A DNA stretch of 64,000 bases from Rutstroemia sp. NJR-2017a BVV2 (Eukaryota; Ascomycota; Leotiomycetes; Helotiales; Rutstroemiaceae). The stretch covers positions 372,001-436,000 of the forward strand of contig NJPS01000059.1 of NCBI GenBank assembly GCA_002946415.1, given 5' to 3'. The notes beneath the pieces are model-generated. The model did no database searches. It worked only from the letters and a program-made list of their open reading frames with translations, and was not told where the DNA came from. Below, in pieces: positions 1-64,000 of the stretch. Each line of letters starts with the position of its first letter. Within the stretch, counting starts at the first letter, position 1. Both the position numbers and the translations under genes were made by a program.

Positions 1-343
1 ACCAGAAGTGCAACTTGAATTGCAAAACCGAATTGTGCAATAATTGACTTGATGTGTAGTCGTTTTTTTGCAGATAGCCCTAACGAAAGACGCGGCGCCA
101 GCAGGCTACTCTACCTCTTTCAGACGCGAGTATGTTGGGGACCTCTTCTCAAAGCGAGGAATATGAGACACCTTAGCTAACTAACTCAACATGAAAATTC
201 CGTGTCAATCGGTCGATAATGTAGTGTTCGAGATGACCACGTCAACTGCTCATAGGTAGCTAGGGCTATTATCCAGACGTCGATGCGAGTAACTCGGGTG
301 GCTCCGAGATCCAATGGTACGCATTCATATCGCAGAAAATTCC
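1..343. other. intergenic, left edge
   Basis: No open frame, RNA gene or repeat could be supported here. It lies downstream (3') of the minus-strand small membrane protein gene and is probably its 3' UTR plus intergenic DNA. Confidence 0.4.
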
Positions 344-831
344 CTATCGAGCCCCAACCGGAGCATAACCTTGCTGCGCATTTCCCATAGACACGTTCAA
401 CCCTTTCCTCTTATCCATAACTTTCTTCACAGCCGCCCAGCCCAGTAACCCCAGCGTGCCCGCAATGAAAGTCAACACCACAATCTGATCCTTCCTACTA
501 TCTCGCTGGAAGCACGTAGTGAAAACATCTTTCTCCTCTGCCTCTTTGCAAATGGGTAATCTCTGCGCCAAACAGAATGCTCTGTTGCACATGGTACATG
601 TTGGGGCTTGGGCGCGAGCATGCGATTTCGAGTCTGATTTGTCGGAGGAGCTGGAGTGAGATGAGAGAGGGATGATGGTGCTGTTTGTGAAACAGGTGCA
701 TTTACAAAATGATGGAGGGGCTGTTGGTGATTAGTATGAGGGAGGTCCAATTGGTGCAGGCAATATTCACCTTCTGCGAAAGCAACAATCGCAAATGCGC
801 ATAAGACGAGAAACATATATAATCCCCTCAT
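344..831 (-). CDS. small Cys-rich single-pass membrane protein
   Basis: Two exons, 831-771 and 720-344, joined across a 50-bp intron (GTGAAT donor, branch-like TACTAAT, acceptor AACAG), give 145 residues. The N-terminus is a typical signal peptide (MRGLYMFLVLCAFAIVAFA). A luminal or external domain follows with CKCTCF, CTMCNRAFC and further Cys (about nine in total), then the motif CFQRDSRKDQ just before a hydrophobic segment around residues 103-122, and a short basic tail ending PVGAR. The layout is that of a type I membrane protein with a disulphide-rich ectodomain. I recall similar uncharacterised proteins as common in filamentous ascomycetes, but I know no function. Splicing removes the frame that would otherwise read through the intron, which supports the model. 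Confidence 0.8.
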
Positions 832-1152
832 GATTGAATTGTTGGAACTTGATTAAAATATCGGTTTTGCTGTGGGTACACGATTCGCGGCGCAAGGCAA
901 TATTTTTCTCACATTTCCTTGAAAGATAATTGAAATCAAAGTAGTATAGCTGACAGAGTCTACAACATCTGCAATGCGAGAGTCGACGAGACGTTGTCCG
1001 CATCGATTAGCTTCCCCGGTAATGTTCAGATCAGATACCAGGAGCAATCAAAACGCACTAACCCGTTTCAGGACTAGCCGACATCAACCCAAAAAGTTGA
1101 GCAGTCCAGAGCATCTTCAATATTTACACTGCAACCTCTCCCCACCACCACA
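832..1152. promoter_or_regulatory. shared divergent upstream region
   Basis: This 321-bp gap separates the minus-strand small membrane protein gene from the plus-strand mL50 gene, so it must hold both promoters. I saw no clear TATA box or repeated operator. Short overlapping frames here look like chance. Confidence 0.45.
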
Positions 1153-2348
1153 ATGCGTCGAATAATAAGAATAGACCGGTCACTTGACCGTGTCCTAATA
1201 CGGGCGAACTCACCAGCAGCTCAACCATATCGCTGCCTAGCATGCATACACCAAGCCAGTTCTTTTTCAACATCGTCGTCCCTCCGAGAAAAAGAGAATT
1301 TCCGCGATCGAATAAGACGAAGGTTACTGGGGGAGAACAACGTAATTGCAAAACGAGACCCTTATACCGGACCCAGTCAACTGTCTGAAGAGGCGCAGGT
1401 GGAAGAAGAAGCAGAGCCAGAAGCGACGGTACAGCCGGTGGTAGAAGCAAGCGGTGATTATGAACCTGCAGATACTTGGGATGGCTTGGAGCGGGTCGGT
1501 GGGTTTAAAGGATGGTGGAAGCAGAATTGGGATCCTGAGCATCCGTTTGAATCCTGGATGCCGGAAAAGTCTGCGTTAGGCGCTGCTGGGACGACTGCAG
1601 CTTTACATCGGGCCATAGTGGAGGTTTTTGCTTTGAAACAGGCGGGGAGACCTTTGTTGGAGGTGTCGCAGACTGAACCAGGCCTCGATTTGACACAGCA
1701 GGTGCAAATTACACCTTCTACTTCTGGGGCGAATCTACAGTTCACTGAAGGTGGTTCTTTGGAAGAAATCGTGGAGTCATTGGCACCAGTGACGGCCATT
1801 ACTGTCGCGAAGCCTGTTGCGAAGAAACCCAAGACTTCTGCCAAACTGCCAGTAGACGCTGTCCCGGAGGATAAAGTTTTCGAGCCTGTTGAGGAAGTGC
1901 AGGCCGTGGCAAAACCACCAACGTCTAAAGTGGTGTCATCTTGGGATCCGTCATGGCTACAGATTTCTTTGGTAGATCCAGAGATCAAGTTCGCAGTACG
2001 TACTACTTACTACCAATTACCTTGGATCTCAATTTACTAATTCTCTCAAAGGTTCTCAAACGCACAATGCAATTAACCGGCGTACGCATTCCAGATAACG
2101 TTATCAAGAGCTCAAACACGGCAAAGGCTCTACTTAACCATCTCATTACCCCGCCAAAACCAAAGAAGCTAGTCGAAGAGCTCAATCAAAAAGACGACTT
2201 GGTATCTTTGCCGAACGTCACTATTTGGTCAAGGAAGATCACTTCTATTGATAAGGAACAGAGAATCGGAAGATGGAAGGTCATTGAGGAGGAACTAAAG
2301 TCGAGGAATCTACCAGTGAAGAATATTCGACATTCTCGAATTGTGTAA
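1153..2348 (+). CDS. MRPL50: mitochondrial large ribosomal subunit protein mL50
   Basis: Exons 1153-1995 and 2052-2348 flank a 56-bp intron (GTACGT donor, TTTACTAAT branch region, acceptor AAAG) and give 379 residues. The N-terminus is Arg/Ser-rich without acids for about 50 residues (mitochondrial presequence, ending near FSTSSSLRE). The body contains DTWDGLERVGGFKGWWKQNW, and the second exon carries the conserved tail LTGVRIPDNVIKSSNTAKAL and KPKKLVEEL, which I recognise from the Ribosomal_L50 family (Mrpl13 in yeast). The role is structural, in the mitochondrial large subunit. A central Ala/Pro/Glu-rich region (about residues 190-265) is probably disordered. The identification rests on family recognition, not on a search. 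Confidence 0.75.
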
Positions 2349-2800
2349 AATACTATTGTATCAAGAACGGGTACAGTCCCGATGTATACAATGCTCAACT
2401 GCCCTATGTGTTCAATCGTAATTACACCAACATATGGGATGTACGTTGACTGTTGTATGCATGATATTGTCCGCGCCGTCGTCACTTAACACGCTCCCGC
2501 AATGGGAACTATCTGTATCGCTGTGATTTCATATTCAAAATTCTGCTCTCTGCCATATAACGATACAACTATCCCCATCTATCTACCTTAAAAGTCCATA
2601 ATCCATACAAAACAACCTCCCAACCCCCAAAACACCTCAAACAACAATATACACACAAAAAACACCTTAAAGCTCCTTACCCCCACCAGCTCCATCCCAA
2701 GGGTATCATAAACGAAAGTTAAACCCACAACTCGCAAGTAGCAACCCAATCATAGATATCATATCATACAAGCAAGTAAGAAGAAACGCCCTCTAACCAC
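2349..2800. other. convergent intergenic / 3' UTRs
   Basis: The gap lies between the 3' ends of the mL50 gene and the secreted protein gene. It is A/C-rich around 2580-2760 with no long frame, consistent with two 3' UTRs. Nothing else was found. Confidence 0.4.
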
Positions 2801-3424
2801 TCACAAAAACCACCCAAAGACCGCCCCCACACCCACCAACAACGACCCAGTCCCAATACACAAATTCACCCCATTCGTTCTCCCAGCACTATCCAACCCC
2901 GTCGTACTCCCCGTCGTGCTCCCCGTCGGCGAAGCCCCATATCCCGAACCGGTGCTCGATGCACTGCCCGTTCCGTTCCCCTGCGTGACGTTAAAGTTGT
3001 ACGCCCCGCACGTGGTAACCAGTACTCCTGCTCCGGTGATGGAACTCCCGTCTGTGGAACCTGGATTTGGTGTTAGCATCGACGTTCACCTTCATCTCTC
3101 CACTTTGATTTGAAAGAAAAGAAAAGAAAACTTACACCCAGAAAACAGTTTCTCATAAGCGGAATTACAGTCCGCGGCAGTCATATTACTAGTGCAGCTG
3201 TCGGAGCTGCCGCGCACATATTGGAAAGTGATGACGCCGGCGAGGACGGCGTCGGGGAAGTGGTTGTCTGCGAGTCGGGTGCAGAAACCGTTGTAGGAGC
3301 TGGCGATGTTGGAGAGGGTGTACACTGAGGTGAGGGTTTCGTTTTTGATGCAGGAGGGAGCGGTGGAGGCGGTGATGAGGGGGAGGAAGAGGGTGGAGGA
3401 GAGGAGGAGGAGTTTGGTAAGCAT
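2801..3424 (-). CDS. secreted Ser/Thr/Gly-rich protein, probably GPI-anchored
   Basis: Exons 3424-3136 and 3060-2801 join across a 75-bp intron (GTAAGT donor, GCTAAC branch, acceptor TCCAG) to give 182 residues; the junction restores SGC-STDGSS. A signal peptide (MLTKLLLLSSTLFLPLITAS) precedes a Cys-containing domain with about eight Cys and several N-glycosylation sequons (NETL, NMTA, NVTQ, NGTG). The second exon holds repeated Gly-Ser-Thr blocks such as TGSTTGSTTG. The C-terminus ends in a hydrophobic stretch (GTGSLLVGVGAVFGWFL) after a small-residue site, which fits a GPI-attachment signal. The protein is therefore predicted at the cell wall or outer plasma membrane. The specific family was not recognised. 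Confidence 0.75.
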
Positions 3425-4770
3425 CTTGCTGGGTGGGGTTTACTATTAGAGGAGAGAGAGAGAGAGAGGTAGATAAGTGATGACACTTGTGTGGAGATGG
3501 AGATAGGAAAGCGGACTGTAGATAATTTTCTGACACTCTCAAACACGGGATAAGAAAACGGGAGAAATATTGAATAAGTAAGACATTTCTCTACTCAGCA
3601 AACCCCGAGGATACATATAATCTCCAATCCATCCAAGCAGTTGGACCTGCGGTCAAAGGATCCGACCTTGAAGCAGCGGCTGCTGCGGCCAGGTAAGGCT
3701 ATCGTGCGTGCGTGCGGCTAAGCGTCAACCTACCTTCCTTACCAACGCGGAACAACAGAACAAGCTTGTCAGACATTCATTTTTGACGATCGTGAGCCAG
3801 TCCGGACAAGGGATAGTTTACGTCACAAAAAGCCAAGCAACATCTGAAGAGAGCAGACGATGAGACACGTTATGGGAAATAAGGTATCCCCCTGATGGTC
3901 TGAGCCGGCCGGGTGAAGAGACCGATGTTCCTTTCAGTGCGCGTTTCAGATGCTTCGAGAAGGAAGGATTAGACCTTTTGGAAGCGCGTGAGATGGGCTG
4001 GTTTCTGCGACCGGCGCACGATTTAAAGCCACGAACTTGGAGCAGAAGCTACTCCTCCACTATGCGCAGTCATCTGGTGATGTGGTGGCCGAGTGAGAGA
4101 GGCAGTGTTTGTATGCGGTTTGCTACCCAATTCCCCAACATTGATCGATCCTACGAACTTTCGCCTGGAGTAAAGACGAGATGTAAATGGAAAAAGTACT
4201 TGGGGTAAGGCGAATGCGTGGCGGGACTCATTATGCTTGTTTTAGATATCCAACATCGGTGGTCCAAATCCTGATGTGCTGTGCCTTTACCCGTGTTGCA
4301 AACTAGTCTCAAACAAATGCTAACTGCGAGTAACAGTAGGCGGCGTAAAGTATAAGGTTAATTCTCGGTCTGACTCAGAAGCAGAATCAGACATCTGTTC
4401 ATAACTAAAGTTAAGCTTACAGAAAGTGCAGGAAGGGTGGCCTCTTGGCACAGTTCGAGTGACATCAGTTAGCGGGGTCGCGGGTTAATGCGATTGCTTA
4501 CGAGCTTTTTTACGGCGAAGCTTCCTTTCTAGGAATCAACATGAGCATTGACAGCGACTGGCCGAGTCATCGACGCAGCCCGGTATGCAGGTAGGTAGGT
4601 AGGTCGTACGGTATGGAAGACATGTGGCCTCTGCTTCGATGTTTCTTGAGGGGCATCTATGACTCCACAGCCAAGAACTACCCCGCGGACATCGTATTGA
4701 TGATTTGAAAGCAAGACGGATTTTTAAACTTTCAGAGAAAGGACACATTTCTGGAGATTGAGGAATCTAC
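3425..4770. other. intergenic region
   Basis: About 1.3 kb with no convincing gene. The short plus-strand frame at 3978-4208 has no recognisable composition or splice partners. A GA repeat sits at the left (3449-3469), just upstream of the secreted protein ATG, and a GGTA run at about 4589-4604. Confidence 0.4.
3449..3469. repeat. GA dinucleotide microsatellite
   Basis: An uninterrupted GAGAGA run lies 25-45 bp upstream of the ATG at 3424 of the minus-strand secreted protein gene, so it is probably in its 5' UTR or core promoter as a CT-rich tract on the coding strand. Confidence 0.7.
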
Positions 4771-4781
4771 ATATAAATATA
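4770..4781 (+). promoter_or_regulatory. TATA-like element
   Basis: CATATAAATATA lies about 95 bp upstream of the DUF1349 gene ATG at 4874, a plausible core promoter distance in fungi. The call rests on sequence only. Confidence 0.35.
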
Positions 4782-4873
4782 ATTCCTAAGACTAATCTTC
4801 ATCTGAACAGCCATTGCTATCATTCCAACAATCTCCTCCTTTACTCCTGTTTAGACCCAGAACCAGCATCACA

Positions 4874-5498
4874 ATGGCCGCATTCCCAGATAGCTTCACA
4901 CTCGAAGCACATCCAGGCACAGACATCTGGTAAGCCATGCCACATCCCAGCACCCAACTCCAGCATAACACAACAGCCACTAACCCATCCCCTTAGGCGC
5001 AAACCCCCCACCACCAACGACTTCAACGCCCCCACCAAAGACCACTCCACCCTCCCACGCTCACACTTCCTCTCCGCACGCATCACCTTCTCCGGCCCCT
5101 GGGTGCAGCAATACGACCAAGGCGGGCTACTCCTCAAGCTTCCGTCCGCTCGCAACGCGACCGCCCGCTGGCTGAAAACCGGCGTCGAGTACTACAACGG
5201 CGCGCCGTACATTTCGACCGTGGGGTGCGATAACTATAGCGATTGGTCGATATGGCCGTTGACGAGGGAGGAGGCGGAGGGGGAGATTACAATCGAGGTT
5301 AGGAGGGAGGGGGAGGGGTTGTGGGTTTATTGGGTTAGGGGGGAGGGGAGAGGGGACCAGCCGTTGAGAGAGGTTACGTGGTGTTTTGCGGAGGAGGGGG
5401 ACGTGGTGGTGGGGGCGTATGCGGCGAGGCCGGGGAGGGAGGTGGAGGGGGGGTTGGTGGTGAAGTTTAGGGGTTTAGAGGTGGAGGGGAAGAAGTGA
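4874..5498 (+). CDS. DUF1349 family protein (Ree1-like fold)
   Basis: Exon 1 (4874-4929) and exon 2 (4997-5498) join across a 67-bp intron (GTAAGC donor, CACTAACCC branch, acceptor CTTAG) within a Trp codon, giving 185 residues from ATG 4874 (MAAFPDSFTLEAHPGTDIW-RKPP). Family-like features are the beta-rich core with GPWVQQYDQGGLLLKL, ARWLKTGVEYYNG, DWSIWPL and the C-terminal WCFAEEGDVVVGAYAARPG. DUF1349 proteins adopt a concanavalin-like jelly roll; yeast Ree1 affects enolase regulation, but the molecular role here is unknown. The protein is cytosolic (no signal peptide). Odd feature: from about 5265 to 5480 the coding strand is almost all purine, unlike its neighbours. A start further upstream at 4758 would read through the intron and is rejected. 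Confidence 0.8.
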
Positions 5499-7079
5499 GT
5501 GACTGGCTGGATGACTGACTGGCAAATTGACTGAGAGTCGTGGACACAAGTTGGTAATCATAGGCGTGATTATTAATTATATATTGGCGGATTGATCTAA
5601 GGAGTGAGAACCTCTTATTTCCAATTCCACTTTACCTTCTCAGTCTCGGGAACAGGATGATGGTTCAGTAGTTGACATCCATCTTCAAATCATACACTTG
5701 AGCACAGTTGCTCTAAAGTAGCACGCCCGGCACGGTTACAGTCATTACCATGTATTCCGACCTTAGGTTTTATTGCTATCTATGGAACTTTATAAATGAC
5801 TCTCTCCTAGAATCTCTTCGAGTCAATCCTCGCGTAGTTTGCGTCTTCTTCAAAACACTCAGGGGCCTAAGTCCAAGTCAAGCATGGGGCCATCAAGTGA
5901 GAGACTGAAGAACTGTCTCCTAGAGTAGCTAGGAGCATTCATTGGAAACAGCTAGGCTTCCGCAGAAACTAAAGAAGCATCCAGACTCAGTGAGAACCAT
6001 GAACTCTAGTGCGTACATGCGGAAAAGTGTGGCCAAATAGCTTGTCTTCTGCAGAATATCTACTGATGAAAAATGTTTCTTTGTGAGTTCTGTTGTGTCC
6101 CCGAGCATTTTCCCCCGACCTGCATGTTATCTATTCTCAATAAATGCATATTCCATGCGCGATGACTCGTTTTCTAGCATGAAGTTTGATCGATTCTGGA
6201 AATAACATGTTTGACCCCCAAAGGCCTGCGTCCCGGCCTCTGGTCCCTCGTCGTTGATATATCGACCTGGACGATAGACGGCAAGTATACGGTCAAAAGC
6301 TTGCCAGCATCTCCAGAAGCTTGTTTGGATTGTGCATAGATAGCTGTCCTGCGCACTGTGTTGCACTTTTTCATAAGTAGACACTTTCGTAATGCAAGGT
6401 ACCTGATATCATATCCCCTCCTTCTTGAACAAGGCTCGCAAAATCGTGTTATTCGTGGTACCACCCGAGTATTGCAATCTTTGCCCCCGTCTTGGGCAAT
6501 CGGGCTCTGCTGCGTTCGGATCTGTGGTTGGGAGAAGGGAGTTGAGGAGAGGAACGGGGAAATGAGAGCTTGGAAGATGGTGGAGAGAGGGGCTCGATAC
6601 ACGATCGGGGAAGTGTAAGGCTGGGAACTCGAGGAGTGGCTTAAGTCATTGTGAGAGAAGAGAAGTTCTAGGTAGGTGGTGGTGGGGGGGTGGTATATAA
6701 GGGTTGGGATGTGTGTGTGTGTGCGTGCACATATAGATGCGCTACTGGCGCTACTGGCGTTCTTGGGTCCGCAGTCTGCTTTCGATGAACGGTTTCCGGC
6801 GTTCCGCGTTACTGTCTGTCTGACATCGCTCACCGATCTCACTTCTGGCACACATGAAAGCGTTTACTCGAGAACAAATATACATACAGGCCACATGGCC
6901 GTACTATTATCTACACATAGGAATCGTAAAAGTCCGCTCGCTCGTATCAAGAAACGCCCCTCGCTAAATCCAATCACTCTATGCCAAGCAATATATGCAA
7001 GAAAGAAACAAACCCTTCTCATCCCGTACTCATTAACGCCTCGCTATGTCTACAATTTTTCTCGCTCTTTCTTTCTTTC
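5499..7079. other. intergenic region
   Basis: About 1.6 kb without a supported gene. A 225-codon minus frame (6174-6851) is biased by a simple repeat and lacks any recognisable domain. A TG repeat lies at 6710-6728. The right part is downstream of the Ser-rich membrane protein gene and probably holds its 3' UTR. Confidence 0.4.
6710..6728. repeat. TG dinucleotide microsatellite
   Basis: A TG run followed by GCGTGCAC, inside an intergenic stretch that also has G-rich runs (6670-6695). Confidence 0.65.
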
Positions 7080-8135
7080 TCAATATCTTCTATACGCGCC
7101 CTTGTCTACAGGCTGCGCATTCCCGTCCATTTCTGCCATATGATAACCATTCATCTCCACTATATGCTGCTCGTTCGTCTCCGGCCCAGGACTTCCATGC
7201 ATCTCATGCGCCATTGCAACTCCCGGTGGGCCTGTCCGTTGTGGTACGAAAGGTGTATTTTCCGGCTTGAAGTTGGGAGACGAGACGCCGGTGTCGAGCT
7301 CGCTGGGTGGCGTCTTTTGGTAGGGTCGCTTTTTGCGCATGCGGAAGAGGATTATACCAATTGCGGCGCCGACGACGATGACGCCGAGGGATACGCCTAT
7401 TGCGATGCCAACTTTGGTGGCGGTAGTTATTCCGGTGGAAGACGAGGTTGAGGATTGAGTGGCGGATGATGATTCGGGAGCGGAAGATTGCGTGGAGGAA
7501 GATGTCTGAGATGCGGTCGACTTCGAGTTCGAGTTCAAGTCCGAGTTCGAACTTGAGCTTGAGACCGAGGAGAATCCAGTATATGTTGGCACGGCGGAGT
7601 TGCCTAAAAAGTTGTATCCATTAACCTGAACAGCTTCAATCACATGGTTCTCCTTCACAACCGTCGAGGTGGTAAAATATGAATCGGTATTAGCGGGTGA
7701 CGGAGCAGCATACGTGACGGTCTGACCCGACGTCCACGTAGACGTGCAACCACCCGGTAGCGCCTGCGACATCAACGATGAAAACGAGTACCCGATCGGA
7801 CAGCATTGCGTCAGCGTCGACGACGTCCCCACCGTCGACGTCGCCGCCACAGTATATGCCTGCGGGCACAGAAACGGCCCCAGAGAAGTCGTTGATGCGG
7901 CAGACGTCTCCTGATTCCACCACGAAGTCACCACATCCGGCCAGCAATGCGTCTCAAACGACGCTGCGTTTTGGTTCGGGTCCCATGCGTACACATGGGT
8001 GAAGTTGTCGGGCGAGTAAAACGCCTCGGTACACCGTGGTACCAGCGGATACACAGTCGTGAGAGGAAGCCATGTCGTGATGGCATTCGCCGTGCCTTCT
8101 GCAGCCGGGAGACGCGAGGTCGGACTAGACGACAT
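7080..8135 (-). CDS. Ser-rich single-pass plasma-membrane protein, sensor-like
   Basis: A single exon of 351 residues from ATG 8135. The N-terminal domain (about 1-185) has ITTWLPLTTVYP and a Cys pattern (RCTEAF, THCWPDV, LCPQAY, QCCPIGYSF, GGCTSTW) that I have seen in many fungal membrane proteins. A Ser/Thr-rich stalk follows (about 188-240), then one transmembrane helix (VGIAIGVSLGVIVVGAAIG) with a stop-transfer FRMRKKRPYQ, and a cytosolic tail of about 85 residues containing proline-rich and NGYH/EMDG stretches. There is no N-terminal signal peptide, so the helix may act as a signal anchor with the N-terminus outside, or a 5' exon is missing. The overall plan resembles cell-wall stress sensors, but homology to Wsc or Mid2 proteins is not shown. 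Confidence 0.75.
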   Translation of the reverse strand: MSSSPTSRLPAAEGTANAITTWLPLTTVYPLVPRCTEAFYSPDNFTHVYAWDPNQNAASFETHCWPDVVTSWWNQETSAASTTSLGPFLCPQAYTVAATSTVGTSSTLTQCCPIGYSFSSLMSQALPGGCTSTWTSGQTVTYAAPSPANTDSYFTTSTVVKENHVIEAVQVNGYNFLGNSAVPTYTGFSSVSSSSSNSDLNSNSKSTASQTSSSTQSSAPESSSATQSSTSSSTGITTATKVGIAIGVSLGVIVVGAAIGIILFRMRKKRPYQKTPPSELDTGVSSPNFKPENTPFVPQRTGPPGVAMAHEMHGSPGPETNEQHIVEMNGYHMAEMDGNAQPVDKGAYRRY

Positions 8136-9236
8136 CGCGAGTTTTCGCGCGAGATGTGACGAGAATTGAAGCTATATCTCAATCGACGGGAAGACGCAGA
8201 ATGGCGTATTTTCACGACAACAAAAAGCAAACCTGAGAATAAAATGGCGGCTGTCAGCCCTGCGCCTGCATCTCACTGTTTTCGTCGTGTTATCTCTAAC
8301 AGGTCAGAGTGCCAGGGTCCAACTGCGCAGCAAAACTTTAATTTACTTACAGGGTTTCAAATCAGATTAACGTGGTGCCAAGTGCACGGTAAGGGAGTCT
8401 CGAACTCCACTCGGAGTCGTCTATTGGTGGGGGCGCGAAATTGAAGCTTGCGCATCTCGGCGGTTACAGGGAAAGGGAACCCTCTTTGCTGGGCTTCGTG
8501 GTATGTGTAGCACGAGGACGAAATCCTCCGTTCTAAGCGAATCCGAATATACGTAAGGTTGCGGGTGTGCTGCATAGATCGGTTGTCCGCCGTCTATATA
8601 TGGCCTATCAAGAATGAGTAAATCCTCTGAAGAAACCCCTTTCGGAAAAAGCTGCTTACCTCCGAAAGGGGTGCTTACTTCTTGACGTGATTGGACAAGG
8701 CTCTCCAAAAATAAAATCCACAAATGGTGGAATAGATTCAAAATGGGTTTGACGAAAAATTGCTTCCTCCTCGAGTAGTGACAAAGCTCGTGGTGACAAT
8801 AACAGATCCGGATGAGACCATTTGGACCGCCAACTACAAGTTGCGGCACATTTTGTGCAAACGAGGAGACGGCAATATGGTGAGCTGTAGATAACTTCGT
8901 GCTTCTTCTCAGTGGATATAGCAGTAGAGCAAGCACAGGCTCAGTCGTGAAGCACTTGCCTCGAGACGAAGTCAGAAATGAGACCAAACGCTGGTAGATA
9001 AGTCAAGCCTTTGACAAGTTGAATTCAATGTAAACCGTATGTTAGAACACAGGCCTCGAAAAATAATCCAAGTCGTAGAGAGTTTCTGTAATTGAGTATC
9101 ATTCCCCGTCTCGGAACGAATAGCGTCGTGGATATATGCCATCACTAATCGTTCCTCTATGCCTGTATCATACAACATCTGTGCTCCCTCCAGTTGCCAT
9201 AACAGCAGTGATTCGTCAAGTATTCCCAAAAGTCCT
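8136..9236. other. intergenic region
   Basis: About 1.1 kb between the membrane protein promoter and the 3' end of MGM101. Frames at 8166-8444 (+) and 8421-8987 (-) lack domain, composition or splice support. Nothing further was identified. Confidence 0.4.
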
Positions 9237-10162
9237 CTATGCGCCAAACTTTGACTCCTTGTATGGATATCGTAGCTCATCATCCTTCCTCAGCCAAACT
9301 TGTTTCTTCTTCTTCGTAACGACATGTTCGGCCCACACTTGCTTCGCTTTCTCCTTCATGAACTTTCTGATATATCGCGGATCCCAAAGCTCGCTGGCTA
9401 TGCCGAGGTCCTTGCAGCAGCGCATCAGCGCGTTCGATTTGCATCCTTCCGTGGCTGTCGGAATGCCTTCCGGGGCAAAGTAATCTTGTTCGCCACGGGC
9501 GACTGATACTAATCTGCAGTGATCAAATATGTTAGTCGCAAGCTGTTCTTTACAATGGAAGTGAAAATGCAATGATAGACTCACCGGCCATGAGCTACAA
9601 GAGCATATTCTCTGGTGATACTCTTCTGCGTAACTATCGTTTCTCCTCTAGGTGCCAAACCCCACCCACCGGGCCCAAAAGCTCGATTCAATATTCTTCT
9701 ATATTTGATTTCTGGCAGATAGACAATGCCGTCCGGCTTGACTTCAACATCATCGAAAGGTATGGGCGCGAGTAAAATTTCTGCCGCCTCCTTCGAGAAT
9801 GGCTGCGACGATAAACCATGGTACGATCTCGTCCAATCTACCTGTCTCACCCCCTCATCAAGAATAAGTGGCTCGTCTGCCAACCCGTTTGTCATGTCTG
9901 TGATCGGTGATTGTTCATCTATGGTGTGCTCTGGATCTTGGGGCTTGGCTGCGACTGTTGAATTGGCTGCGGGAGGCTTGGAAGCAGTCGCAGTCCTTGG
10001 GGTATAGCTCGAAGCTGGATATGCTGCATTTCGGAAAGTGGTAGAGAATGGTCTTGATCGATGCGCCAGTCTGACATTGCTCGAGATTGATGATGACCGT
10101 GAGAATAGTCCTGTCGCTTCACTTATCAGTGATCGCGCCGCCCGTGGGGTTATTGGAGCCAT
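9237..10162 (-). CDS. MGM101: mitochondrial genome maintenance protein Mgm101
   Basis: Exons 10162-9585 and 9513-9237 join across a 71-bp intron (GTGAGT donor, CTGCAG acceptor) at [10 protein letters not shown], giving 284 residues. The frame continues upstream to 10198 but only through a TTG codon, so ATG 10162 ([12 protein letters not shown]) is chosen. The first 60 residues are Arg/Ser-rich without acids and end FSTTFRNAA (matrix targeting). The core holds [76 protein letters not shown] and the tail [12 protein letters not shown], all typical of Mgm101. The family is a Rad52-related single-strand annealing protein of the mitochondrial nucleoid, needed for mtDNA repair and maintenance. Identification is by family recognition and is firm. 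Confidence 0.93.
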
Positions 10163-10455
10163 ATTGTTGTGTGGAATAGAAGGGATTGTTCTGGTCAAGG
10201 CGATTTTGTGCCGCCACCAAGGCGCGCTTCGGGAATGACGTCTAAAATTTCAAGGGTCCAACAAATACTTCTCGACTCCAAAGCAACGTCGCCGTCTAAA
10301 ACTGCGCGTCAATGCATAGAAGTGAGAGGGGAATTATTTTGTCCTATTGTGGGAGATTTTCTATGGTACAATAACATTCACGAATGCCTCAACCTCGTGC
10401 CCGTTCCAACTCCGCTCACACAGCAGCTATGCTATCCCCTATGCCGCCCATCAAA

Positions 10456-10887
10456 TTATGCATTTTTCGTCGAAGTCCTCTCATCGTTCTGATGTTTAGT
10501 CCAGCACTTCCTGAACGTTTCAAGCTTTATTCATTCGAGCAGAAGTCAGTATCAAAATGTCTCACTACCTCCACCCGCACGTGACCCGAGACACTTTGCA
10601 TACCTCTTGTTTGCACAATCTCCAGTCTTTCTTTTCGAAATAACAGTCGGTCATTTTAGAATTCTCGTCTGCGTCTTGATAAGAATCACTGCAAAAGGTG
10701 AGGGTTGTGGCTGGGAGAACGTCGGCTTACCGGCGCATCCGGTGCTGAAGATTCGTTTGTCCCTGCCATAAAATTACGTTTAGTGGCTGCAGATATTTGT
10801 TGAGGACAACATTGCTTCTTACCATTCATCAGGTTCATCGTCCTCGTCGACCGTTGCAGCTTTGGCATCGCTTTCTGGTTTGGACAT
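10456..10887 (-). CDS. COA4: cytochrome c oxidase assembly factor COA4 homolog (CX9C protein)
   Basis: Four small exons (10887-10823, 10762-10731, 10668-10604, 10524-10456) give 76 residues; no single open frame reveals it. Introns use GTAAGA/GGCAG, GTAAGC/CGCAG and GTATGC/AAAG. The protein starts MSKPESDAK, has an acidic stretch DEDDEPDEWDKRI, then STGCADENSKMTDCYFEKKD and WRLCKQELETFRKCW. The four cysteines (31, 41, 51, 61 by my count) are each separated by nine residues, and GC-x9-C with DWR-x-C before x9-C matches the human COA4/CHCHD8 pattern. The family acts in the intermembrane space in complex IV assembly and is imported by Mia40. It is divergent from BPL1, with only 128 bp between start codons. 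Confidence 0.85.
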
Positions 10888-11015
10888 CTTTGGCTATTTG
10901 CTTTGACTCGGAATTCCTGGCTCGAGAGTTGTTTTTGAAATCCGCCAGAACTTTCATTGAGCAAATTTCTTGCTCGAGCCTCGGTTGTCACCGAACGACC
11001 GGAGTTGGTAGAAAA
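10888..11015. promoter_or_regulatory. compact bidirectional promoter COA4 / BPL1
   Basis: Only 128 bp separate the two divergent start codons, so the 5' UTRs and core promoters of both genes must share this interval. No TATA element is visible. Confidence 0.5.
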
Positions 11016-13242
11016 ATGGTCGCAAGAAAGATGGATGTCCTGGTGTACTCAGGTATATCGATTCGATTGCAGCAAAATCACTTTCTAAGACTTTGAGTAG
11101 GAAATGGAAGTACAGTTGAGTCAGTTCGCCACTGTCTCTACACATTACGACGTTTGCTCTCCCCCAGCTACGCCGTCATTCCTGTCTCTGAAACTGCCAT
11201 TCTCAAGGAACCATGGACCGCTTCTTGTGCTCTTCTTGTATTCCCAGGGGGCGCTGATCTGGGATACTGCCGCTCTCTCAACGGTGAAGGAAATCGACGT
11301 ATCTCGCAGTATGTCCGCCGGGGTGGTGCCTATCTTGGATTTTGCGCTGGGGGCTACTACGGCACCTCAAAATGTGAATTTGAAGTGGGTAACAAGCAGA
11401 TGGAAGTTGTTGGCCCACGAGAGTTACAGTTTTATCCTGGTACCTGTCGAGGAGGTGCTTTCAAGGGCTTTCAATACCACAGTGAAGCTGGCGCAAGACC
11501 TGCTGAAGTGAAAATAGACCAAAGCGCATTCAAGAGCGGTCTAGTACCTCAAAGTCTTAAAATATATTACAACGGCGGCGGAGTTTTTGTTGATGCTGGG
11601 AAATTTAAAGACAAAGGTGTTGAAACTCTCGCTACATATGTACATCCTATCGATGTCGAAGGGGGAGAAGCTCCTGCAGCCGTTGTGTACTGCAAAGTTG
11701 GTGAAGGTGCCGCAATCTTGACTGGCCCTCATCCTGAGTAAGTTAACCTTCGCTCGCGGTTGCTTTATCAGCTCACAGGTTTCTTCAGATTTGCCGCCGT
11801 GAATCTTGATCACACGACTAAGATTCCAGGATATTCAAAACTCGTAGGCGAATTAGCAGAGCACGACGGGCCAAGAACGACATTTTTGAAAGCTTGCTTA
11901 TCGAAGTTGGGGTTGGTTGTCGGTCAGGAGACATCTGTAGCACCCTCTCTTTCTCGCCTTCATCTCTCATCTATGTTCCCTTACTTAGTCCCAGAATTAT
12001 TGGCTTCATGGTCAGATATAATCGAAAGAAAGGACGGTGAAGAATACATTAAAGGCGAGAATGACACTTTTCATATCGAAAAGCAAGAGACTAGATGGTC
12101 CACTACCTCTCTCACTAAGTCACTTCCAGATGTACCAGCACAAGACAAACAAGCAAACAAACAAACTCCAGCAGATGACGGTATTATCGACTATAACGCG
12201 GTCACCAAGCGTCTCATACCACATGAATGTGATTGGCCCGGAGCGAAGGAAACTCCATATTTCAACCACCATGCATTCTGTACTAACTTGCGACATTATC
12301 AACAAGAACGTCAAAGCGAAGCTGAGGAATTCGGAAAGTTTGTTCTGTATGGGGAAGTCGTTACAAGCACGAATACTATGCTAGAAAAGTAAGTGACCAA
12401 CTGCAATTTCAGTTCAAGCGCTTATGATTTACAGGAATCCAAAACTTCTCTCGAATCTTCCTAACGGATTTACTTTCACGGCTACAACTCAAATTGCTGG
12501 TCGGGGTCGCGGCTCGAATGTGTGGGTATCACCCGCGGGATGTCTAATTTGGTCTGTTTGCATGAAGCATCCTATGGAAATAAGCAACAAGGCACCAGTA
12601 GTTTTCGTTCAATACCTCTCCGCAATCGCAATCGTCGAAGCAATCCACTCCTACGACAAGGGGTATGAGAATTTGCCAGTGAAGCTGAAATGGCCTAACG
12701 ATATCTGTAAGTTCTACAAAAAAAATATATTCAGGCAATGACTCACAATATTAGATGCACTCGACCCATCGAAGCCGGAAAAAAAGGAATATGTCAAGAT
12801 AGGAGGCATTCTCGTGAACTCCTCATACTCGTCCGGGAATTATGATCTAGTCGTAGGAATCGGTCTCAACACGACCAACACCGCACCCACCACGTCTCTG
12901 AACGCACTACTGCCATCGCATCTCGCACCATTCACACTAGAAAAGCTTCTAGCTCGTTTCCTGACAAAATTCGAAACCATCTACAAGAGTTTCTGCAGAA
13001 CGGGATTTGACCGCAAGCTTGAGGAGTTGTACTACAAACATTGGCTGCACAGCGATCAAATAGTAACTTTGGAAACGGAGGGCGGAGCTAGAGCAATGAT
13101 TCGCGGTATCACGAGAGATTGGGGGTTACTCCGTGCGGAGGAGTTGGGCTGGGAGGATAGACCTACGGGGAAGATTTGGGAGTTGCAGAGTGATAGTAAT
13201 AGTTTTGATTTTTTGAAGGGGTTGTTGAAGAGGAAGGTATAG
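11016..13242 (+). CDS. BPL1: biotin--protein ligase Bpl1 (holocarboxylase synthetase)
   Basis: Five exons (11016-11052, 11101-11737, 11789-12388, 12435-12706, 12755-13242) give 677 residues. The first exon encodes MVARKMDVLVYSG; ATG 11031 (MDVLVYSG) is an equally likely start. The N-terminal half is a glutamine-amidotransferase-like domain (VFPGGADLGYCRSLNG, YLGFCAGGYYGTSKCEFE, YYNGGGVFVDA). The catalytic half carries EVVTSTNTMLEKN, the biotin/ATP loop TTQIAGRGRGSNVWVSP, KLKWPNDIY, KIGGILV and VVGIGLNTTN, then a small C-terminal domain (GITRDWGLLRAEELG). The enzyme forms biotinyl-AMP and attaches biotin to acetyl-CoA carboxylase and pyruvate carboxylase. All expected motifs are present and length is near the fungal norm. 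Introns are 46-51 bp with good consensus. Confidence 0.95.
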
Positions 13243-13480
13243 GATTTCTTGAGTCGTGGTTATTATGATTTGTGCGTGCTTGGAGTATCTTTAGATGGTG
13301 TGATCTCATAGAAGGGGTGAAATGATAGATAAAAAACATGGCATTTCAAATATTCCGTGGGTATTTTACGATCTGAAGTCAAATCTACTAATTGTATAAA
13401 AGATACAGAAGAATCGAACCCCCACACACCAGCCATCCAGAATCCAACAACCCTCCCCTACGCCTCTACAAACTCTTCCT
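13243..13480. other. short convergent intergenic region
   Basis: A 238-bp gap between the BPL1 stop and the UstYa-like stop, expected to hold both 3' UTRs. It contains TTCGATT-like bases on the minus strand that resemble a tRNA B box, but no cloverleaf can be drawn. Confidence 0.45.
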
Positions 13481-14578
13481 TCAATCCACAAGCCCCACAA
13501 CAATACTCCTCAAATCATCGACCCTCCTCTCCTCCAGCCAATCCCACACCTCCTTCTTGTTCCTACACACATGCGCAGTTCCTTCTCCCTTCGTGTCCAG
13601 CGCACTATGGCTTCCTTCTAGGGTCATGTCCGCCATGCACATGATCTGCAAGCGGAGATATTCGAAACAGTGTGCGGCGTGCCAGTCGTTGCGGGCGCCG
13701 TGCAGGCCGAATCTGGTCCCGTGGGAGAGCACGAGTTGCTGATAGGTGTCGACGGAGTAGTAGAGCTGTGGGGCGTGGAGATGTTAGTTGAAGGGGGGAA
13801 GGCGGGGGAGGAAAGGAAATATGAAGGAGGCGTGGGGAGGGAGGAGAGAAAGAAAGGAAAAGGGGAGTTAGTTACGCAATGCAATGCATGAGTCCAAGCA
13901 GTTTCGAATATGGGACCCGATCGAATAGGGTCATCTGTGATAGGGGTGCCGATCATCGGGTATTTCTCCCAGTCGGGAATTCTGACTGTTCCGCTGCCCA
14001 CTGGGAGAGAAGCTTGTGAGAATTGATCGTGAATATCTGTGAGGGGTGGCATATGCTTACATGGCAGGAGTTTAGACCAATTCTCGCGAACCTTCATACG
14101 GTCGATATTCGATGACATATTAGGCATATATTTCGACGGTTCGTGCTGAAGAAGTGTGTATTGATGGGAATCTGCAGGTTCCTCTCACATTAGTATTTCA
14201 TCACTCCAACCACTCCTCGCCTATTCCGTCGCCATTAAGAAAGCACCTACGTGGAATATAAATCCCATTAATATCGCCCCCTGTCTCCGTCTTCTCCGGA
14301 CTCCATCCCTCCCCCCGATGCCACAACAGCAGGACAACAATCACCACCTGCAGCATGATAACAGCGCCCCACCTCATCCACTCCAGCATGTTCGCCAACC
14401 TCGCTTTCCGCTTCCGCTCTCTGTGTCTAGCAATCCTCTTTCCTCTTGGTGGTAGGCCTTCGGGAGGATTTGCTCTGGTGCTTGAAGTGGGTGATTCGTC
14501 GTAGTAGTGCGGTGTTTCCTCCATGTCGACGTCGTCGAGGAGTATACCGCTTTCGTTCTTCTCCTCGTCGATTCGCAT
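13481..14578 (-). CDS. UstYa-family (DUF3328) oxidase-like membrane protein
   Basis: Four exons (14578-14251, 14171-14061, 14000-13876, 13765-13481) give 282 residues. A cytosolic N-terminus of about 65 residues with a basic patch (GKRIARHRERKRKARL) precedes one membrane helix (WGAVIMLQVVIVVLLLW), so type II topology is expected. The two diagnostic motifs are present: HALHC near 184-188, at the exon 3 end, and HAAHCFEYLR near 216-225, followed by CMADMTLEG. In characterised relatives (UstYa/UstYb of ustiloxin, cyclochlorotine enzymes) such proteins carry out cyclisation, oxidation or chlorination on peptides. No precursor peptide, peptide synthetase or P450 gene is nearby (BPL1 and a GH47 gene flank it), so its substrate is unknown and a stand-alone role is possible. 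Confidence 0.88.
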
Positions 14579-15617
14579 GATTCGATTCGACTGTGCTTGG
14601 GTGCATAAATGCCAAGATGGGAGGGGAGTTCTAAATTGATGGGGAGGATGTTATGAGGAGGATGGTGGCATTTATGAGTGGGGTACAAATTGTCTTGGGC
14701 GTATATCGAAACAAAGAATAAAATTGTTGCGAAGGTCAGCTCATGGGGCAAATACGGGTCGCTTGGTACAAAGAACTCAAGAGCTGAAAATGGTGCTCAA
14801 TAGGAGAAGTCTTTTTAGGTCTGAGATATAGTCGATGAAATGATAGGGTGATGAGTGGCGCATGAATTGATGATTAAGGCCACTCGTACCAGTCTCCTGA
14901 TCTAGAAGTCTGAAGTCTCCATTGCGCATGGAAAGTTTTCACAGAAAGCAGTGTCATGAAAGCTTCACAAAGCAATATCGAGAAAGTCCCCCCAGCTAAC
15001 GTAGAGCTGCTATCGGTACCGGATGGGAGGTTTGATTTTGTCTGGTTGTGGGCAACAAGTTGCCTACTAACTCACTTTGATACATATTCACCTTACGTGA
15101 TCGACACATATCCCCTACTCAAAGAGCTACCGAGAACTATCAAGCTCCATCCATGTTCATATGAAGTTCGGATTTCATCAATCATACCGACCTCGATCTA
15201 CATTAGAGAGCTGGCTGGATGGCCTGGTCGCAGAGATACCGAGCCGTAAGTCGTGATCGTCTTCATCGGGTTACGTCTCGAGGTGGCGACCCAAAGCGAG
15301 GACACAAGGAACTGAATGTGATATTAAATCTAAAAAAACGCACGTTAGTTGCGAGCTATCGCATGCATCCATATCAAATAATTTCCACTTGGAAAGGATG
15401 TATTTGAACGGCCTTCACGTCAGAAAATTTAGTACCACTGCTGAAAACTTTTCGAATATGAATCAAATAGAATGCGAAAGTTCATTTCATGGGTCATATC
15501 ATTGCATTAGGTTCATTGACTATGCATAAAATAATTACGATTATAATGAGAACCATGGACTCCTTTATGTTCTGTATGCCGCAAAGGCTATGCTTCTATT
15601 CCCCTCTTATATTTCTA
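14579..15617. other. intergenic region
   Basis: About 1.0 kb between the UstYa-like promoter and the 3' end of the GH47 gene. Short frames (14956-15249 +, 15219-15407 +) have no domain or splice support. No RNA gene or repeat was seen. Confidence 0.4.
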
Positions 15618-17505
15618 TTAAATGGGAGGGCCAGCAACCTTGAACGGATGGGCTTCAGTGTTGAAAACCCATTCATTCTTTCCACCACTTCCGACCTGGT
15701 ATTCAGCATCCTGGTATTCATGTTAGCAATCGTTCAATAATCTTATCTCCATCCTCCCAACCAAATGATAAAAGAAGGGACTCACATCAGCATGTATCAA
15801 GAACGCATATTTCAGGACCTCGGCAAACAAGAAGCTGTCCTGGAAATCACTAAATCCTCCTCCATTAGGAGCATTGACATTCAACAGTTCAGCGAAACCG
15901 CTACCAGTGCGAGCAGTCGCGTTGATGGCGACAAATCCGTTCCAAGCCCAGTCGCGATACTTTTGGTCACCGGTGATGCGGTAGGCGTAGTAGAAGGACT
16001 CGAGGACTTCCGGGCGGAGAATGTAGTTTCCGTTGGTGATGTAGAAACCGGCTTTTTCATAGAAGGCAAGTTGGTCGGCTGGGACGGGAGGATTGTTGGT
16101 GTCGCTGGCGAGAGTGCCGTTTTCAACCCACTGGGAGAGAAGTTAGTTATGTATTTGATCAAAAGTAGAGAACGTGGATCTTACGTTGAAGATTTCAGGT
16201 CCGATGCCTGTAAGGGTGCTGTTGTAAGTGTCTTCGCAACCTTCGACCAGGGCTAGACCGAAATCGATGTATTTCTTATTCTTAAGAACGAGACCACCAA
16301 GGAGGAAATTTCCTCCGTCAAAGCAAGCCACTAATTTTAGTTCACCATCAGCCGTCGTCCTCAGGAAATCATTAGAATAAACTTTTATCAGGGGGTTGCT
16401 TACAATGTTCGGAAACAAACAGACGTGTCTTGTTGTTGTACGCGGCTATAAATGTCAAGTCCGGACGACTTGAAGGATGACTAGCCAAGTGCTTGATCGA
16501 AGAATCTGCAGCAGCAATCCAACGATCTTTATACTGGGAGAATCGTGTAGTATCATACACGTACATCTTGATGAGGTACTCGTAGAAGCTATCATCTCCA
16601 CCTACCCATCCACCACTAGCATCTTCGAAAAGACCAGTCCGAAGATTGACGTTTGTTCCGACAAGTCCAGGCCATGGCTCGTTATACTTGGGGTGGGGAT
16701 CCAAGAGATATGATTCTCCCTTCTGAGAAAGCTCTGCATAGGTCTTGTTTCCGGTGAGATCGGACAAGTGAGTCCATTCGAGAACCAAAGTTCCAATGGT
16801 TGCAATTCCGTTGTTGGTGGAGCCGTCGGTCCTTGAGGGATTGAAATAGAGATTGTTGCTTGGAACACCACTTGGTGTATCGAAAGCAAAGGCAAGATTA
16901 TCAGCTAAGCGTGCTGCTTGCTTGAGCACCTCATCCACGGCGGTGTCGTTGGAATTAAGATTTGAGACCGGCCCCTTAAGTAGATCATAACCTAATAAAG
17001 TTAGAATTGATGATATAATGTGAATCAGGGATCTTACCAGCAAGCAGACCGCCGATATATCTGATGGTTGTCTCGAATAGTGAGATCCCATCCGCGGTAT
17101 TGCTGAAGTCAATCGTCGGAATGAACTCCAAGATCTGATCCACTATTTCTGGTATTTCCATGACAATTGCCGTACTGAATGCATCCACTGCTGATGCTCC
17201 CCATCCGTTTCTGACAGAAATTAGCACAAGTGTAGACACGTTGTTTGCAGCACATAGACATACCTAGAATCAGAGTAACTGTTTGAGACTGGATGAAGCT
17301 CATCATGAGGGAAGGCATATTTGTAATACCCATCCCAGGCATGAGTGAATGCTTCCTTCACAGCGGCGGCCCGCTCTGAAGAAGATGGGGCTGGACTGTG
17401 ACCGTAGGACTGCTTTTTATTGAGTTGCGGACCATGAGGAACAGCAATGGTAGTCCAAGGCAAAGCGGCCAGGAGCGGCGCGAGAATAACCTTTGAAAGC
17501 ATCAT
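15618..17505 (-). CDS. msdS: GH47 class I alpha-1,2-mannosidase, secreted
   Basis: Six exons (17505-17264, 17210-17038, 16991-16404, 16330-16185, 16130-15786, 15710-15618) give 528 residues. A signal peptide ([21 protein letters not shown]) and a short Ser/Pro linker precede the (alpha/alpha)7 domain. Family motifs appear in order: [60 protein letters not shown] near the exon 4 end, [38 protein letters not shown] and the calcium-binding tail [10 protein letters not shown]. The last exon is only 31 codons but carries this essential Thr-Glu-Ala-His motif, so the stop at 15618 is secure. The enzyme trims Man9GlcNAc2 to Man5-type glycans in the secretory pathway or outside; without a long N-terminal anchor it resembles the secreted MsdS/MnsB type. 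Several NxT/S sites are present. Confidence 0.93.
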
Positions 17506-18604
17506 GAAAAATGAACGTGCTAAAAGGGGAGTGAAGAATTGAAGGTGCCGTGGGCTTCAAAATCTTTAAATACCTCTCGATTCTCGCACTTGAAAGGAGA
17601 GCAGTGGATATTCGGAGAGGGGGTGAGGCCCGAAGAGGACGGATACTGCGAGAGAGTAGCACGGACGAGTTACCGACTTTTTAAAGAAAATCTAGTCACA
17701 CACAACATATCACCACAAGTCACCTACACCGTAAATTAAAATGCTCACATGGAAGGGCACCTACAGGAAGATTCGGACCGCAGACACAAAAAAGCTTAGC
17801 AATCGATGATCTTGTCAACAGACAGGAACGATCAGAGACATCGGAGCTTTGCATTGGTTGTGTCTCCTGGGAAATGTGTCGATTTGCGCATGATTGCAGA
17901 TGCACATGAGCCACGAGCCACTTCGGTCTTGTTCGATAGTATCATTATTAAGTAGGTTTCCGGATAAGCGTTCTTTCGTGCGGGGATGGAAAAGGGTATC
18001 ATGTTCCTGAGCAGCGATGATCATCTGCGCCGGCAAAATGGCCTTCCTTAAACGTATTAGGTCAAGCACATCCACCCCGGCATTCAATATGTATGTAGTG
18101 TATCTTAATCCCTTGACAGAGTAACGTTGTACAACATTGTCGATAAGACGTGCCCCAGGTGCCCGCTCCGTGGTTCTTGAAGTGAATGAACCGCAGTTAT
18201 CGAAGCCTCCTTTTAAATGTTTGTTGTTTTGTGTTTGTGTTGGTATTTGTGGAGGTTGAAGTTCTCCTATTCGGAGATTTCTACGGGACTAAGGAGTGGG
18301 GATCATCCAACCAAAGCTTGACGAGTCAGATTCACCCCGCGTCCTACCTAGCCGCAGTCTAGCCTGTCTGGGGTGTCGTTCAGGCCAAAGCTATGACCAC
18401 AACTTCTCACACGTGACGAAATCTATTATCTAATTTCGGCAGGTACTTGTATACCAACTGCGAAGTAGTGGTGCAACCTGAGACATGTCTCGTCCAGTCT
18501 GCTTGATTCCAACTTCCAAGGTTTTACCACACACATACACATTCACAGTCTCAGTCGCACACACACATTTATGTTCATCCGGAGTCTTATCCTAATTCTC
18601 AATT
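17506..18604. other. intergenic region
   Basis: About 1.1 kb covering the GH47 promoter and the 3' flank of the Zn2Cys6 gene. Minus frames at 17720-18087 show no recognisable product. No repeats of note. Confidence 0.4.
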
Positions 18605-20343
18605 TCAATCCAAGGATTCCATATGCATCTCCCATCCACCTCCCGGGATCAATGTAGGGGATAGCATATCGTCACATGCCGGATGGCTCGTCATAATGCC
18701 TGCTCGGATCCACTTCTCTCGGCACATCTTCGTCCGCTTTATCATTGTGCTTGCTGAGCGAACCCCAAGCTGGTTGCTAATGATCTCTAATCTGCTAATG
18801 ACCCAATCGTACAAGTACTCCGACACACCTATGGCAGCACCAGCAACGGCCAGGGGCCAGATCATGAGGAATATGCCACTCATCCGGGGTGGCAGCTTCT
18901 CGCTTGCACTCAGATTGGCATATCTCCGAAAATGGCTTGGAATACTACGACAAATATGCGTCGCCATGGCGTTAATTATGGCGAGACTCTTTCGCTTTTG
19001 TGCGAGATGTCCTGTTGTCAGTTGTGGTAACCGTGCCATATGCGAGAGGAGCAGCTCATTCAACAGTATCCTCACCCATCGATAATGATTTAACATTCTT
19101 GCGTACCAGATGTCTGAATAAATATGATATATACCATCGAAATGAGCATTGTCCGGCTCCTCAGCCTGCTCAGTGGTGAAAGACCATTCAGAAGGCAGTT
19201 CCTGTTCCCATTCCTCATATTCTGTTTCTAGCAGCAGAACTTGCAGAATAATCTGATTCGGGTCTGTCAGTTCTCCTCCTCGGACAGATGCATGTAAGTC
19301 GATAAACCGTATCATGATCTCGATGGCAGCCGAAGCAGTCGTATCTTCTGTATTTGGGTTCCGCGAAATGAGTATCGACAGCTCGACAAGCTCTGACGAA
19401 GGTGGAAGTTCCATCTGGAAACACTTGATGTACAAGGCGAAGCAGAATTGTAGTTGCAATTTTGTAATAGGTTTGTTGTCCTTCTCAGCCTTGCTCGCTA
19501 TCGTTCTTAGCAGACCAGCGGCACCGTCAAGGTGGATAGTTAGTGACTGAGATGCTCCGGGCGCTGCGTTAATCAACTAGATGACCGTTAGATGCAGCTT
19601 GGATGGCTGAGTTTGCGAGAAAGGGCAAGCGACAGTGTGACATACCTCAAACACAATCAGCATAACGACTTTCTTGAACAGCATATCCAAATCGGCGTTC
19701 GCTGTATCACTCAATTCTTCAATTACCCTCTTCAGCGTATCTGAATGTTTCCGCCTCGCGATCAACATCAAGTTAGGATCTTTGGTAACATTAGATAACC
19801 CCGCCAATCCCACCGAGGACACCGCGTCGATCGTTCGATTTTGCATAAACAGCCAAGGCCATAACGGCGTTGTCACATCCACCTGCTCGTTCACAACCTT
19901 CGATGCAACTGTCACATAATGTGTAAAGAAGAATGTGAGCCCTTCATCCACCAGTGGCCTAGCGTTGGCCACCAGAAGGAGTCTTGCTTCAACCGGACTT
20001 GGGACATCAAGAACTAATTCCTCCGGTGGTGTAGGTGACTGTGCATGACGAGGCTGGCGACATTTTTCCCGACCTAGAGATGAAGATTTCCTATTTTCAG
20101 GACGTGCCTTCCGCAATGTTCGATCATTTTCATCTCGAAAGAGCAGATCAAGATGATCACGGTAGCCGGGACACTCTTTGTCGGCTCTCGAGCATTGTGA
20201 GCATGAAGGAAGTTTTTGGTCGCACTACACGGACCATCAATCTCGATGTACTCGAATGGCATTTTTGCAAGAAAGGAGTATACCTTGATTCTTCTGCCAC
20301 GACAAGTCGCACACGCCTTGCTAGGCTTCCCACAAAATACCAT
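18605..20343 (-). CDS. Zn2Cys6 fungal transcription factor
   Basis: Three exons (20343-20284, 20224-19646, 19576-18605) give 536 residues. Splicing of the 59-bp first intron at RRIK-CDQ completes the binuclear cluster: CATCRGRRIKCDQKLPSCSQ then CSRADKEC, i.e. C-x2-C-x6-C-x6-C-x2-C-x6-C, followed by the common PGYRD linker. The rest is helical and fits the DUF3468 / fungal-specific regulatory region (SLTIHLDGAAGLL, HLYS-like positions, PPRMSGIFLMIWPLAVAGAA). It should be a nuclear DNA-binding regulator; targets are unknown. It lies next to a decayed RTA1-type gene on the same strand, so it could once have regulated it, but that is a guess. Confidence 0.9.
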
Positions 20344-21076
20344 TGTGGTGTGTTCTTACGTTCAGATTGGCCGGAGGTACTGGAATGGCAAGATGCGAGT
20401 GATATGGAGCAAGTGTTTCGTTTTCTGCTACTCCAGAGTTGAAGGGTCGATGTTCGAAACAGGCATGCGACTAGTCAAGGCGTTACTCAATAAGCAGGCC
20501 CTTTTATTCCAATGTATGAACACGGAACAAGAGAATAAATACCGTGTAAATCTTTTTAAAAAGTAGAATTCTCGAGAATCGCATTTATTTTTTTTCTACG
20601 AAGATTTAATCGTGTATTGACGGGTTTCAGAGGAAGTTCTCAATAAAGACTGAGCATTGAATCAGTCTTGAGATATCTTTCGTACAGGCATGCAAAGCCA
20701 CCCAGCGCAAGGTCCCCTAAACGAGCAGAGCTTAAGCGCTAAATCCCAACTAGGTATACAATTCGTGTGCTGACAGGCATATTATCCTGCTCAGCGGGCA
20801 CCCAGTAGGATGTTGCTTAGTGCGGCCTATCCCTATGGGATCATGAGTTACATGTTGGACGAAGGGAGCAATTTTGTAATGTTCATTGAGAATTTGCCAA
20901 TTTCTCTATGGAAATATCGCTATATCCGTCACAGCTCTAAGCACCATATATATGTTTGTCATTGTCGTCCCCAAACATTTCCCCTGTCTTGTACAGCCAG
21001 ACTCCCCTTTCTCACTGTCATAACCTGTATATTGTTTCTGCATCTAGTCTTTCCATCATGATTCGACCACAGGAAT
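20344..21076. other. intergenic region
   Basis: About 0.7 kb upstream of the Zn2Cys6 gene and downstream of the RTA1-like pseudogene. No supported gene. Frames here have weak composition and overlap the regulator promoter. Confidence 0.4.
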
Positions 21077-22380
21077 TTATCTGGCATGCTTTGGTAATCT
21101 CCACTGCATATATGGCAGATACTTTGCTGGATGCCAGTAGTTGAACAGCGCAAGACAAGCAAACATAATCAGAGCATCCCAAATATACGTGCTGAACATC
21201 ATCAGCTTCTTCCTTTCCAATCACGCTCACATCTTGCCTCTCTCACGCAAGACAAACTCAAAAGCGAAGAAACAATTACTCACCACCACTCATGTGTCTC
21301 AATATACCTCGACTACCCGTCGCAAACTCCACCATTCGATACACACTCCTAACCAGTATCAAAGCACAAGTCCTGTTTTACTACTCTCAAAAACGCCTGC
21401 CAATTCCTCTTCAACTTCTTCCCTCCTGAACCATCCACTGCCACGTATTTTCCCATTTCATGTCCCCCATGTGCTGCAGAATCCGTAACCCCTCCCGCAG
21501 AATCCTTCGCAAATTGTTTAGAAGTGAAATTAAACCGCCCAGCGATGATGGTAAATAGCCCGAAACAAGCGAGTTGCACACTAACTCCCGCAAGCGCGAT
21601 GTTCCGGCCAGAATCGATGTTGGATTGTGCGTTGGGCGTGCTGGGGTCGATGGAGGTGAATTTTGTGGCGCCGCTTAGTTAGAGTAGGAGGGCGACTGAG
21701 TGGGTGGGTCAGTTGGTTTGGTGTTTAATTTGGTTGGGAGGGAGAAAGGGGAAGGGGTATGAGAGGAGGCGGATGAAAGGAAAGAGGACGAAAGGAGAGA
21801 GGATGAAATGAAGGGGAAGATACCAATATCGCAGAGCACGAAAGTAGGCGTAACGAAGCGTGGAGATATCCAGAAAAGTTTGGTGGTGCGGACTTCTTTC
21901 GGAACGACGTGATAGATGATGCGTCCCTAGGTTGAGGGCAGTCATTACCTACTCCGCATATTCGAAGTAAGGGGACGACGGAGGATGAGATAGTAGAACT
22001 AGAGTATTTCACAAAAACTATGTAACACGCAGCCGCCATAAAGACAGGTGACAAGAAAATGAGTGTGAATTGCGTACCGTAGAGCGGTTTACTAAAAGTG
22101 TGTTGCATGGAGATGGCGCGCACGATGTAGCCGATTGCTTCCACTGTATTGTGGTGATGTGTTAGTCGGGACAGAGAAAGGGGGCGAAGATAGCGAGTAT
22201 AAAGTTGGTGACGTCCGTACTTGCGGCAGCAAACACCATGATGGCCCATACACCGGCTTTGTACCGAACCCATTGGTAAAGACCGATGAAGAAAGTTATC
22301 GAGTATAGCACGCCGAATCCGATGGCTGCTGCTATGGAGGGATCGGAGTTGCTGCGGGAGAGATAGATAGAGAGCTGCAT
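21077..22380 (-). pseudogene. decayed RTA1-like lipid-translocating exporter gene
   Basis: Exons 22380-22221, 22143-22013 and 21926-21824 join cleanly and encode RTA1 hallmarks: FGVLYSITFFIGLYQWVRY, MEAIGYIVRAIS, AAACYIVFGRIIYHVVPKEV and FWISPRFVTPTFVLCDIV. The next exon (from 21695) reads VALLL and meets TAA at 21681-21679, exactly where the family has Gln before LSGATKF. Beyond it the same frame resumes (GRNIALAGVSVQLACFGLF) to about 21370, where one extra base shifts into CALILVRSVYRMVEFATG; a second one-base break near 21305-21311 is needed to reach YIETHEW. A last exon from 21191 gives YIWDALIMFACLALFNYWHP to a stop at 21077. The complete seven-helix family plan is thus present but interrupted by one nonsense and two frame breaks. 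The lesions are described only; sequencing error is the main alternative. Confidence 0.75.
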
Positions 22381-22993
22381 TTCGGTCAACTGGTGGTAGT
22401 ATCCAGTGTATTTATACTGTATGTAGACCAACTATTGCCTCAATCTAGATACACGTCTCGATGAAATGAATGCCTATCTGGAGAAGCTGACATCCCCACC
22501 CATCTTGTCATTTCAGGTTACTTACCAACAGTGCAACTAAGTATATTACTAACAAAATTCGAATTAATGGAAATGTAAGTATGAAGACTATGAGTGCAGT
22601 TCTATTGGTCAATGCAGATATCCTCCTCCGAAACTAGGAACATTTGGTTATGTTCTGCTTTGGGTAAGCAGATCGGCGGCGGACGGAGCTCACAACTAGT
22701 TATCAAAGTCCTTGACAAATTGAACGAGTGCAAATGCTTTTATGCTAATTTAGATTGAAATAGGTATTAAAGTGATTATGAAAGCCTCGAACTTCACACA
22801 CCAAAGAAGAAAAGAAGTATCGACATTGACCGCCTGCAATGAGATAACCAAAAAGAATATGCTGTCCAACTCCTAGTCTTGACCCTTTAGATGCGCAAGT
22901 ACATGACTTTTATAAGAGTGATATTTACATTGATGAAAAGAAAATATGCAAATAAAATGAAAGAGAATGTAATCTAGTTCAAGACGCAACCTG
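22381..22993. other. intergenic region
   Basis: About 0.6 kb between the RTA1-like start and the stop of the giant synthase gene. It holds the expected 3' UTR of the synthase and the RTA1 promoter. No gene or repeat was found. Confidence 0.4.
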
Positions 22994-25900
22994 TCACAGA
23001 TCCACGCGCTCCAGCGCCGTCTCAAGATCCCTAAGGAATGAATCCGCACCAGGTAATCTCTTCGCTCCAAGCAACGACGAGTCTTCAGACCTATCATTGC
23101 TACTGCCGCTAGACAATACTCTAACCCGCGTAGCCACCGTCTTACCCAAGGGCGAATGACTGCGAACGGAACGGAATCCAGGTGGGGTCAAAAACTGAAC
23201 ATCGGGAGTGGAGATCGCGCTGTCTCCCGTTCGGTAACCCATGTAATCGGACATAATTTTGACACCGCTTCCGTAAGCCATCGGAGAAAGAGGTCGCTCC
23301 AGTCCTGGAGATGGAACTCGAGTTGAGGCTTGCATGGAGCTGGCCCTCATGCTTACTCGAGTTGAGGCTTGCATGGAGCTGGCCCTCATGCTTGATTCTC
23401 GGAAGATTGATCGTATAGGTGGTCGTGTTTGTAGCGCAGAAGGTACGGATGTTTGGCCCCACATGTTGCTTTGAACAGGTAGAGATGGCATTGCGGGTCT
23501 GAGTCTAGGTCTTGGTTCGGTGGAGGGGTATTTCAGGTCGTAGCGAGATTTTCCGATCCAGAGCATTTGCTCGTGTTCTCTGAGATATCGATCTCCTCCA
23601 AAAGACCTCTGTACAATTTCTCGGCTCTTCATACCGAGAGCTCGGAGTTGTGTTTTCTTCTCATACATGCGTGCTGTAATTATGTTAACCTCCTCCGGAG
23701 TGGGTTTGTCTATGATAGAAGGAGGTTTGAAACCGTCCGGGTCATTCGCGTAAGGTGCCCATTGATCCAGAAGCGCAAGCATGTTTATTTGTGCTCTTGC
23801 GAGACTTCGTGCGTCGTTGGGAGCCACCACTTCACTGAAACAGTCACCTGTATCAGGATCTGTGAGCACTCGAAGAGATGCTCCAACATCTGTACACACT
23901 ACAGGTGCCCCAGTAAGTGCAGCTTCGCCTAGAGCTAAGGGTAGTCCTTCAGAAATTGAGGAATTGAGGAACACCCAAGTCTTCTTCAAGACATTGGTTG
24001 GACTTGCGGTCCCACAGAGAGTGACATATCCAGGAAGAGACTTTGAAGCTAAGATCTCAAAGCAGTCGGTCGAGTACGCAGGTGCCTTATCAATCGCACC
24101 ATAGATGTCGAGTCGGTAGTCCTTGAAGCCCCACTCGTTCACAATGATATCAGCAGCTAAGATTGCTGTCTTGATATCCTTCGCATACCATACGTGAGAC
24201 AGCATGGTGACTGTAGGTAAGGGCGAGGTTGTCTCCTGAATAGGACTGAACTTGGAGATGTCTGCTGGTGGAATACCATTTACGACAGGATCAATCTTTC
24301 GTTTGAAGATATTTCGATGTTCGAGCTCTCCACGACTTGATCCTATCTCAACCTCCCATCCAGGGTTGAAGAAATCCGCACACGGCAGAATAACGTCGGC
24401 ATGATGAAGAGTTAACTGACTCGTGATTTTCATAAGACCAAGCAATGAGTTTCTGACGAACGGAGGTAGTGTGCAAAGATCCGAAGAAAGGTAGAGATTA
24501 GTCTCACGCCAACCTAGGATTGAAAAGTCAGCATGGGAAATTTGAGATGCGGGAGAAAATTCCTGTCTCTAGAGAAAGAATCAACTTACTGATAGCATGA
24601 TCCCAGATCTGTAGCTGGCACCCCCTTATGATCTTACAGACGACACCGTAAGAAGCGCTGACAGAATGGTGAGAAGCCTGAAATATGGAAGGAACTTTCT
24701 CTGGAACCGGTAATGAAAAAATGAACAGATATCGGAACCAGAGGTCGATCGCAGCATCGAGTTGAGCTATTGTAGGAATCTCCGTTTGAAACCAGGTCTC
24801 TGAAGGTGTTGGACTCACGAGATCTTGTGATATCCACAAGTTCCGCCATGCATCTTTGACCACCCTGCTATTCCAGACTCCAGTCCAGTGCTTCGAATCA
24901 GAGAAGTATGCGTTGAGACCGACGAGAGCTCTTGTTGTTTGTAGGATGTCAGCTTGCGTAAAATGACTTGTTCTAGCACCTTTGACCAGCGTTTTGAGAA
25001 TAGGGATGAAGTTGCGCTCAATATCTTGCTTGGTAGACTCCCGTACGACGTGTACCACTTCGGAATCAAGACGATCTCTGAAGATTCCATGCGTTGGGGT
25101 GAGGAAGTCAAGACCCCAGATAGGAATGACCTTGAGCGTCTGAACATTTTCTTGGGTTTGATGCTTGGGTACACCAAAATCATTTGCACTTTCCGCAATC
25201 ATGTACCATTTTGCTGACTTGAGATTGTTGACCATATCTCGTCGACATGCTGAAACTCCACCTCCTTCATTAGGCCATGTTCCAGAATCAGTGGCGAGAA
25301 CATGTAGTTCGTCCTTCTTGAATTCGGGTGCGGATCTAGTGCGAGCATTTGCACTACCTCCTTGTCCAAATGCATAGAAATCAGCAATTTGGAAGGCGAG
25401 TGGCGCCCAACCTGAAATAGACTTATCTAAGTCAATAACAGCCATTATCGCGTCTGCATTATCGTGCAGATATTCCTCTGCTGATTTGAGATTGCCATGA
25501 TCGCGACGGCAGAAGTATGGCCGTAGAAGTGGTTCTCTTCTAAGAAGTCTTTCGTCTAGCCATCTCATGATCACGCCATCAAATGCCGAGTTATCTTTCC
25601 AAGCTTTCCACAACCTCGATCGAGCTCGAGATGTAGAGACGGGATTCTTGTGAGTATTTCGCCCAAGCCATCTGGGAAGTGCGTGTGGGTGCAATGATTT
25701 GAAACCAACCATGGGATCATCGTGCCGGAATGTGAAGTTTGTGGGTTTCTTGAGGACACCGAGATGATCCCACCTAGAAACTCATAGTCAGTACGATGTC
25801 ATTCTGGTTCCAAGTAGTATTTTCTTTACACAAGGTACTTCTTGTAAAATCACGTGTTTAGACAATATGAACAACAGAACTTACTTGATCAAATCTGGTG

Positions 25901-28900
25901 TATCCACCGTTTCCCCATTCAATGTAGTGAAAATGGTAGGGTGATACTTATGATCATACGACCATTGTGCTTCATAAACGTCAGGACCAATGACAAAAGT
26001 AGCTTCCAACACCTGGGAGTGGGGAATCCACTCGTCTAATCTTTCCAGATGTTTCGCGGGAGGGGCTGCCCAGGACACAGTGCAGGTCAGGTGCGGGAGG
26101 ACGAATTCGGCTCTCAACAACTCATCGTCAAAGTTGCTATTTTGCCGATAGTGACAATTGAAGCGTACCAAGCTACCATCCAGCATGTAGGAACCTCGCT
26201 GGACAAGGCCTTGACTGTTGAACGACACCTCTTCGAACTCGTTTTTGCCTGATACGCAGCGTCGTGAAATGGGATAATGGCGGTGATTCTTCGCAAGTCG
26301 TCTCTTTGGGACGTTTATGAAGTCATAATCGTACTCGTAAACATTCGTCTTGGCTCCATTGGAGTAGTCTTCTCTTCTCAGAAGAAGAAGATCTTTATTG
26401 TAGATGCTGATCCGTTCGAGCTTTGATGCTTCTGTGGGCTCTTGGTCGAAAACGCCAGCGTATTGGTGGATCTCGAACTTGCCAGATCCCAACAAAGATC
26501 CATTGGAAGCATCGCTCTCATTATTCTGACTACTTCCGTCCACGCCAGTACCTTCAGGAGCACGCACGAAGGCTGTTGAAGGGCCACTAGTGCTCTCAAT
26601 GGAGATCTTCTGTCTTTTCAGGGAGACTGTAGTTCCAGTTATTTGTGCCAATAGCGTGCTCAAATTCTTTCTTCCATGGAGCAAGAAAGTCGGCATCACG
26701 ATATCCTGAATGGTTTTCGTGTACACCCAAATACCAGTTACCACGAACAGAAATCCAGATCGTATATACCGCGGAGCCGATTTGAGGGTGTGGTCTAGTT
26801 CCCTTTGCAATTCTGGTTCTGCGACGAATGCTATTACAAATAATTTCAAGAAGTGGCCAGTGTTGTGATAAGCGGTACTGAACGGCACTTTCAACAGCTT
26901 CGTTAGTGATTGGGACTGTTTTTTCGATGGTTCAGCCCGCCTGAGCAGATTCAGTACAGTGGGACTTTGAATTTGGTCGACTTTTCGGGTAGATGCGGTT
27001 TTCGCATACTCCAATGTGTAGCGTTTCATGGCGATAGAAATAAACGCGCCGAAGTTGCATCGACTTAGGAATGTCTCTACGGAAATGTCCGTAGCTTTGT
27101 TCGATTGCAGCCAGTCCCGTTGAGCAGGGGTAACCGGATACACTGGCTCAGTGCAACGACCAATGATCAAAGATCTAATGTCAGCAGGAAGTCGTTCCCA
27201 TTCCAGATTTGGGTTACAGCCTAGAGCAGTGTGGTGAAGAACTTCATCTTCGAACTGCATTGCCAACGATTCTGCTTGTGTTCGCGAGGCTTTGGAGAAG
27301 GTCAAATAATTTCGTAAGCTCTGAGGCACAAGGGTTTGCTCTAACAAGCCGGATGCAGATACGGATGCGAGCAAAGACTCTAAAAGTGTAGCATCTTTGT
27401 GAGACAGCATCGAGATACTTTCAGCACTAATGTGGAGTAATAATTCAGCAGTTCTGTTGATAATTAGTGTCCATGATATATCATTAAAAGAATTTCCCAG
27501 AGCCGAATATGTTGCGAAGTACTCATAGGCGGTCTAGTAGATTCGTGAGTGTACTTACGTTTGACAAAAGTTGCTGATGCTCGATTGCTGATCCATTGAG
27601 TTCATCATCTCACAACCAACAAAGACCTTGATAACTTCACCAGAATCGCAGCTTACGGCTTTCAAATCTTTGAAGTTGCCAGACAATGATGCCATGGAGA
27701 CACATTCGACAACAATTTTCCCACTCTCGAAGGCGCTGATTGCTTCTTCTAACAACTGAATACCTTCTGGAAAGGCTTCCAAGGCAAGACTAGGAAGAGA
27801 ATCGATCGAACTTCCTTGAACTTCCTTGAAAAGCTGAACAGCATGTTGTAGAATGGATCGAATCTCTAGGCCCGGATGAATGTTAGGTTCGACTTGATAC
27901 TTATCATCTTCACCAAGAGCACCGAGGTTCTCAAATGTAATGTGCAACTCGTCCTGAGATAGTAGTAGTGGTCGGCCTGGGCTAGTGAACTCATGGAACA
28001 CTTTGTCTGAGGATATCTTGCTCCACACGCTGCTGTCGACATTTTTGTTTGTTGGCTTTGTCCTTATACGTGCGTAATAAAGAGATAGGAAGGCAGCCGT
28101 CCAAGTAGCTGCACCGAGCGCAACAACATCACAGTACTCGAACTGTGGGAAAAAGTGTCTGAGGAGTTGTCCAAGGGGCAAACCGATGATTACTGCCACG
28201 AGCAGGGGTTTTAAACTTCGAGGCCCGGAGAAAATTTTGATGTACTAGATGGTATGTCAGCTGACTATCACGTTTCAAATGGAGTATTAAATTTGGTGCA
28301 GGGACATACTTGGTAGAAGAGCAAACCTAGTGTCATATTAGTAAGATACCTACAAATTTGGAGAATGTGACTTACCTGTGTAAGCGCCGACATACGCCAC
28401 GAAGAGAAGAGTCGAGCTTTCTGTGCTATCGAAGACCCAAAGCAGACTGGAAGAAAATGCTAAACTCCATACATGAAACAATGTATATCTGCCGAGCATA
28501 GACCAGAAAAGGTGCTTCCTGGCTTTGACTCCGGCTTTCACAGCTTCGGGAATAGATGAGACGTCGCCAATAAGCATGTTTTGACTTTTGGCAGTCATCG
28601 TATGAAGCTTCGTAGCATTTATATCGAGAAGTACAGCACCAATGAGGTAGTAAGCAAGTGCAAAACCAACAGGCATGCGGTACTTGGTATTGAATGCAGA
28701 TAGTCCGAGAAGGCGGCCGCCCGCTAGAAGCGAACTCCATTTGTCGAGTAATGCGACGATGAAGTACAGGAGACTGCATCCGACCTATCAAATGTTAGTA
28801 TGCAAGTGCGAGGAGATGGGAGAAATTGTACCTCGTCACCAGCCTGGCGCCAGTGGATAAAAGCGTTGTGCAGCTTCAGGCCAGTTTGCATTTGTTTAAG

Positions 28901-31900
28901 AGTATCAAGTGCGACCTTGATTTGCATATTCCACGTTGAGGAATAGGGCATAGGGAGTGGTGTACCGGAGTAGGAAGAGTACCATCCTAGCAAGAAGATT
29001 GTGGCATCATAGCTGTCAGCAAGAGATTTGACAACTGGGTCTTGACACTTTCGACGAATCAACCCTCCGCGGGCATTTCTTATCGACTCAATCATTGCAG
29101 TCCTTGCAATTTTGAGGGCGGCAGGATCAGTCATTCCAGAGAAGGTATCTTCGTCACCATTTTTGTAGGTTTTAATGTACCATTCCTTGAGTGCCTTGTC
29201 GCTGATCGAATTGATGTTTTGGTGCCAAGTTGCCCATTTTGATGCCGTATGTCGAGTTCCAAGAGCAAGCAAAAATATGAATATATACAAAACAGATAGG
29301 TAGATGTAAATGTCGTATCCAGGAACGAGAATGGTGGTGATGGGCGCAATGAAAAGAAATGGAACAATCATAATAATGACGGGACGCCCAGATTGGAACG
29401 AACTGCCAGGGTATGAGAAATTGGCAAGTGTGGCAAGTAATGACAAATAAGTAGTCAATGCAAGCAAGTATAGGAAGAAGATAACACCTGAAATGATGCT
29501 GTCCCGTACACTGACAGCCGTAAAGCCAATCGCACCAACAGCAAGAGTGAAGGCAAGACATCCGACAAGCCTCGTCACAACGAACATGTTCATTGCGGAG
29601 AATGCCATGGAGATGAGGTAGTATGAACCTCCACAGGTAATCCATGTGCCCCAGCCTCCAGATATCAATAAAGAGATCATCAGAGCCAGTGTTGCCGAAT
29701 GTTGTTCTTTATGAGTCATGCGGCCACTCAGATAGAGGCCTTTTCCGGTGGTCGTCAAAAGTAAAATATCCAACAGCGCCGGAATCGCGAAGACACTCAG
29801 AAATGTAAATTTCATCGTCCCGGATAAGCCAGGCTTCTTGAAATCGCCGATATCGATCTTCGCAGCTGCATAAGCCGACGGAGTTGTAGGATCGGCATCA
29901 GTCCATATTGGAGGTTCTCGTCCGGGTTTATGGTGGCATTCACGATAACGGTTGGAAAGGAGCTTTCCGAACGAGCTTGGGGTCATATCAAAGTATGACT
30001 CGCACCGAGCTCCCGTAGCGAAAAGTTCCGCGAATGCAGCCGCCTGATCACTTTGGTCATTGAATAAGGTGTTCCTGTCGGTGACCTCAACATATGCTTC
30101 GTCGAAGGCGTGCTTTCTCATTGCACAAAATACAGCAAGACACAGAAGATCAATGCGAGCATCAATCTTGTCTGCGCTTGCAATGCTGACGAGGCACTTA
30201 GTAATACCTTGCAAGAGATCCAGTTTCCTCTCTTTTAATATGAGTGTCAGCGAGTCTTCAACCTGCCTGAATAGATCTAGTGCGTTCGTCTCTTCTGGAT
30301 GCTGAGTCCCCATGCCGAGATACCAATGTGTCCGCAATTCAATGACCTTTTGCGGTGTCAATTGGCCACCAAGGTATTTGAATGAACAGCCGTCCTTGAC
30401 TTGCATAAAGTCTGTAACAGCTAGCAATTGTTTTTCGCATGCAGATGATAGCAATTCGATGAGAAGGCCGTTTCCTTTGACCGAGGACAAACTCAGAAGT
30501 TGGACGAACCGGAGTATCTCAGATGGAGATAGCGCCTCGATGTCGTTAATCAACCTAGGAGAGAGCGAAAAAGATGTAGGCAGACTTAAAAATCTGAAGA
30601 AAGCGATCTCGGCCTCAAAACATTCGTGGCGCGGACAGCCACGACTTGACAGGAACGTGTGGAGGATTGTGCCAAAAATTTCAGAGCAATTCCTCGACAG
30701 AAAAATATCAAGTATGTCGTCATCCAATGCGTATACCGCCCAGAATCTAACATTTTGTTGCGCTTGAAACCCCGAGTCAAGTCCCTTGTACACTCTGACA
30801 TGCTTCTCTGACTCACTCGGAAGTCCAGAAAGCTGTTGTGCAAGTTCCTGAATGGCGGCAAGCCATCCAGAGCCTTCTAGCGTAGCCTGAGGGGAATTGC
30901 AAAATCGGCCGAGAGCTTCACCGAGCTCTTTCAAGGAAGTGATGTCAATCTTTTCAAGAAGATCACGCGACTTTAACTTCTGTTGAGTTTGCAGAACATC
31001 ATAAAAGTCCTTCTTTGCAACGTGAACACCTAATGGAAAACAGCCCATAAAGTCGTTGGATGTGCCATTAGGTGTAGTGGAGATAGGATTGTTTGGAGTC
31101 CTCTCCAAAAAGGCACAAGGTCCTTCGGAAAAGTCGTGGTCCTGTGAGCCGATGGAGAAGAATGATTCTGTGGGTGTGGGCGATCGACTACTAAACTTCA
31201 CAAGATCGTTTTCAGACAGTCGAGGGGTTATGGTCGTAGAGCGTACTTTATTTTTCGAATGATTTTGTAACGACTGACCGACGAATGAGGCATTGATGTT
31301 CTCTATCGAGGGTTGAAGATCTGTATCAACAGATAGGAGATCAAGGAGGGTTTCGGCGTGGGACCATGTGTCCTCCACAAATTCGCTGGTGATCTAGGTC
31401 AAGATTAGCGCATTGCTTCACTTTAGTTGCCTTCCTTACAGATGAAAGTAGAGTTCGGTGCATTTGGAGAGCATACCTTGTGATTCAGACGCCATTTTCT
31501 ATGAGCCTCCATCACTTCGGGTTCCTTGAGCCAAGAAAATGCCCCCAATGGCTCCTTCTGGTCTCTATTGGAAGCCAAAGATCGTAACTCAGATGCATAG
31601 GTAATGAATGGCAGTGCGCTATAGAACTTGGACCATTGGTAGGTCCTTCTGACGACAGCATTGAGGGGCGTTGCATCATCGTCTAGAGTCTCCCATAAAC
31701 AGATGGTGAATCGTCTCAAACATGCCTGAGACACAAATGCTTTGATGGCTGGTCTCATCTCGGCCATCTGAAATGCATCCCTTTCCTCTCCATTCGGAGA
31801 AATGGTACCGTTGCGAATAATTAAACCATCGACTTCACTCAACTCAGCAAGCTTGGGATTTGACAAGAAACCCGGTGAGGAAGTTTCTAGGTAAATAGAG

Positions 31901-32682
31901 AAACCAAGCCTGTGAGCGAACACAATCAGTTCCATTACTAGAGGGTTTGACAGACGCTCGGCCCAGTTGGCAAGCAGGATGCTGCTGAAACAACAGACAT
32001 CCCCAGGACCTTTCGAGGCATCTAACAATTTCTTAATCCATTCAACGGCGGCCACCATGGGACTTTCGTGGTCAGGCTTGATGTTTTCACCAACGTCGAA
32101 ACGGGCAAGAACATATGTAGGGTTATCGTATGAGCCACAGGAAAGAACGTTGATGACATTCTGTTGCCAGGCGTCGACAACAAGAAGATCCCATCTTGCC
32201 AACAGATTTAATTCATCTGTGGTTGGTGTTGCGGTAAACGGTCCAAGATGAACGCCAAAGCTTTCCGGTTTCTTGTCCGCTCGAACAGCTTTCTGAGGGC
32301 GCTGACTGATCTCCTTGGCAAGATACTTCTTGACGGCGGAAGAAACAGGTTGGTCTGCAGCTTTTCGCTCCTAAGGTACATAAGCTAAGATAATTGGTCG
32401 ACAGATGGTGTCCGACGTCGATAGAGTGTCTAGAAGACCGTCCATCTGCCGTGGAAATGCTCTCAGAGTACTTACCTTGTAGACTTTTATTAACTTTCGA
32501 AGTACGACATACAAAATGAAGGTAATTCCAAGCCCAATTGAAACAAGGATAAATGCAATGAGAATCTGGTGGACCATTCATTAGCAAGAAACCATAGGGA
32601 GTATATGCAAGCTTACAAACTGCCACCAGTCTCTTATTAAATCCCTCCAGCTACCAACTTCGACGCCTGTTATTTGAGCCAT
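22994..32682 (-). CDS. gtb3: Gtb3-like giant membrane glycosyltransferase (GT4), GAG synthase
   Basis: Ten exons (32682-32617, 32565-32476, 32370-31477, 31393-28832, 28784-28376, 28326-28310, 28244-27559, 27453-25885, 25773-24590, 24513-22994) sum to 8,997 nt, 2,998 residues, with every junction in frame. Exon 6 is a 17-nt micro-exon. Layout: a membrane helix at about 23-44; a folded domain at about 75-350 (ARWDLLVVDAWQQNVINVL), possibly hydrolase-like; a helical region; about six membrane helices at 880-1065 and more at about 1205-1400; a long middle region; then a GT4 domain with TWPNEGGGVSACRRDM near 2265 and SEGLPLALGEAALTGAPVVC near 2680; and a disordered tail. In A. fumigatus Gtb3 is the predicted polymerase/exporter of galactosaminogalactan, using UDP-Gal and UDP-GalNAc at the plasma membrane. 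It is divergent from the agd3-like gene. Assignment rests on domain plan and cluster context. Confidence 0.85.
23316..23393 (-). repeat. 39-bp perfect tandem duplication in the synthase C-terminus
   Basis: Two adjacent identical 39-bp units (23316-23354 and 23355-23393) encode a duplicated 13-residue Ser/Met/Arg block (SMRASSMQASTRV) in the predicted disordered tail of the Gtb3-like protein. The unit is a multiple of three, so the frame is kept. Confidence 0.85.
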
Positions 32683-34884
32683 AGATTAATTGTATAATAA
32701 AGAAAATATAGAATTGCCTCGTTCTCAACGACGAGATGGAACGGCGAAAGGTTACATACAAAAGCTGCGTGAACGTTACAAGTCAAAGAGAGAATGCAGA
32801 GAGAGTAAGAGAAGCATGAAGCAGTATATGCCGACATAATTAAAAGCAGAAGTCGAGGAAAAGTTTTTCCATCGTAAAGTGGCACCGACAGCACGGAATT
32901 TCAACAAATCCCCGAATGCTACTCGTCCATACGAAGCACGTTCAGTCGTCAGCTCTTAAAAACAGCTCCATGCAAGTCGTGGTGCCAGGAATAGAACTAT
33001 TTGCGAATGCCCATCCTCGACCTACACCGTCTTCTAGGTATTGGTGTGGCCTAATCGGGTAACCGACTTCACTGAGGGTAGACAGGCAAAGAACACCTGG
33101 GCTCCATCGAAACACATGTCTACGCTTTAGTTTGCAGACACGAAAGACAACTGAATGCAGTTTGGATGGCCCATCACCCCCGCCAGCACACCAGGCAGAA
33201 AGTGATTAGTGGACTGTCCGATAATGGATCCGAATCTTGGGGGCGTAGCTGCAGAGCGAGGATCCTGTTCCAGATCGTGGGGTGGTTCGGATGATGCCAT
33301 AACTACAGAGCAGGGTATGTATGCCGCGGAAGGATTGTAGAATCTTCGCGGCGGCCGCCACACCATCCGGCTTGACATCACGAAATTCCAATTGAGCTGG
33401 TGGTGGATAGTTATTCAGCTTCGCACATCGCCGTCGTCTTTCTATAGAATGGAGCTGTCACAGTATGTTGCATTTATGCTGTGCGACCGAGCCCGCGAAT
33501 CTGTGTTTGGGGAAATGAAGGATGGGAGAAGGCTGTTGGGCTGTTGGAGGCGCGTGTGATCGGGTTCGTTTCAAATCCCTACAGGTTGCAGTTGAACGAG
33601 TACGGTTAAGCCCCAGGATTCACGGCTTGCACGGCTTGTAATTGGCTGCCTCAATCGGTAAACGTCTGACGGTTCTTTGTTTCTGGTTAAACTCCGATAA
33701 TATCGACAATCAACAATACCCGGTATAGAATAAAGTAGCAGGTGCGAAAGGCAATGGGGCGAGTCGGAATTGATTTTTACCCCTTCATTTGAGTTTTCTT
33801 GCTGAAGTCATCATTGGCAGATTGCCTTCAGCTGACAGCCCAACAAGGCAAAGCGTCGCCGTGCTTTTTACCTAATCGAGTAGTATTCTGACGACAAATC
33901 TAGTCTTGATTACGGAATTTAGTCCCATTTTGGATAATTTTGCACCGGACCGTTGCACGGGAAGCTTATTCAGTCTCACTTCCAGCACCCACTTGTTCAG
34001 ACCACAAATCTCACTACCAACTTTAATATAACCTCCCTTCTTGCATATCTTGTCTCCATGGATATACATTGCACATTGCATGGTTGTTCTCGCTGATTAG
34101 CGACTCAGGCCATGCCACCCATCAGACTACCAAAATGAGTTACCGCCTCATACCTGCCAGACCCCCCCTCTCCCCTCCCCATGGACCACACTAGGCATAC
34201 ACTTTGATGCACAGTTGAGCGCGCGGCCAGATCCACATAATATGCAGTCATTTGGAACCATTGAATCTTGTCGGTCTCCTCTGGTCAGGATTCTCGTCCG
34301 ATTTCTGCTCTGTGCCGTTCAGCTGTTGAAAATTCAGACCTGTGCGAACCGGTTCAGCTACGCTCTGTCAATATAGGTCGTTTATTCCGTGATCTGATGT
34401 TCTTGGTGAACCTTGGTATATCATGCTACGTTACGGAACCTTGCTGTTTTTCATCTAGTGACATTCGTATCATATCTCCACTGCATTTCCATCATGCATA
34501 CTCTTCGCCTCATAGCATCTATTTTGAGATACATTCATTGATCCCGTGTTTCTAGTTCTCCAAACCCCTCGACCGAGAGTTCTTCGTTATTCAGTTGTGG
34601 GCTCAATCTGAGAAAAGTTTCCCACACAGGTAACGTTGGCTTGGTTACGAATTCAATAGTTTCTTCCCTTGTGGTAGCGGTGGAAAGTAGAGGACGACAC
34701 TTTTCACGTGCTCTGAAAGTGATCTTTGATTTACTTCATATATCATGGTTCATCTCATCTCTAGGAGGAAAGATCATCATCATTTCATTTCTCCCTGAGT
34801 AAACTAAGGGATATACCACTCGTTTAGACGGACTCCTGATCCAGTCACCAAGATTTCCAATCTTTCTTTTTGGCGGTATTCATC
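32683..34884. promoter_or_regulatory. 2.2-kb divergent control region of the GAG cluster
   Basis: This is one of the longest gaps in the window and lies between the divergent gtb3-like and agd3-like start codons. No supported gene is inside; small frames (33127-33391, 33872-34081, 34268-34555) have no domain. It probably holds extended promoters and long 5' UTRs of both cluster genes. Specific regulator sites could not be assigned. Confidence 0.45.
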
Positions 34885-37688
34885 ATGCTGCTCCTACCCC
34901 ACTTTCTGCCACTAGGCTTGTTCCTGAGTGCAGCTCTTGGCCATCGGATCAATCGACGAGAAGGCTCCGTAGGCGAGGATTCATTAGTTGTCGCTTCGGA
35001 GCCTGTTGGCATCACAAACGGCCAGTCTCTCATGACATCTACTGTTCCTCCGGCACCTTTGAAAACGATCGTTGTCGGCAACGTTAAGGTACTGGCAAAC
35101 ACTACGGCAGCTAAAGCAGACGCAAAAGTCGTCGTAGATGACACTGGGGAAACCGTCGACTCCAAAGTTCTTGTTATTGCACGAGATTCTGTCTCCGCAT
35201 ATTCGGTATGGTCCGGTCTCAACGACCTTGGGATTCCCTACCAAGTATTAGTTGTCCCATCGGGCGGTGTCACCCTACCTCAGCTGAATAGTTCATTGAC
35301 GTCGGGAAACTTTGGTCTTATTGTTGTCTTGTCAGAAGTCAGCTACTCTTATCCAAACTTGGGCTACCAATCGGCGTTAACGAATGATCAATGGCAACAA
35401 TTGTACAACTATCAACTTACCTTCCATGTTCGTATGGTCAGACTGGATTCTTATCCTTCTGCAGCCTTTGGCACACAAGCTTTGGGTTCATGCTGCAATG
35501 ACAAGGTCGAGCAGCTTGTTTCTGTTTCCGACACTTCGGGCTTCCCTAATGCAGGACTCAAGATGTATGTACACTCTCTCCAATGATGTTTAGTGCGTCT
35601 ACTGATAGAAAAATTCACAGTGGTGCCGGTGTTAGCACTCTAGGACTGTATCATTATCCTACGGTGATCACCAACTCAACCATTGCAAAAGAGTTTCTGC
35701 AGCTCGGGCCATCTTCAGATGGTCAATACACGAATAAGAGCACGGCAGGTGTAATCAATAATATTAATGGCAGAGAACAGGTTAGTTTTGTCACTATACA
35801 TTGGGGACATGAAGCTGACATTTCTAGATGGTATTTTACGTGCCGTTTTCCACAGACTGGTCCTCAACATCAGTCTATCTCCAACATACATGGATTAACT
35901 GGGGCACAAGAGGCTTATGTAAGCATTCTTTCCTCCTCGTCGCCGTCCACACTAATCTTTGTAGACGCCGGGTATCGAAGAGCAGCGTTTTCCACACAAA
36001 GTAAGTGCCTCCAGATCTCGTGATGAAGTATTACTAACAAATTAACAAGTTGATGATATGTTCCTGTAAGCGCTGTGTTCATACGAGACAATCTCGGCTT
36101 CATTTATCTCTTCATGCATTCATTTCCCATCCGAAAAGTAAAAACTAACGCATTCTGTAGTGTATCAGACATTTATAGCCCTGCGGGCACGACCTACCGC
36201 ATTGGAACGGCAGATCTGGCACAGCATATCACTTTCATGAATACAATCAACAGCAAGCTCAATCCTGGAAGTAAATGGTGGATCGAGATAGGACACAATG
36301 GAAACGGCAACATTGAACAATCCGATAGCACGGATTCAGCTGGCACGGTGAGTCCTCTAGAAGAGGTTTCCGAGTCCTCATGAATCATAAACCTTGGTGA
36401 AATCTTCGTCGGGTGCTAATTTAAAAGCAGCTCTGCAAACCTGGACCCATCGAATACGGAGAACAGAAAGACACTCCATTGGAATGGGTTAAGCCCATCG
36501 GAAGCGGAACTAATCTCTGGCCTGCGAGTCCGAGCATCTATCCAAACTATACAGCTGCCTGCCTCAACAAAGATACGCTGAAGACATGGTGGGCCACTCC
36601 CGCAAACCTTAATGCTTTCAGCCATGTCAGCCATACCTTTACTCATGAAGATCAAAACAACGCTACCTATTCCGACATCTTCAAGGAGATCTCATGGAAC
36701 CAAGCTTGGCTGGCTGCGTCTGGAATTGCTTCAGCAACAAAGTTTAGTCCAAAAGGATTGATCCCTCCTGCTATTACTGGTCTTCACAATGGAGATGCTC
36801 TCCGAGCTTGGTCTGACAATGGTATCACCCATGCCATTGGCGATAACACAAGACCTGCACTTTTGAACCCAGTCAGTGAAGAAATCTGTGTGACTTTGAG
36901 ACGAAAGAGCGCTAACCACTTCACAGAACAATGAGCATTGGCCCTTGATCACGACTGTTGCCGCTAACGGCTTCGATGGGATTCAAATTACCCCTAGATG
37001 GGCAACAAACATTTACTACAACTGCGACCTTCCAGGTTGCACTGTAGCCGAATGGATCAATACCTCCGCTGGATCCGGAGACATCAATACTCTTCTGGCT
37101 GTTGAAAAGCAGACCAACGTTCGGCACTTGCTTTCACTTCATCATGATCCTTTCATGTTCCACCAGGCTAATCTGCGCTACACTGGGGCCGCGTCATATA
37201 CTATTAATGGCGTAACATCAACACTTTCTTTGTTCCAGGCATGGGTCGAGACTGTGACACAGGAGTTCGTTCGACTGTAAGTCAATCTATACTCCGTGGA
37301 ACTCCAAAGTTTAATCTAACATCTTCAAGGGTCAACTGGCCTCTGCTTACCTACAAACACGACGATGTAAGTAATAACGACTCATTTTCAAGCACGCAGC
37401 TAATCAATCCCGCAGCTCGCAACACTCTTTGCCAACCGTATGACCCGTGATGCCTGCAAACCGGGATTGTCATATCAAATCGATACCACTGCCGCGACTA
37501 TTACCGGCGTGACTGTCACCACAAATGGCAACACATGCTCTGTACCCGTTCCAGTCACATTCCCAGGAGCTGTGACCAGTACACAGGGAGCGACTAGCGA
37601 GAAAGTTGGTAACGATCCTTTGACACTGTGGGTCCCGATGTCAGGTCAACCTGTCAAGTACACTCTTAGCGCACCAATCCCACTGTGA
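34885..37688 (+). CDS. agd3: Agd3-like secreted polysaccharide deacetylase
   Basis: Ten exons (34885-35564, 35621-35780, 35828-35918, 35965-36000, 36050-36065, 36161-36347, 36431-36871, 36927-37276, 37330-37366, 37416-37688) give 756 residues. ATG 34885 starts a signal peptide (MLLLPHFLPLGLFLSAALG); an upstream in-frame TTG is ignored. Exon 5 is only 16 nt and encodes the likely metal-binding Asp pair QIDDMFL (about 322-328). The catalytic region continues with WIEIGHNGNGN, HVSHTFTHEDQNNATYSDI (about 455-473, the metal His pair) and GFDGIQITPRWATNIYYNC; the C-terminal part is beta-rich. A. fumigatus Agd3 (CE18) removes acetyl groups from GalNAc in galactosaminogalactan, which makes the polymer cationic and adhesive. 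Conservation across all ten exons and its position beside gtb3 make the call firm. Confidence 0.92.
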
Positions 37689-39681
37689 TACTTCGGGAAG
37701 GAGGCCTCTTCGCGCTGAGAATAGGAGGTGCGAGGACCTGAGCACCACTAGTTCTTTCTGTTGCATTGGAATTTTCATTCTTCCCTTGGTGACGCGTCAG
37801 CTGTCTCCGAGACCTTTTGGTTCGAAATCTGTTATTTCATATCTACTTAAAAGAGGATTATGACCGTAGAGATATAGTTTCCTTAGCTCTAGGATAAATT
37901 GAATATTATGTCTACCTTCCACTGTAGTTTATTCTACCGTCTAGAGTGCCTCACGCATTCCAAAAAGCCTAATTTCTGAATTCTACAGCCAAAATCAACC
38001 CCCTACAATTAACAACAGTTAGCTATGACGATACCTACTACATCTAGAATACCAAGTCTGCGCGAGCTATCTAGCCCCCCTAATCTCCTAGCAACCTGCT
38101 AGTTTGGAGCTCCAAACACCCTATCAGTTGCTTATCTAGGAGTACTAAGTCCTCAACTTGCGGGTAAGATCAGCAAAATGGGGGTCCACCCACATTCTTC
38201 CTACCCCATCGAGGGGAAAATTCCGAGCGCGGAATCCTCGGGTCGCACAACATATCTCAAGCAATCACGCCACACCAAATTGTGTTACCCGAGCCGAAGA
38301 ATTCATCTACTACGATCCGATACTATGTACATCCATGCACATTGCACCATAACCCAACATCGTTTCCCCGCAAAGAGTCCCCTGTCCCTGTCCCTGTCCC
38401 TGTTCCTGCACCCCGCCTCCTTCGGATGCCACCCTGTTGTGATGATGTTGTGATGATGTTGTGATGATGTTGTTGTTTTGGCTGATCGTGTCGGATAAGT
38501 CATTCGATTTTGGGTTTTTCGCACGGCAGCTAGGATATGCTGTGGCTTACTTACCGAATGTACAGTCATGTCGCATCATTTTTTGCACCTACCCCTCGTG
38601 GTAGGTAGACAGGGTTTTTACTGGGTTTTGTACATCGGCTGAGGGGCACAATAGGGAGGAAGGAAGATCTATTTTCGTCTACACAAGATGTAGACCGGCC
38701 GCAACGTTGAACAGACGCACGAGAGAGACACGCAGGAGAGCCAAACACAAGCGCATACGAAGTGCACAGCCGTCCTATCGCAACAATACACTACTACATG
38801 ATCCACACATGTCAGCTTCTCGGTGACTGAAATTTTTCGTCGATGGACGAGTAGTACAACAATACAATAACACAATCCGACGCACATCTTACGACCGAAA
38901 TTTTACCAGCTCAGTCATCCGGCCGCGGAACGGTGCGGTAGTATTGATGACCACTCAAAACCTGCTTACATCAGTAACACCACCACGTCGACGTCCCCTA
39001 ACGCCCTCAATACCACCACACTGAAAATCCTAACTTCCTGAAACTCTGCCACAACCAGAAACCAATTAAAAAGGACGCACGCCAAGGCAGGGTCCAAGGA
39101 AACACAGAATATGCTAAAGCTGACGTATTCAGTTAAAAGCGACGTACATATTAAATTGGGATGCCATTTGACGCTGGATTTTTCAGCTCATGTTGGATTG
39201 GGAAACTATCGTAGGCTTTTTCTTCCCTTAGCAGTACTCTCCGGCTTTTCTTCGATGACAACAGTATTGATAATTCACTGCGGTTAGTCTAGGCATCACA
39301 TGTGGATAGGTTGATTAGACACATTCAGCGGGTCGACCGGGGCTGTGGCGTGGTTTCGTGCGGGCGGTGCATACTTCTGCTTCTACTCGCACGATTCGAT
39401 CTTTCGCGTTCTTTACTATATCTATCCACCTACTGAATATGATTTGGATTTTTAGTACGATACGTACATCCCAACCCATACATACTTCCAAGCAGTAGAA
39501 GCGTTGGCACGCAGCTTACTGGGTATTTTCCATCCGAAATCCGAAAAAGAAACCATCTGATAATATATTTCCCGCTCGATCGCCTCACGCCAGACAAGGC
39601 CTAGATCCTCGTTGAATCCCCTCTTTTATCCCCAAAGGAGCCTCATGGTTCTCGGCGAATCGTAGCTCACGCACTGTCAAC
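37689..39681. other. intergenic region inside the GAG cluster
   Basis: About 2.0 kb between the agd3-like stop and the ega3-like start. No supported gene. It holds simple repeats at about 38381-38408 (CCTGTC-type) and 38436-38468 (11-bp unit) and presumably the ega3 promoter. Confidence 0.4.
38381..38468. repeat. two short tandem repeats
   Basis: A CCCTGT hexamer run (38381-38408) is followed by three exact copies of the 11-bp unit GTTGTGATGAT (38436-38468). The unit is not a multiple of three and no gene spans it. Confidence 0.75.
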
Positions 39682-40734
39682 ATGTCATCAGGAGGGATAT
39701 TCAAGACACCACTCACGACAACCACACAGACCGAGATGAATACCGACGAGGAAGCATCACCACACCGCAAACCTACGCCTGCCACTCGCTCCAACCCGCA
39801 CAAAATTTTCACCCGGAAATGCAACATTATCTTGGCGCTAATATTCCTCTTCATTCTCGCCACTGCCTTGGCACTGGGCCTGACATTTAGTCTTCGGAAA
39901 AAACATCATCACGACGGTGGTGATGGTGATGATACGAATCCTTCTACGCCCACACCAATTCCAACAAACCCAACCAATGCATCATTCTGGACCCCAAATC
40001 TCAATACCACCTCATCAAATACCTGGAACATTAATCTCCTAACGCCACTTGATCCCAGCAACATCTATGCCAACACGACAATCTACGATGTTGACCTGTT
40101 CCTCTCAGCAAATACCACTCCCGCCGTAATCCGTACCTTGCATACCCAAGGCCACAAAGTAATCTGTTATTTTTCCGCGGGCACCATCGAGAACTTCCGA
40201 CCTGACACCTCACTGTTCCAATCCTCCGATTACGGGTCGCAACTCCCGGACTGGCCCAACGAGCACTGGGCGAACATCAGCTCACCCAGCGTACGCGCCG
40301 TCATGCTTTCGCGACTCGACCTCGCCGCCAACCAATCCTGCGACGCCGTCGACCCCGACAACATCGACGGGTACTCCAACTCCAACGGACTGCACCTCAC
40401 GCAAGCAGACTCCATCGCCTACATCCAATGGCTCGCATCCGAAGCCCACGCGCGCGGCCTCGCCATCGGCCTCAAGAACGGCGGCGAGATTATTAATCAA
40501 GTGCTCAGCGACGTGCAGTTTGCCGTCAACGAGCAGTGCGTGCAGTACGACGAGTGCGAGACCTGGCAGCCGTTCGTCAACGCGGACAAGCCCGTGTTCA
40601 ACATCGAGTATCCGCACGATGCGCCATCGATCAGCCAGGTGCAGCGCAACGACATATGCGGAGACAAGCAAGCGGCGGGTTTTTTCACCGTGATGAAAAA
40701 AATGGAACTGGATGACTGGGTCGAGCGATGCTGA
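39682..40734 (+). CDS. ega3: Ega3-like GH114 endo-alpha-1,4-galactosaminidase
   Basis: A single exon of 350 residues. The cytosolic N-terminus of about 50 residues is followed by one membrane helix (IILALIFLFILATALALGL), so the protein is a type II anchored enzyme, then a His/Gly/Asp and Pro/Thr linker, and the GH114 barrel: YDVDLFLSANTTPAVIRTLH, GHKVICYFSAGTIENFRPD, CDAVDPDNIDGYSN, ARGLAIGLKNGGE and VFNIEYPHDAP. The Asp of DPDNIDG and the Glu of NIEY sit where I expect the family's acidic catalytic residues. A. fumigatus Ega3 cleaves deacetylated (galactosamine) stretches of galactosaminogalactan and has the same anchored layout. It follows the agd3-like gene on the same strand. Confidence 0.92.
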   Translation: MSSGGIFKTPLTTTTQTEMNTDEEASPHRKPTPATRSNPHKIFTRKCNIILALIFLFILATALALGLTFSLRKKHHHDGGDGDDTNPSTPTPIPTNPTNASFWTPNLNTTSSNTWNINLLTPLDPSNIYANTTIYDVDLFLSANTTPAVIRTLHTQGHKVICYFSAGTIENFRPDTSLFQSSDYGSQLPDWPNEHWANISSPSVRAVMLSRLDLAANQSCDAVDPDNIDGYSNSNGLHLTQADSIAYIQWLASEAHARGLAIGLKNGGEIINQVLSDVQFAVNEQCVQYDECETWQPFVNADKPVFNIEYPHDAPSISQVQRNDICGDKQAAGFFTVMKKMELDDWVERC

Positions 40735-42434
40735 AAATATCTTTTCCTTGGCATCATGGCATGGTTCTGTTCTGCTTCTCAACTGGTCAGCTTGCTTTAG
40801 CCTGAATTGAATACGATGTGGCTGGGCAAACATCTTTTCGTGTCACCAACCAGCTTCATATTTTAGCTCGGGCGCCGCATTTAGTAGCCATGGCGCCGCA
40901 TCTAGTAGCCATGGCGTGGCCGTTCTTTGCGTGCTGCATAGTCTAGTAAATTAATACATTCCTTTTTCTACTTCCCTTCTCAGACTATGATGACACTAGA
41001 AACTGTAATGTCGGTGCAAATAAGGTTCGTCGCGAGCTCCGCACGAACAGTCCCACTCCGCTGCGAATGCGACCGAAACCCGCTCGGGTTATATTTTAGT
41101 GCCAGCTTGCTTACCTACATACGCGAAGGAAGCGTGCCCGAACATCGTCGGACCTTCTCCCCTGTACCGATGCAACGAGCTGTCCGGGGTTTAATATACG
41201 ACTTGTGGGGATCCCTGTGCAAATCGACCAATTTTTGACACATAGAAACCAGGCGGGCCTGCACCTACCTGACGATCGACCAGCATGGCGGCGGCGCAGG
41301 TGGCCAGGCCAGCCAAAACAATATTAAAAATACTTCGGCATATTGACGTGCTGGGAAAGCTGAGAAGCTGCTCCATTGAGACTCACCGCCCACGATACAG
41401 CTGCCTGTTTCGCAACGAACAGAGCGAGGCGAGCCCCCCGCGCTGGTCTGAGCATGATGTGCATAAGCCCTACAGCTGCATACCTACGCCCGGGTGTTCA
41501 GAAGGGAGTGCCCCGACAAGCCCACCGACCGATCGAACTGGGAGTGCAGGGAAATATTGATTATACCAAGTAAGTTACAAAAAAGACGTCCACCTAACGG
41601 GGCAATGATTACGAGCAGGTTTGTTGGTACTGTATGTGTGTTGGTGCAGGGAACTGCGATGTAACTCGTCTTAGCCGTTTGCGGGAACTTTGCCGAGCCG
41701 TAATGTACTTGTACTGTAGTTTCGCCTTCTGGTTGTGGGGTAATACTCCCATCCATCTTACAGGATGGACTGGATAGCACGGAATATGTATGCGTTGCTG
41801 AGATGCAGCTACTGGACTCAGCAGCTACCGTAGTGATTTGCCGATCCTGGCTCGTTTAACCTTACTATCCACATTTGACAACAGTTAACAGTTTTCGAAA
41901 AGGAAAAAATTGCTCTAGCAAACTGTCCCACAATCGTCGGATTTTGTACACTGCAAACTTCCAAATGACATCAAGTCATACGGATATAAGGCCCGGTTGG
42001 CAAAGTGGGTTTTGGCCATTCCTGCTGAACGAGCCGTGCCAGCCATGTATACAAAACTCCTTGGAAGAAGTCATACCGGGATTCGAAGAATGGGCGCAGG
42101 GGTTGCCGTCTCACTACATGTACCTATGGCCGAGAAATTTCCCGAGAACGCGCCAAGCTCAAGATCAGATATATGGTTACTTTGGCACACCCACGACGAC
42201 ATTTTCATCTAACCTTTGCACATTTCAAAAAAAGAAAATCACACCCGGAAGTTGCAGAGAAGCAGCCGTTTTGAGCCAAGATCCATCTCACAAGAAGGAT
42301 GCAAGATCATGGCTTAAGCATAGGCATCTATTCATCGGGTGCGAAATATAGTACATTGAAAACAGTGACCACGTTGCAGCATTGATCTCGAGATTGAGGG
42401 CCACGATCGAAAAGCTCGCCCCCAGAAACCCTTC
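40735..42434. other. intergenic region inside the GAG cluster
   Basis: About 1.7 kb between the convergent ega3-like and sph3-like stops. A plus frame (41875-42351) begins at TTG and has no domain. It holds a 21-bp direct repeat at 40871-40912. Confidence 0.4.
40871..40912. repeat. 21-bp direct repeat, two copies
   Basis: Two adjacent 21-bp units (40871-40891 and 40892-40912) differ at one base. They lie 137 bp past the ega3-like stop, probably in its 3' UTR. Confidence 0.75.
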
Positions 42435-43339
42435 TCAAAGATTAACCGCTTGGATGAATTGATCCCAATGAGCCCCCAAACTCGTGTAGAGATCTGAAGT
42501 CTGGCTCGTGATGAAAATTGTTCTGACAAGTGGTACGAGCTGCTTGATCTGAGATCGTACATCGGAAGATGCAGTCATCAAAGAATGTGGTACCGAATGC
42601 ATTATACATGCGAGCCGTTCCGGGACCACATCGAGCTTCGTGAGAGCTTCTTCACAGCCTGCCTCAAAATATGTTTGGTGACTTGCTTCAAAAACCACAG
42701 CAATGTCCGGCAAACAAGGTCCTCGCATCAATCTCCAGTGAGGGATTGTTCCTGGATTGTGGATAACCTGTTTGTTTAGACATGAGTTAGCTTTCAGCTG
42801 TGTTGTAAATGCAACAATTAAGGCTTACTAGACGCTCAACTCCGAATCCAGAAGAACTTTTTACCAAGGAATTGATGTTTCTAAGGAATGAAGCATTGGC
42901 TGAACTCCATTGATTTGGGGTCTCATCGAAGAAGATGCCTCGGATGCCGAGTTCGTTACCATCGAGCCTCCATTTGGCGTAGATTAAAACATCTTCTAGA
43001 ACGGCGGAATATTGCCTGGTTGCATATGCAGTGGACACATAGCCAACTACAACGGCATTAGGGTGGGAATTTAACTTCCGTATATCTCTGGAATAATTCT
43101 CGTCCAGCGACACCCCTGGGCCATTGTGAGGATTGACCACGATGATGAATTTGATTTTCGGATACGTCGAGATGCTGTTCCTTCAGTCAGCCCCCGTCTC
43201 AATATTCTCCGGCCACTCCCACCCCCTTAACTTTCCTTTGAAGTAAGCCATCCCATGCACCTGGCGATGGGTAAATGTAGAGGGGAATAATGACATTCAT
43301 CTTAGGAAGCATGGTCGAGAGAGGTTGGCTAAGAGACAT
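42435..43339 (-). CDS. sph3: Sph3-like GH135 (spherulin-4) glycoside hydrolase, odd splice donor
   Basis: Three exons (43339-43236, 43174-42829, 42767-42435) give 260 residues if the first intron starts GA: the junction is CAAAG|GAAAGT, one base from the consensus GTAAGT, with a normal CTGAC branch and AACAG acceptor. No GT donor gives a compatible phase, and unspliced RNA stops within 20 codons. The product has NVIIPLYIYPSPGAWDGLLQ, KFIIVVNPHNGPG, VVGYVSTAYATRQ, GIRGIFFDETPNQW (acidic pair typical of the active site), NPGTIPHW and a regular C-terminus, all spherulin-4 features. A. fumigatus Sph3 cleaves GalNAc-rich galactosaminogalactan and is required for polymer production. Unlike that protein, no N-terminal membrane helix is seen. 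The rest of the frame is intact. Confidence 0.82.
43175..43235 (-). other. non-canonical GA-AG intron in sph3-like gene
   Basis: This 61-bp interval must be removed to keep the Sph3 frame. It begins GAAAGT instead of GTAAGT, has the branch-like CTGAC 14 nt or so before AACAG, and contains TGA and TAA in the frames it would join. Confidence 0.6.
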
Positions 43340-43733
43340 CGCCTGAGATGGAAAGTTTGATGGTGAAAATTTTTTGGAGTGCCCGAAGTACTGCAACCCA
43401 ACTTCCTCTTATGCTGAGAAATCTCGCGCGCTCCACCTAAAGAAGAAAGGCCGCAAAGCCCCTATATCGAAAATGCTAAAACGGCTGACTGGCTGAACTC
43501 GGATGAGAGGAAGTCGATCTGTATTCCAGCACTGATGAATTCGTGTGGCCCGATATGGCACGCAAGAAAATCACGTTGTTGCGTGAGTAACTAAGTTGTA
43601 AGGAGGTAATGATATGTGCCTAGGACTACAAATTAGCTTGGGTGTTCGAGAAGTATAATATGAAGCAGTCTGGTCTTGGAAAGAACACAATCCAACCACT
43701 TTACCTTATTCCTATCACGATCCAATCATCAAT
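43340..43733. promoter_or_regulatory. divergent promoter sph3 / uge3
   Basis: A 394-bp gap between divergent start codons (sph3-like on the minus strand, uge3-like on the plus). The minus frame upstream of the sph3 ATG stays open to a TTG at 43396 but lacks an ATG or a hydrophobic segment. Confidence 0.5.
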
Positions 43734-45068
43734 ATGCCTTGTTCCACAGATTCGGGAGCCTCGTCTCCAGCAAGAGTCTCATACAGTAACGAGACCAATC
43801 CCCTCGGTACACCGTTGACAGAAAGATCCCTCTTATTCGACGATGATGATATTGATGTCGCCGTTCGCAAGTCTATGACTGATCGTTTTATATTGGTAGT
43901 TGGTGGCTGCGGATTCATTGGCTCCCACACAGTGTGGGAACTTGCTAAAGCCGGCTATAATGTGAGGTCCCCCTTCGCTAGTTCTCGACACGATAGCTAA
44001 CCAAACATGTAGGTGGCTGTGATTGACAATCTAAGCAATTCATTCATAAATGTATTCGAAAAAATTGAGCTAATGGTCGATCACCATTACGCAGCCCAAA
44101 GCAAGAATGGGCAGCGTCCAACGCTCAAGTTTCACCAATCAGACTTCCGGGATATGACCAAGATGACGGCAATTCTCCAAGAGTACGACTACCCTATGAA
44201 CTTTGAATCCAGCTCAGACACTTTATGCGATGATCAGCGTTCTAGAATCTCTGGTGTAATTCATTTCGCGGCCTACAAAGCCGTTGAAGAAAGCATCCAG
44301 CAGCCGTTGAAGTACTACTCAAACAACGTCGGTGGCCTGATCGACTTCTGTTCCCTATTGGGCGAATTCGGTATCAAGAAACTCGTATTCAGTTCATCAG
44401 CAACAGTTTACGGGACTATCGCTGATAGCGGAATGCCCCTCCATGAAGACTTTGTAGATGCGTCTGGTTGCACTGGTCTCACTAATCCATATGGACGCAC
44501 CAAATGGATGTGTGAGGCTATCTTGAGCGACCTAGCGAAATCCGATCCAGACTGGGAAATCACTGCACTGCGTTACTTCAATCCCATCGGATGCGATGAA
44601 TCAGGACTTCTGGGTGAAGATCCACGAGTCGCTGCGACCAATCTGATGCCAGTCGTGTTGAGAGTGCTCACTGGAGCCTTATCATCGCTGAGCGTGTATG
44701 GCAGCGATTATGACACGGTGGATGGCACAGCTGTGAGAGATTATATCCACGTCACAGATCTTGCGCGTGGACACTTAGCTGCTCTCAGTAACGGACCAAG
44801 TGGCGGCTTCAGGGTGTACAATCTTGGAACTGGTCGAGGTTATTCAGTTCTGGAGGTCGTCACCGCAATGGAACATGCAACGCGCAAAGCGGTGCCTGTA
44901 AAAATTGTTGGTCGAAGAGGTGGCGATGTTGGGAAGTGTGTAGCTTTGTCCAGCAAGGCAGAGATGGAACTGAGATGGAAGACCGATAAAACTCTTGCGA
45001 TGTGTTGCGGAGATCTCTGGCGATTTCTCGAGACTTCCGCGAACGTAGTGAAGGAGAAAGTGTTTTAA
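43734..45068 (+). CDS. uge3: Uge3-like UDP-glucose/UDP-GlcNAc 4-epimerase
   Basis: Exons 43734-43961 and 44013-45068 (51-bp intron, GTGAGG donor, ATGTAG acceptor) give 427 residues. An acidic N-terminal extension of about 50 residues precedes the Rossmann fold: FILVVGGCGFIGSHTVWEL, VAVIDNLSNS, VIHFAAYKAVEES, LVFSSSATVYG, then the catalytic NPYGRTKW, ITALRYFNPIGCD, RDYIHVTDLARGHLAAL and YNLGTGRGYSVLEVV. The enzyme is an SDR-type epimerase that should interconvert UDP-Glc/UDP-Gal and, for the Uge3 type, UDP-GlcNAc/UDP-GalNAc, which provides both sugars for galactosaminogalactan. Substrate range cannot be read from sequence; the cluster position argues for the Uge3 role rather than the housekeeping Leloir epimerase. 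Confidence 0.93.
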
Positions 45069-45694
45069 TGTGCGGCGCACGGCGGTGGAGTAATTCTTGG
45101 GAGGATGCTTTAATTGTGCTTTATTCCTTTCTTTTCAAAATTCAGTGGGCGCGGCCATAGTGTATACCTCTTAGTGTTTGTTATTGAATCGATCAACGAG
45201 AGATGATGTCTGTTTCGCGATAACAAGGAAGCTTACGTGTGAATCACATGACTCCGCCGCGTGACTTTCTGGAGCTTGAGGGATGGGCGACGTGATGCAA
45301 GCCATCCACATTTTGAGTTTTTTTACGCTCGTTTATGAGCCTAATATACGTTCAGCGGGTAACGTTGCTTGAAAATACAGGATGACCATTACGACAAGCA
45401 ATCATAAAAGCGCATTAAAGTAACCTTAGATGTAACCAATATCTCGTATTGAAAATCACTGACAGCACGCGGACAATAGGTTCAATGATCAAAGACAGAA
45501 TATTTACACACTGAGGGGTATCATTTCCAGCTCCAAGTTCAATATGCTTACCCATACTTGTTTCGCCATGCAATGCAACGAAATGCAGTAAATAAATAAC
45601 ACAACCTATAACACAGATAATTGAAAGTACACGTCATGCAATTTGTTCAGTCCATTCCTTTACATGTATGTTTCATAACTCGTACCAGAGTTCC
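45069..45694. other. convergent intergenic region
   Basis: About 0.6 kb between the uge3-like stop and the stop of the long Trp-repeat protein gene, which marks the right border of the GAG cluster. AT-rich, no gene seen. Confidence 0.4.
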
Positions 45695-48600
45695 TTATTC
45701 CAACAGCCAGTGTTTGGGATCCTCCTGCGTATGTTTCTTCGACCACAACTCAGCAGTTGCAATTTCTTTCATCTGGGTGTCCTTTCTTGTCTTTCGGATG
45801 ATAGGACCAGCATAGATGTCGCACACAGCTTTATATTCATCCGGTTTGGGAGAAGCAATGAGACTCCACAGACCGTCATCATTTGCCTTAAGCGCAAGTG
45901 CTGATGGAGGTGTCCACATTTTTGTGCGTTGGAACAAACTCTCTAACCTTGTAGCTGAACCTGAATGTCGCGGAGAGTGAGAGGATTTGGACGAAATGAA
46001 AAGCCAATTGATGCTCGTCTCGGGTCTTGAAATAGGTGCGAAAAGTTCGGCGGATTCGAGCTTCTCAAGACCAGCTGGTAAGACGTGAGGGCGACCACTG
46101 CTGTATGCCTTGAGCTCTTTGGCAAAAATATCGGGTATAGAAGCTGACAGCTTTTGCACATTATTCCATGTCCCGGTGTTTTCAATGACATTTGTGCGTG
46201 GACGGGGTATCCACAATTGAGACTCAGGCAATGGCTCCGTTATGAATTGGTCGATCAGCTCGTGAGTTTCCTCCTCTGCCAGGTTATCTTCGAGGGAACT
46301 GGGGGGTGAATGTTTAGTCGCGTTAGATGAACGATTTTCACTGACGATATTTTCAGTAGACAGTTCTTCGATGACCTTTTCCCCAGTAGATGGCGCACTC
46401 GACATCCTCAACCAATCTACCTTCTTTCTCTCGCCACCCTTGCTCGGCACTCCAAATAGTTCTCTCGACTCCAACCTCTCGAGCCCAGTTTTCCTAACAC
46501 TTGAAAATCTCTTGATGGGCCCAAGTACAGTGTCCACATCAGCGAACATATCTGGAATGTCTGCGAGAGCCGTCGACCCAGCCGCCCACATCATAGATTT
46601 GCAAAGGTTGCTGGTTAGAGGCGGAGTCTGCCTTCGGAATAGATGAAATATTCCATCTAGAGATTGGCTAGAGCTGCGAAGCCAGTCTCTTGATACGGAT
46701 TGAATGGGCACGGATTGCCATAGCTCGAAAGATGCAAGGATTGGAAGACGAGAGGAAGATTTGGGAGATCTGCGGGACGTTGAGGATGGTTGAGCCTCAG
46801 GTGATATTACAAATTGAGAGGACGGTGCAGCAGTGGCTGGCCACAGCCCAGTCTTTGTGTATTTTTCGACCTTGGGTGACTTCTGAGACCATAATCTTGC
46901 TTCGCTGCTTGGTTGAGAAATGACAAGTCTGACATGGCCGATGCAGGCAGGATGAACTTCCGCAGTTATCGAAACCATGCTAGTGGTGAAGAATACTGGA
47001 TGAAGGACAGCAGCGTCGTAGCGTCGATCTGATTTGATGATGAACTTGAGGTGCTTAGCAGGCTCACTAATCGTACCGATAGTTCCAGCAGTGATGGCTT
47101 CATTCAGAGCATCTTTCCACATAAAGGAGAAAGTAACTGGACGTTGCAATCTTGGTCTGCCTGCAGAAATAGCTTTTCCTAACGCTGCATTCCAGTCTGC
47201 TATGGTAGCAGTTGGGCGAGAAATTTTCAATCTAGTTCCATGCTGAATTTCAACCACGGTTCGAGCACCTGCTTCTACAGCTTCAGCAAGAGCAAGGTCC
47301 CAGTTCTTTGAGGTTCCAACAGGCCTGGGAAGCCCTGCCAGGATGGCTTCGCTTAGAGCATCGTCCCAGTTAGCACGGAAGGCCATGGCGGGTCTATATT
47401 GATGTCTAATGGCTCTGTAAGAAGCCTTCGCAGTCTTAGCCGATAATGCTGATGGACGGAATTTCCTCATTGGCGCCAACCCTTGGCTAGCTATGGCATT
47501 GTCCTCGAAGATACTACGGGAAGCTAGGACTCTAGACTGTCGAACGGATGAAGGAAGTGTAGGTATTCTCGGTTCCTCTTCCGGACTAGGTATTGGAATT
47601 TTAGACTCTCTAACATCCTTAGACGGTTTCGAAATCAACAGGCGAGTTGGAGCGGCCGATGTGTACTTGGCGGGATCAGCAGGCCCTGTGGCGTCTCTCC
47701 TCATGGCCGATGGTGTTCCTTGTGCAGAGTTTATACTTGTCAGCTGGAGGGATGATGCCTTGGTGCTTGTAGAAGTAATGGATAACGCATCGAATATGTC
47801 AGGGGATGATCGACCCGATGAAGATGTCGAATAAATAGATGGGCTCTTTGGTCTTATCGAAGATTCTGAAATCCAATCGTGACTTTCAGTGCATACTTTC
47901 ATGGGGCTCCAAAGCTTGCAAGACTCCAATATTGCATGATTGATCCTTTCAATTCGCGGTTTGAGCCTCATGTCCAAAGCTGCTGGTTCTAATTCACTTC
48001 GGCGGGATGCTGACTGAGGTGCCCAACTGGCGTATGGACTTTGAGCACCTGACGCGGGGATGATTGCATCTGGCTTCCACAGAGTGTAGCCGCGAGGAGA
48101 ATCATGAATTGGTAACTCAACTTTAGCTTGTGCCACCCAAATCCAGCCATTATTCTCTGGTACACTGGACACTTTTACGCTCCATAAGTTTTGCGAAGCA
48201 AGTTTTGGGAGATCACTCAACACTTTTCGAGGAGGGCGTCTCGTGTCAATGGCTGCAGGCAGACTAGATGTTGAACGGAAATCCCGGCGTTTGGCTTCCA
48301 GTGAGAAAAGCCCTTGTTGATGTTCTTCCTTCGATGCTTGATCTGGCATCCAGGTCATCGCTGCGGTCATAGCAGAGCTTGGTTTGGTCTTTGAATATGT
48401 CATCCAGATTGTCCCACTTTTCTCAGCTATGTCTTCTGCCACTTGCGCGCTCCATAGCTCATTCGTCAGAAGTGTGGGTTGCGAGCCAGATAAAAAGGCC
48501 TTTGATGGATTTCGAGCCGGAATATTATTGAACGATGATAACGTATAGAATTTCCATATGTTGTTCTCGGGTTGTGGCAGACCAAGATTTGATTTGCTGT

Positions 48601-51600
48601 CAGCAAGGCCCTTTTTATTTTGCCAAAGCAGTGATCGATTCCCTGGTACATTGATATTTTTGTCTTGGAAACCAACAAGATTGGCGGGGAAAATACTCTT
48701 GGTGGTCACGGCTACCACATCGCTGGATTCAGCTGCAAGGTCTTCCTCGACATGATACAGCCCTTCGTCTTGGGAGAAAACTATGATGGACTCTTTTGCT
48801 TCTTCGAAATCAAATTCCTCTTCCTCATCATTGTAGTTATCTAGTTCGAAGTAGGAGGCCGAGGTGGCTTCCATGACAGGCTCACCATTGTTGTCTAAGT
48901 CTTCTTCCTCCGAGTCAAAGTATGATATTGAACCATCTTCTTCTTCGTAATTGGACATGGTCTCTTCTAAGTCCATCCTTGGTGGAAGAAGACTGTTCTT
49001 GGATGGAATATTTGTTGACTGAAGAAGCGTTGCAATTTCCCATAAGGTTGTTTCATCAAATTCGTCGTCACTTTCCGAGTCCATGATCTCGTTATCGAGT
49101 TCATCTTCATCATCATAATCATCAAAAAATGAAGATGAGTATTCGTCCAATCCAGATGCGACTTGTCTAGATCCAGCACTCGATGTTGCATTGAGGACTG
49201 GTCCAGCCAGCTGTGATGTGTTGAGGATGTACTGGGGCACCGCCGTGTCGGATCGCTCGCCCCATGGAAACTGGAATATTCCTAGTGTATCACGCTTATT
49301 TGGAAGCGGCTCAGGGTTTTCGACTTTCAAATGTTAGCTCAAATAACAGTTTTATTGAAGATTACGCACCAATGTCTGCCAGCAGAGTCATCCGCTTCGG
49401 CCTCCTCGGCGGCCTCTGGGTCACTGGCCGAGCTTTAACGCTCGATGACCTTGACAAACCAGAACCCCATAATCCTTTGACTACCGTGTTTTGAGGAATT
49501 GCCTTGGGACTTGACCACAAGCTGAAAGTGCTGATCTGCAGGTCATTGTTTCTATGCCGTCGCTTGGGCCTAAGATCCCTTGCAGGAGTTTCAAGTGACT
49601 TTGAACTGGTTTTGGTTACGATTGAAGGTTGCCACAGTTGACCCGCCAGACTCTTTTGTGACATCGGGTAAGGCTGCCATAGAGACCGCACTTCTGTGCC
49701 AGAGAGCACTGGATCATACAGTATGGGAGCTTCCAATTCGTCTTCATCTTCACTCTCCGGTGGTGTAGGACTTCCGAGTTGTGGTTTTCGTGCTGTTGCA
49801 ATCGATAAGAAATTAAGACTAGGCCTACGAGAAATTTCTGGGGCGTTCTCTTCGTAAGACTTCTGGGCTTTCGCGAGACGTTGCCAGATACTAACCCCAG
49901 GGTTTTCTGGAATTAATTCGGGCATCCATGTGGTGGCTGCATTAGTCATTTCGGCCAAGCCGTCCCTACCTTTGGCACGTCGAGATGTATTGCGTGATGG
50001 ACTTTGTGATATGCCCAAAGATGACCGCCTCGAGACGTCATTGCCTGATTCCCCAGGAGGTATCTGAGAGCGTGGTGTCCCGATTGATGATAGAGAATCT
50101 CGGCAGAAATTTCTTTGTAACTTTTGCCAGTCATTTTCCTGTTCGCCCATCTCTCTTTCCAGATTTTCGAGTAGCTTCAGTCTTTCCATGCTATTTTCCG
50201 CACCCAGGGATCCTAGATCGTTGGTAACATCCGGCATCTTCCGAAGCATTGTCCCCAAAGATTCTCGGTTCGAAACTTCTAAGCGACTCAACTGTACATG
50301 AATTTCCTCAAGTGCTTTTGTAGGTGAGTCCAGTGGGGGAGAAGGCTCTGCCGTAAGGATTATCATGGTCTGTCTCCCCCCTCGTCTTGAGTCCAAAAGG
50401 AGAGGTGTTGGCGGCGACAGTCTTCGCGACACATGCTTTGATTTTCGATCCGAAAATGAAGGTAGATCGTCACCAATGCGACGATGCCATGACTTAGGGT
50501 GCACTACTTGATCTGCAAGAATTGTAACATCAGGCAAGAATGATTCTCGACTCTCATTCGTGGTGTTTAGCATAGACTGTCGATGTTCTGCGGAATCCAT
50601 CATAACAATCATAACTTCGTCCCCTTCTCCGTATTCTTCTTTTTGCTGAAGACCTGGCTGATTTTCAACAAGTTGACGTCCAACATTGAAATGAGAACCC
50701 TCTGACAAATCAGCGTAGCTTTCGTAGTCATCTGGAGCAGAAGACTTTTGCACGCCGCGCCGTTCGCTGGAAACTTGCAGACTTTGCTCAAGGCCGATAT
50801 GAAGAATGCTTGTATCCGCCGAACTATGACTTTGAACTAATGTCGTACTGGAACGAATTGTGTCGTGTTTTTGCCTGCCATCTTTGACCAAATGGTTGAT
50901 AGGTTCATCTTGCGACCTCAATATAGCAATCGTTGATCGCTTTGAAGACCTCTTCTCTTGTTGACTAAGCTCCGTGGGACTTCGAGCTGGCGTTTCACTC
51001 AGGAAAACCGACGGTACCCTCGGTAGAGATGGTACAGATGATCGGCGATTATTAATCGAACTTATGCCAGGGGGAGCTGGAAATAGAAACTGTATTTTTT
51101 CATCAACCGTCATACTTTTCGTGTCGTTCGGTAAAAGCCTTGTTAGGTTCGCAGCACTGTACACTGGAGGGGGCTTTGGAAGTGGTGGGAGCTGTGTAGG
51201 ACTGCCTGGATTCGATGCAAAGAAAGACTTCCCGCTGGTGATGGAGGATCCTGATTTGGTTCGTCGATGGTCATTTGCCGTCTCACTTGCGAACATACCA
51301 TTGCTGTTGAACCGCGGGATTGGCCTTGGACGGTGAATGACCGACGCGGATGACTTAAGCTCGGTCGTATAAGAAGTTTCGTCAGAAATCGAAAATACGG
51401 AATCATATTGCGCAGGTCTCTCCTTGATAATTGACTCTACCATTGCAGGATCATTGTAGATTATATTGTTCATGAACATCACCGTCTGTGGAGCGGGCAT
51501 GCTAGGTTGAAATGGCGCAGCATTCCCACGCGCTCGAGGGTTGGACGGTAGGCCGGTCATGGGTCGGATATTTCTCTCATTGAAGTTGTCGGCGCGATTC

Positions 51601-53176
51601 TCAGTCCGCGGTGAACGCCGTCGTACATCTTCACTACCAGGAGACAAAGATGTAGATGTTGACAGTGCTGTTACATGTAGGTTGTCTCTGGGTTGACTCT
51701 GTAATCTTTTCCTGCTCAAAACAGCATCCTTTTTCATCAGATCTTCCGGAGACATAGACGGTGGCAAGGGAACGGCTCTTGGAGTACTGAAAGGGGACTT
51801 TTTGCTAGCAATTGCTCTTCGTTCGCGGTCATTAAGAGCTGCAGTCTCGAGATCAATCGTAGCGATTCGAGCGAAAGGTCGTTCGGCGGAGTCTGCTTCG
51901 GGATTCATCATGGGTTTTGAAATTGCAAGACCACGGATCGAAGATTTGGATTGAGCGTTCGATTGCGCAAAGATAAATCGCTTTGCTGAAGTAGGAGCAT
52001 CCTGAGGCCATCCTGGCGTTTGGGTTCCCGGGGCTAATGCTTGCGACGATGCAGCGAAAATGGAAGAAAATACACCGCCGGAAGCTTGTATCCCCGCATC
52101 TAATGCATGGATCGGGCGGGTAACACTCATCACAGTAGTCTTTCCAGGATCTGCGGCTCCATACTTGGAGTACACTTCTTCTACTGTTATATCACCATCA
52201 GCTCCGATAGGATTTTGTATGATGTTCCGCGATTGAGGTAAAGGACTGGAGAACGGAGAGCGAGCATCAGCAGTCAGAGGGTCTTCACCCTTTTGTAACA
52301 TCAAAGCGTTCGGGAAAATGGTTATAATGCCTTCATAGAAAAATAAGCATTTATTGACCAGTAGAAGATGTGCAAGTTATAATTACCAATGAGTATAAGC
52401 AAGCCATTTGCAGGCGCGACAGTCCTGACGAGCAAAATGATCGAGGCCATACCGAGGAACATAGGTACACTCAGCTATGGGCCATATATTAGTGATAATA
52501 CCAATAACGGAAATTGATCCACCAGACACTTACAGCAGTCCAAACCACGAATCCTGCGATAATAAAAAGCAAAGCTTTACTTTGGGCACGGTGATCTTCA
52601 CGACGGTCGCCAAACATTCCCAATGAGCTCGCTTGTACCAGAAGAAATCCAACGATGATAATGTCCAAAACCAAAACGACAATTGCAGTTGGGAGAACGG
52701 AAGTCTTCGCAACGCATGACGGTGCGAACTCTGGACGCGTGAATCCAACCAATATTCCGCCGGCGATCAATCGAAGAGCCAAAATTCCCTGTAAAATAGC
52801 TCTGACAGCCGTCATCTTCGTTCCATGACCTATTGACCATAATAAAAACTGTTCGATGGCTACTCTTGCCAGTTGATCAAACGCCGTGGAAAAAATCAGT
52901 CCAACTTGACATGTGCCGTTACTCGTTGTCGGTATTAGGAGATCTAAAAAATCGATTTGCGCCCACAGAGCGGAGAAAAGTATGAACAGCACGAGGACCA
53001 GCCTCCGGCCGTCCTTTAGTATAGTCGCCCTATGCCCTTTAAAATATAAGAGAAATGCGCCCGTTGCTGCTTGGAAAAGGATCCCACTGTTGAAATTGTT
53101 AGCATGTAGATTGGCGGTACCTTGGACACTGGGACAGACAATGAGAATGCAGCCGACAAAGTCTGAATATTATCCG
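45695..53176 (-). CDS. giant membrane-anchored protein with repeated Leu-Trp modules
   Basis: Resolved exons are about 53175-52534, 52474-52387, 52330-49370 and 49323-45695, roughly 2,440 residues. The first recognised exon follows a TATTCAG acceptor; the true start lies further upstream (53.2-53.7 kb) and was not resolved. The N-terminal about 270 residues hold some six hydrophobic helices (FVGCILIVCPSVQG, LVLVLFILFSALWAQ, TAIVVLVLDIIIVGFLLVQ, FLGMASIILLVRTV). The remainder is Ser/Pro-rich and probably cytosolic and disordered. It carries at least ten modules of the form (E/K/N/Q)LW-x(12-25)-W (for example ELWSAQV...IWMTYSK, ending ELWSKKHTQEDPKHWLLE) and four copies of NWDxALxEAxxAGxPR near 47.08-47.39 kb, plus an acidic patch. 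I do not recognise the family; function is unknown. Confidence 0.7.
47075..47395 (-). repeat. four degenerate 'NWDxALxEAxxAG' protein repeats
   Basis: Inside the giant protein, four units of about 17 residues (NWDDALSEAILAGLPRP, NWDLALAEAVEAGARTV, DWNAALGKAISAGRPRL, MWKDALNEAITAGTIG) are spaced about 25-35 residues apart. DNA identity is low, so the similarity is held at the protein level. Confidence 0.75.
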
Positions 53177-54967
53177 GGATCGCCATCGTAGCACAATACC
53201 AATAGGAAAAATAATTAATAATTCAAAAGCCCAATCTATGGGTAACGATCAAGAATAGAAAACATGAGCGTTCATTATACCTCTGACTATCCTCTCATAT
53301 TTGCGTTGGACGCCGGCGACAACAACGAATAGTATTAGTTAGAACAAGCAATGAATGGATGAGAGGATGATGGAGCAAGAAAGCATCTAAGCTCAACACC
53401 TAGCCTGCCATGGCCCAGGAAGCATTCTGAATCGAGAGAATACATCAGGAACAAGGTAAGTGCGTTTCTGAAGGGCGATCAGGGCACAGGCATTACTCGA
53501 TCTGGAATAACTCCTCAAAGAAGCGAGGATACAAAAGAGAGCTGCAACGTAAACTCTAACGATGACAGCGGCGGCATTGCGCAAATTCACCGCGCTACTG
53601 CAGAGGTTAACATAAAAGCAAGATGATGATTGGGTGAGAGAAATAAAGCCATGCAATTAGGGTCTAGAAATCTTTGCGTACGGCTGATGTTGACCAGGAG
53701 GTGGTGTTTCAACTGAAACTCCTTGAGTCTCACGACTTCACAAGCATCTGGGAATGTCCACAAAAAATGACCCTTAGTTAAAAGGAATTCCATGACCATT
53801 TCAACGGGAAATAGAACGGTCAATGGTAAGTAAGTAAAAGCTGGGCCATGCTCGGATTCGCGCCAAGTCAAATCTTCGGTTTGAAACGGTCAGGGAAAAC
53901 CATACAGTTACTCTCGACAAACGGATGTCCGTCGGAGTAGAGTGTCTGACGGTGTCATCTGATCTCCCTGAAGGTTTTCGCGTCTTCTCATGTGATTGGC
54001 TTGACATCTTCTTTAGGGACCATAAGGCTGAGGAGAAGGAAAAGAAGAACTGCAGGTTCCGGGTTTGCCAGCTCAAGAATCTTTGAGGGTTTGGTCAGAC
54101 TGTTGACGTAGTAGAGATCTTATGCAGCGCGATAAGGCGACAAGCCGTATCTGTACTATATGCGAAGTACCGCTCTGCAGAAGCAAAGGCCGTGTGTTTT
54201 CATACGATGGAAGACAGCCCTTAGTAGAATCCAAGACGGCGATTAAGCATGTGTGGAACGCACTTTGTGAAGAGCCTCCATGTATATCCAACATATGACA
54301 GGCTAGAGACAGTAGTCGAAGATCAGACTCGGCAGTAGAAGATATACTTCTTGCGGTGTTGTTGTCCAAGCAGGATTGGAGAATCATGCCACAAAGTAAC
54401 TTAAAGTAAAGGTGGATCACAGCACGACGTTGTGCGCAGTGATATTGGCACTTGAATGTGGTTAGGAACACCCTCCTTTCGGACTGATTCTTCGGAGCTT
54501 TAGACATGCACGTGACATAGAAAACGCGCTAGATTTGTGCTGTGAGTCGCGTCTATCATGAGTCCTGGCGTAGATTTATCAAACATCACCCGAATGCGGT
54601 TAGCCACCGCTCTCGAATCTCGGCAAAGAATCCGAACAATCATACGAGACATCAGCCCACTTTCTTCTTTCCACGCTCCATTGGCTTTCCTATCTCAGAT
54701 TATCAGCCTCTAGAATCATTTCTTGACTCTCATCCATAGAAATTCCAAAATACTCATTCCCCAAAGCGCACATCCTTCTCCCCAAGCTCTTGTTCTCGTG
54801 CATGATCGGTCATGATCGGTCATCATTCTACCCAAGAATAATCGCAATCCTTGCTCCGATCTGGCTATTGTCCTCTTTCACTTGCCTGAACTTGACCAGA
54901 ATCAAACCACTTTCTATATTCCACCATAATCAGCCATAAAATACCTCTACAAGTCCCGCCCCTGGCC
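53177..54967. other. upstream region between two divergent genes
   Basis: About 1.8 kb. The left part probably contains 5' exons or the 5' UTR of the giant minus-strand protein: a hydrophobic minus frame at 53393-53656 might be coding, but no consistent splice joins it. The right part is the SREBP promoter. A 144-codon minus frame (54073-54507) starts with ATG but has no recognisable family. Confidence 0.4.
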
Positions 54968-57824
54968 ATGGCTACCAAGATCTCCTCATTCGATCCTACA
55001 TTGTCTGGCATATCAGCCGGTCTTGATTCTACGAATGATTTTGACAACACAGCTGCATTCGCTGATTCACTAGGCCTCCTCGACGAAGATCCTTTTTTCC
55101 CCTGCAACTGGGACGAGGACACTCCACCTTACGACGGCGGTCTGTATTCAACCCCGCTCAATTGGGATCCTCCGATGCCCAAGCAAGAGGAAGAAGTTCA
55201 GAATCTAGGGCCGACATACACAAATATGAACGTACTGACACCGGCGCAACAAGAGAAGTTGCGCAGCATTGCGATGCCTCAACACCTACGCTACCAAAAT
55301 CAAGTTCAAGCACAAACGCAACATAGCCCGAACTCAACCGCCTCCTACAAAAGCAATTCGACTGCATCCCCCGAAGCTATCGATCAAAGTCGCAAACGCA
55401 AGTCCTCCGCCGAAGCCGACGATGACGACGATGACGAATCTGGGAGCCATCATCCTCCAGTTAAGAAGACTGCACACAACATGATAGAAAAACGGTATCG
55501 CACAAATCTCAATGACAAAATTGCTGCTCTACGGGACAGCGTACCAAGTCTACGAATCATGCAGAAGAGTGCGCGTGGTGAGGATACAGCAGACGATAGG
55601 GAGGAACTGCAAGGTTTAACTCCTGCCCACAAACTCAACAAAGCAACTGTGAGTTTCCTGCTTTCTTTTATCATTATGAGCCCATAAATCTGTACATATG
55701 TTGGAATGGTTTGAGAAATGGCTCAATGTCATGCGAGTTTCAAAATCACGCCACAAAGTAGACTTATTGGCTGACCATCCTACATAGGTTCTCTCCAAGG
55801 CTACCGAATACATCCGCCATCTTGAAAAGCGCAACTCGCGACTACAAGATGAGAATGCCCAAATGAAGACTCGCATCAACGCCTTCGAGAAACTTTTTGT
55901 TTCCGGGTCAATGGGCTTTGCACCTATCCAACAACCCATGAATCCGTACCAATTTGCCCCAGATTTCAACACACCAGGCCCATCACCTTCCTCTGATCAA
56001 GGCATGATTCCAGTGCCAGACGACATCCGAAGACTCCACGGGCAGATGTCTCAAGAGACATTTGCCGTCCCCACACAATATAACCACAACCGCCAACCAC
56101 TAGGACCGAACGGCTGGCAAGGAGGGGGTTATTTTGGCAAGCTTATGGTTGGTTCACTTGCTGGTCTAATGATCATGCAAGGCTTCCACGAAGCAGAGCA
56201 AGATACAAACGCTCCTGGTGCGCGGGGTCTTTTGGCTCTACCGGCACATGCCCTCAAGTTTTTCAGTCATCATCTGCATTCAGCTCTAGATTTCCACTTT
56301 CAAGGCTATCACCTTCCCGCCAGCCAGAATATACATTACCTTCAAGTACTCCTGGTTGTTGGTCTAATTATCTATGCATTCCTACCTTCGCTCATGGCTC
56401 CCAAACCCAAATCCAAAGGCCTCAAGGCAGCTCAATTAGCTGCAGCTCCATCTCTGGCCTCGTCTATTCAAGTAAAAAGGCAAGCTTGGCTTACGGCTAT
56501 TCAGACTGTTTGGGTGCCACGTCACAACTTCTTTCTCGAAGCAGCTGCTCTATGTATGAAAGTTGGCAAATTTACTCTTCGAAACCTTGTTGGTTCATCA
56601 CTCTACTCCTGGGTCACGGGTACAACTGAGGAGCAGGAAGTTGCACGAGTCAAGGCCTGGACGATTGCTCTTGACGCACAATTAACCGGCGGAGATGTTG
56701 AAGTTAGCAAAAGCCGCTTGACATTGACTCTCTTGGCTTCTGGTACACTTCCAGATACCCCAGCACGTCTCATGCTCAAAGCATTACACATCCGGGTTCT
56801 GCTATGGGAAATCGGGAACGCATCCTTTGCCGGTCCATACGTTCAAAAGGCCGCGCGGGAATTGGCACGATGGAAGTGGAATGAGGCCAAGCAATTACAA
56901 CAAATCCTCGCACATTCAAAGGAGCAACAGGATCTCACACATTCAAAGGACCAACAGGATGAATTGCCTGATTACATGGCTACTATACTGGAGCAAAAAT
57001 GTGATGATGTTCTAGTAGATGCAATTGTGCAACGCGCATACAATCTTGCTTGGAACCTGCCAACTACCAACAACACCGAAGTCAACTGTGGCATGGACAG
57101 AGTCGTGGAAGATTTTGCTATCCGTAGTCCTCTGGATGCTGTTGCAGCTTGGTGGTCAAGTCTTACACTCCACAGAGCTTTGGCGAAAAGTCTTGGTGCA
57201 GAGGGCGAAGAAGCTGCTACTTCTGAATCTATCCGTGATGAAATTGATATTTCTATCAAAACTGCACCTCCTGGATCGACTGCTCAAATTCGTGCTCTGG
57301 TAGCGCGTGCCGTTCTTGTTAAAGACAAGCGCGGGCAGAGCATTGCCATTGCTCTCAAGGCCCTCGGTGTTGGACAGCAAAAGGCTCCCATTCAATCAAA
57401 TGTCAATATCAAAACATCAATCACTAATCTACCGGACATCCAAACCTCCATGTATTGCGCAATGGCACTTGCTCATTTGGAACGATTCCCAATGCCCGGC
57501 AACCCCGAAATAGCTCCCAAGATCATCAACACTATCGTACCAGCCAACCTTACATTACTCGGTTTTACGGCGATGTTCAAGTTGGTTGAAAAAATGCACG
57601 AGCATACACTTATTGCATCTACGTGTGCTAGTGCACTGGAAAAGTTCGCAGGCAATCTAAGAATCTGGATCGGCGGGAAGGAAGGTGAGAAGAGTGGTTT
57701 GGAAACGGAGCTCAAGAAGGAGATGGTGGAGAAGTGCTTAATGATCACAGCACAAGCTGTTGGCATGGAAAAGGATGCTGGTTATGAAACCATGAGCGAT
57801 GATGGAGATAGTGAGGGCTGTTAG
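54968..57824 (+). CDS. srbA: SREBP / SrbA-like bHLH transcription factor with two membrane helices
   Basis: Exons 54968-55648 and 55788-57824 flank a 139-bp intron (GTGAGT donor, ACATAG acceptor) and give 905 residues. An acidic N-terminal activation region ([20 protein letters not shown]) precedes a basic helix-loop-helix at about 168-260 ([20 protein letters not shown], then [16 protein letters not shown]). The Tyr in EKRYR is the SREBP-specific residue that lets the protein bind sterol response elements. Two membrane helices follow ([15 protein letters not shown] near 345 and [16 protein letters not shown] near 412), then a helical C-terminal domain like DUF2014. In A. fumigatus SrbA the precursor sits in the ER and is cleaved under low oxygen or sterol to activate ergosterol, iron and hypoxia genes. 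No SCAP gene is nearby. Confidence 0.9.
56911..56964 (+). repeat. 27-bp imperfect tandem duplication in the SREBP-like gene
   Basis: Two adjacent 27-bp units encode HSKEQQDLT and HSKDQQDEL in the C-terminal region. The unit is in frame and appears as a small charged insertion between helices. Confidence 0.7.
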
Positions 57825-58564
57825 ATGATTACTTTCATCCCTCAAATGGATCTTCATTTCTTTTTGGTCTGTTATTCAGAGGAGTTTTATTTTTATTTTA
57901 TTTTTTTGAAAAAAGAAAAACAAAATCTCTTGTTTCGAAAGCGGCGTCTGCTGATTAAGAAAAAGGTGTCATCTTTCATTTTCGTTTTTTTGTTAACCTG
58001 CAGACATGGAATGGATGGATGGATGGATACCAGGGTTTGAGCATCTTTCTTAGGGCATTTCATTGAAAAGGAAGCGGGCGTTTGCGGTCAAGATATCCAC
58101 GAAGATTTTCTGGTTCAGATGCCAAATAATAGAGCAATTTTTGGCACTGCGTTGCTTTGGTTTTCGATAGAAGCATAGGCTCTGGTTGAACAAAATTCCC
58201 ACCTCGATCGGTAGTTGTCTTTTCCACAGTATTCAATTCTGCTTGACTGTCTTGCTTCGAGAGACCAATCTCTCTTTAGGAGACGTGAGCATACAGCGGA
58301 TTACTAGCATTCACAATGATAGCACCCGAGAAATCTCTAGTCATCCCTTTCTTTCCCTCCTTCATTCAAGCTCAAGATTCTTTCAATGCTACATATTTCT
58401 CCTATTTCTCCTTCTCCCACTGCAAAATCCCGAGATATCCCCCCACTCGGCCGGCCATGCATGTGTACGGAGGTACTCAAAATAAAATAAAAGACCCGCA
58501 ACTTTAGCATTCTCCACGATCTCACCCAGCATTTCCGGTCCATCTCCGTTAAGATACCCGCACC
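57825..58564. other. 3' flank of the SREBP-like gene, intergenic
   Basis: T-rich DNA with long T runs (57870-58000) and a GGAT tetranucleotide run (58012-58028). Plus frames here (57825-58040, 58186-58485) look like chance. It probably contains the SREBP 3' UTR. Confidence 0.45.
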
Positions 58565-58990
58565 CTTATCGCCCAATCAGCAGAGGGGGGCCGTTAAATG
58601 CAGCCAATGGGCGTGGGTTTTGTTTTGCTTATCGGCTGTGATAAGGATTTGAATAACGCGAACGGCTTTCATGATTGCCTCCCGTGTACGGAGATCCTAG
58701 GTAAGGTGCGCCCGAGGAAATACTGAGGCGTGATAAGGGTTGGGAAGGGGAAAGAGAAAGGGAATGGTGTTTTTCCGAGGGGATGGGATGGAGATGGTGA
58801 GACAGGTGGGTGAGTGGCTAGGAGGTACGGTGGTAGGTCTTCGTCTTTTCTTATGATGTGATACTGGCTGGCTGTATGGGATATGTAGAAATAGATGGTT
58901 TAGTGCGTGGTTGGTGGTTTTATCTGCTCTTCGAAAAATTCTGTTCCTGTTCTTGTTTGTTTTTTTGTTTCTCTTGCGTTCAAGGATAAG
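58565..58990 (+). promoter_or_regulatory. GATA-site cluster upstream of nitrite reductase
   Basis: Five GATAAG cores lie in the 550 bp before the nitrite reductase ATG: CTTATC at 58565 and 58628, GATAAG at 58640, 58732 and 58985. The pair at 58628 and 58640 forms an inverted repeat. Such sites are bound by AreA/Nit-2 GATA factors during nitrogen derepression, which fits the gene. A NirA/Nit-4 site was not clearly found. Confidence 0.65.
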
Positions 58991-59111
58991 TGAAATTGCG
59001 GTGCGGTGGGTGTATTCTATTCACCTTTTATATCTAACTGCACTCGACGACGATACGTGTACTGTGGCGGGAATAAGTGATTTGCGTTGAGGATAGGAAA
59101 ATACAGTAGAT

Positions 59112-62100
59112 ATGTCAAGCAATTGGCAGCCTCAGGCTCCAGTCAATGAGGTCGGCGGACCGGTTGAAGGTGGACCGGATGGCGTGAAAGGGTCGGAAAG
59201 GGAGAGTCATGGGCCGGAGAGGAAGAAGATTGTTGTGGTTGGGCTGGGGATGGTGGGGATTGCTTTTATGTGAGTATTGTCTTCCCTTATAAGGACTGTG
59301 AGAATATGGAAAGCTGACTGTCCCCAAAAGTGAGAAATTGATGAAACTTGATGCGAAGAGAAGAGAATACGATATCATTGTCATTGGAGAGGAATCACAT
59401 CTAGCGTACAATCGAGTGGGCTTGACGAGTTTCTTTCAGCACCGGAAAGTGGAGAATTTATATCTGAATCCGAAGGAATGGGTATGTATTTCTTTTGCCT
59501 ACGTTACTTGAAAATGATGCTAACAGACATAATGATAGTACAACAATGTCCCGGATGGATCGTTAAATTACCATATTAACACCAAAGTCACCGAAATACA
59601 CACAGATGACAAAACTGTCTCTTGTTCGTCTGGAGAAACTGTATCATATGATATCCTCGTCCTGGCGACCGGCTCCGATGCCCTACTTCCCCGGCACACG
59701 CCAGGTCATGATGCGAAGGGTGTCTTCGTCTACCGCACAATCGAAGACCTGGAGAACTTAATCAAGTTCTCAGCAGAGCGGAAAGATACCCATGGGCTTG
59801 TTGTAGGCGGCGGGTTACTGGGACTCGAAGCCGCGAAGGCGATGATGGATTTGGAGAACTACAAAAAAGTACATCTGATAGAACGGAATCGTTGGGTCCT
59901 AAGTCGACAACTGGATAGTGATGCTGGAGGGCTAGTGGTTGAACAGGTGCGGAATCTAGGTCTGGATGTTATGTTGTCGAAACGAGTAGGGAAGGTTGAA
60001 GTGGGTGAGGATAATACGGTGAAAGGGGTAGTATTTGAAGATGGTGAGGCGATGGAGTGCTCGACTATCTGTTTCGCAATTGGTATCAAAGCCAGAGATG
60101 AATTGGCACGCCAAGCGGGAATCAAATGCGCGGATCGCGGCGGCGGAATTGTGGTTGGTAATGATTTGAGTACGAGTGCCAAGGACGTCTATGCAATTGG
60201 GGAGTGTGCCAGTTGGGAGAACCAGACTTTTGGTCTTATTGCGCCGGGAATCGAGATGGCCGATGTTTTGTCGTTCAATCTCACACAAGCCAAATCCCAC
60301 GCCTACAGGATGTTCAAGAGACCCGATCTGAGCACCAAGTTGAAATTGCTTGGTGTTGAGGTTGCCAGTTTTGGTGATTTCTTCGCAGATCGGGATGGAC
60401 CGAAACATCTACCTATACGCGCCGCAAGAAAGAAGGAAGGATCTCCTGATGCGCTGCGGAAGTTGACAGATGGACCGGCACCTTCGCCTGTCAAGGCTCT
60501 TACTTACAAAGATCCTTTCCAGGCTGTTTACAAGAAGTATCTATTCACAATGGATGGCAAATACCTTCTGGGAGGCATGATGATCGGCGACACGAAAGAC
60601 TATGTAAAACTAGTCCCGATGGTCAAGAACCAGAAAGCCCTCGACGTACCACCGAGCCAATTTATTCTTGGCGCCAGCAAAGAGGGTGACGAGGGCGGCG
60701 ATGATTTAGATGACGATACGCAGATTTGCTCCTGCCACAACGTAACAAAAGGCGACGTGGTCAAGACCGTCAAAGAAGGAACATGCAAAAGCATCGGCGA
60801 TGTAAAATCATGCACCAAAGCCGGAACCGGATGCGGTGGATGCATGCCGCTTGTTACCAGCATCTTCAACAGCACAATGAAATCGATGGGTCAAGAAGTT
60901 AAGAATCACATCTGTCCGCATTTCAACTATTCGCGAGCCGATCTCTACAACATCATTTCTGTCAAGGGTCTGAAGACTTTAGCGGAAGTGATGAAAGAAG
61001 CTGGGAATGATCCAAATAGTCAAGGCTGTGAAGCTTGTAAGCCTTCAATTGGCTCCATTTTCAGCTCTTTGTACAATGATCATGTCATGCGGAAACCGCT
61101 GCATGGTTTGCAGGAGACGAATGATAGGTTCTTGGCTAATATTCAGAGAAATGGCACATTCTCGGTAGTGCCGCGTGTAAGTGCTGGAGAGATCACACCG
61201 GAGAAATTGATAGTGATTGGGAATGTGGCGAAGAAGTATAATCTCTATACGAAGATTACTGGAGGTCAGAGAATCGATATGTTTGGTGCGAAGAAACAGG
61301 ATTTGATTGCTATTTGGACAGAGCTTGTTGAGGGGGGAATGGAGTCTGGCCATGCTTACGCGAAGTCGTTGAGGACGGTGAAGAGTTGTGTTGGGACGAC
61401 TTGGTGTAGGTATGGGATTGGCGATAGTGTGGGTATGGCGGTAAGGTTGGAGGAGAGGTATAAGAGTATTCGGTCGCCGCATAAGATGAAGGGTGGTGTA
61501 AGTGGTTGTGTTCGTGAGTGTGCGGAAGCGCAGAATAAAGAGTAAGTATCCGTCTTTTCTATTCACTTCTAGCACGATATACTAACATCACATAGCTTCG
61601 GTCTTATCGCCACAGAAAAAGGCTTCAACATTTTCGTAGGTGGGAATGGGGGCGCCAGTCCCCGCCACAGTGAACTACTCGCGAAAGATGTGCCCCCTGA
61701 CGATGTTATCCCAATCCTCGACCGCTATCTCATGTTCTACATCCGCACAGCCGACAAACTGCAACGTACAGCCCGCTGGCTCGAGAATCTCCCTGGCGGC
61801 ATCAAGTACCTCCGTGAAGTGATCCTCGAAGACAAACTCGGCATCTGCGCCAGTCTCGAAGCACAAATGGAAGAACTCGTCAACTCCTTCTTCGACGAAT
61901 GGGCCGAAGCAATCAACAACCCCGAGATCCGCAAAAAGTTCACCCAATTCGATAACACAAACGACACGATCGAAAACGTCGAACTCGAACAAGATCGCGG
62001 TCAAACAAGACCTGTTTATTGGCCTAAGGAGAGCGTGAAGCAGGATTTCAAAAACACTAAATGGACTTCCCTTACCTGGCAGCCTATGATCGCCGCGTCT

Positions 62101-62610
62101 CATTTCGCCGGTGCGGATGATGCTCCTAATGGTATTTCCGCGACTGTCAAGCGTGGAGATACTCAACTTGCCATATTCCGCGTCAAAGGCAAGTGGCTCG
62201 CAAGTCAGCAGATGTGTCCGCATAAACGCGCATTCGTGCTCTCGGACGGACTCATCGGTGATAAAGATGACCAGCTATGGGTCTCGTGTCCGAACCATAA
62301 ACGCAATTACGAATTAACCGGCGAGCAGGCGGGCAGGTGTATGAATGATGAGGAGGTCAGTATAGCGACTTTTCCAGTCGAGGAAAGAGACGATGGGATG
62401 GTGTATTTGAAGTTGCCGCCGGTGCATGAATTGGATGGGGTGCTGGGGACGGAGAGGTGGAGGGTGAGGAAGGGGGAGAGTGGGGAGGGACCGTTTGAGA
62501 AGTTGGATAGGAGGTTGGGTGTTGATGGGACAAAGATGAGGGGGAGGAAGCCGGCGGAGGCGAGGAGGGAGTTGAAGGTTGGTGGGGGTGGGGGGAATAT
62601 TGATTGGTGA
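59112..62610 (+). CDS. niiA: NAD(P)H nitrite reductase, assimilatory, siroheme/FAD/Rieske
   Basis: Four exons (59112-59269, 59331-59481, 59539-61541, 61596-62610) give 1,108 residues. Domains in order: FAD/NAD(P)H pyridine oxidoreductase ([14 protein letters not shown] near 40, [18 protein letters not shown] near 190); a BFD-type 2Fe-2S region ([11 protein letters not shown] near 499, [11 protein letters not shown] near 528); nitrite/sulphite reductase halves with the siroheme-4Fe-4S ligands C-x5-C in [11 protein letters not shown] (about 720 and 726) and C-x3-C in [10 protein letters not shown] (about 760 and 764); and a C-terminal Rieske domain (CPHKR near 978, CPNHKRN near 1002). It reduces nitrite to ammonium with six electrons in the cytosol, the second step of nitrate assimilation. 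All cofactor ligands are intact. No nitrate reductase or transporter gene is in the window. The final exon is very G-rich at its end (62400-62600). Confidence 0.96.
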
Positions 62611-63369
62611 TGTAGTGAGTGAAGTTAGTGGAGGGGAGGTAAATGGATGGTTTTGATAGGGTTGATGGTGTTCTGGTAAGGCTCGACATGGAGGTAAAAG
62701 TGGCCTGGCTCTAGTTCGGTCGGCAGGTCTAGTAGAAATTTGCTTGGTTGAGGGAGCTTGTGGATGAAGTAGTGGTCAACTCTTCATCTCGACTGAGATA
62801 CCTTATATTTGTGGATAGCTACACTTTAATCAAAAATTTTCTCTGAAGTCACTATAACACATACAAAGTGAGAACTAATTTTGTTCCGAGTACAAGCTTC
62901 AAAATGGTTAGTAGTAGCCGTCGGATTCCATTCATATCCCACTACCATCCATCCACCATGACGCCTTCCTCATCCAAATACGGAAAGAGAGCACCTTCCG
63001 ATTTCCGCCCCAAAATTGTGAATAAAGTACCTACCTATCTTTCACTCATTTTCATATTCAAACTCCACGAGTATAGACTCATGTTATGACATTTTGGTTG
63101 TAACAGTCCTAAGACGAACATACTTCATCACCGTATCCCTACTATTTACATCATACCATCATTCATTCAGGCATTTCTTTGCTCGTGTATTCATTTCATT
63201 CATGCTAACATACATACTCCTGGATATCAATTCTATTCACACGCTACGATTCTCACCTCGAAACCTGAAGACATCGAAACCAAAGCACAGCTCATTCAAC
63301 GCACCTAAGAACCCGGACTCACCTCGTATGCGATCTTCTACTCCGTCTACAGCTATCCTCCTCACAACC
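62611..63369. other. intergenic region and probable 5' part of the edge gene
   Basis: Contains the nitrite reductase 3' flank. From about 63237 the plus frame is open and reads TLRFSPRNLKTSKPKHSSFN into the edge gene, so an unplaced upstream exon junction probably lies around 63.1-63.25 kb. A possible first exon (ATG 62958, MTPSSSKYGKRAPSDFRPK) has a GTACCT donor but no phase-compatible acceptor was found. Confidence 0.4.
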
Positions 63370-64000
63370 ATGCCTCTTCTAACCCCAGAATACGAACACG
63401 AGCACATTATCATTACACCACCAATGCCCTCCCCCACCGCAGGAAGTGAGTCGGATATGCAAGACCGCCAATCTGACCTCAGCTCACGCCGCGGAACCAC
63501 GCCCAGTCCTACTGCAGAGCCTCTTCCTACGCCTGCAACTCTCTCGCCCGTCATAAGCAGAACTGATAGTGCGGTTGATTCCGATCAGCCTTTCACGCTA
63601 AGTTCTAGACGTCTCTTGCAAGTACATACGTTGAACGTCCGGACCCCACCTCCAGTATCTTTGTCCCCGCCTGGTCTACCATCACCTTCTTCTGCCACCC
63701 CGCCTGGAACCTCTCCTCCCACATCGTCCTTGCAAACACCACCGTTCCATACGCCTCCTCTATCTCGTACTGAGAAACAGGGATACTTCCCCGTCGTCAA
63801 ACCTCGTCTTCACCAAAGCAGTAATCTCGCATCATCCCAAACAACAAAAGAACCTTCCTCTCCATCACAAACACGAATTCAAGCCGAAGAATCCACACCC
63901 TTCCGTCTATCCCCGCACTCCCATTCCTCCCGAGAAGACGGCTCATCATCCTGTCTCTCCTCCAGCGCCCAAACCTGCAGCACCGAAAGTCTCTCCGCCT
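63328..64000 (+). CDS. partial Pro/Ser/Thr-rich protein, cut by window edge
   Basis: An open plus frame from ATG 63328 (MRSSTPSTAILLTTMPLLTP; a second ATG at 63370) runs off the right edge after about 224 codons without a stop. Composition is low complexity, with many Pro, Ser and Thr, TPP and SPP motifs (NVRTPPPVSLSPPGLPSP, TSPPTSSLQTPPFHTPPL) and the conserved-looking patch LTPEYEHEHIIITPPMPSP. This suggests a disordered, probably phosphorylated N-terminal region of a longer protein. The frame is also open upstream to about 63237, so the true start may be in an earlier exon. No family was recognised. Confidence 0.6.
   Translation, partial: MRSSTPSTAILLTTMPLLTPEYEHEHIIITPPMPSPTAGSESDMQDRQSDLSSRRGTTPSPTAEPLPTPATLSPVISRTDSAVDSDQPFTLSSRRLLQVHTLNVRTPPPVSLSPPGLPSPSSATPPGTSPPTSSLQTPPFHTPPLSRTEKQGYFPVVKPRLHQSSNLASSQTTKEPSSPSQTRIQAEESTPFRLSPHSHSSREDGSSSCLSSSAQTCSTESLSA

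What the first reader, a model, noticed from the sequence alone, without database searches (positions are those of the whole stretch)
22994..45068. Complete five-gene galactosaminogalactan cluster in conserved order
Five consecutive genes encode a giant GT4 membrane synthase, an Agd3-type deacetylase, a GH114 galactosaminidase, a GH135 spherulin-4 hydrolase and a UDP-hexose 4-epimerase, with no foreign gene between. Established knowledge: A. fumigatus makes the virulence and biofilm polymer galactosaminogalactan from gtb3-agd3-ega3-sph3-uge3 in this order. Inference: this fungus can, or recently could, make and process a similar cationic exopolysaccharide. The logic parallels bacterial Pel (PelF GT4, PelA hydrolase/deacetylase, PelX epimerase).
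Basis: partly seen in the sequence, partly recalled or inferred. Interest (0 to 1): 0.9.

Follow-up and report, generated by a model that had tools for sequence, protein, structure and literature searches.

The report
Fungal galactosaminogalactan cluster, Pel-like synthase
A fungus close to the turfgrass dollar-spot pathogens carries the known five-gene cluster for a sticky, positively charged surface sugar polymer; one of the five genes looks damaged, and the giant synthase looks like a bacterial Pel polymerase joined to an exporter in one protein.

Summary
The cluster is real: gtb3, agd3, ega3, sph3 and uge3 lie in the reported order at 22994-45068, in a fungus closest to Clarireedia/Rutstroemia. 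Four genes are intact. The fifth, sph3, keeps its catalytic exons, but no canonical GT/GC-AG intron joins its first exon to the second without cutting conserved core, and annotations in two close relatives also miss that exon. "Complete" is therefore not shown. Such clusters are published for many ascomycetes, including Botrytis and Sclerotinia.

The parts
22994..32682 (-). gtb3, GAG synthase, 10 exons, 2998 aa, intact
   Evidence: canonical introns, no internal stop; 91% identical to Clarireedia jacksonii over the whole length
31477..32370 (-). Gtb3 exon coding for the N-terminal TIM-barrel domain (residues 53-350)
   Evidence: AlphaFold2 model with pLDDT 76.2, eight strands; VIA rows 1-7 are GH191 and PelA structures; no Pfam family
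28245..30126 (-). approximate span of the membrane region, modelled as a MOP-type exporter, including a 17-nt micro-exon at 28310-28326
   Evidence: model of the C. jacksonii orthologue, VIA 50 of 50 rows MOP, Foldseek ranks 1-31 MOP; micro-exon
22994..25773 (-). last two Gtb3 exons, holding the PelF-homologous GT4 region (about residues 2259-2750) with EX7E at E2681/E2689
34885..37688 (+). agd3, CE18 deacetylase with CBM87, 10 exons, 761 aa, intact
   Evidence: 6nwz E 4e-260; catalytic motifs located
39682..40734 (+). ega3, GH114 galactosaminidase, one exon, 350 aa, N-terminal membrane anchor, intact
42435..43339 (-). sph3, GH135, three exons; first intron has no canonical join that keeps the conserved core; probably damaged or unusually spliced
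   Evidence: relatives
43734..45068 (+). uge3, UDP-hexose 4-epimerase, 2 exons, 427 aa (380 aa if the second ATG is used), intact

Best explanation
This is the ascomycete GAG cluster in a fungus near Clarireedia/Rutstroemia. Uge3 makes UDP-Gal and UDP-GalNAc. Gtb3 polymerises them on the cytosolic face with a PelF-type GT4 domain and passes the chain through its own MOP-type membrane domain, so that one protein does what PelF and PelG do in bacteria. Agd3 then removes acetyl groups outside the cell and makes the polymer cationic; membrane-anchored Ega3 trims deacetylated stretches. The N-terminal barrel of Gtb3 is probably a catalytically dead relative of the Pel/GAG hydrolases that grips the nascent chain or holds the protein together on the cytosolic side. 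The cluster's sph3 probably does not make a normal protein here. Shown by sequence: gene content, orthology, PelF homology, kept catalytic motifs. Inferred: MOP export, the barrel's role and side of the membrane, loss of Sph3, polymer production.
Confidence: 0.7

Rival explanations
1. The cluster is complete and working: the first sph3 intron is removed by a non-canonical splice, or the pattern there is an assembly error.
For: The sph3 coding exons keep catalytic stretches and look constrained; the other four genes, about 13.6 kb of coding sequence, have no frame break.
Against: No canonical join. In two close relatives the annotated protein also lacks the first exon (199 and 125 aa). The clean neighbouring genes speak against a poor assembly.
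Confidence: 0.35
2. Gtb3 is an IcaA/PgaC-like or otherwise stand-alone synthase with its own pore, not a MOP-type exporter; the model of the membrane region is misleading.
For: Papers draw it so: PMC4817252 passage, PMC7329490 passage. The membrane model is of middling confidence and PelG sequence similarity is not significant.
Against: 50 of 50 VIA rows and Foldseek ranks 1-31 are MOP; the polymerase is GT4 and homologous to PelF, whereas IcaA and PgaC are GT2 enzymes (recalled).
Confidence: 0.2
3. The N-terminal barrel is an active hydrolase, or an unrelated TIM barrel with another job.
For: Invariant acidic residues remain (old numbering E196 and E261); Foldseek alone prefers generic TIM barrels.
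Against: VIA ranks GH191 and PelA first, the alignment to PelA beats 60 of 60 decoys, and the strand-4 nucleophile place holds Ala, Ser, Cys, Thr or Val in the states printed.
Confidence: 0.35
4. The pathway is defunct in this fungus, because Sph3 is needed.
For: sph3 defect; passages state that A. fumigatus without Sph3 lacks GAG (PMC12054363; PMC7329490).
Against: Four long genes are intact with kept active sites; N. crassa lacking its GH135 gene still adheres (PMC11356417 passage); two other GH135-like genes exist.
Confidence: 0.12

Closest known systems
GAG cluster of Aspergillus fumigatus (gtb3, agd3, ega3, sph3, uge3), reported also in Botrytis cinerea, Sclerotinia sclerotiorum, Verticillium dahliae, Metarhizium and Neurospora crassa
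   Same: all five gene kinds side by side, in the published list order
   Different: sph3 lacks a canonical first splice and an upstream membrane anchor
bacterial Pel synthase parts PelF (GT4) and PelG (MOP)
   Same: GT4 region homologous to PelF nearly end to end; membrane region with the MOP fold in the model
   Different: one chain of 2998 aa instead of two proteins; no sequence signal for PelG, PelD or PelE
GH191, GH166 (PelA hydrolase) and GH114 galactosaminidases, compared with the Gtb3 barrel
   Different: catalytic Asp and Glu apparently absent; predicted cytosolic; Foldseek does not list these families

Membership tests
Ascomycete GAG cluster | all five gene kinds adjacent | tested here: met
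Ascomycete GAG cluster | all five genes encode full-length proteins | tested here: not met
   four do; sph3 has no canonical first join. RNA could overturn this
Ascomycete GAG cluster | makes galactosaminogalactan | not testable with these tools
   needs chemistry or lectin staining
CE18 deacetylase (Agd3) | D377/D378, H510/H514, R613, H668 of A. fumigatus Agd3 | tested here: met
   motifs IDDMF, HTFTH, PRWAT and FMFHQ align with 6nwz; roles from PMC7229062 passages; residue numbers matched by motif
GH114 (Ega3) | family fold and Asp189/Glu247 pair | tested here: met
   6ojb E 2.2e-78; VDPDN and VNEQC kept; pair named in PMC12054363 passage; its place in the chain is my count
GH135 (Sph3) | catalytic barrel complete from the first strand | tested here: not met
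   exons match Spherulin4, but the first strand cannot be joined canonically
PelF (NCBIfam equivalog) | score over the family cut-off | tested here: not met
   64.3 bits against 100 for the last-exon ORF; it is a homologue, not a PelF by that rule
PelF-type glycosyltransferases (homology) | profile match along most of PelF | tested here: met
   E 4.5e-20, PelF 52-502 of 545, reversed 0.012, 0 of 60 decoys
MOP exporter superfamily | 12-helix MOP fold | tested here: met
   at the level of a predicted fold only: VIA 50 of 50 rows, Foldseek ranks 1-31, pLDDT 67.7
PelG | sequence homology to PelG | tested here: inconclusive
   E 0.1, reversed 0.13; 3 of 60 decoys as high
GH166/GH191/GH114-type galactosaminidases (Gtb3 barrel) | catalytic Asp (strand 4) and Glu (strand 6) | tested here: inconclusive
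   apparently absent by motif position, but no superposition was available

The most novel reading that the evidence does not exclude
The fungal GAG synthase is a single-chain Pel synthase: a PelF-type polymerase fused to a PelG-type MOP exporter, with a dead galactosaminidase barrel kept as a cytosolic polymer-binding part, so that fungal GAG and bacterial Pel share one machine by descent and not only by analogy; and in this lineage it runs without the cluster's own Sph3.
Probability: 0.4. Interest if true: 0.75.

Novelty: new member of a known kind. Interest (0 to 1): 0.5.

Why it matters
The cluster in this fungus is one more member of a published set. If the architecture of Gtb3 is right, a question left open in print (a passage of PMC7329490 says Gtb3 had not yet been characterised) becomes directly testable: how the fungal polymer is made and exported, and whether the GAG and Pel machines share ancestry. 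The sph3 defect would ask whether plant-associated fungi can make GAG without the hydrolase that A. fumigatus is said to need.

Tried and rejected
My first gtb3 model began at a wrong ATG (2980 aa); it was corrected from relatives' N-termini. and the maps used the shorter model, so residue numbers there are 18 lower. An apparent frame break in gtb3 was explained by a 17-nt micro-exon.

Relaxed selection on sph3: not supported; its exon 3 also evolves fast among Sclerotiniaceae. A membrane-anchor exon upstream of sph3: none found at 43340-44600 on the minus strand, while both controls rang. The Sclerotiniaceae MFFKK starts without an anchor may be annotation artefacts, because some other fungi show similar letters just after the anchor.

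No signal: barrel against GH135 and GH114 (the control GH114 against GH135 was also blank, so the test has little power); Gtb3 regions against PelD and PelE. The 'pelA' set was mixed (one member is a TPR protein). In one search the PelA-hydrolase set had 5 rows, of which 2 match the query only from residue 284 on, so in effect 3. Pfam gave only three weak single-member matches for the membrane region. L036 (weak) was dropped, leaving 21 of 22 PelG loci. For folding I gave 14 relatives of the 114 usable substrings, and for the membrane region 12 of the 22 picked.

Full report
The window is fungal: 64 kb of a 572 kb contig in a 43.4 Mb assembly of 79 contigs. The closest listed Gtb3 is Clarireedia jacksonii, 91% identical over the whole length, followed by Sclerotiniaceae at 71-72%. 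The closest Sph3 is from Rutstroemia sp. NJR-2017a WRK4, 94% over 83% of the query. I take it as a member of Rutstroemiaceae (Helotiales), near the dollar-spot fungi; that family placement rests on these names and on recall.

Gene content. I built each model by hand from canonical introns. gtb3 has 10 exons and encodes 2998 aa, with one 17-nt exon; against C. jacksonii, 30 of 30 blocks of 100 residues keep 76-100% identity. agd3 has 10 exons (761 aa), ega3 one exon (350 aa), uge3 two exons (427 aa, or 380 from a second ATG). Profile and structure matches put each in the expected family. Agd3 carries the motifs that PMC7229062 (passages) names as catalytic or metal-binding. Ega3 carries the motifs of the catalytic pair named for A. 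fumigatus Ega3 (the position is my count). The GT4 EX7E motif is at Gtb3 E2681/E2689; its role is recalled. In the genome, GH114, the Agd3 deacetylase domain and Gtb3 each rang only at this place; the tool scores only the best candidates.

Order. Strands are gtb3(-), agd3(+), ega3(+), sph3(-), uge3(+). The order equals the list printed for A. fumigatus in passages of PMC4817252 and PMC7329490; that the list is the chromosomal order is recalled. Order is not universal: Metarhizium differs in order and orientation and the N. crassa genes are numbered in another order. Among the listed names I could pair gtb3 and sph3-like tags by eye in nine species. In three they are 3-4 apart (Ciborinia 000111/000114, Cirrosporium 003280/003277, Glutinoglossum 005700/005696). 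In six they are not (Monilinia vaccinii-corymbosi 30 apart; A. turcosus, Penicillium rubens, Penicillium sp. IBT 16267x, P. taxi and Hymenoscyphus albidus hundreds or more apart), which may be paralogues, tag schemes or real separation. PMC4817252 reports the cluster in 28 species among more than 250 genomes, with synteny in the majority, and PMC8224951 names Botrytis cinerea and Sclerotinia sclerotiorum (passages). So the finding itself is known biology in another species. No paper in the library held both 'Clarireedia' and 'galactosaminogalactan', judging by the order of the listing of 8 of 521 papers.

sph3. Exons 2 and 3 hold the GH135 stretches FFDETP and VVFEAS and join by a normal intron. 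Exon 1 holds the first barrel strand (PLYIYPSPGAW). Testing each GT or GC donor with each AG acceptor (introns of 30-400 nt), the only 2 single-intron joins that keep VVNPHNGPG use a GC donor that cuts PGAW away; the 6 two-intron joins to that point use the same donor. Of 25 single-intron joins to FFDETP, the other 23 lose all or most of VVNPHNGPG; of 674 two-intron joins there, six were printed and seen. Without RNA or relatives' DNA I cannot tell whether the splice site, the frame or the assembly is at fault, and I propose no change. The annotated protein of Rutstroemia WRK4 (199 aa) begins in another frame inside exon 2 and that of C. jacksonii (125 aa) at the last exon, whereas six Sclerotiniaceae models (260-301 aa) include the first strand and a seventh, Ciborinia, does not. 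The exons still look constrained. Many Sph3 relatives have a hydrophobic anchor before the first strand, including Leptodontidium, Cadophora, two Diplocarpon, Drepanopeziza and Acephala (mean hydropathy 3.0-3.24); the six Sclerotiniaceae models do not, nor does the window up to 44600. Two other GH135-like genes exist in the genome; whether they are secreted was not tested, so a substitute is possible but not shown. Passages state that A. fumigatus needs Sph3 for GAG (PMC12054363, PMC7329490), while N. crassa lacking NCU05135 stays adherent (PMC11356417).

Gtb3, polymerase. The last-exon ORF's best NCBIfam family is PelF, E 1.1e-17 (64.3 bits, cut-off 100); the next is 2.9e-8. I collected 21 PelG and 20 PelF proteins from bacterial genomes. 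The profile of 121 Gtb3 sequences matches PelF over 425 columns (PelF 52-502 of 545), E 4.5e-20; the reversed profile gives 0.012, the other four Gtb3 regions 0.077 or worse, and 60 of 60 block-shuffled decoys stay far below (162.7 against 34.2 at best).

Mechanism in one line: UDP-sugars from Uge3 go to a PelF-type polymerase, out through a MOP-type channel in the same chain, then to Agd3 and Ega3 outside. The polymerase step rests on homology, the channel on a predicted fold, the barrel's role on inference. Passages I saw draw Gtb3 as an IcaA/PgaC-like synthase or a putative pore (PMC4817252, PMC7329490, PMC9030451). Library searches with Gtb3 and PelF, TIM barrel, PelG and flippase or MATE (10 of 96 listed) brought up no title, abstract start or passage that I saw describing a PelF-PelG fusion or a barrel in Gtb3. 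Most subscription papers are not held, so it may be in print elsewhere. On checking I lowered the joint novel reading to 0.4, because it also needs the dead-barrel and Sph3 parts to hold.

Noticed in passing
L014-L016 (Thalassospira), about 6001-9730, with L017-L019: A bacterial GH114 gene lies beside PelF (DUF3492 plus GT4) and the same genomes hold PelG: a Pel operon with a GH114 neighbour.
   Followed up: partly
window 21728-22411 (-): ORF with a partial RTA1-like match, E 6.4e-9, downstream of gtb3.
   Followed up: no
window 45698-49333 (-): Open frame of 1212 aa next to uge3 with no Pfam family.
   Followed up: no
L002 1610-2686 (G000:C66) and L003 1853-2687 (G000:C36): Two other GH135-like genes in the same genome; the first has a long acidic Gly-Asp repeat tail.
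   Followed up: partly
P0061, P0081, P0113 (Cadophora gregata, Rhynchosporium agropyri, Drepanopeziza brunnea): Their Gtb3 is 45-46% identical to the window's, against 59-61% for Lachnellula and Oculimacula: perhaps a second type of synthase in Helotiales.
   Followed up: no
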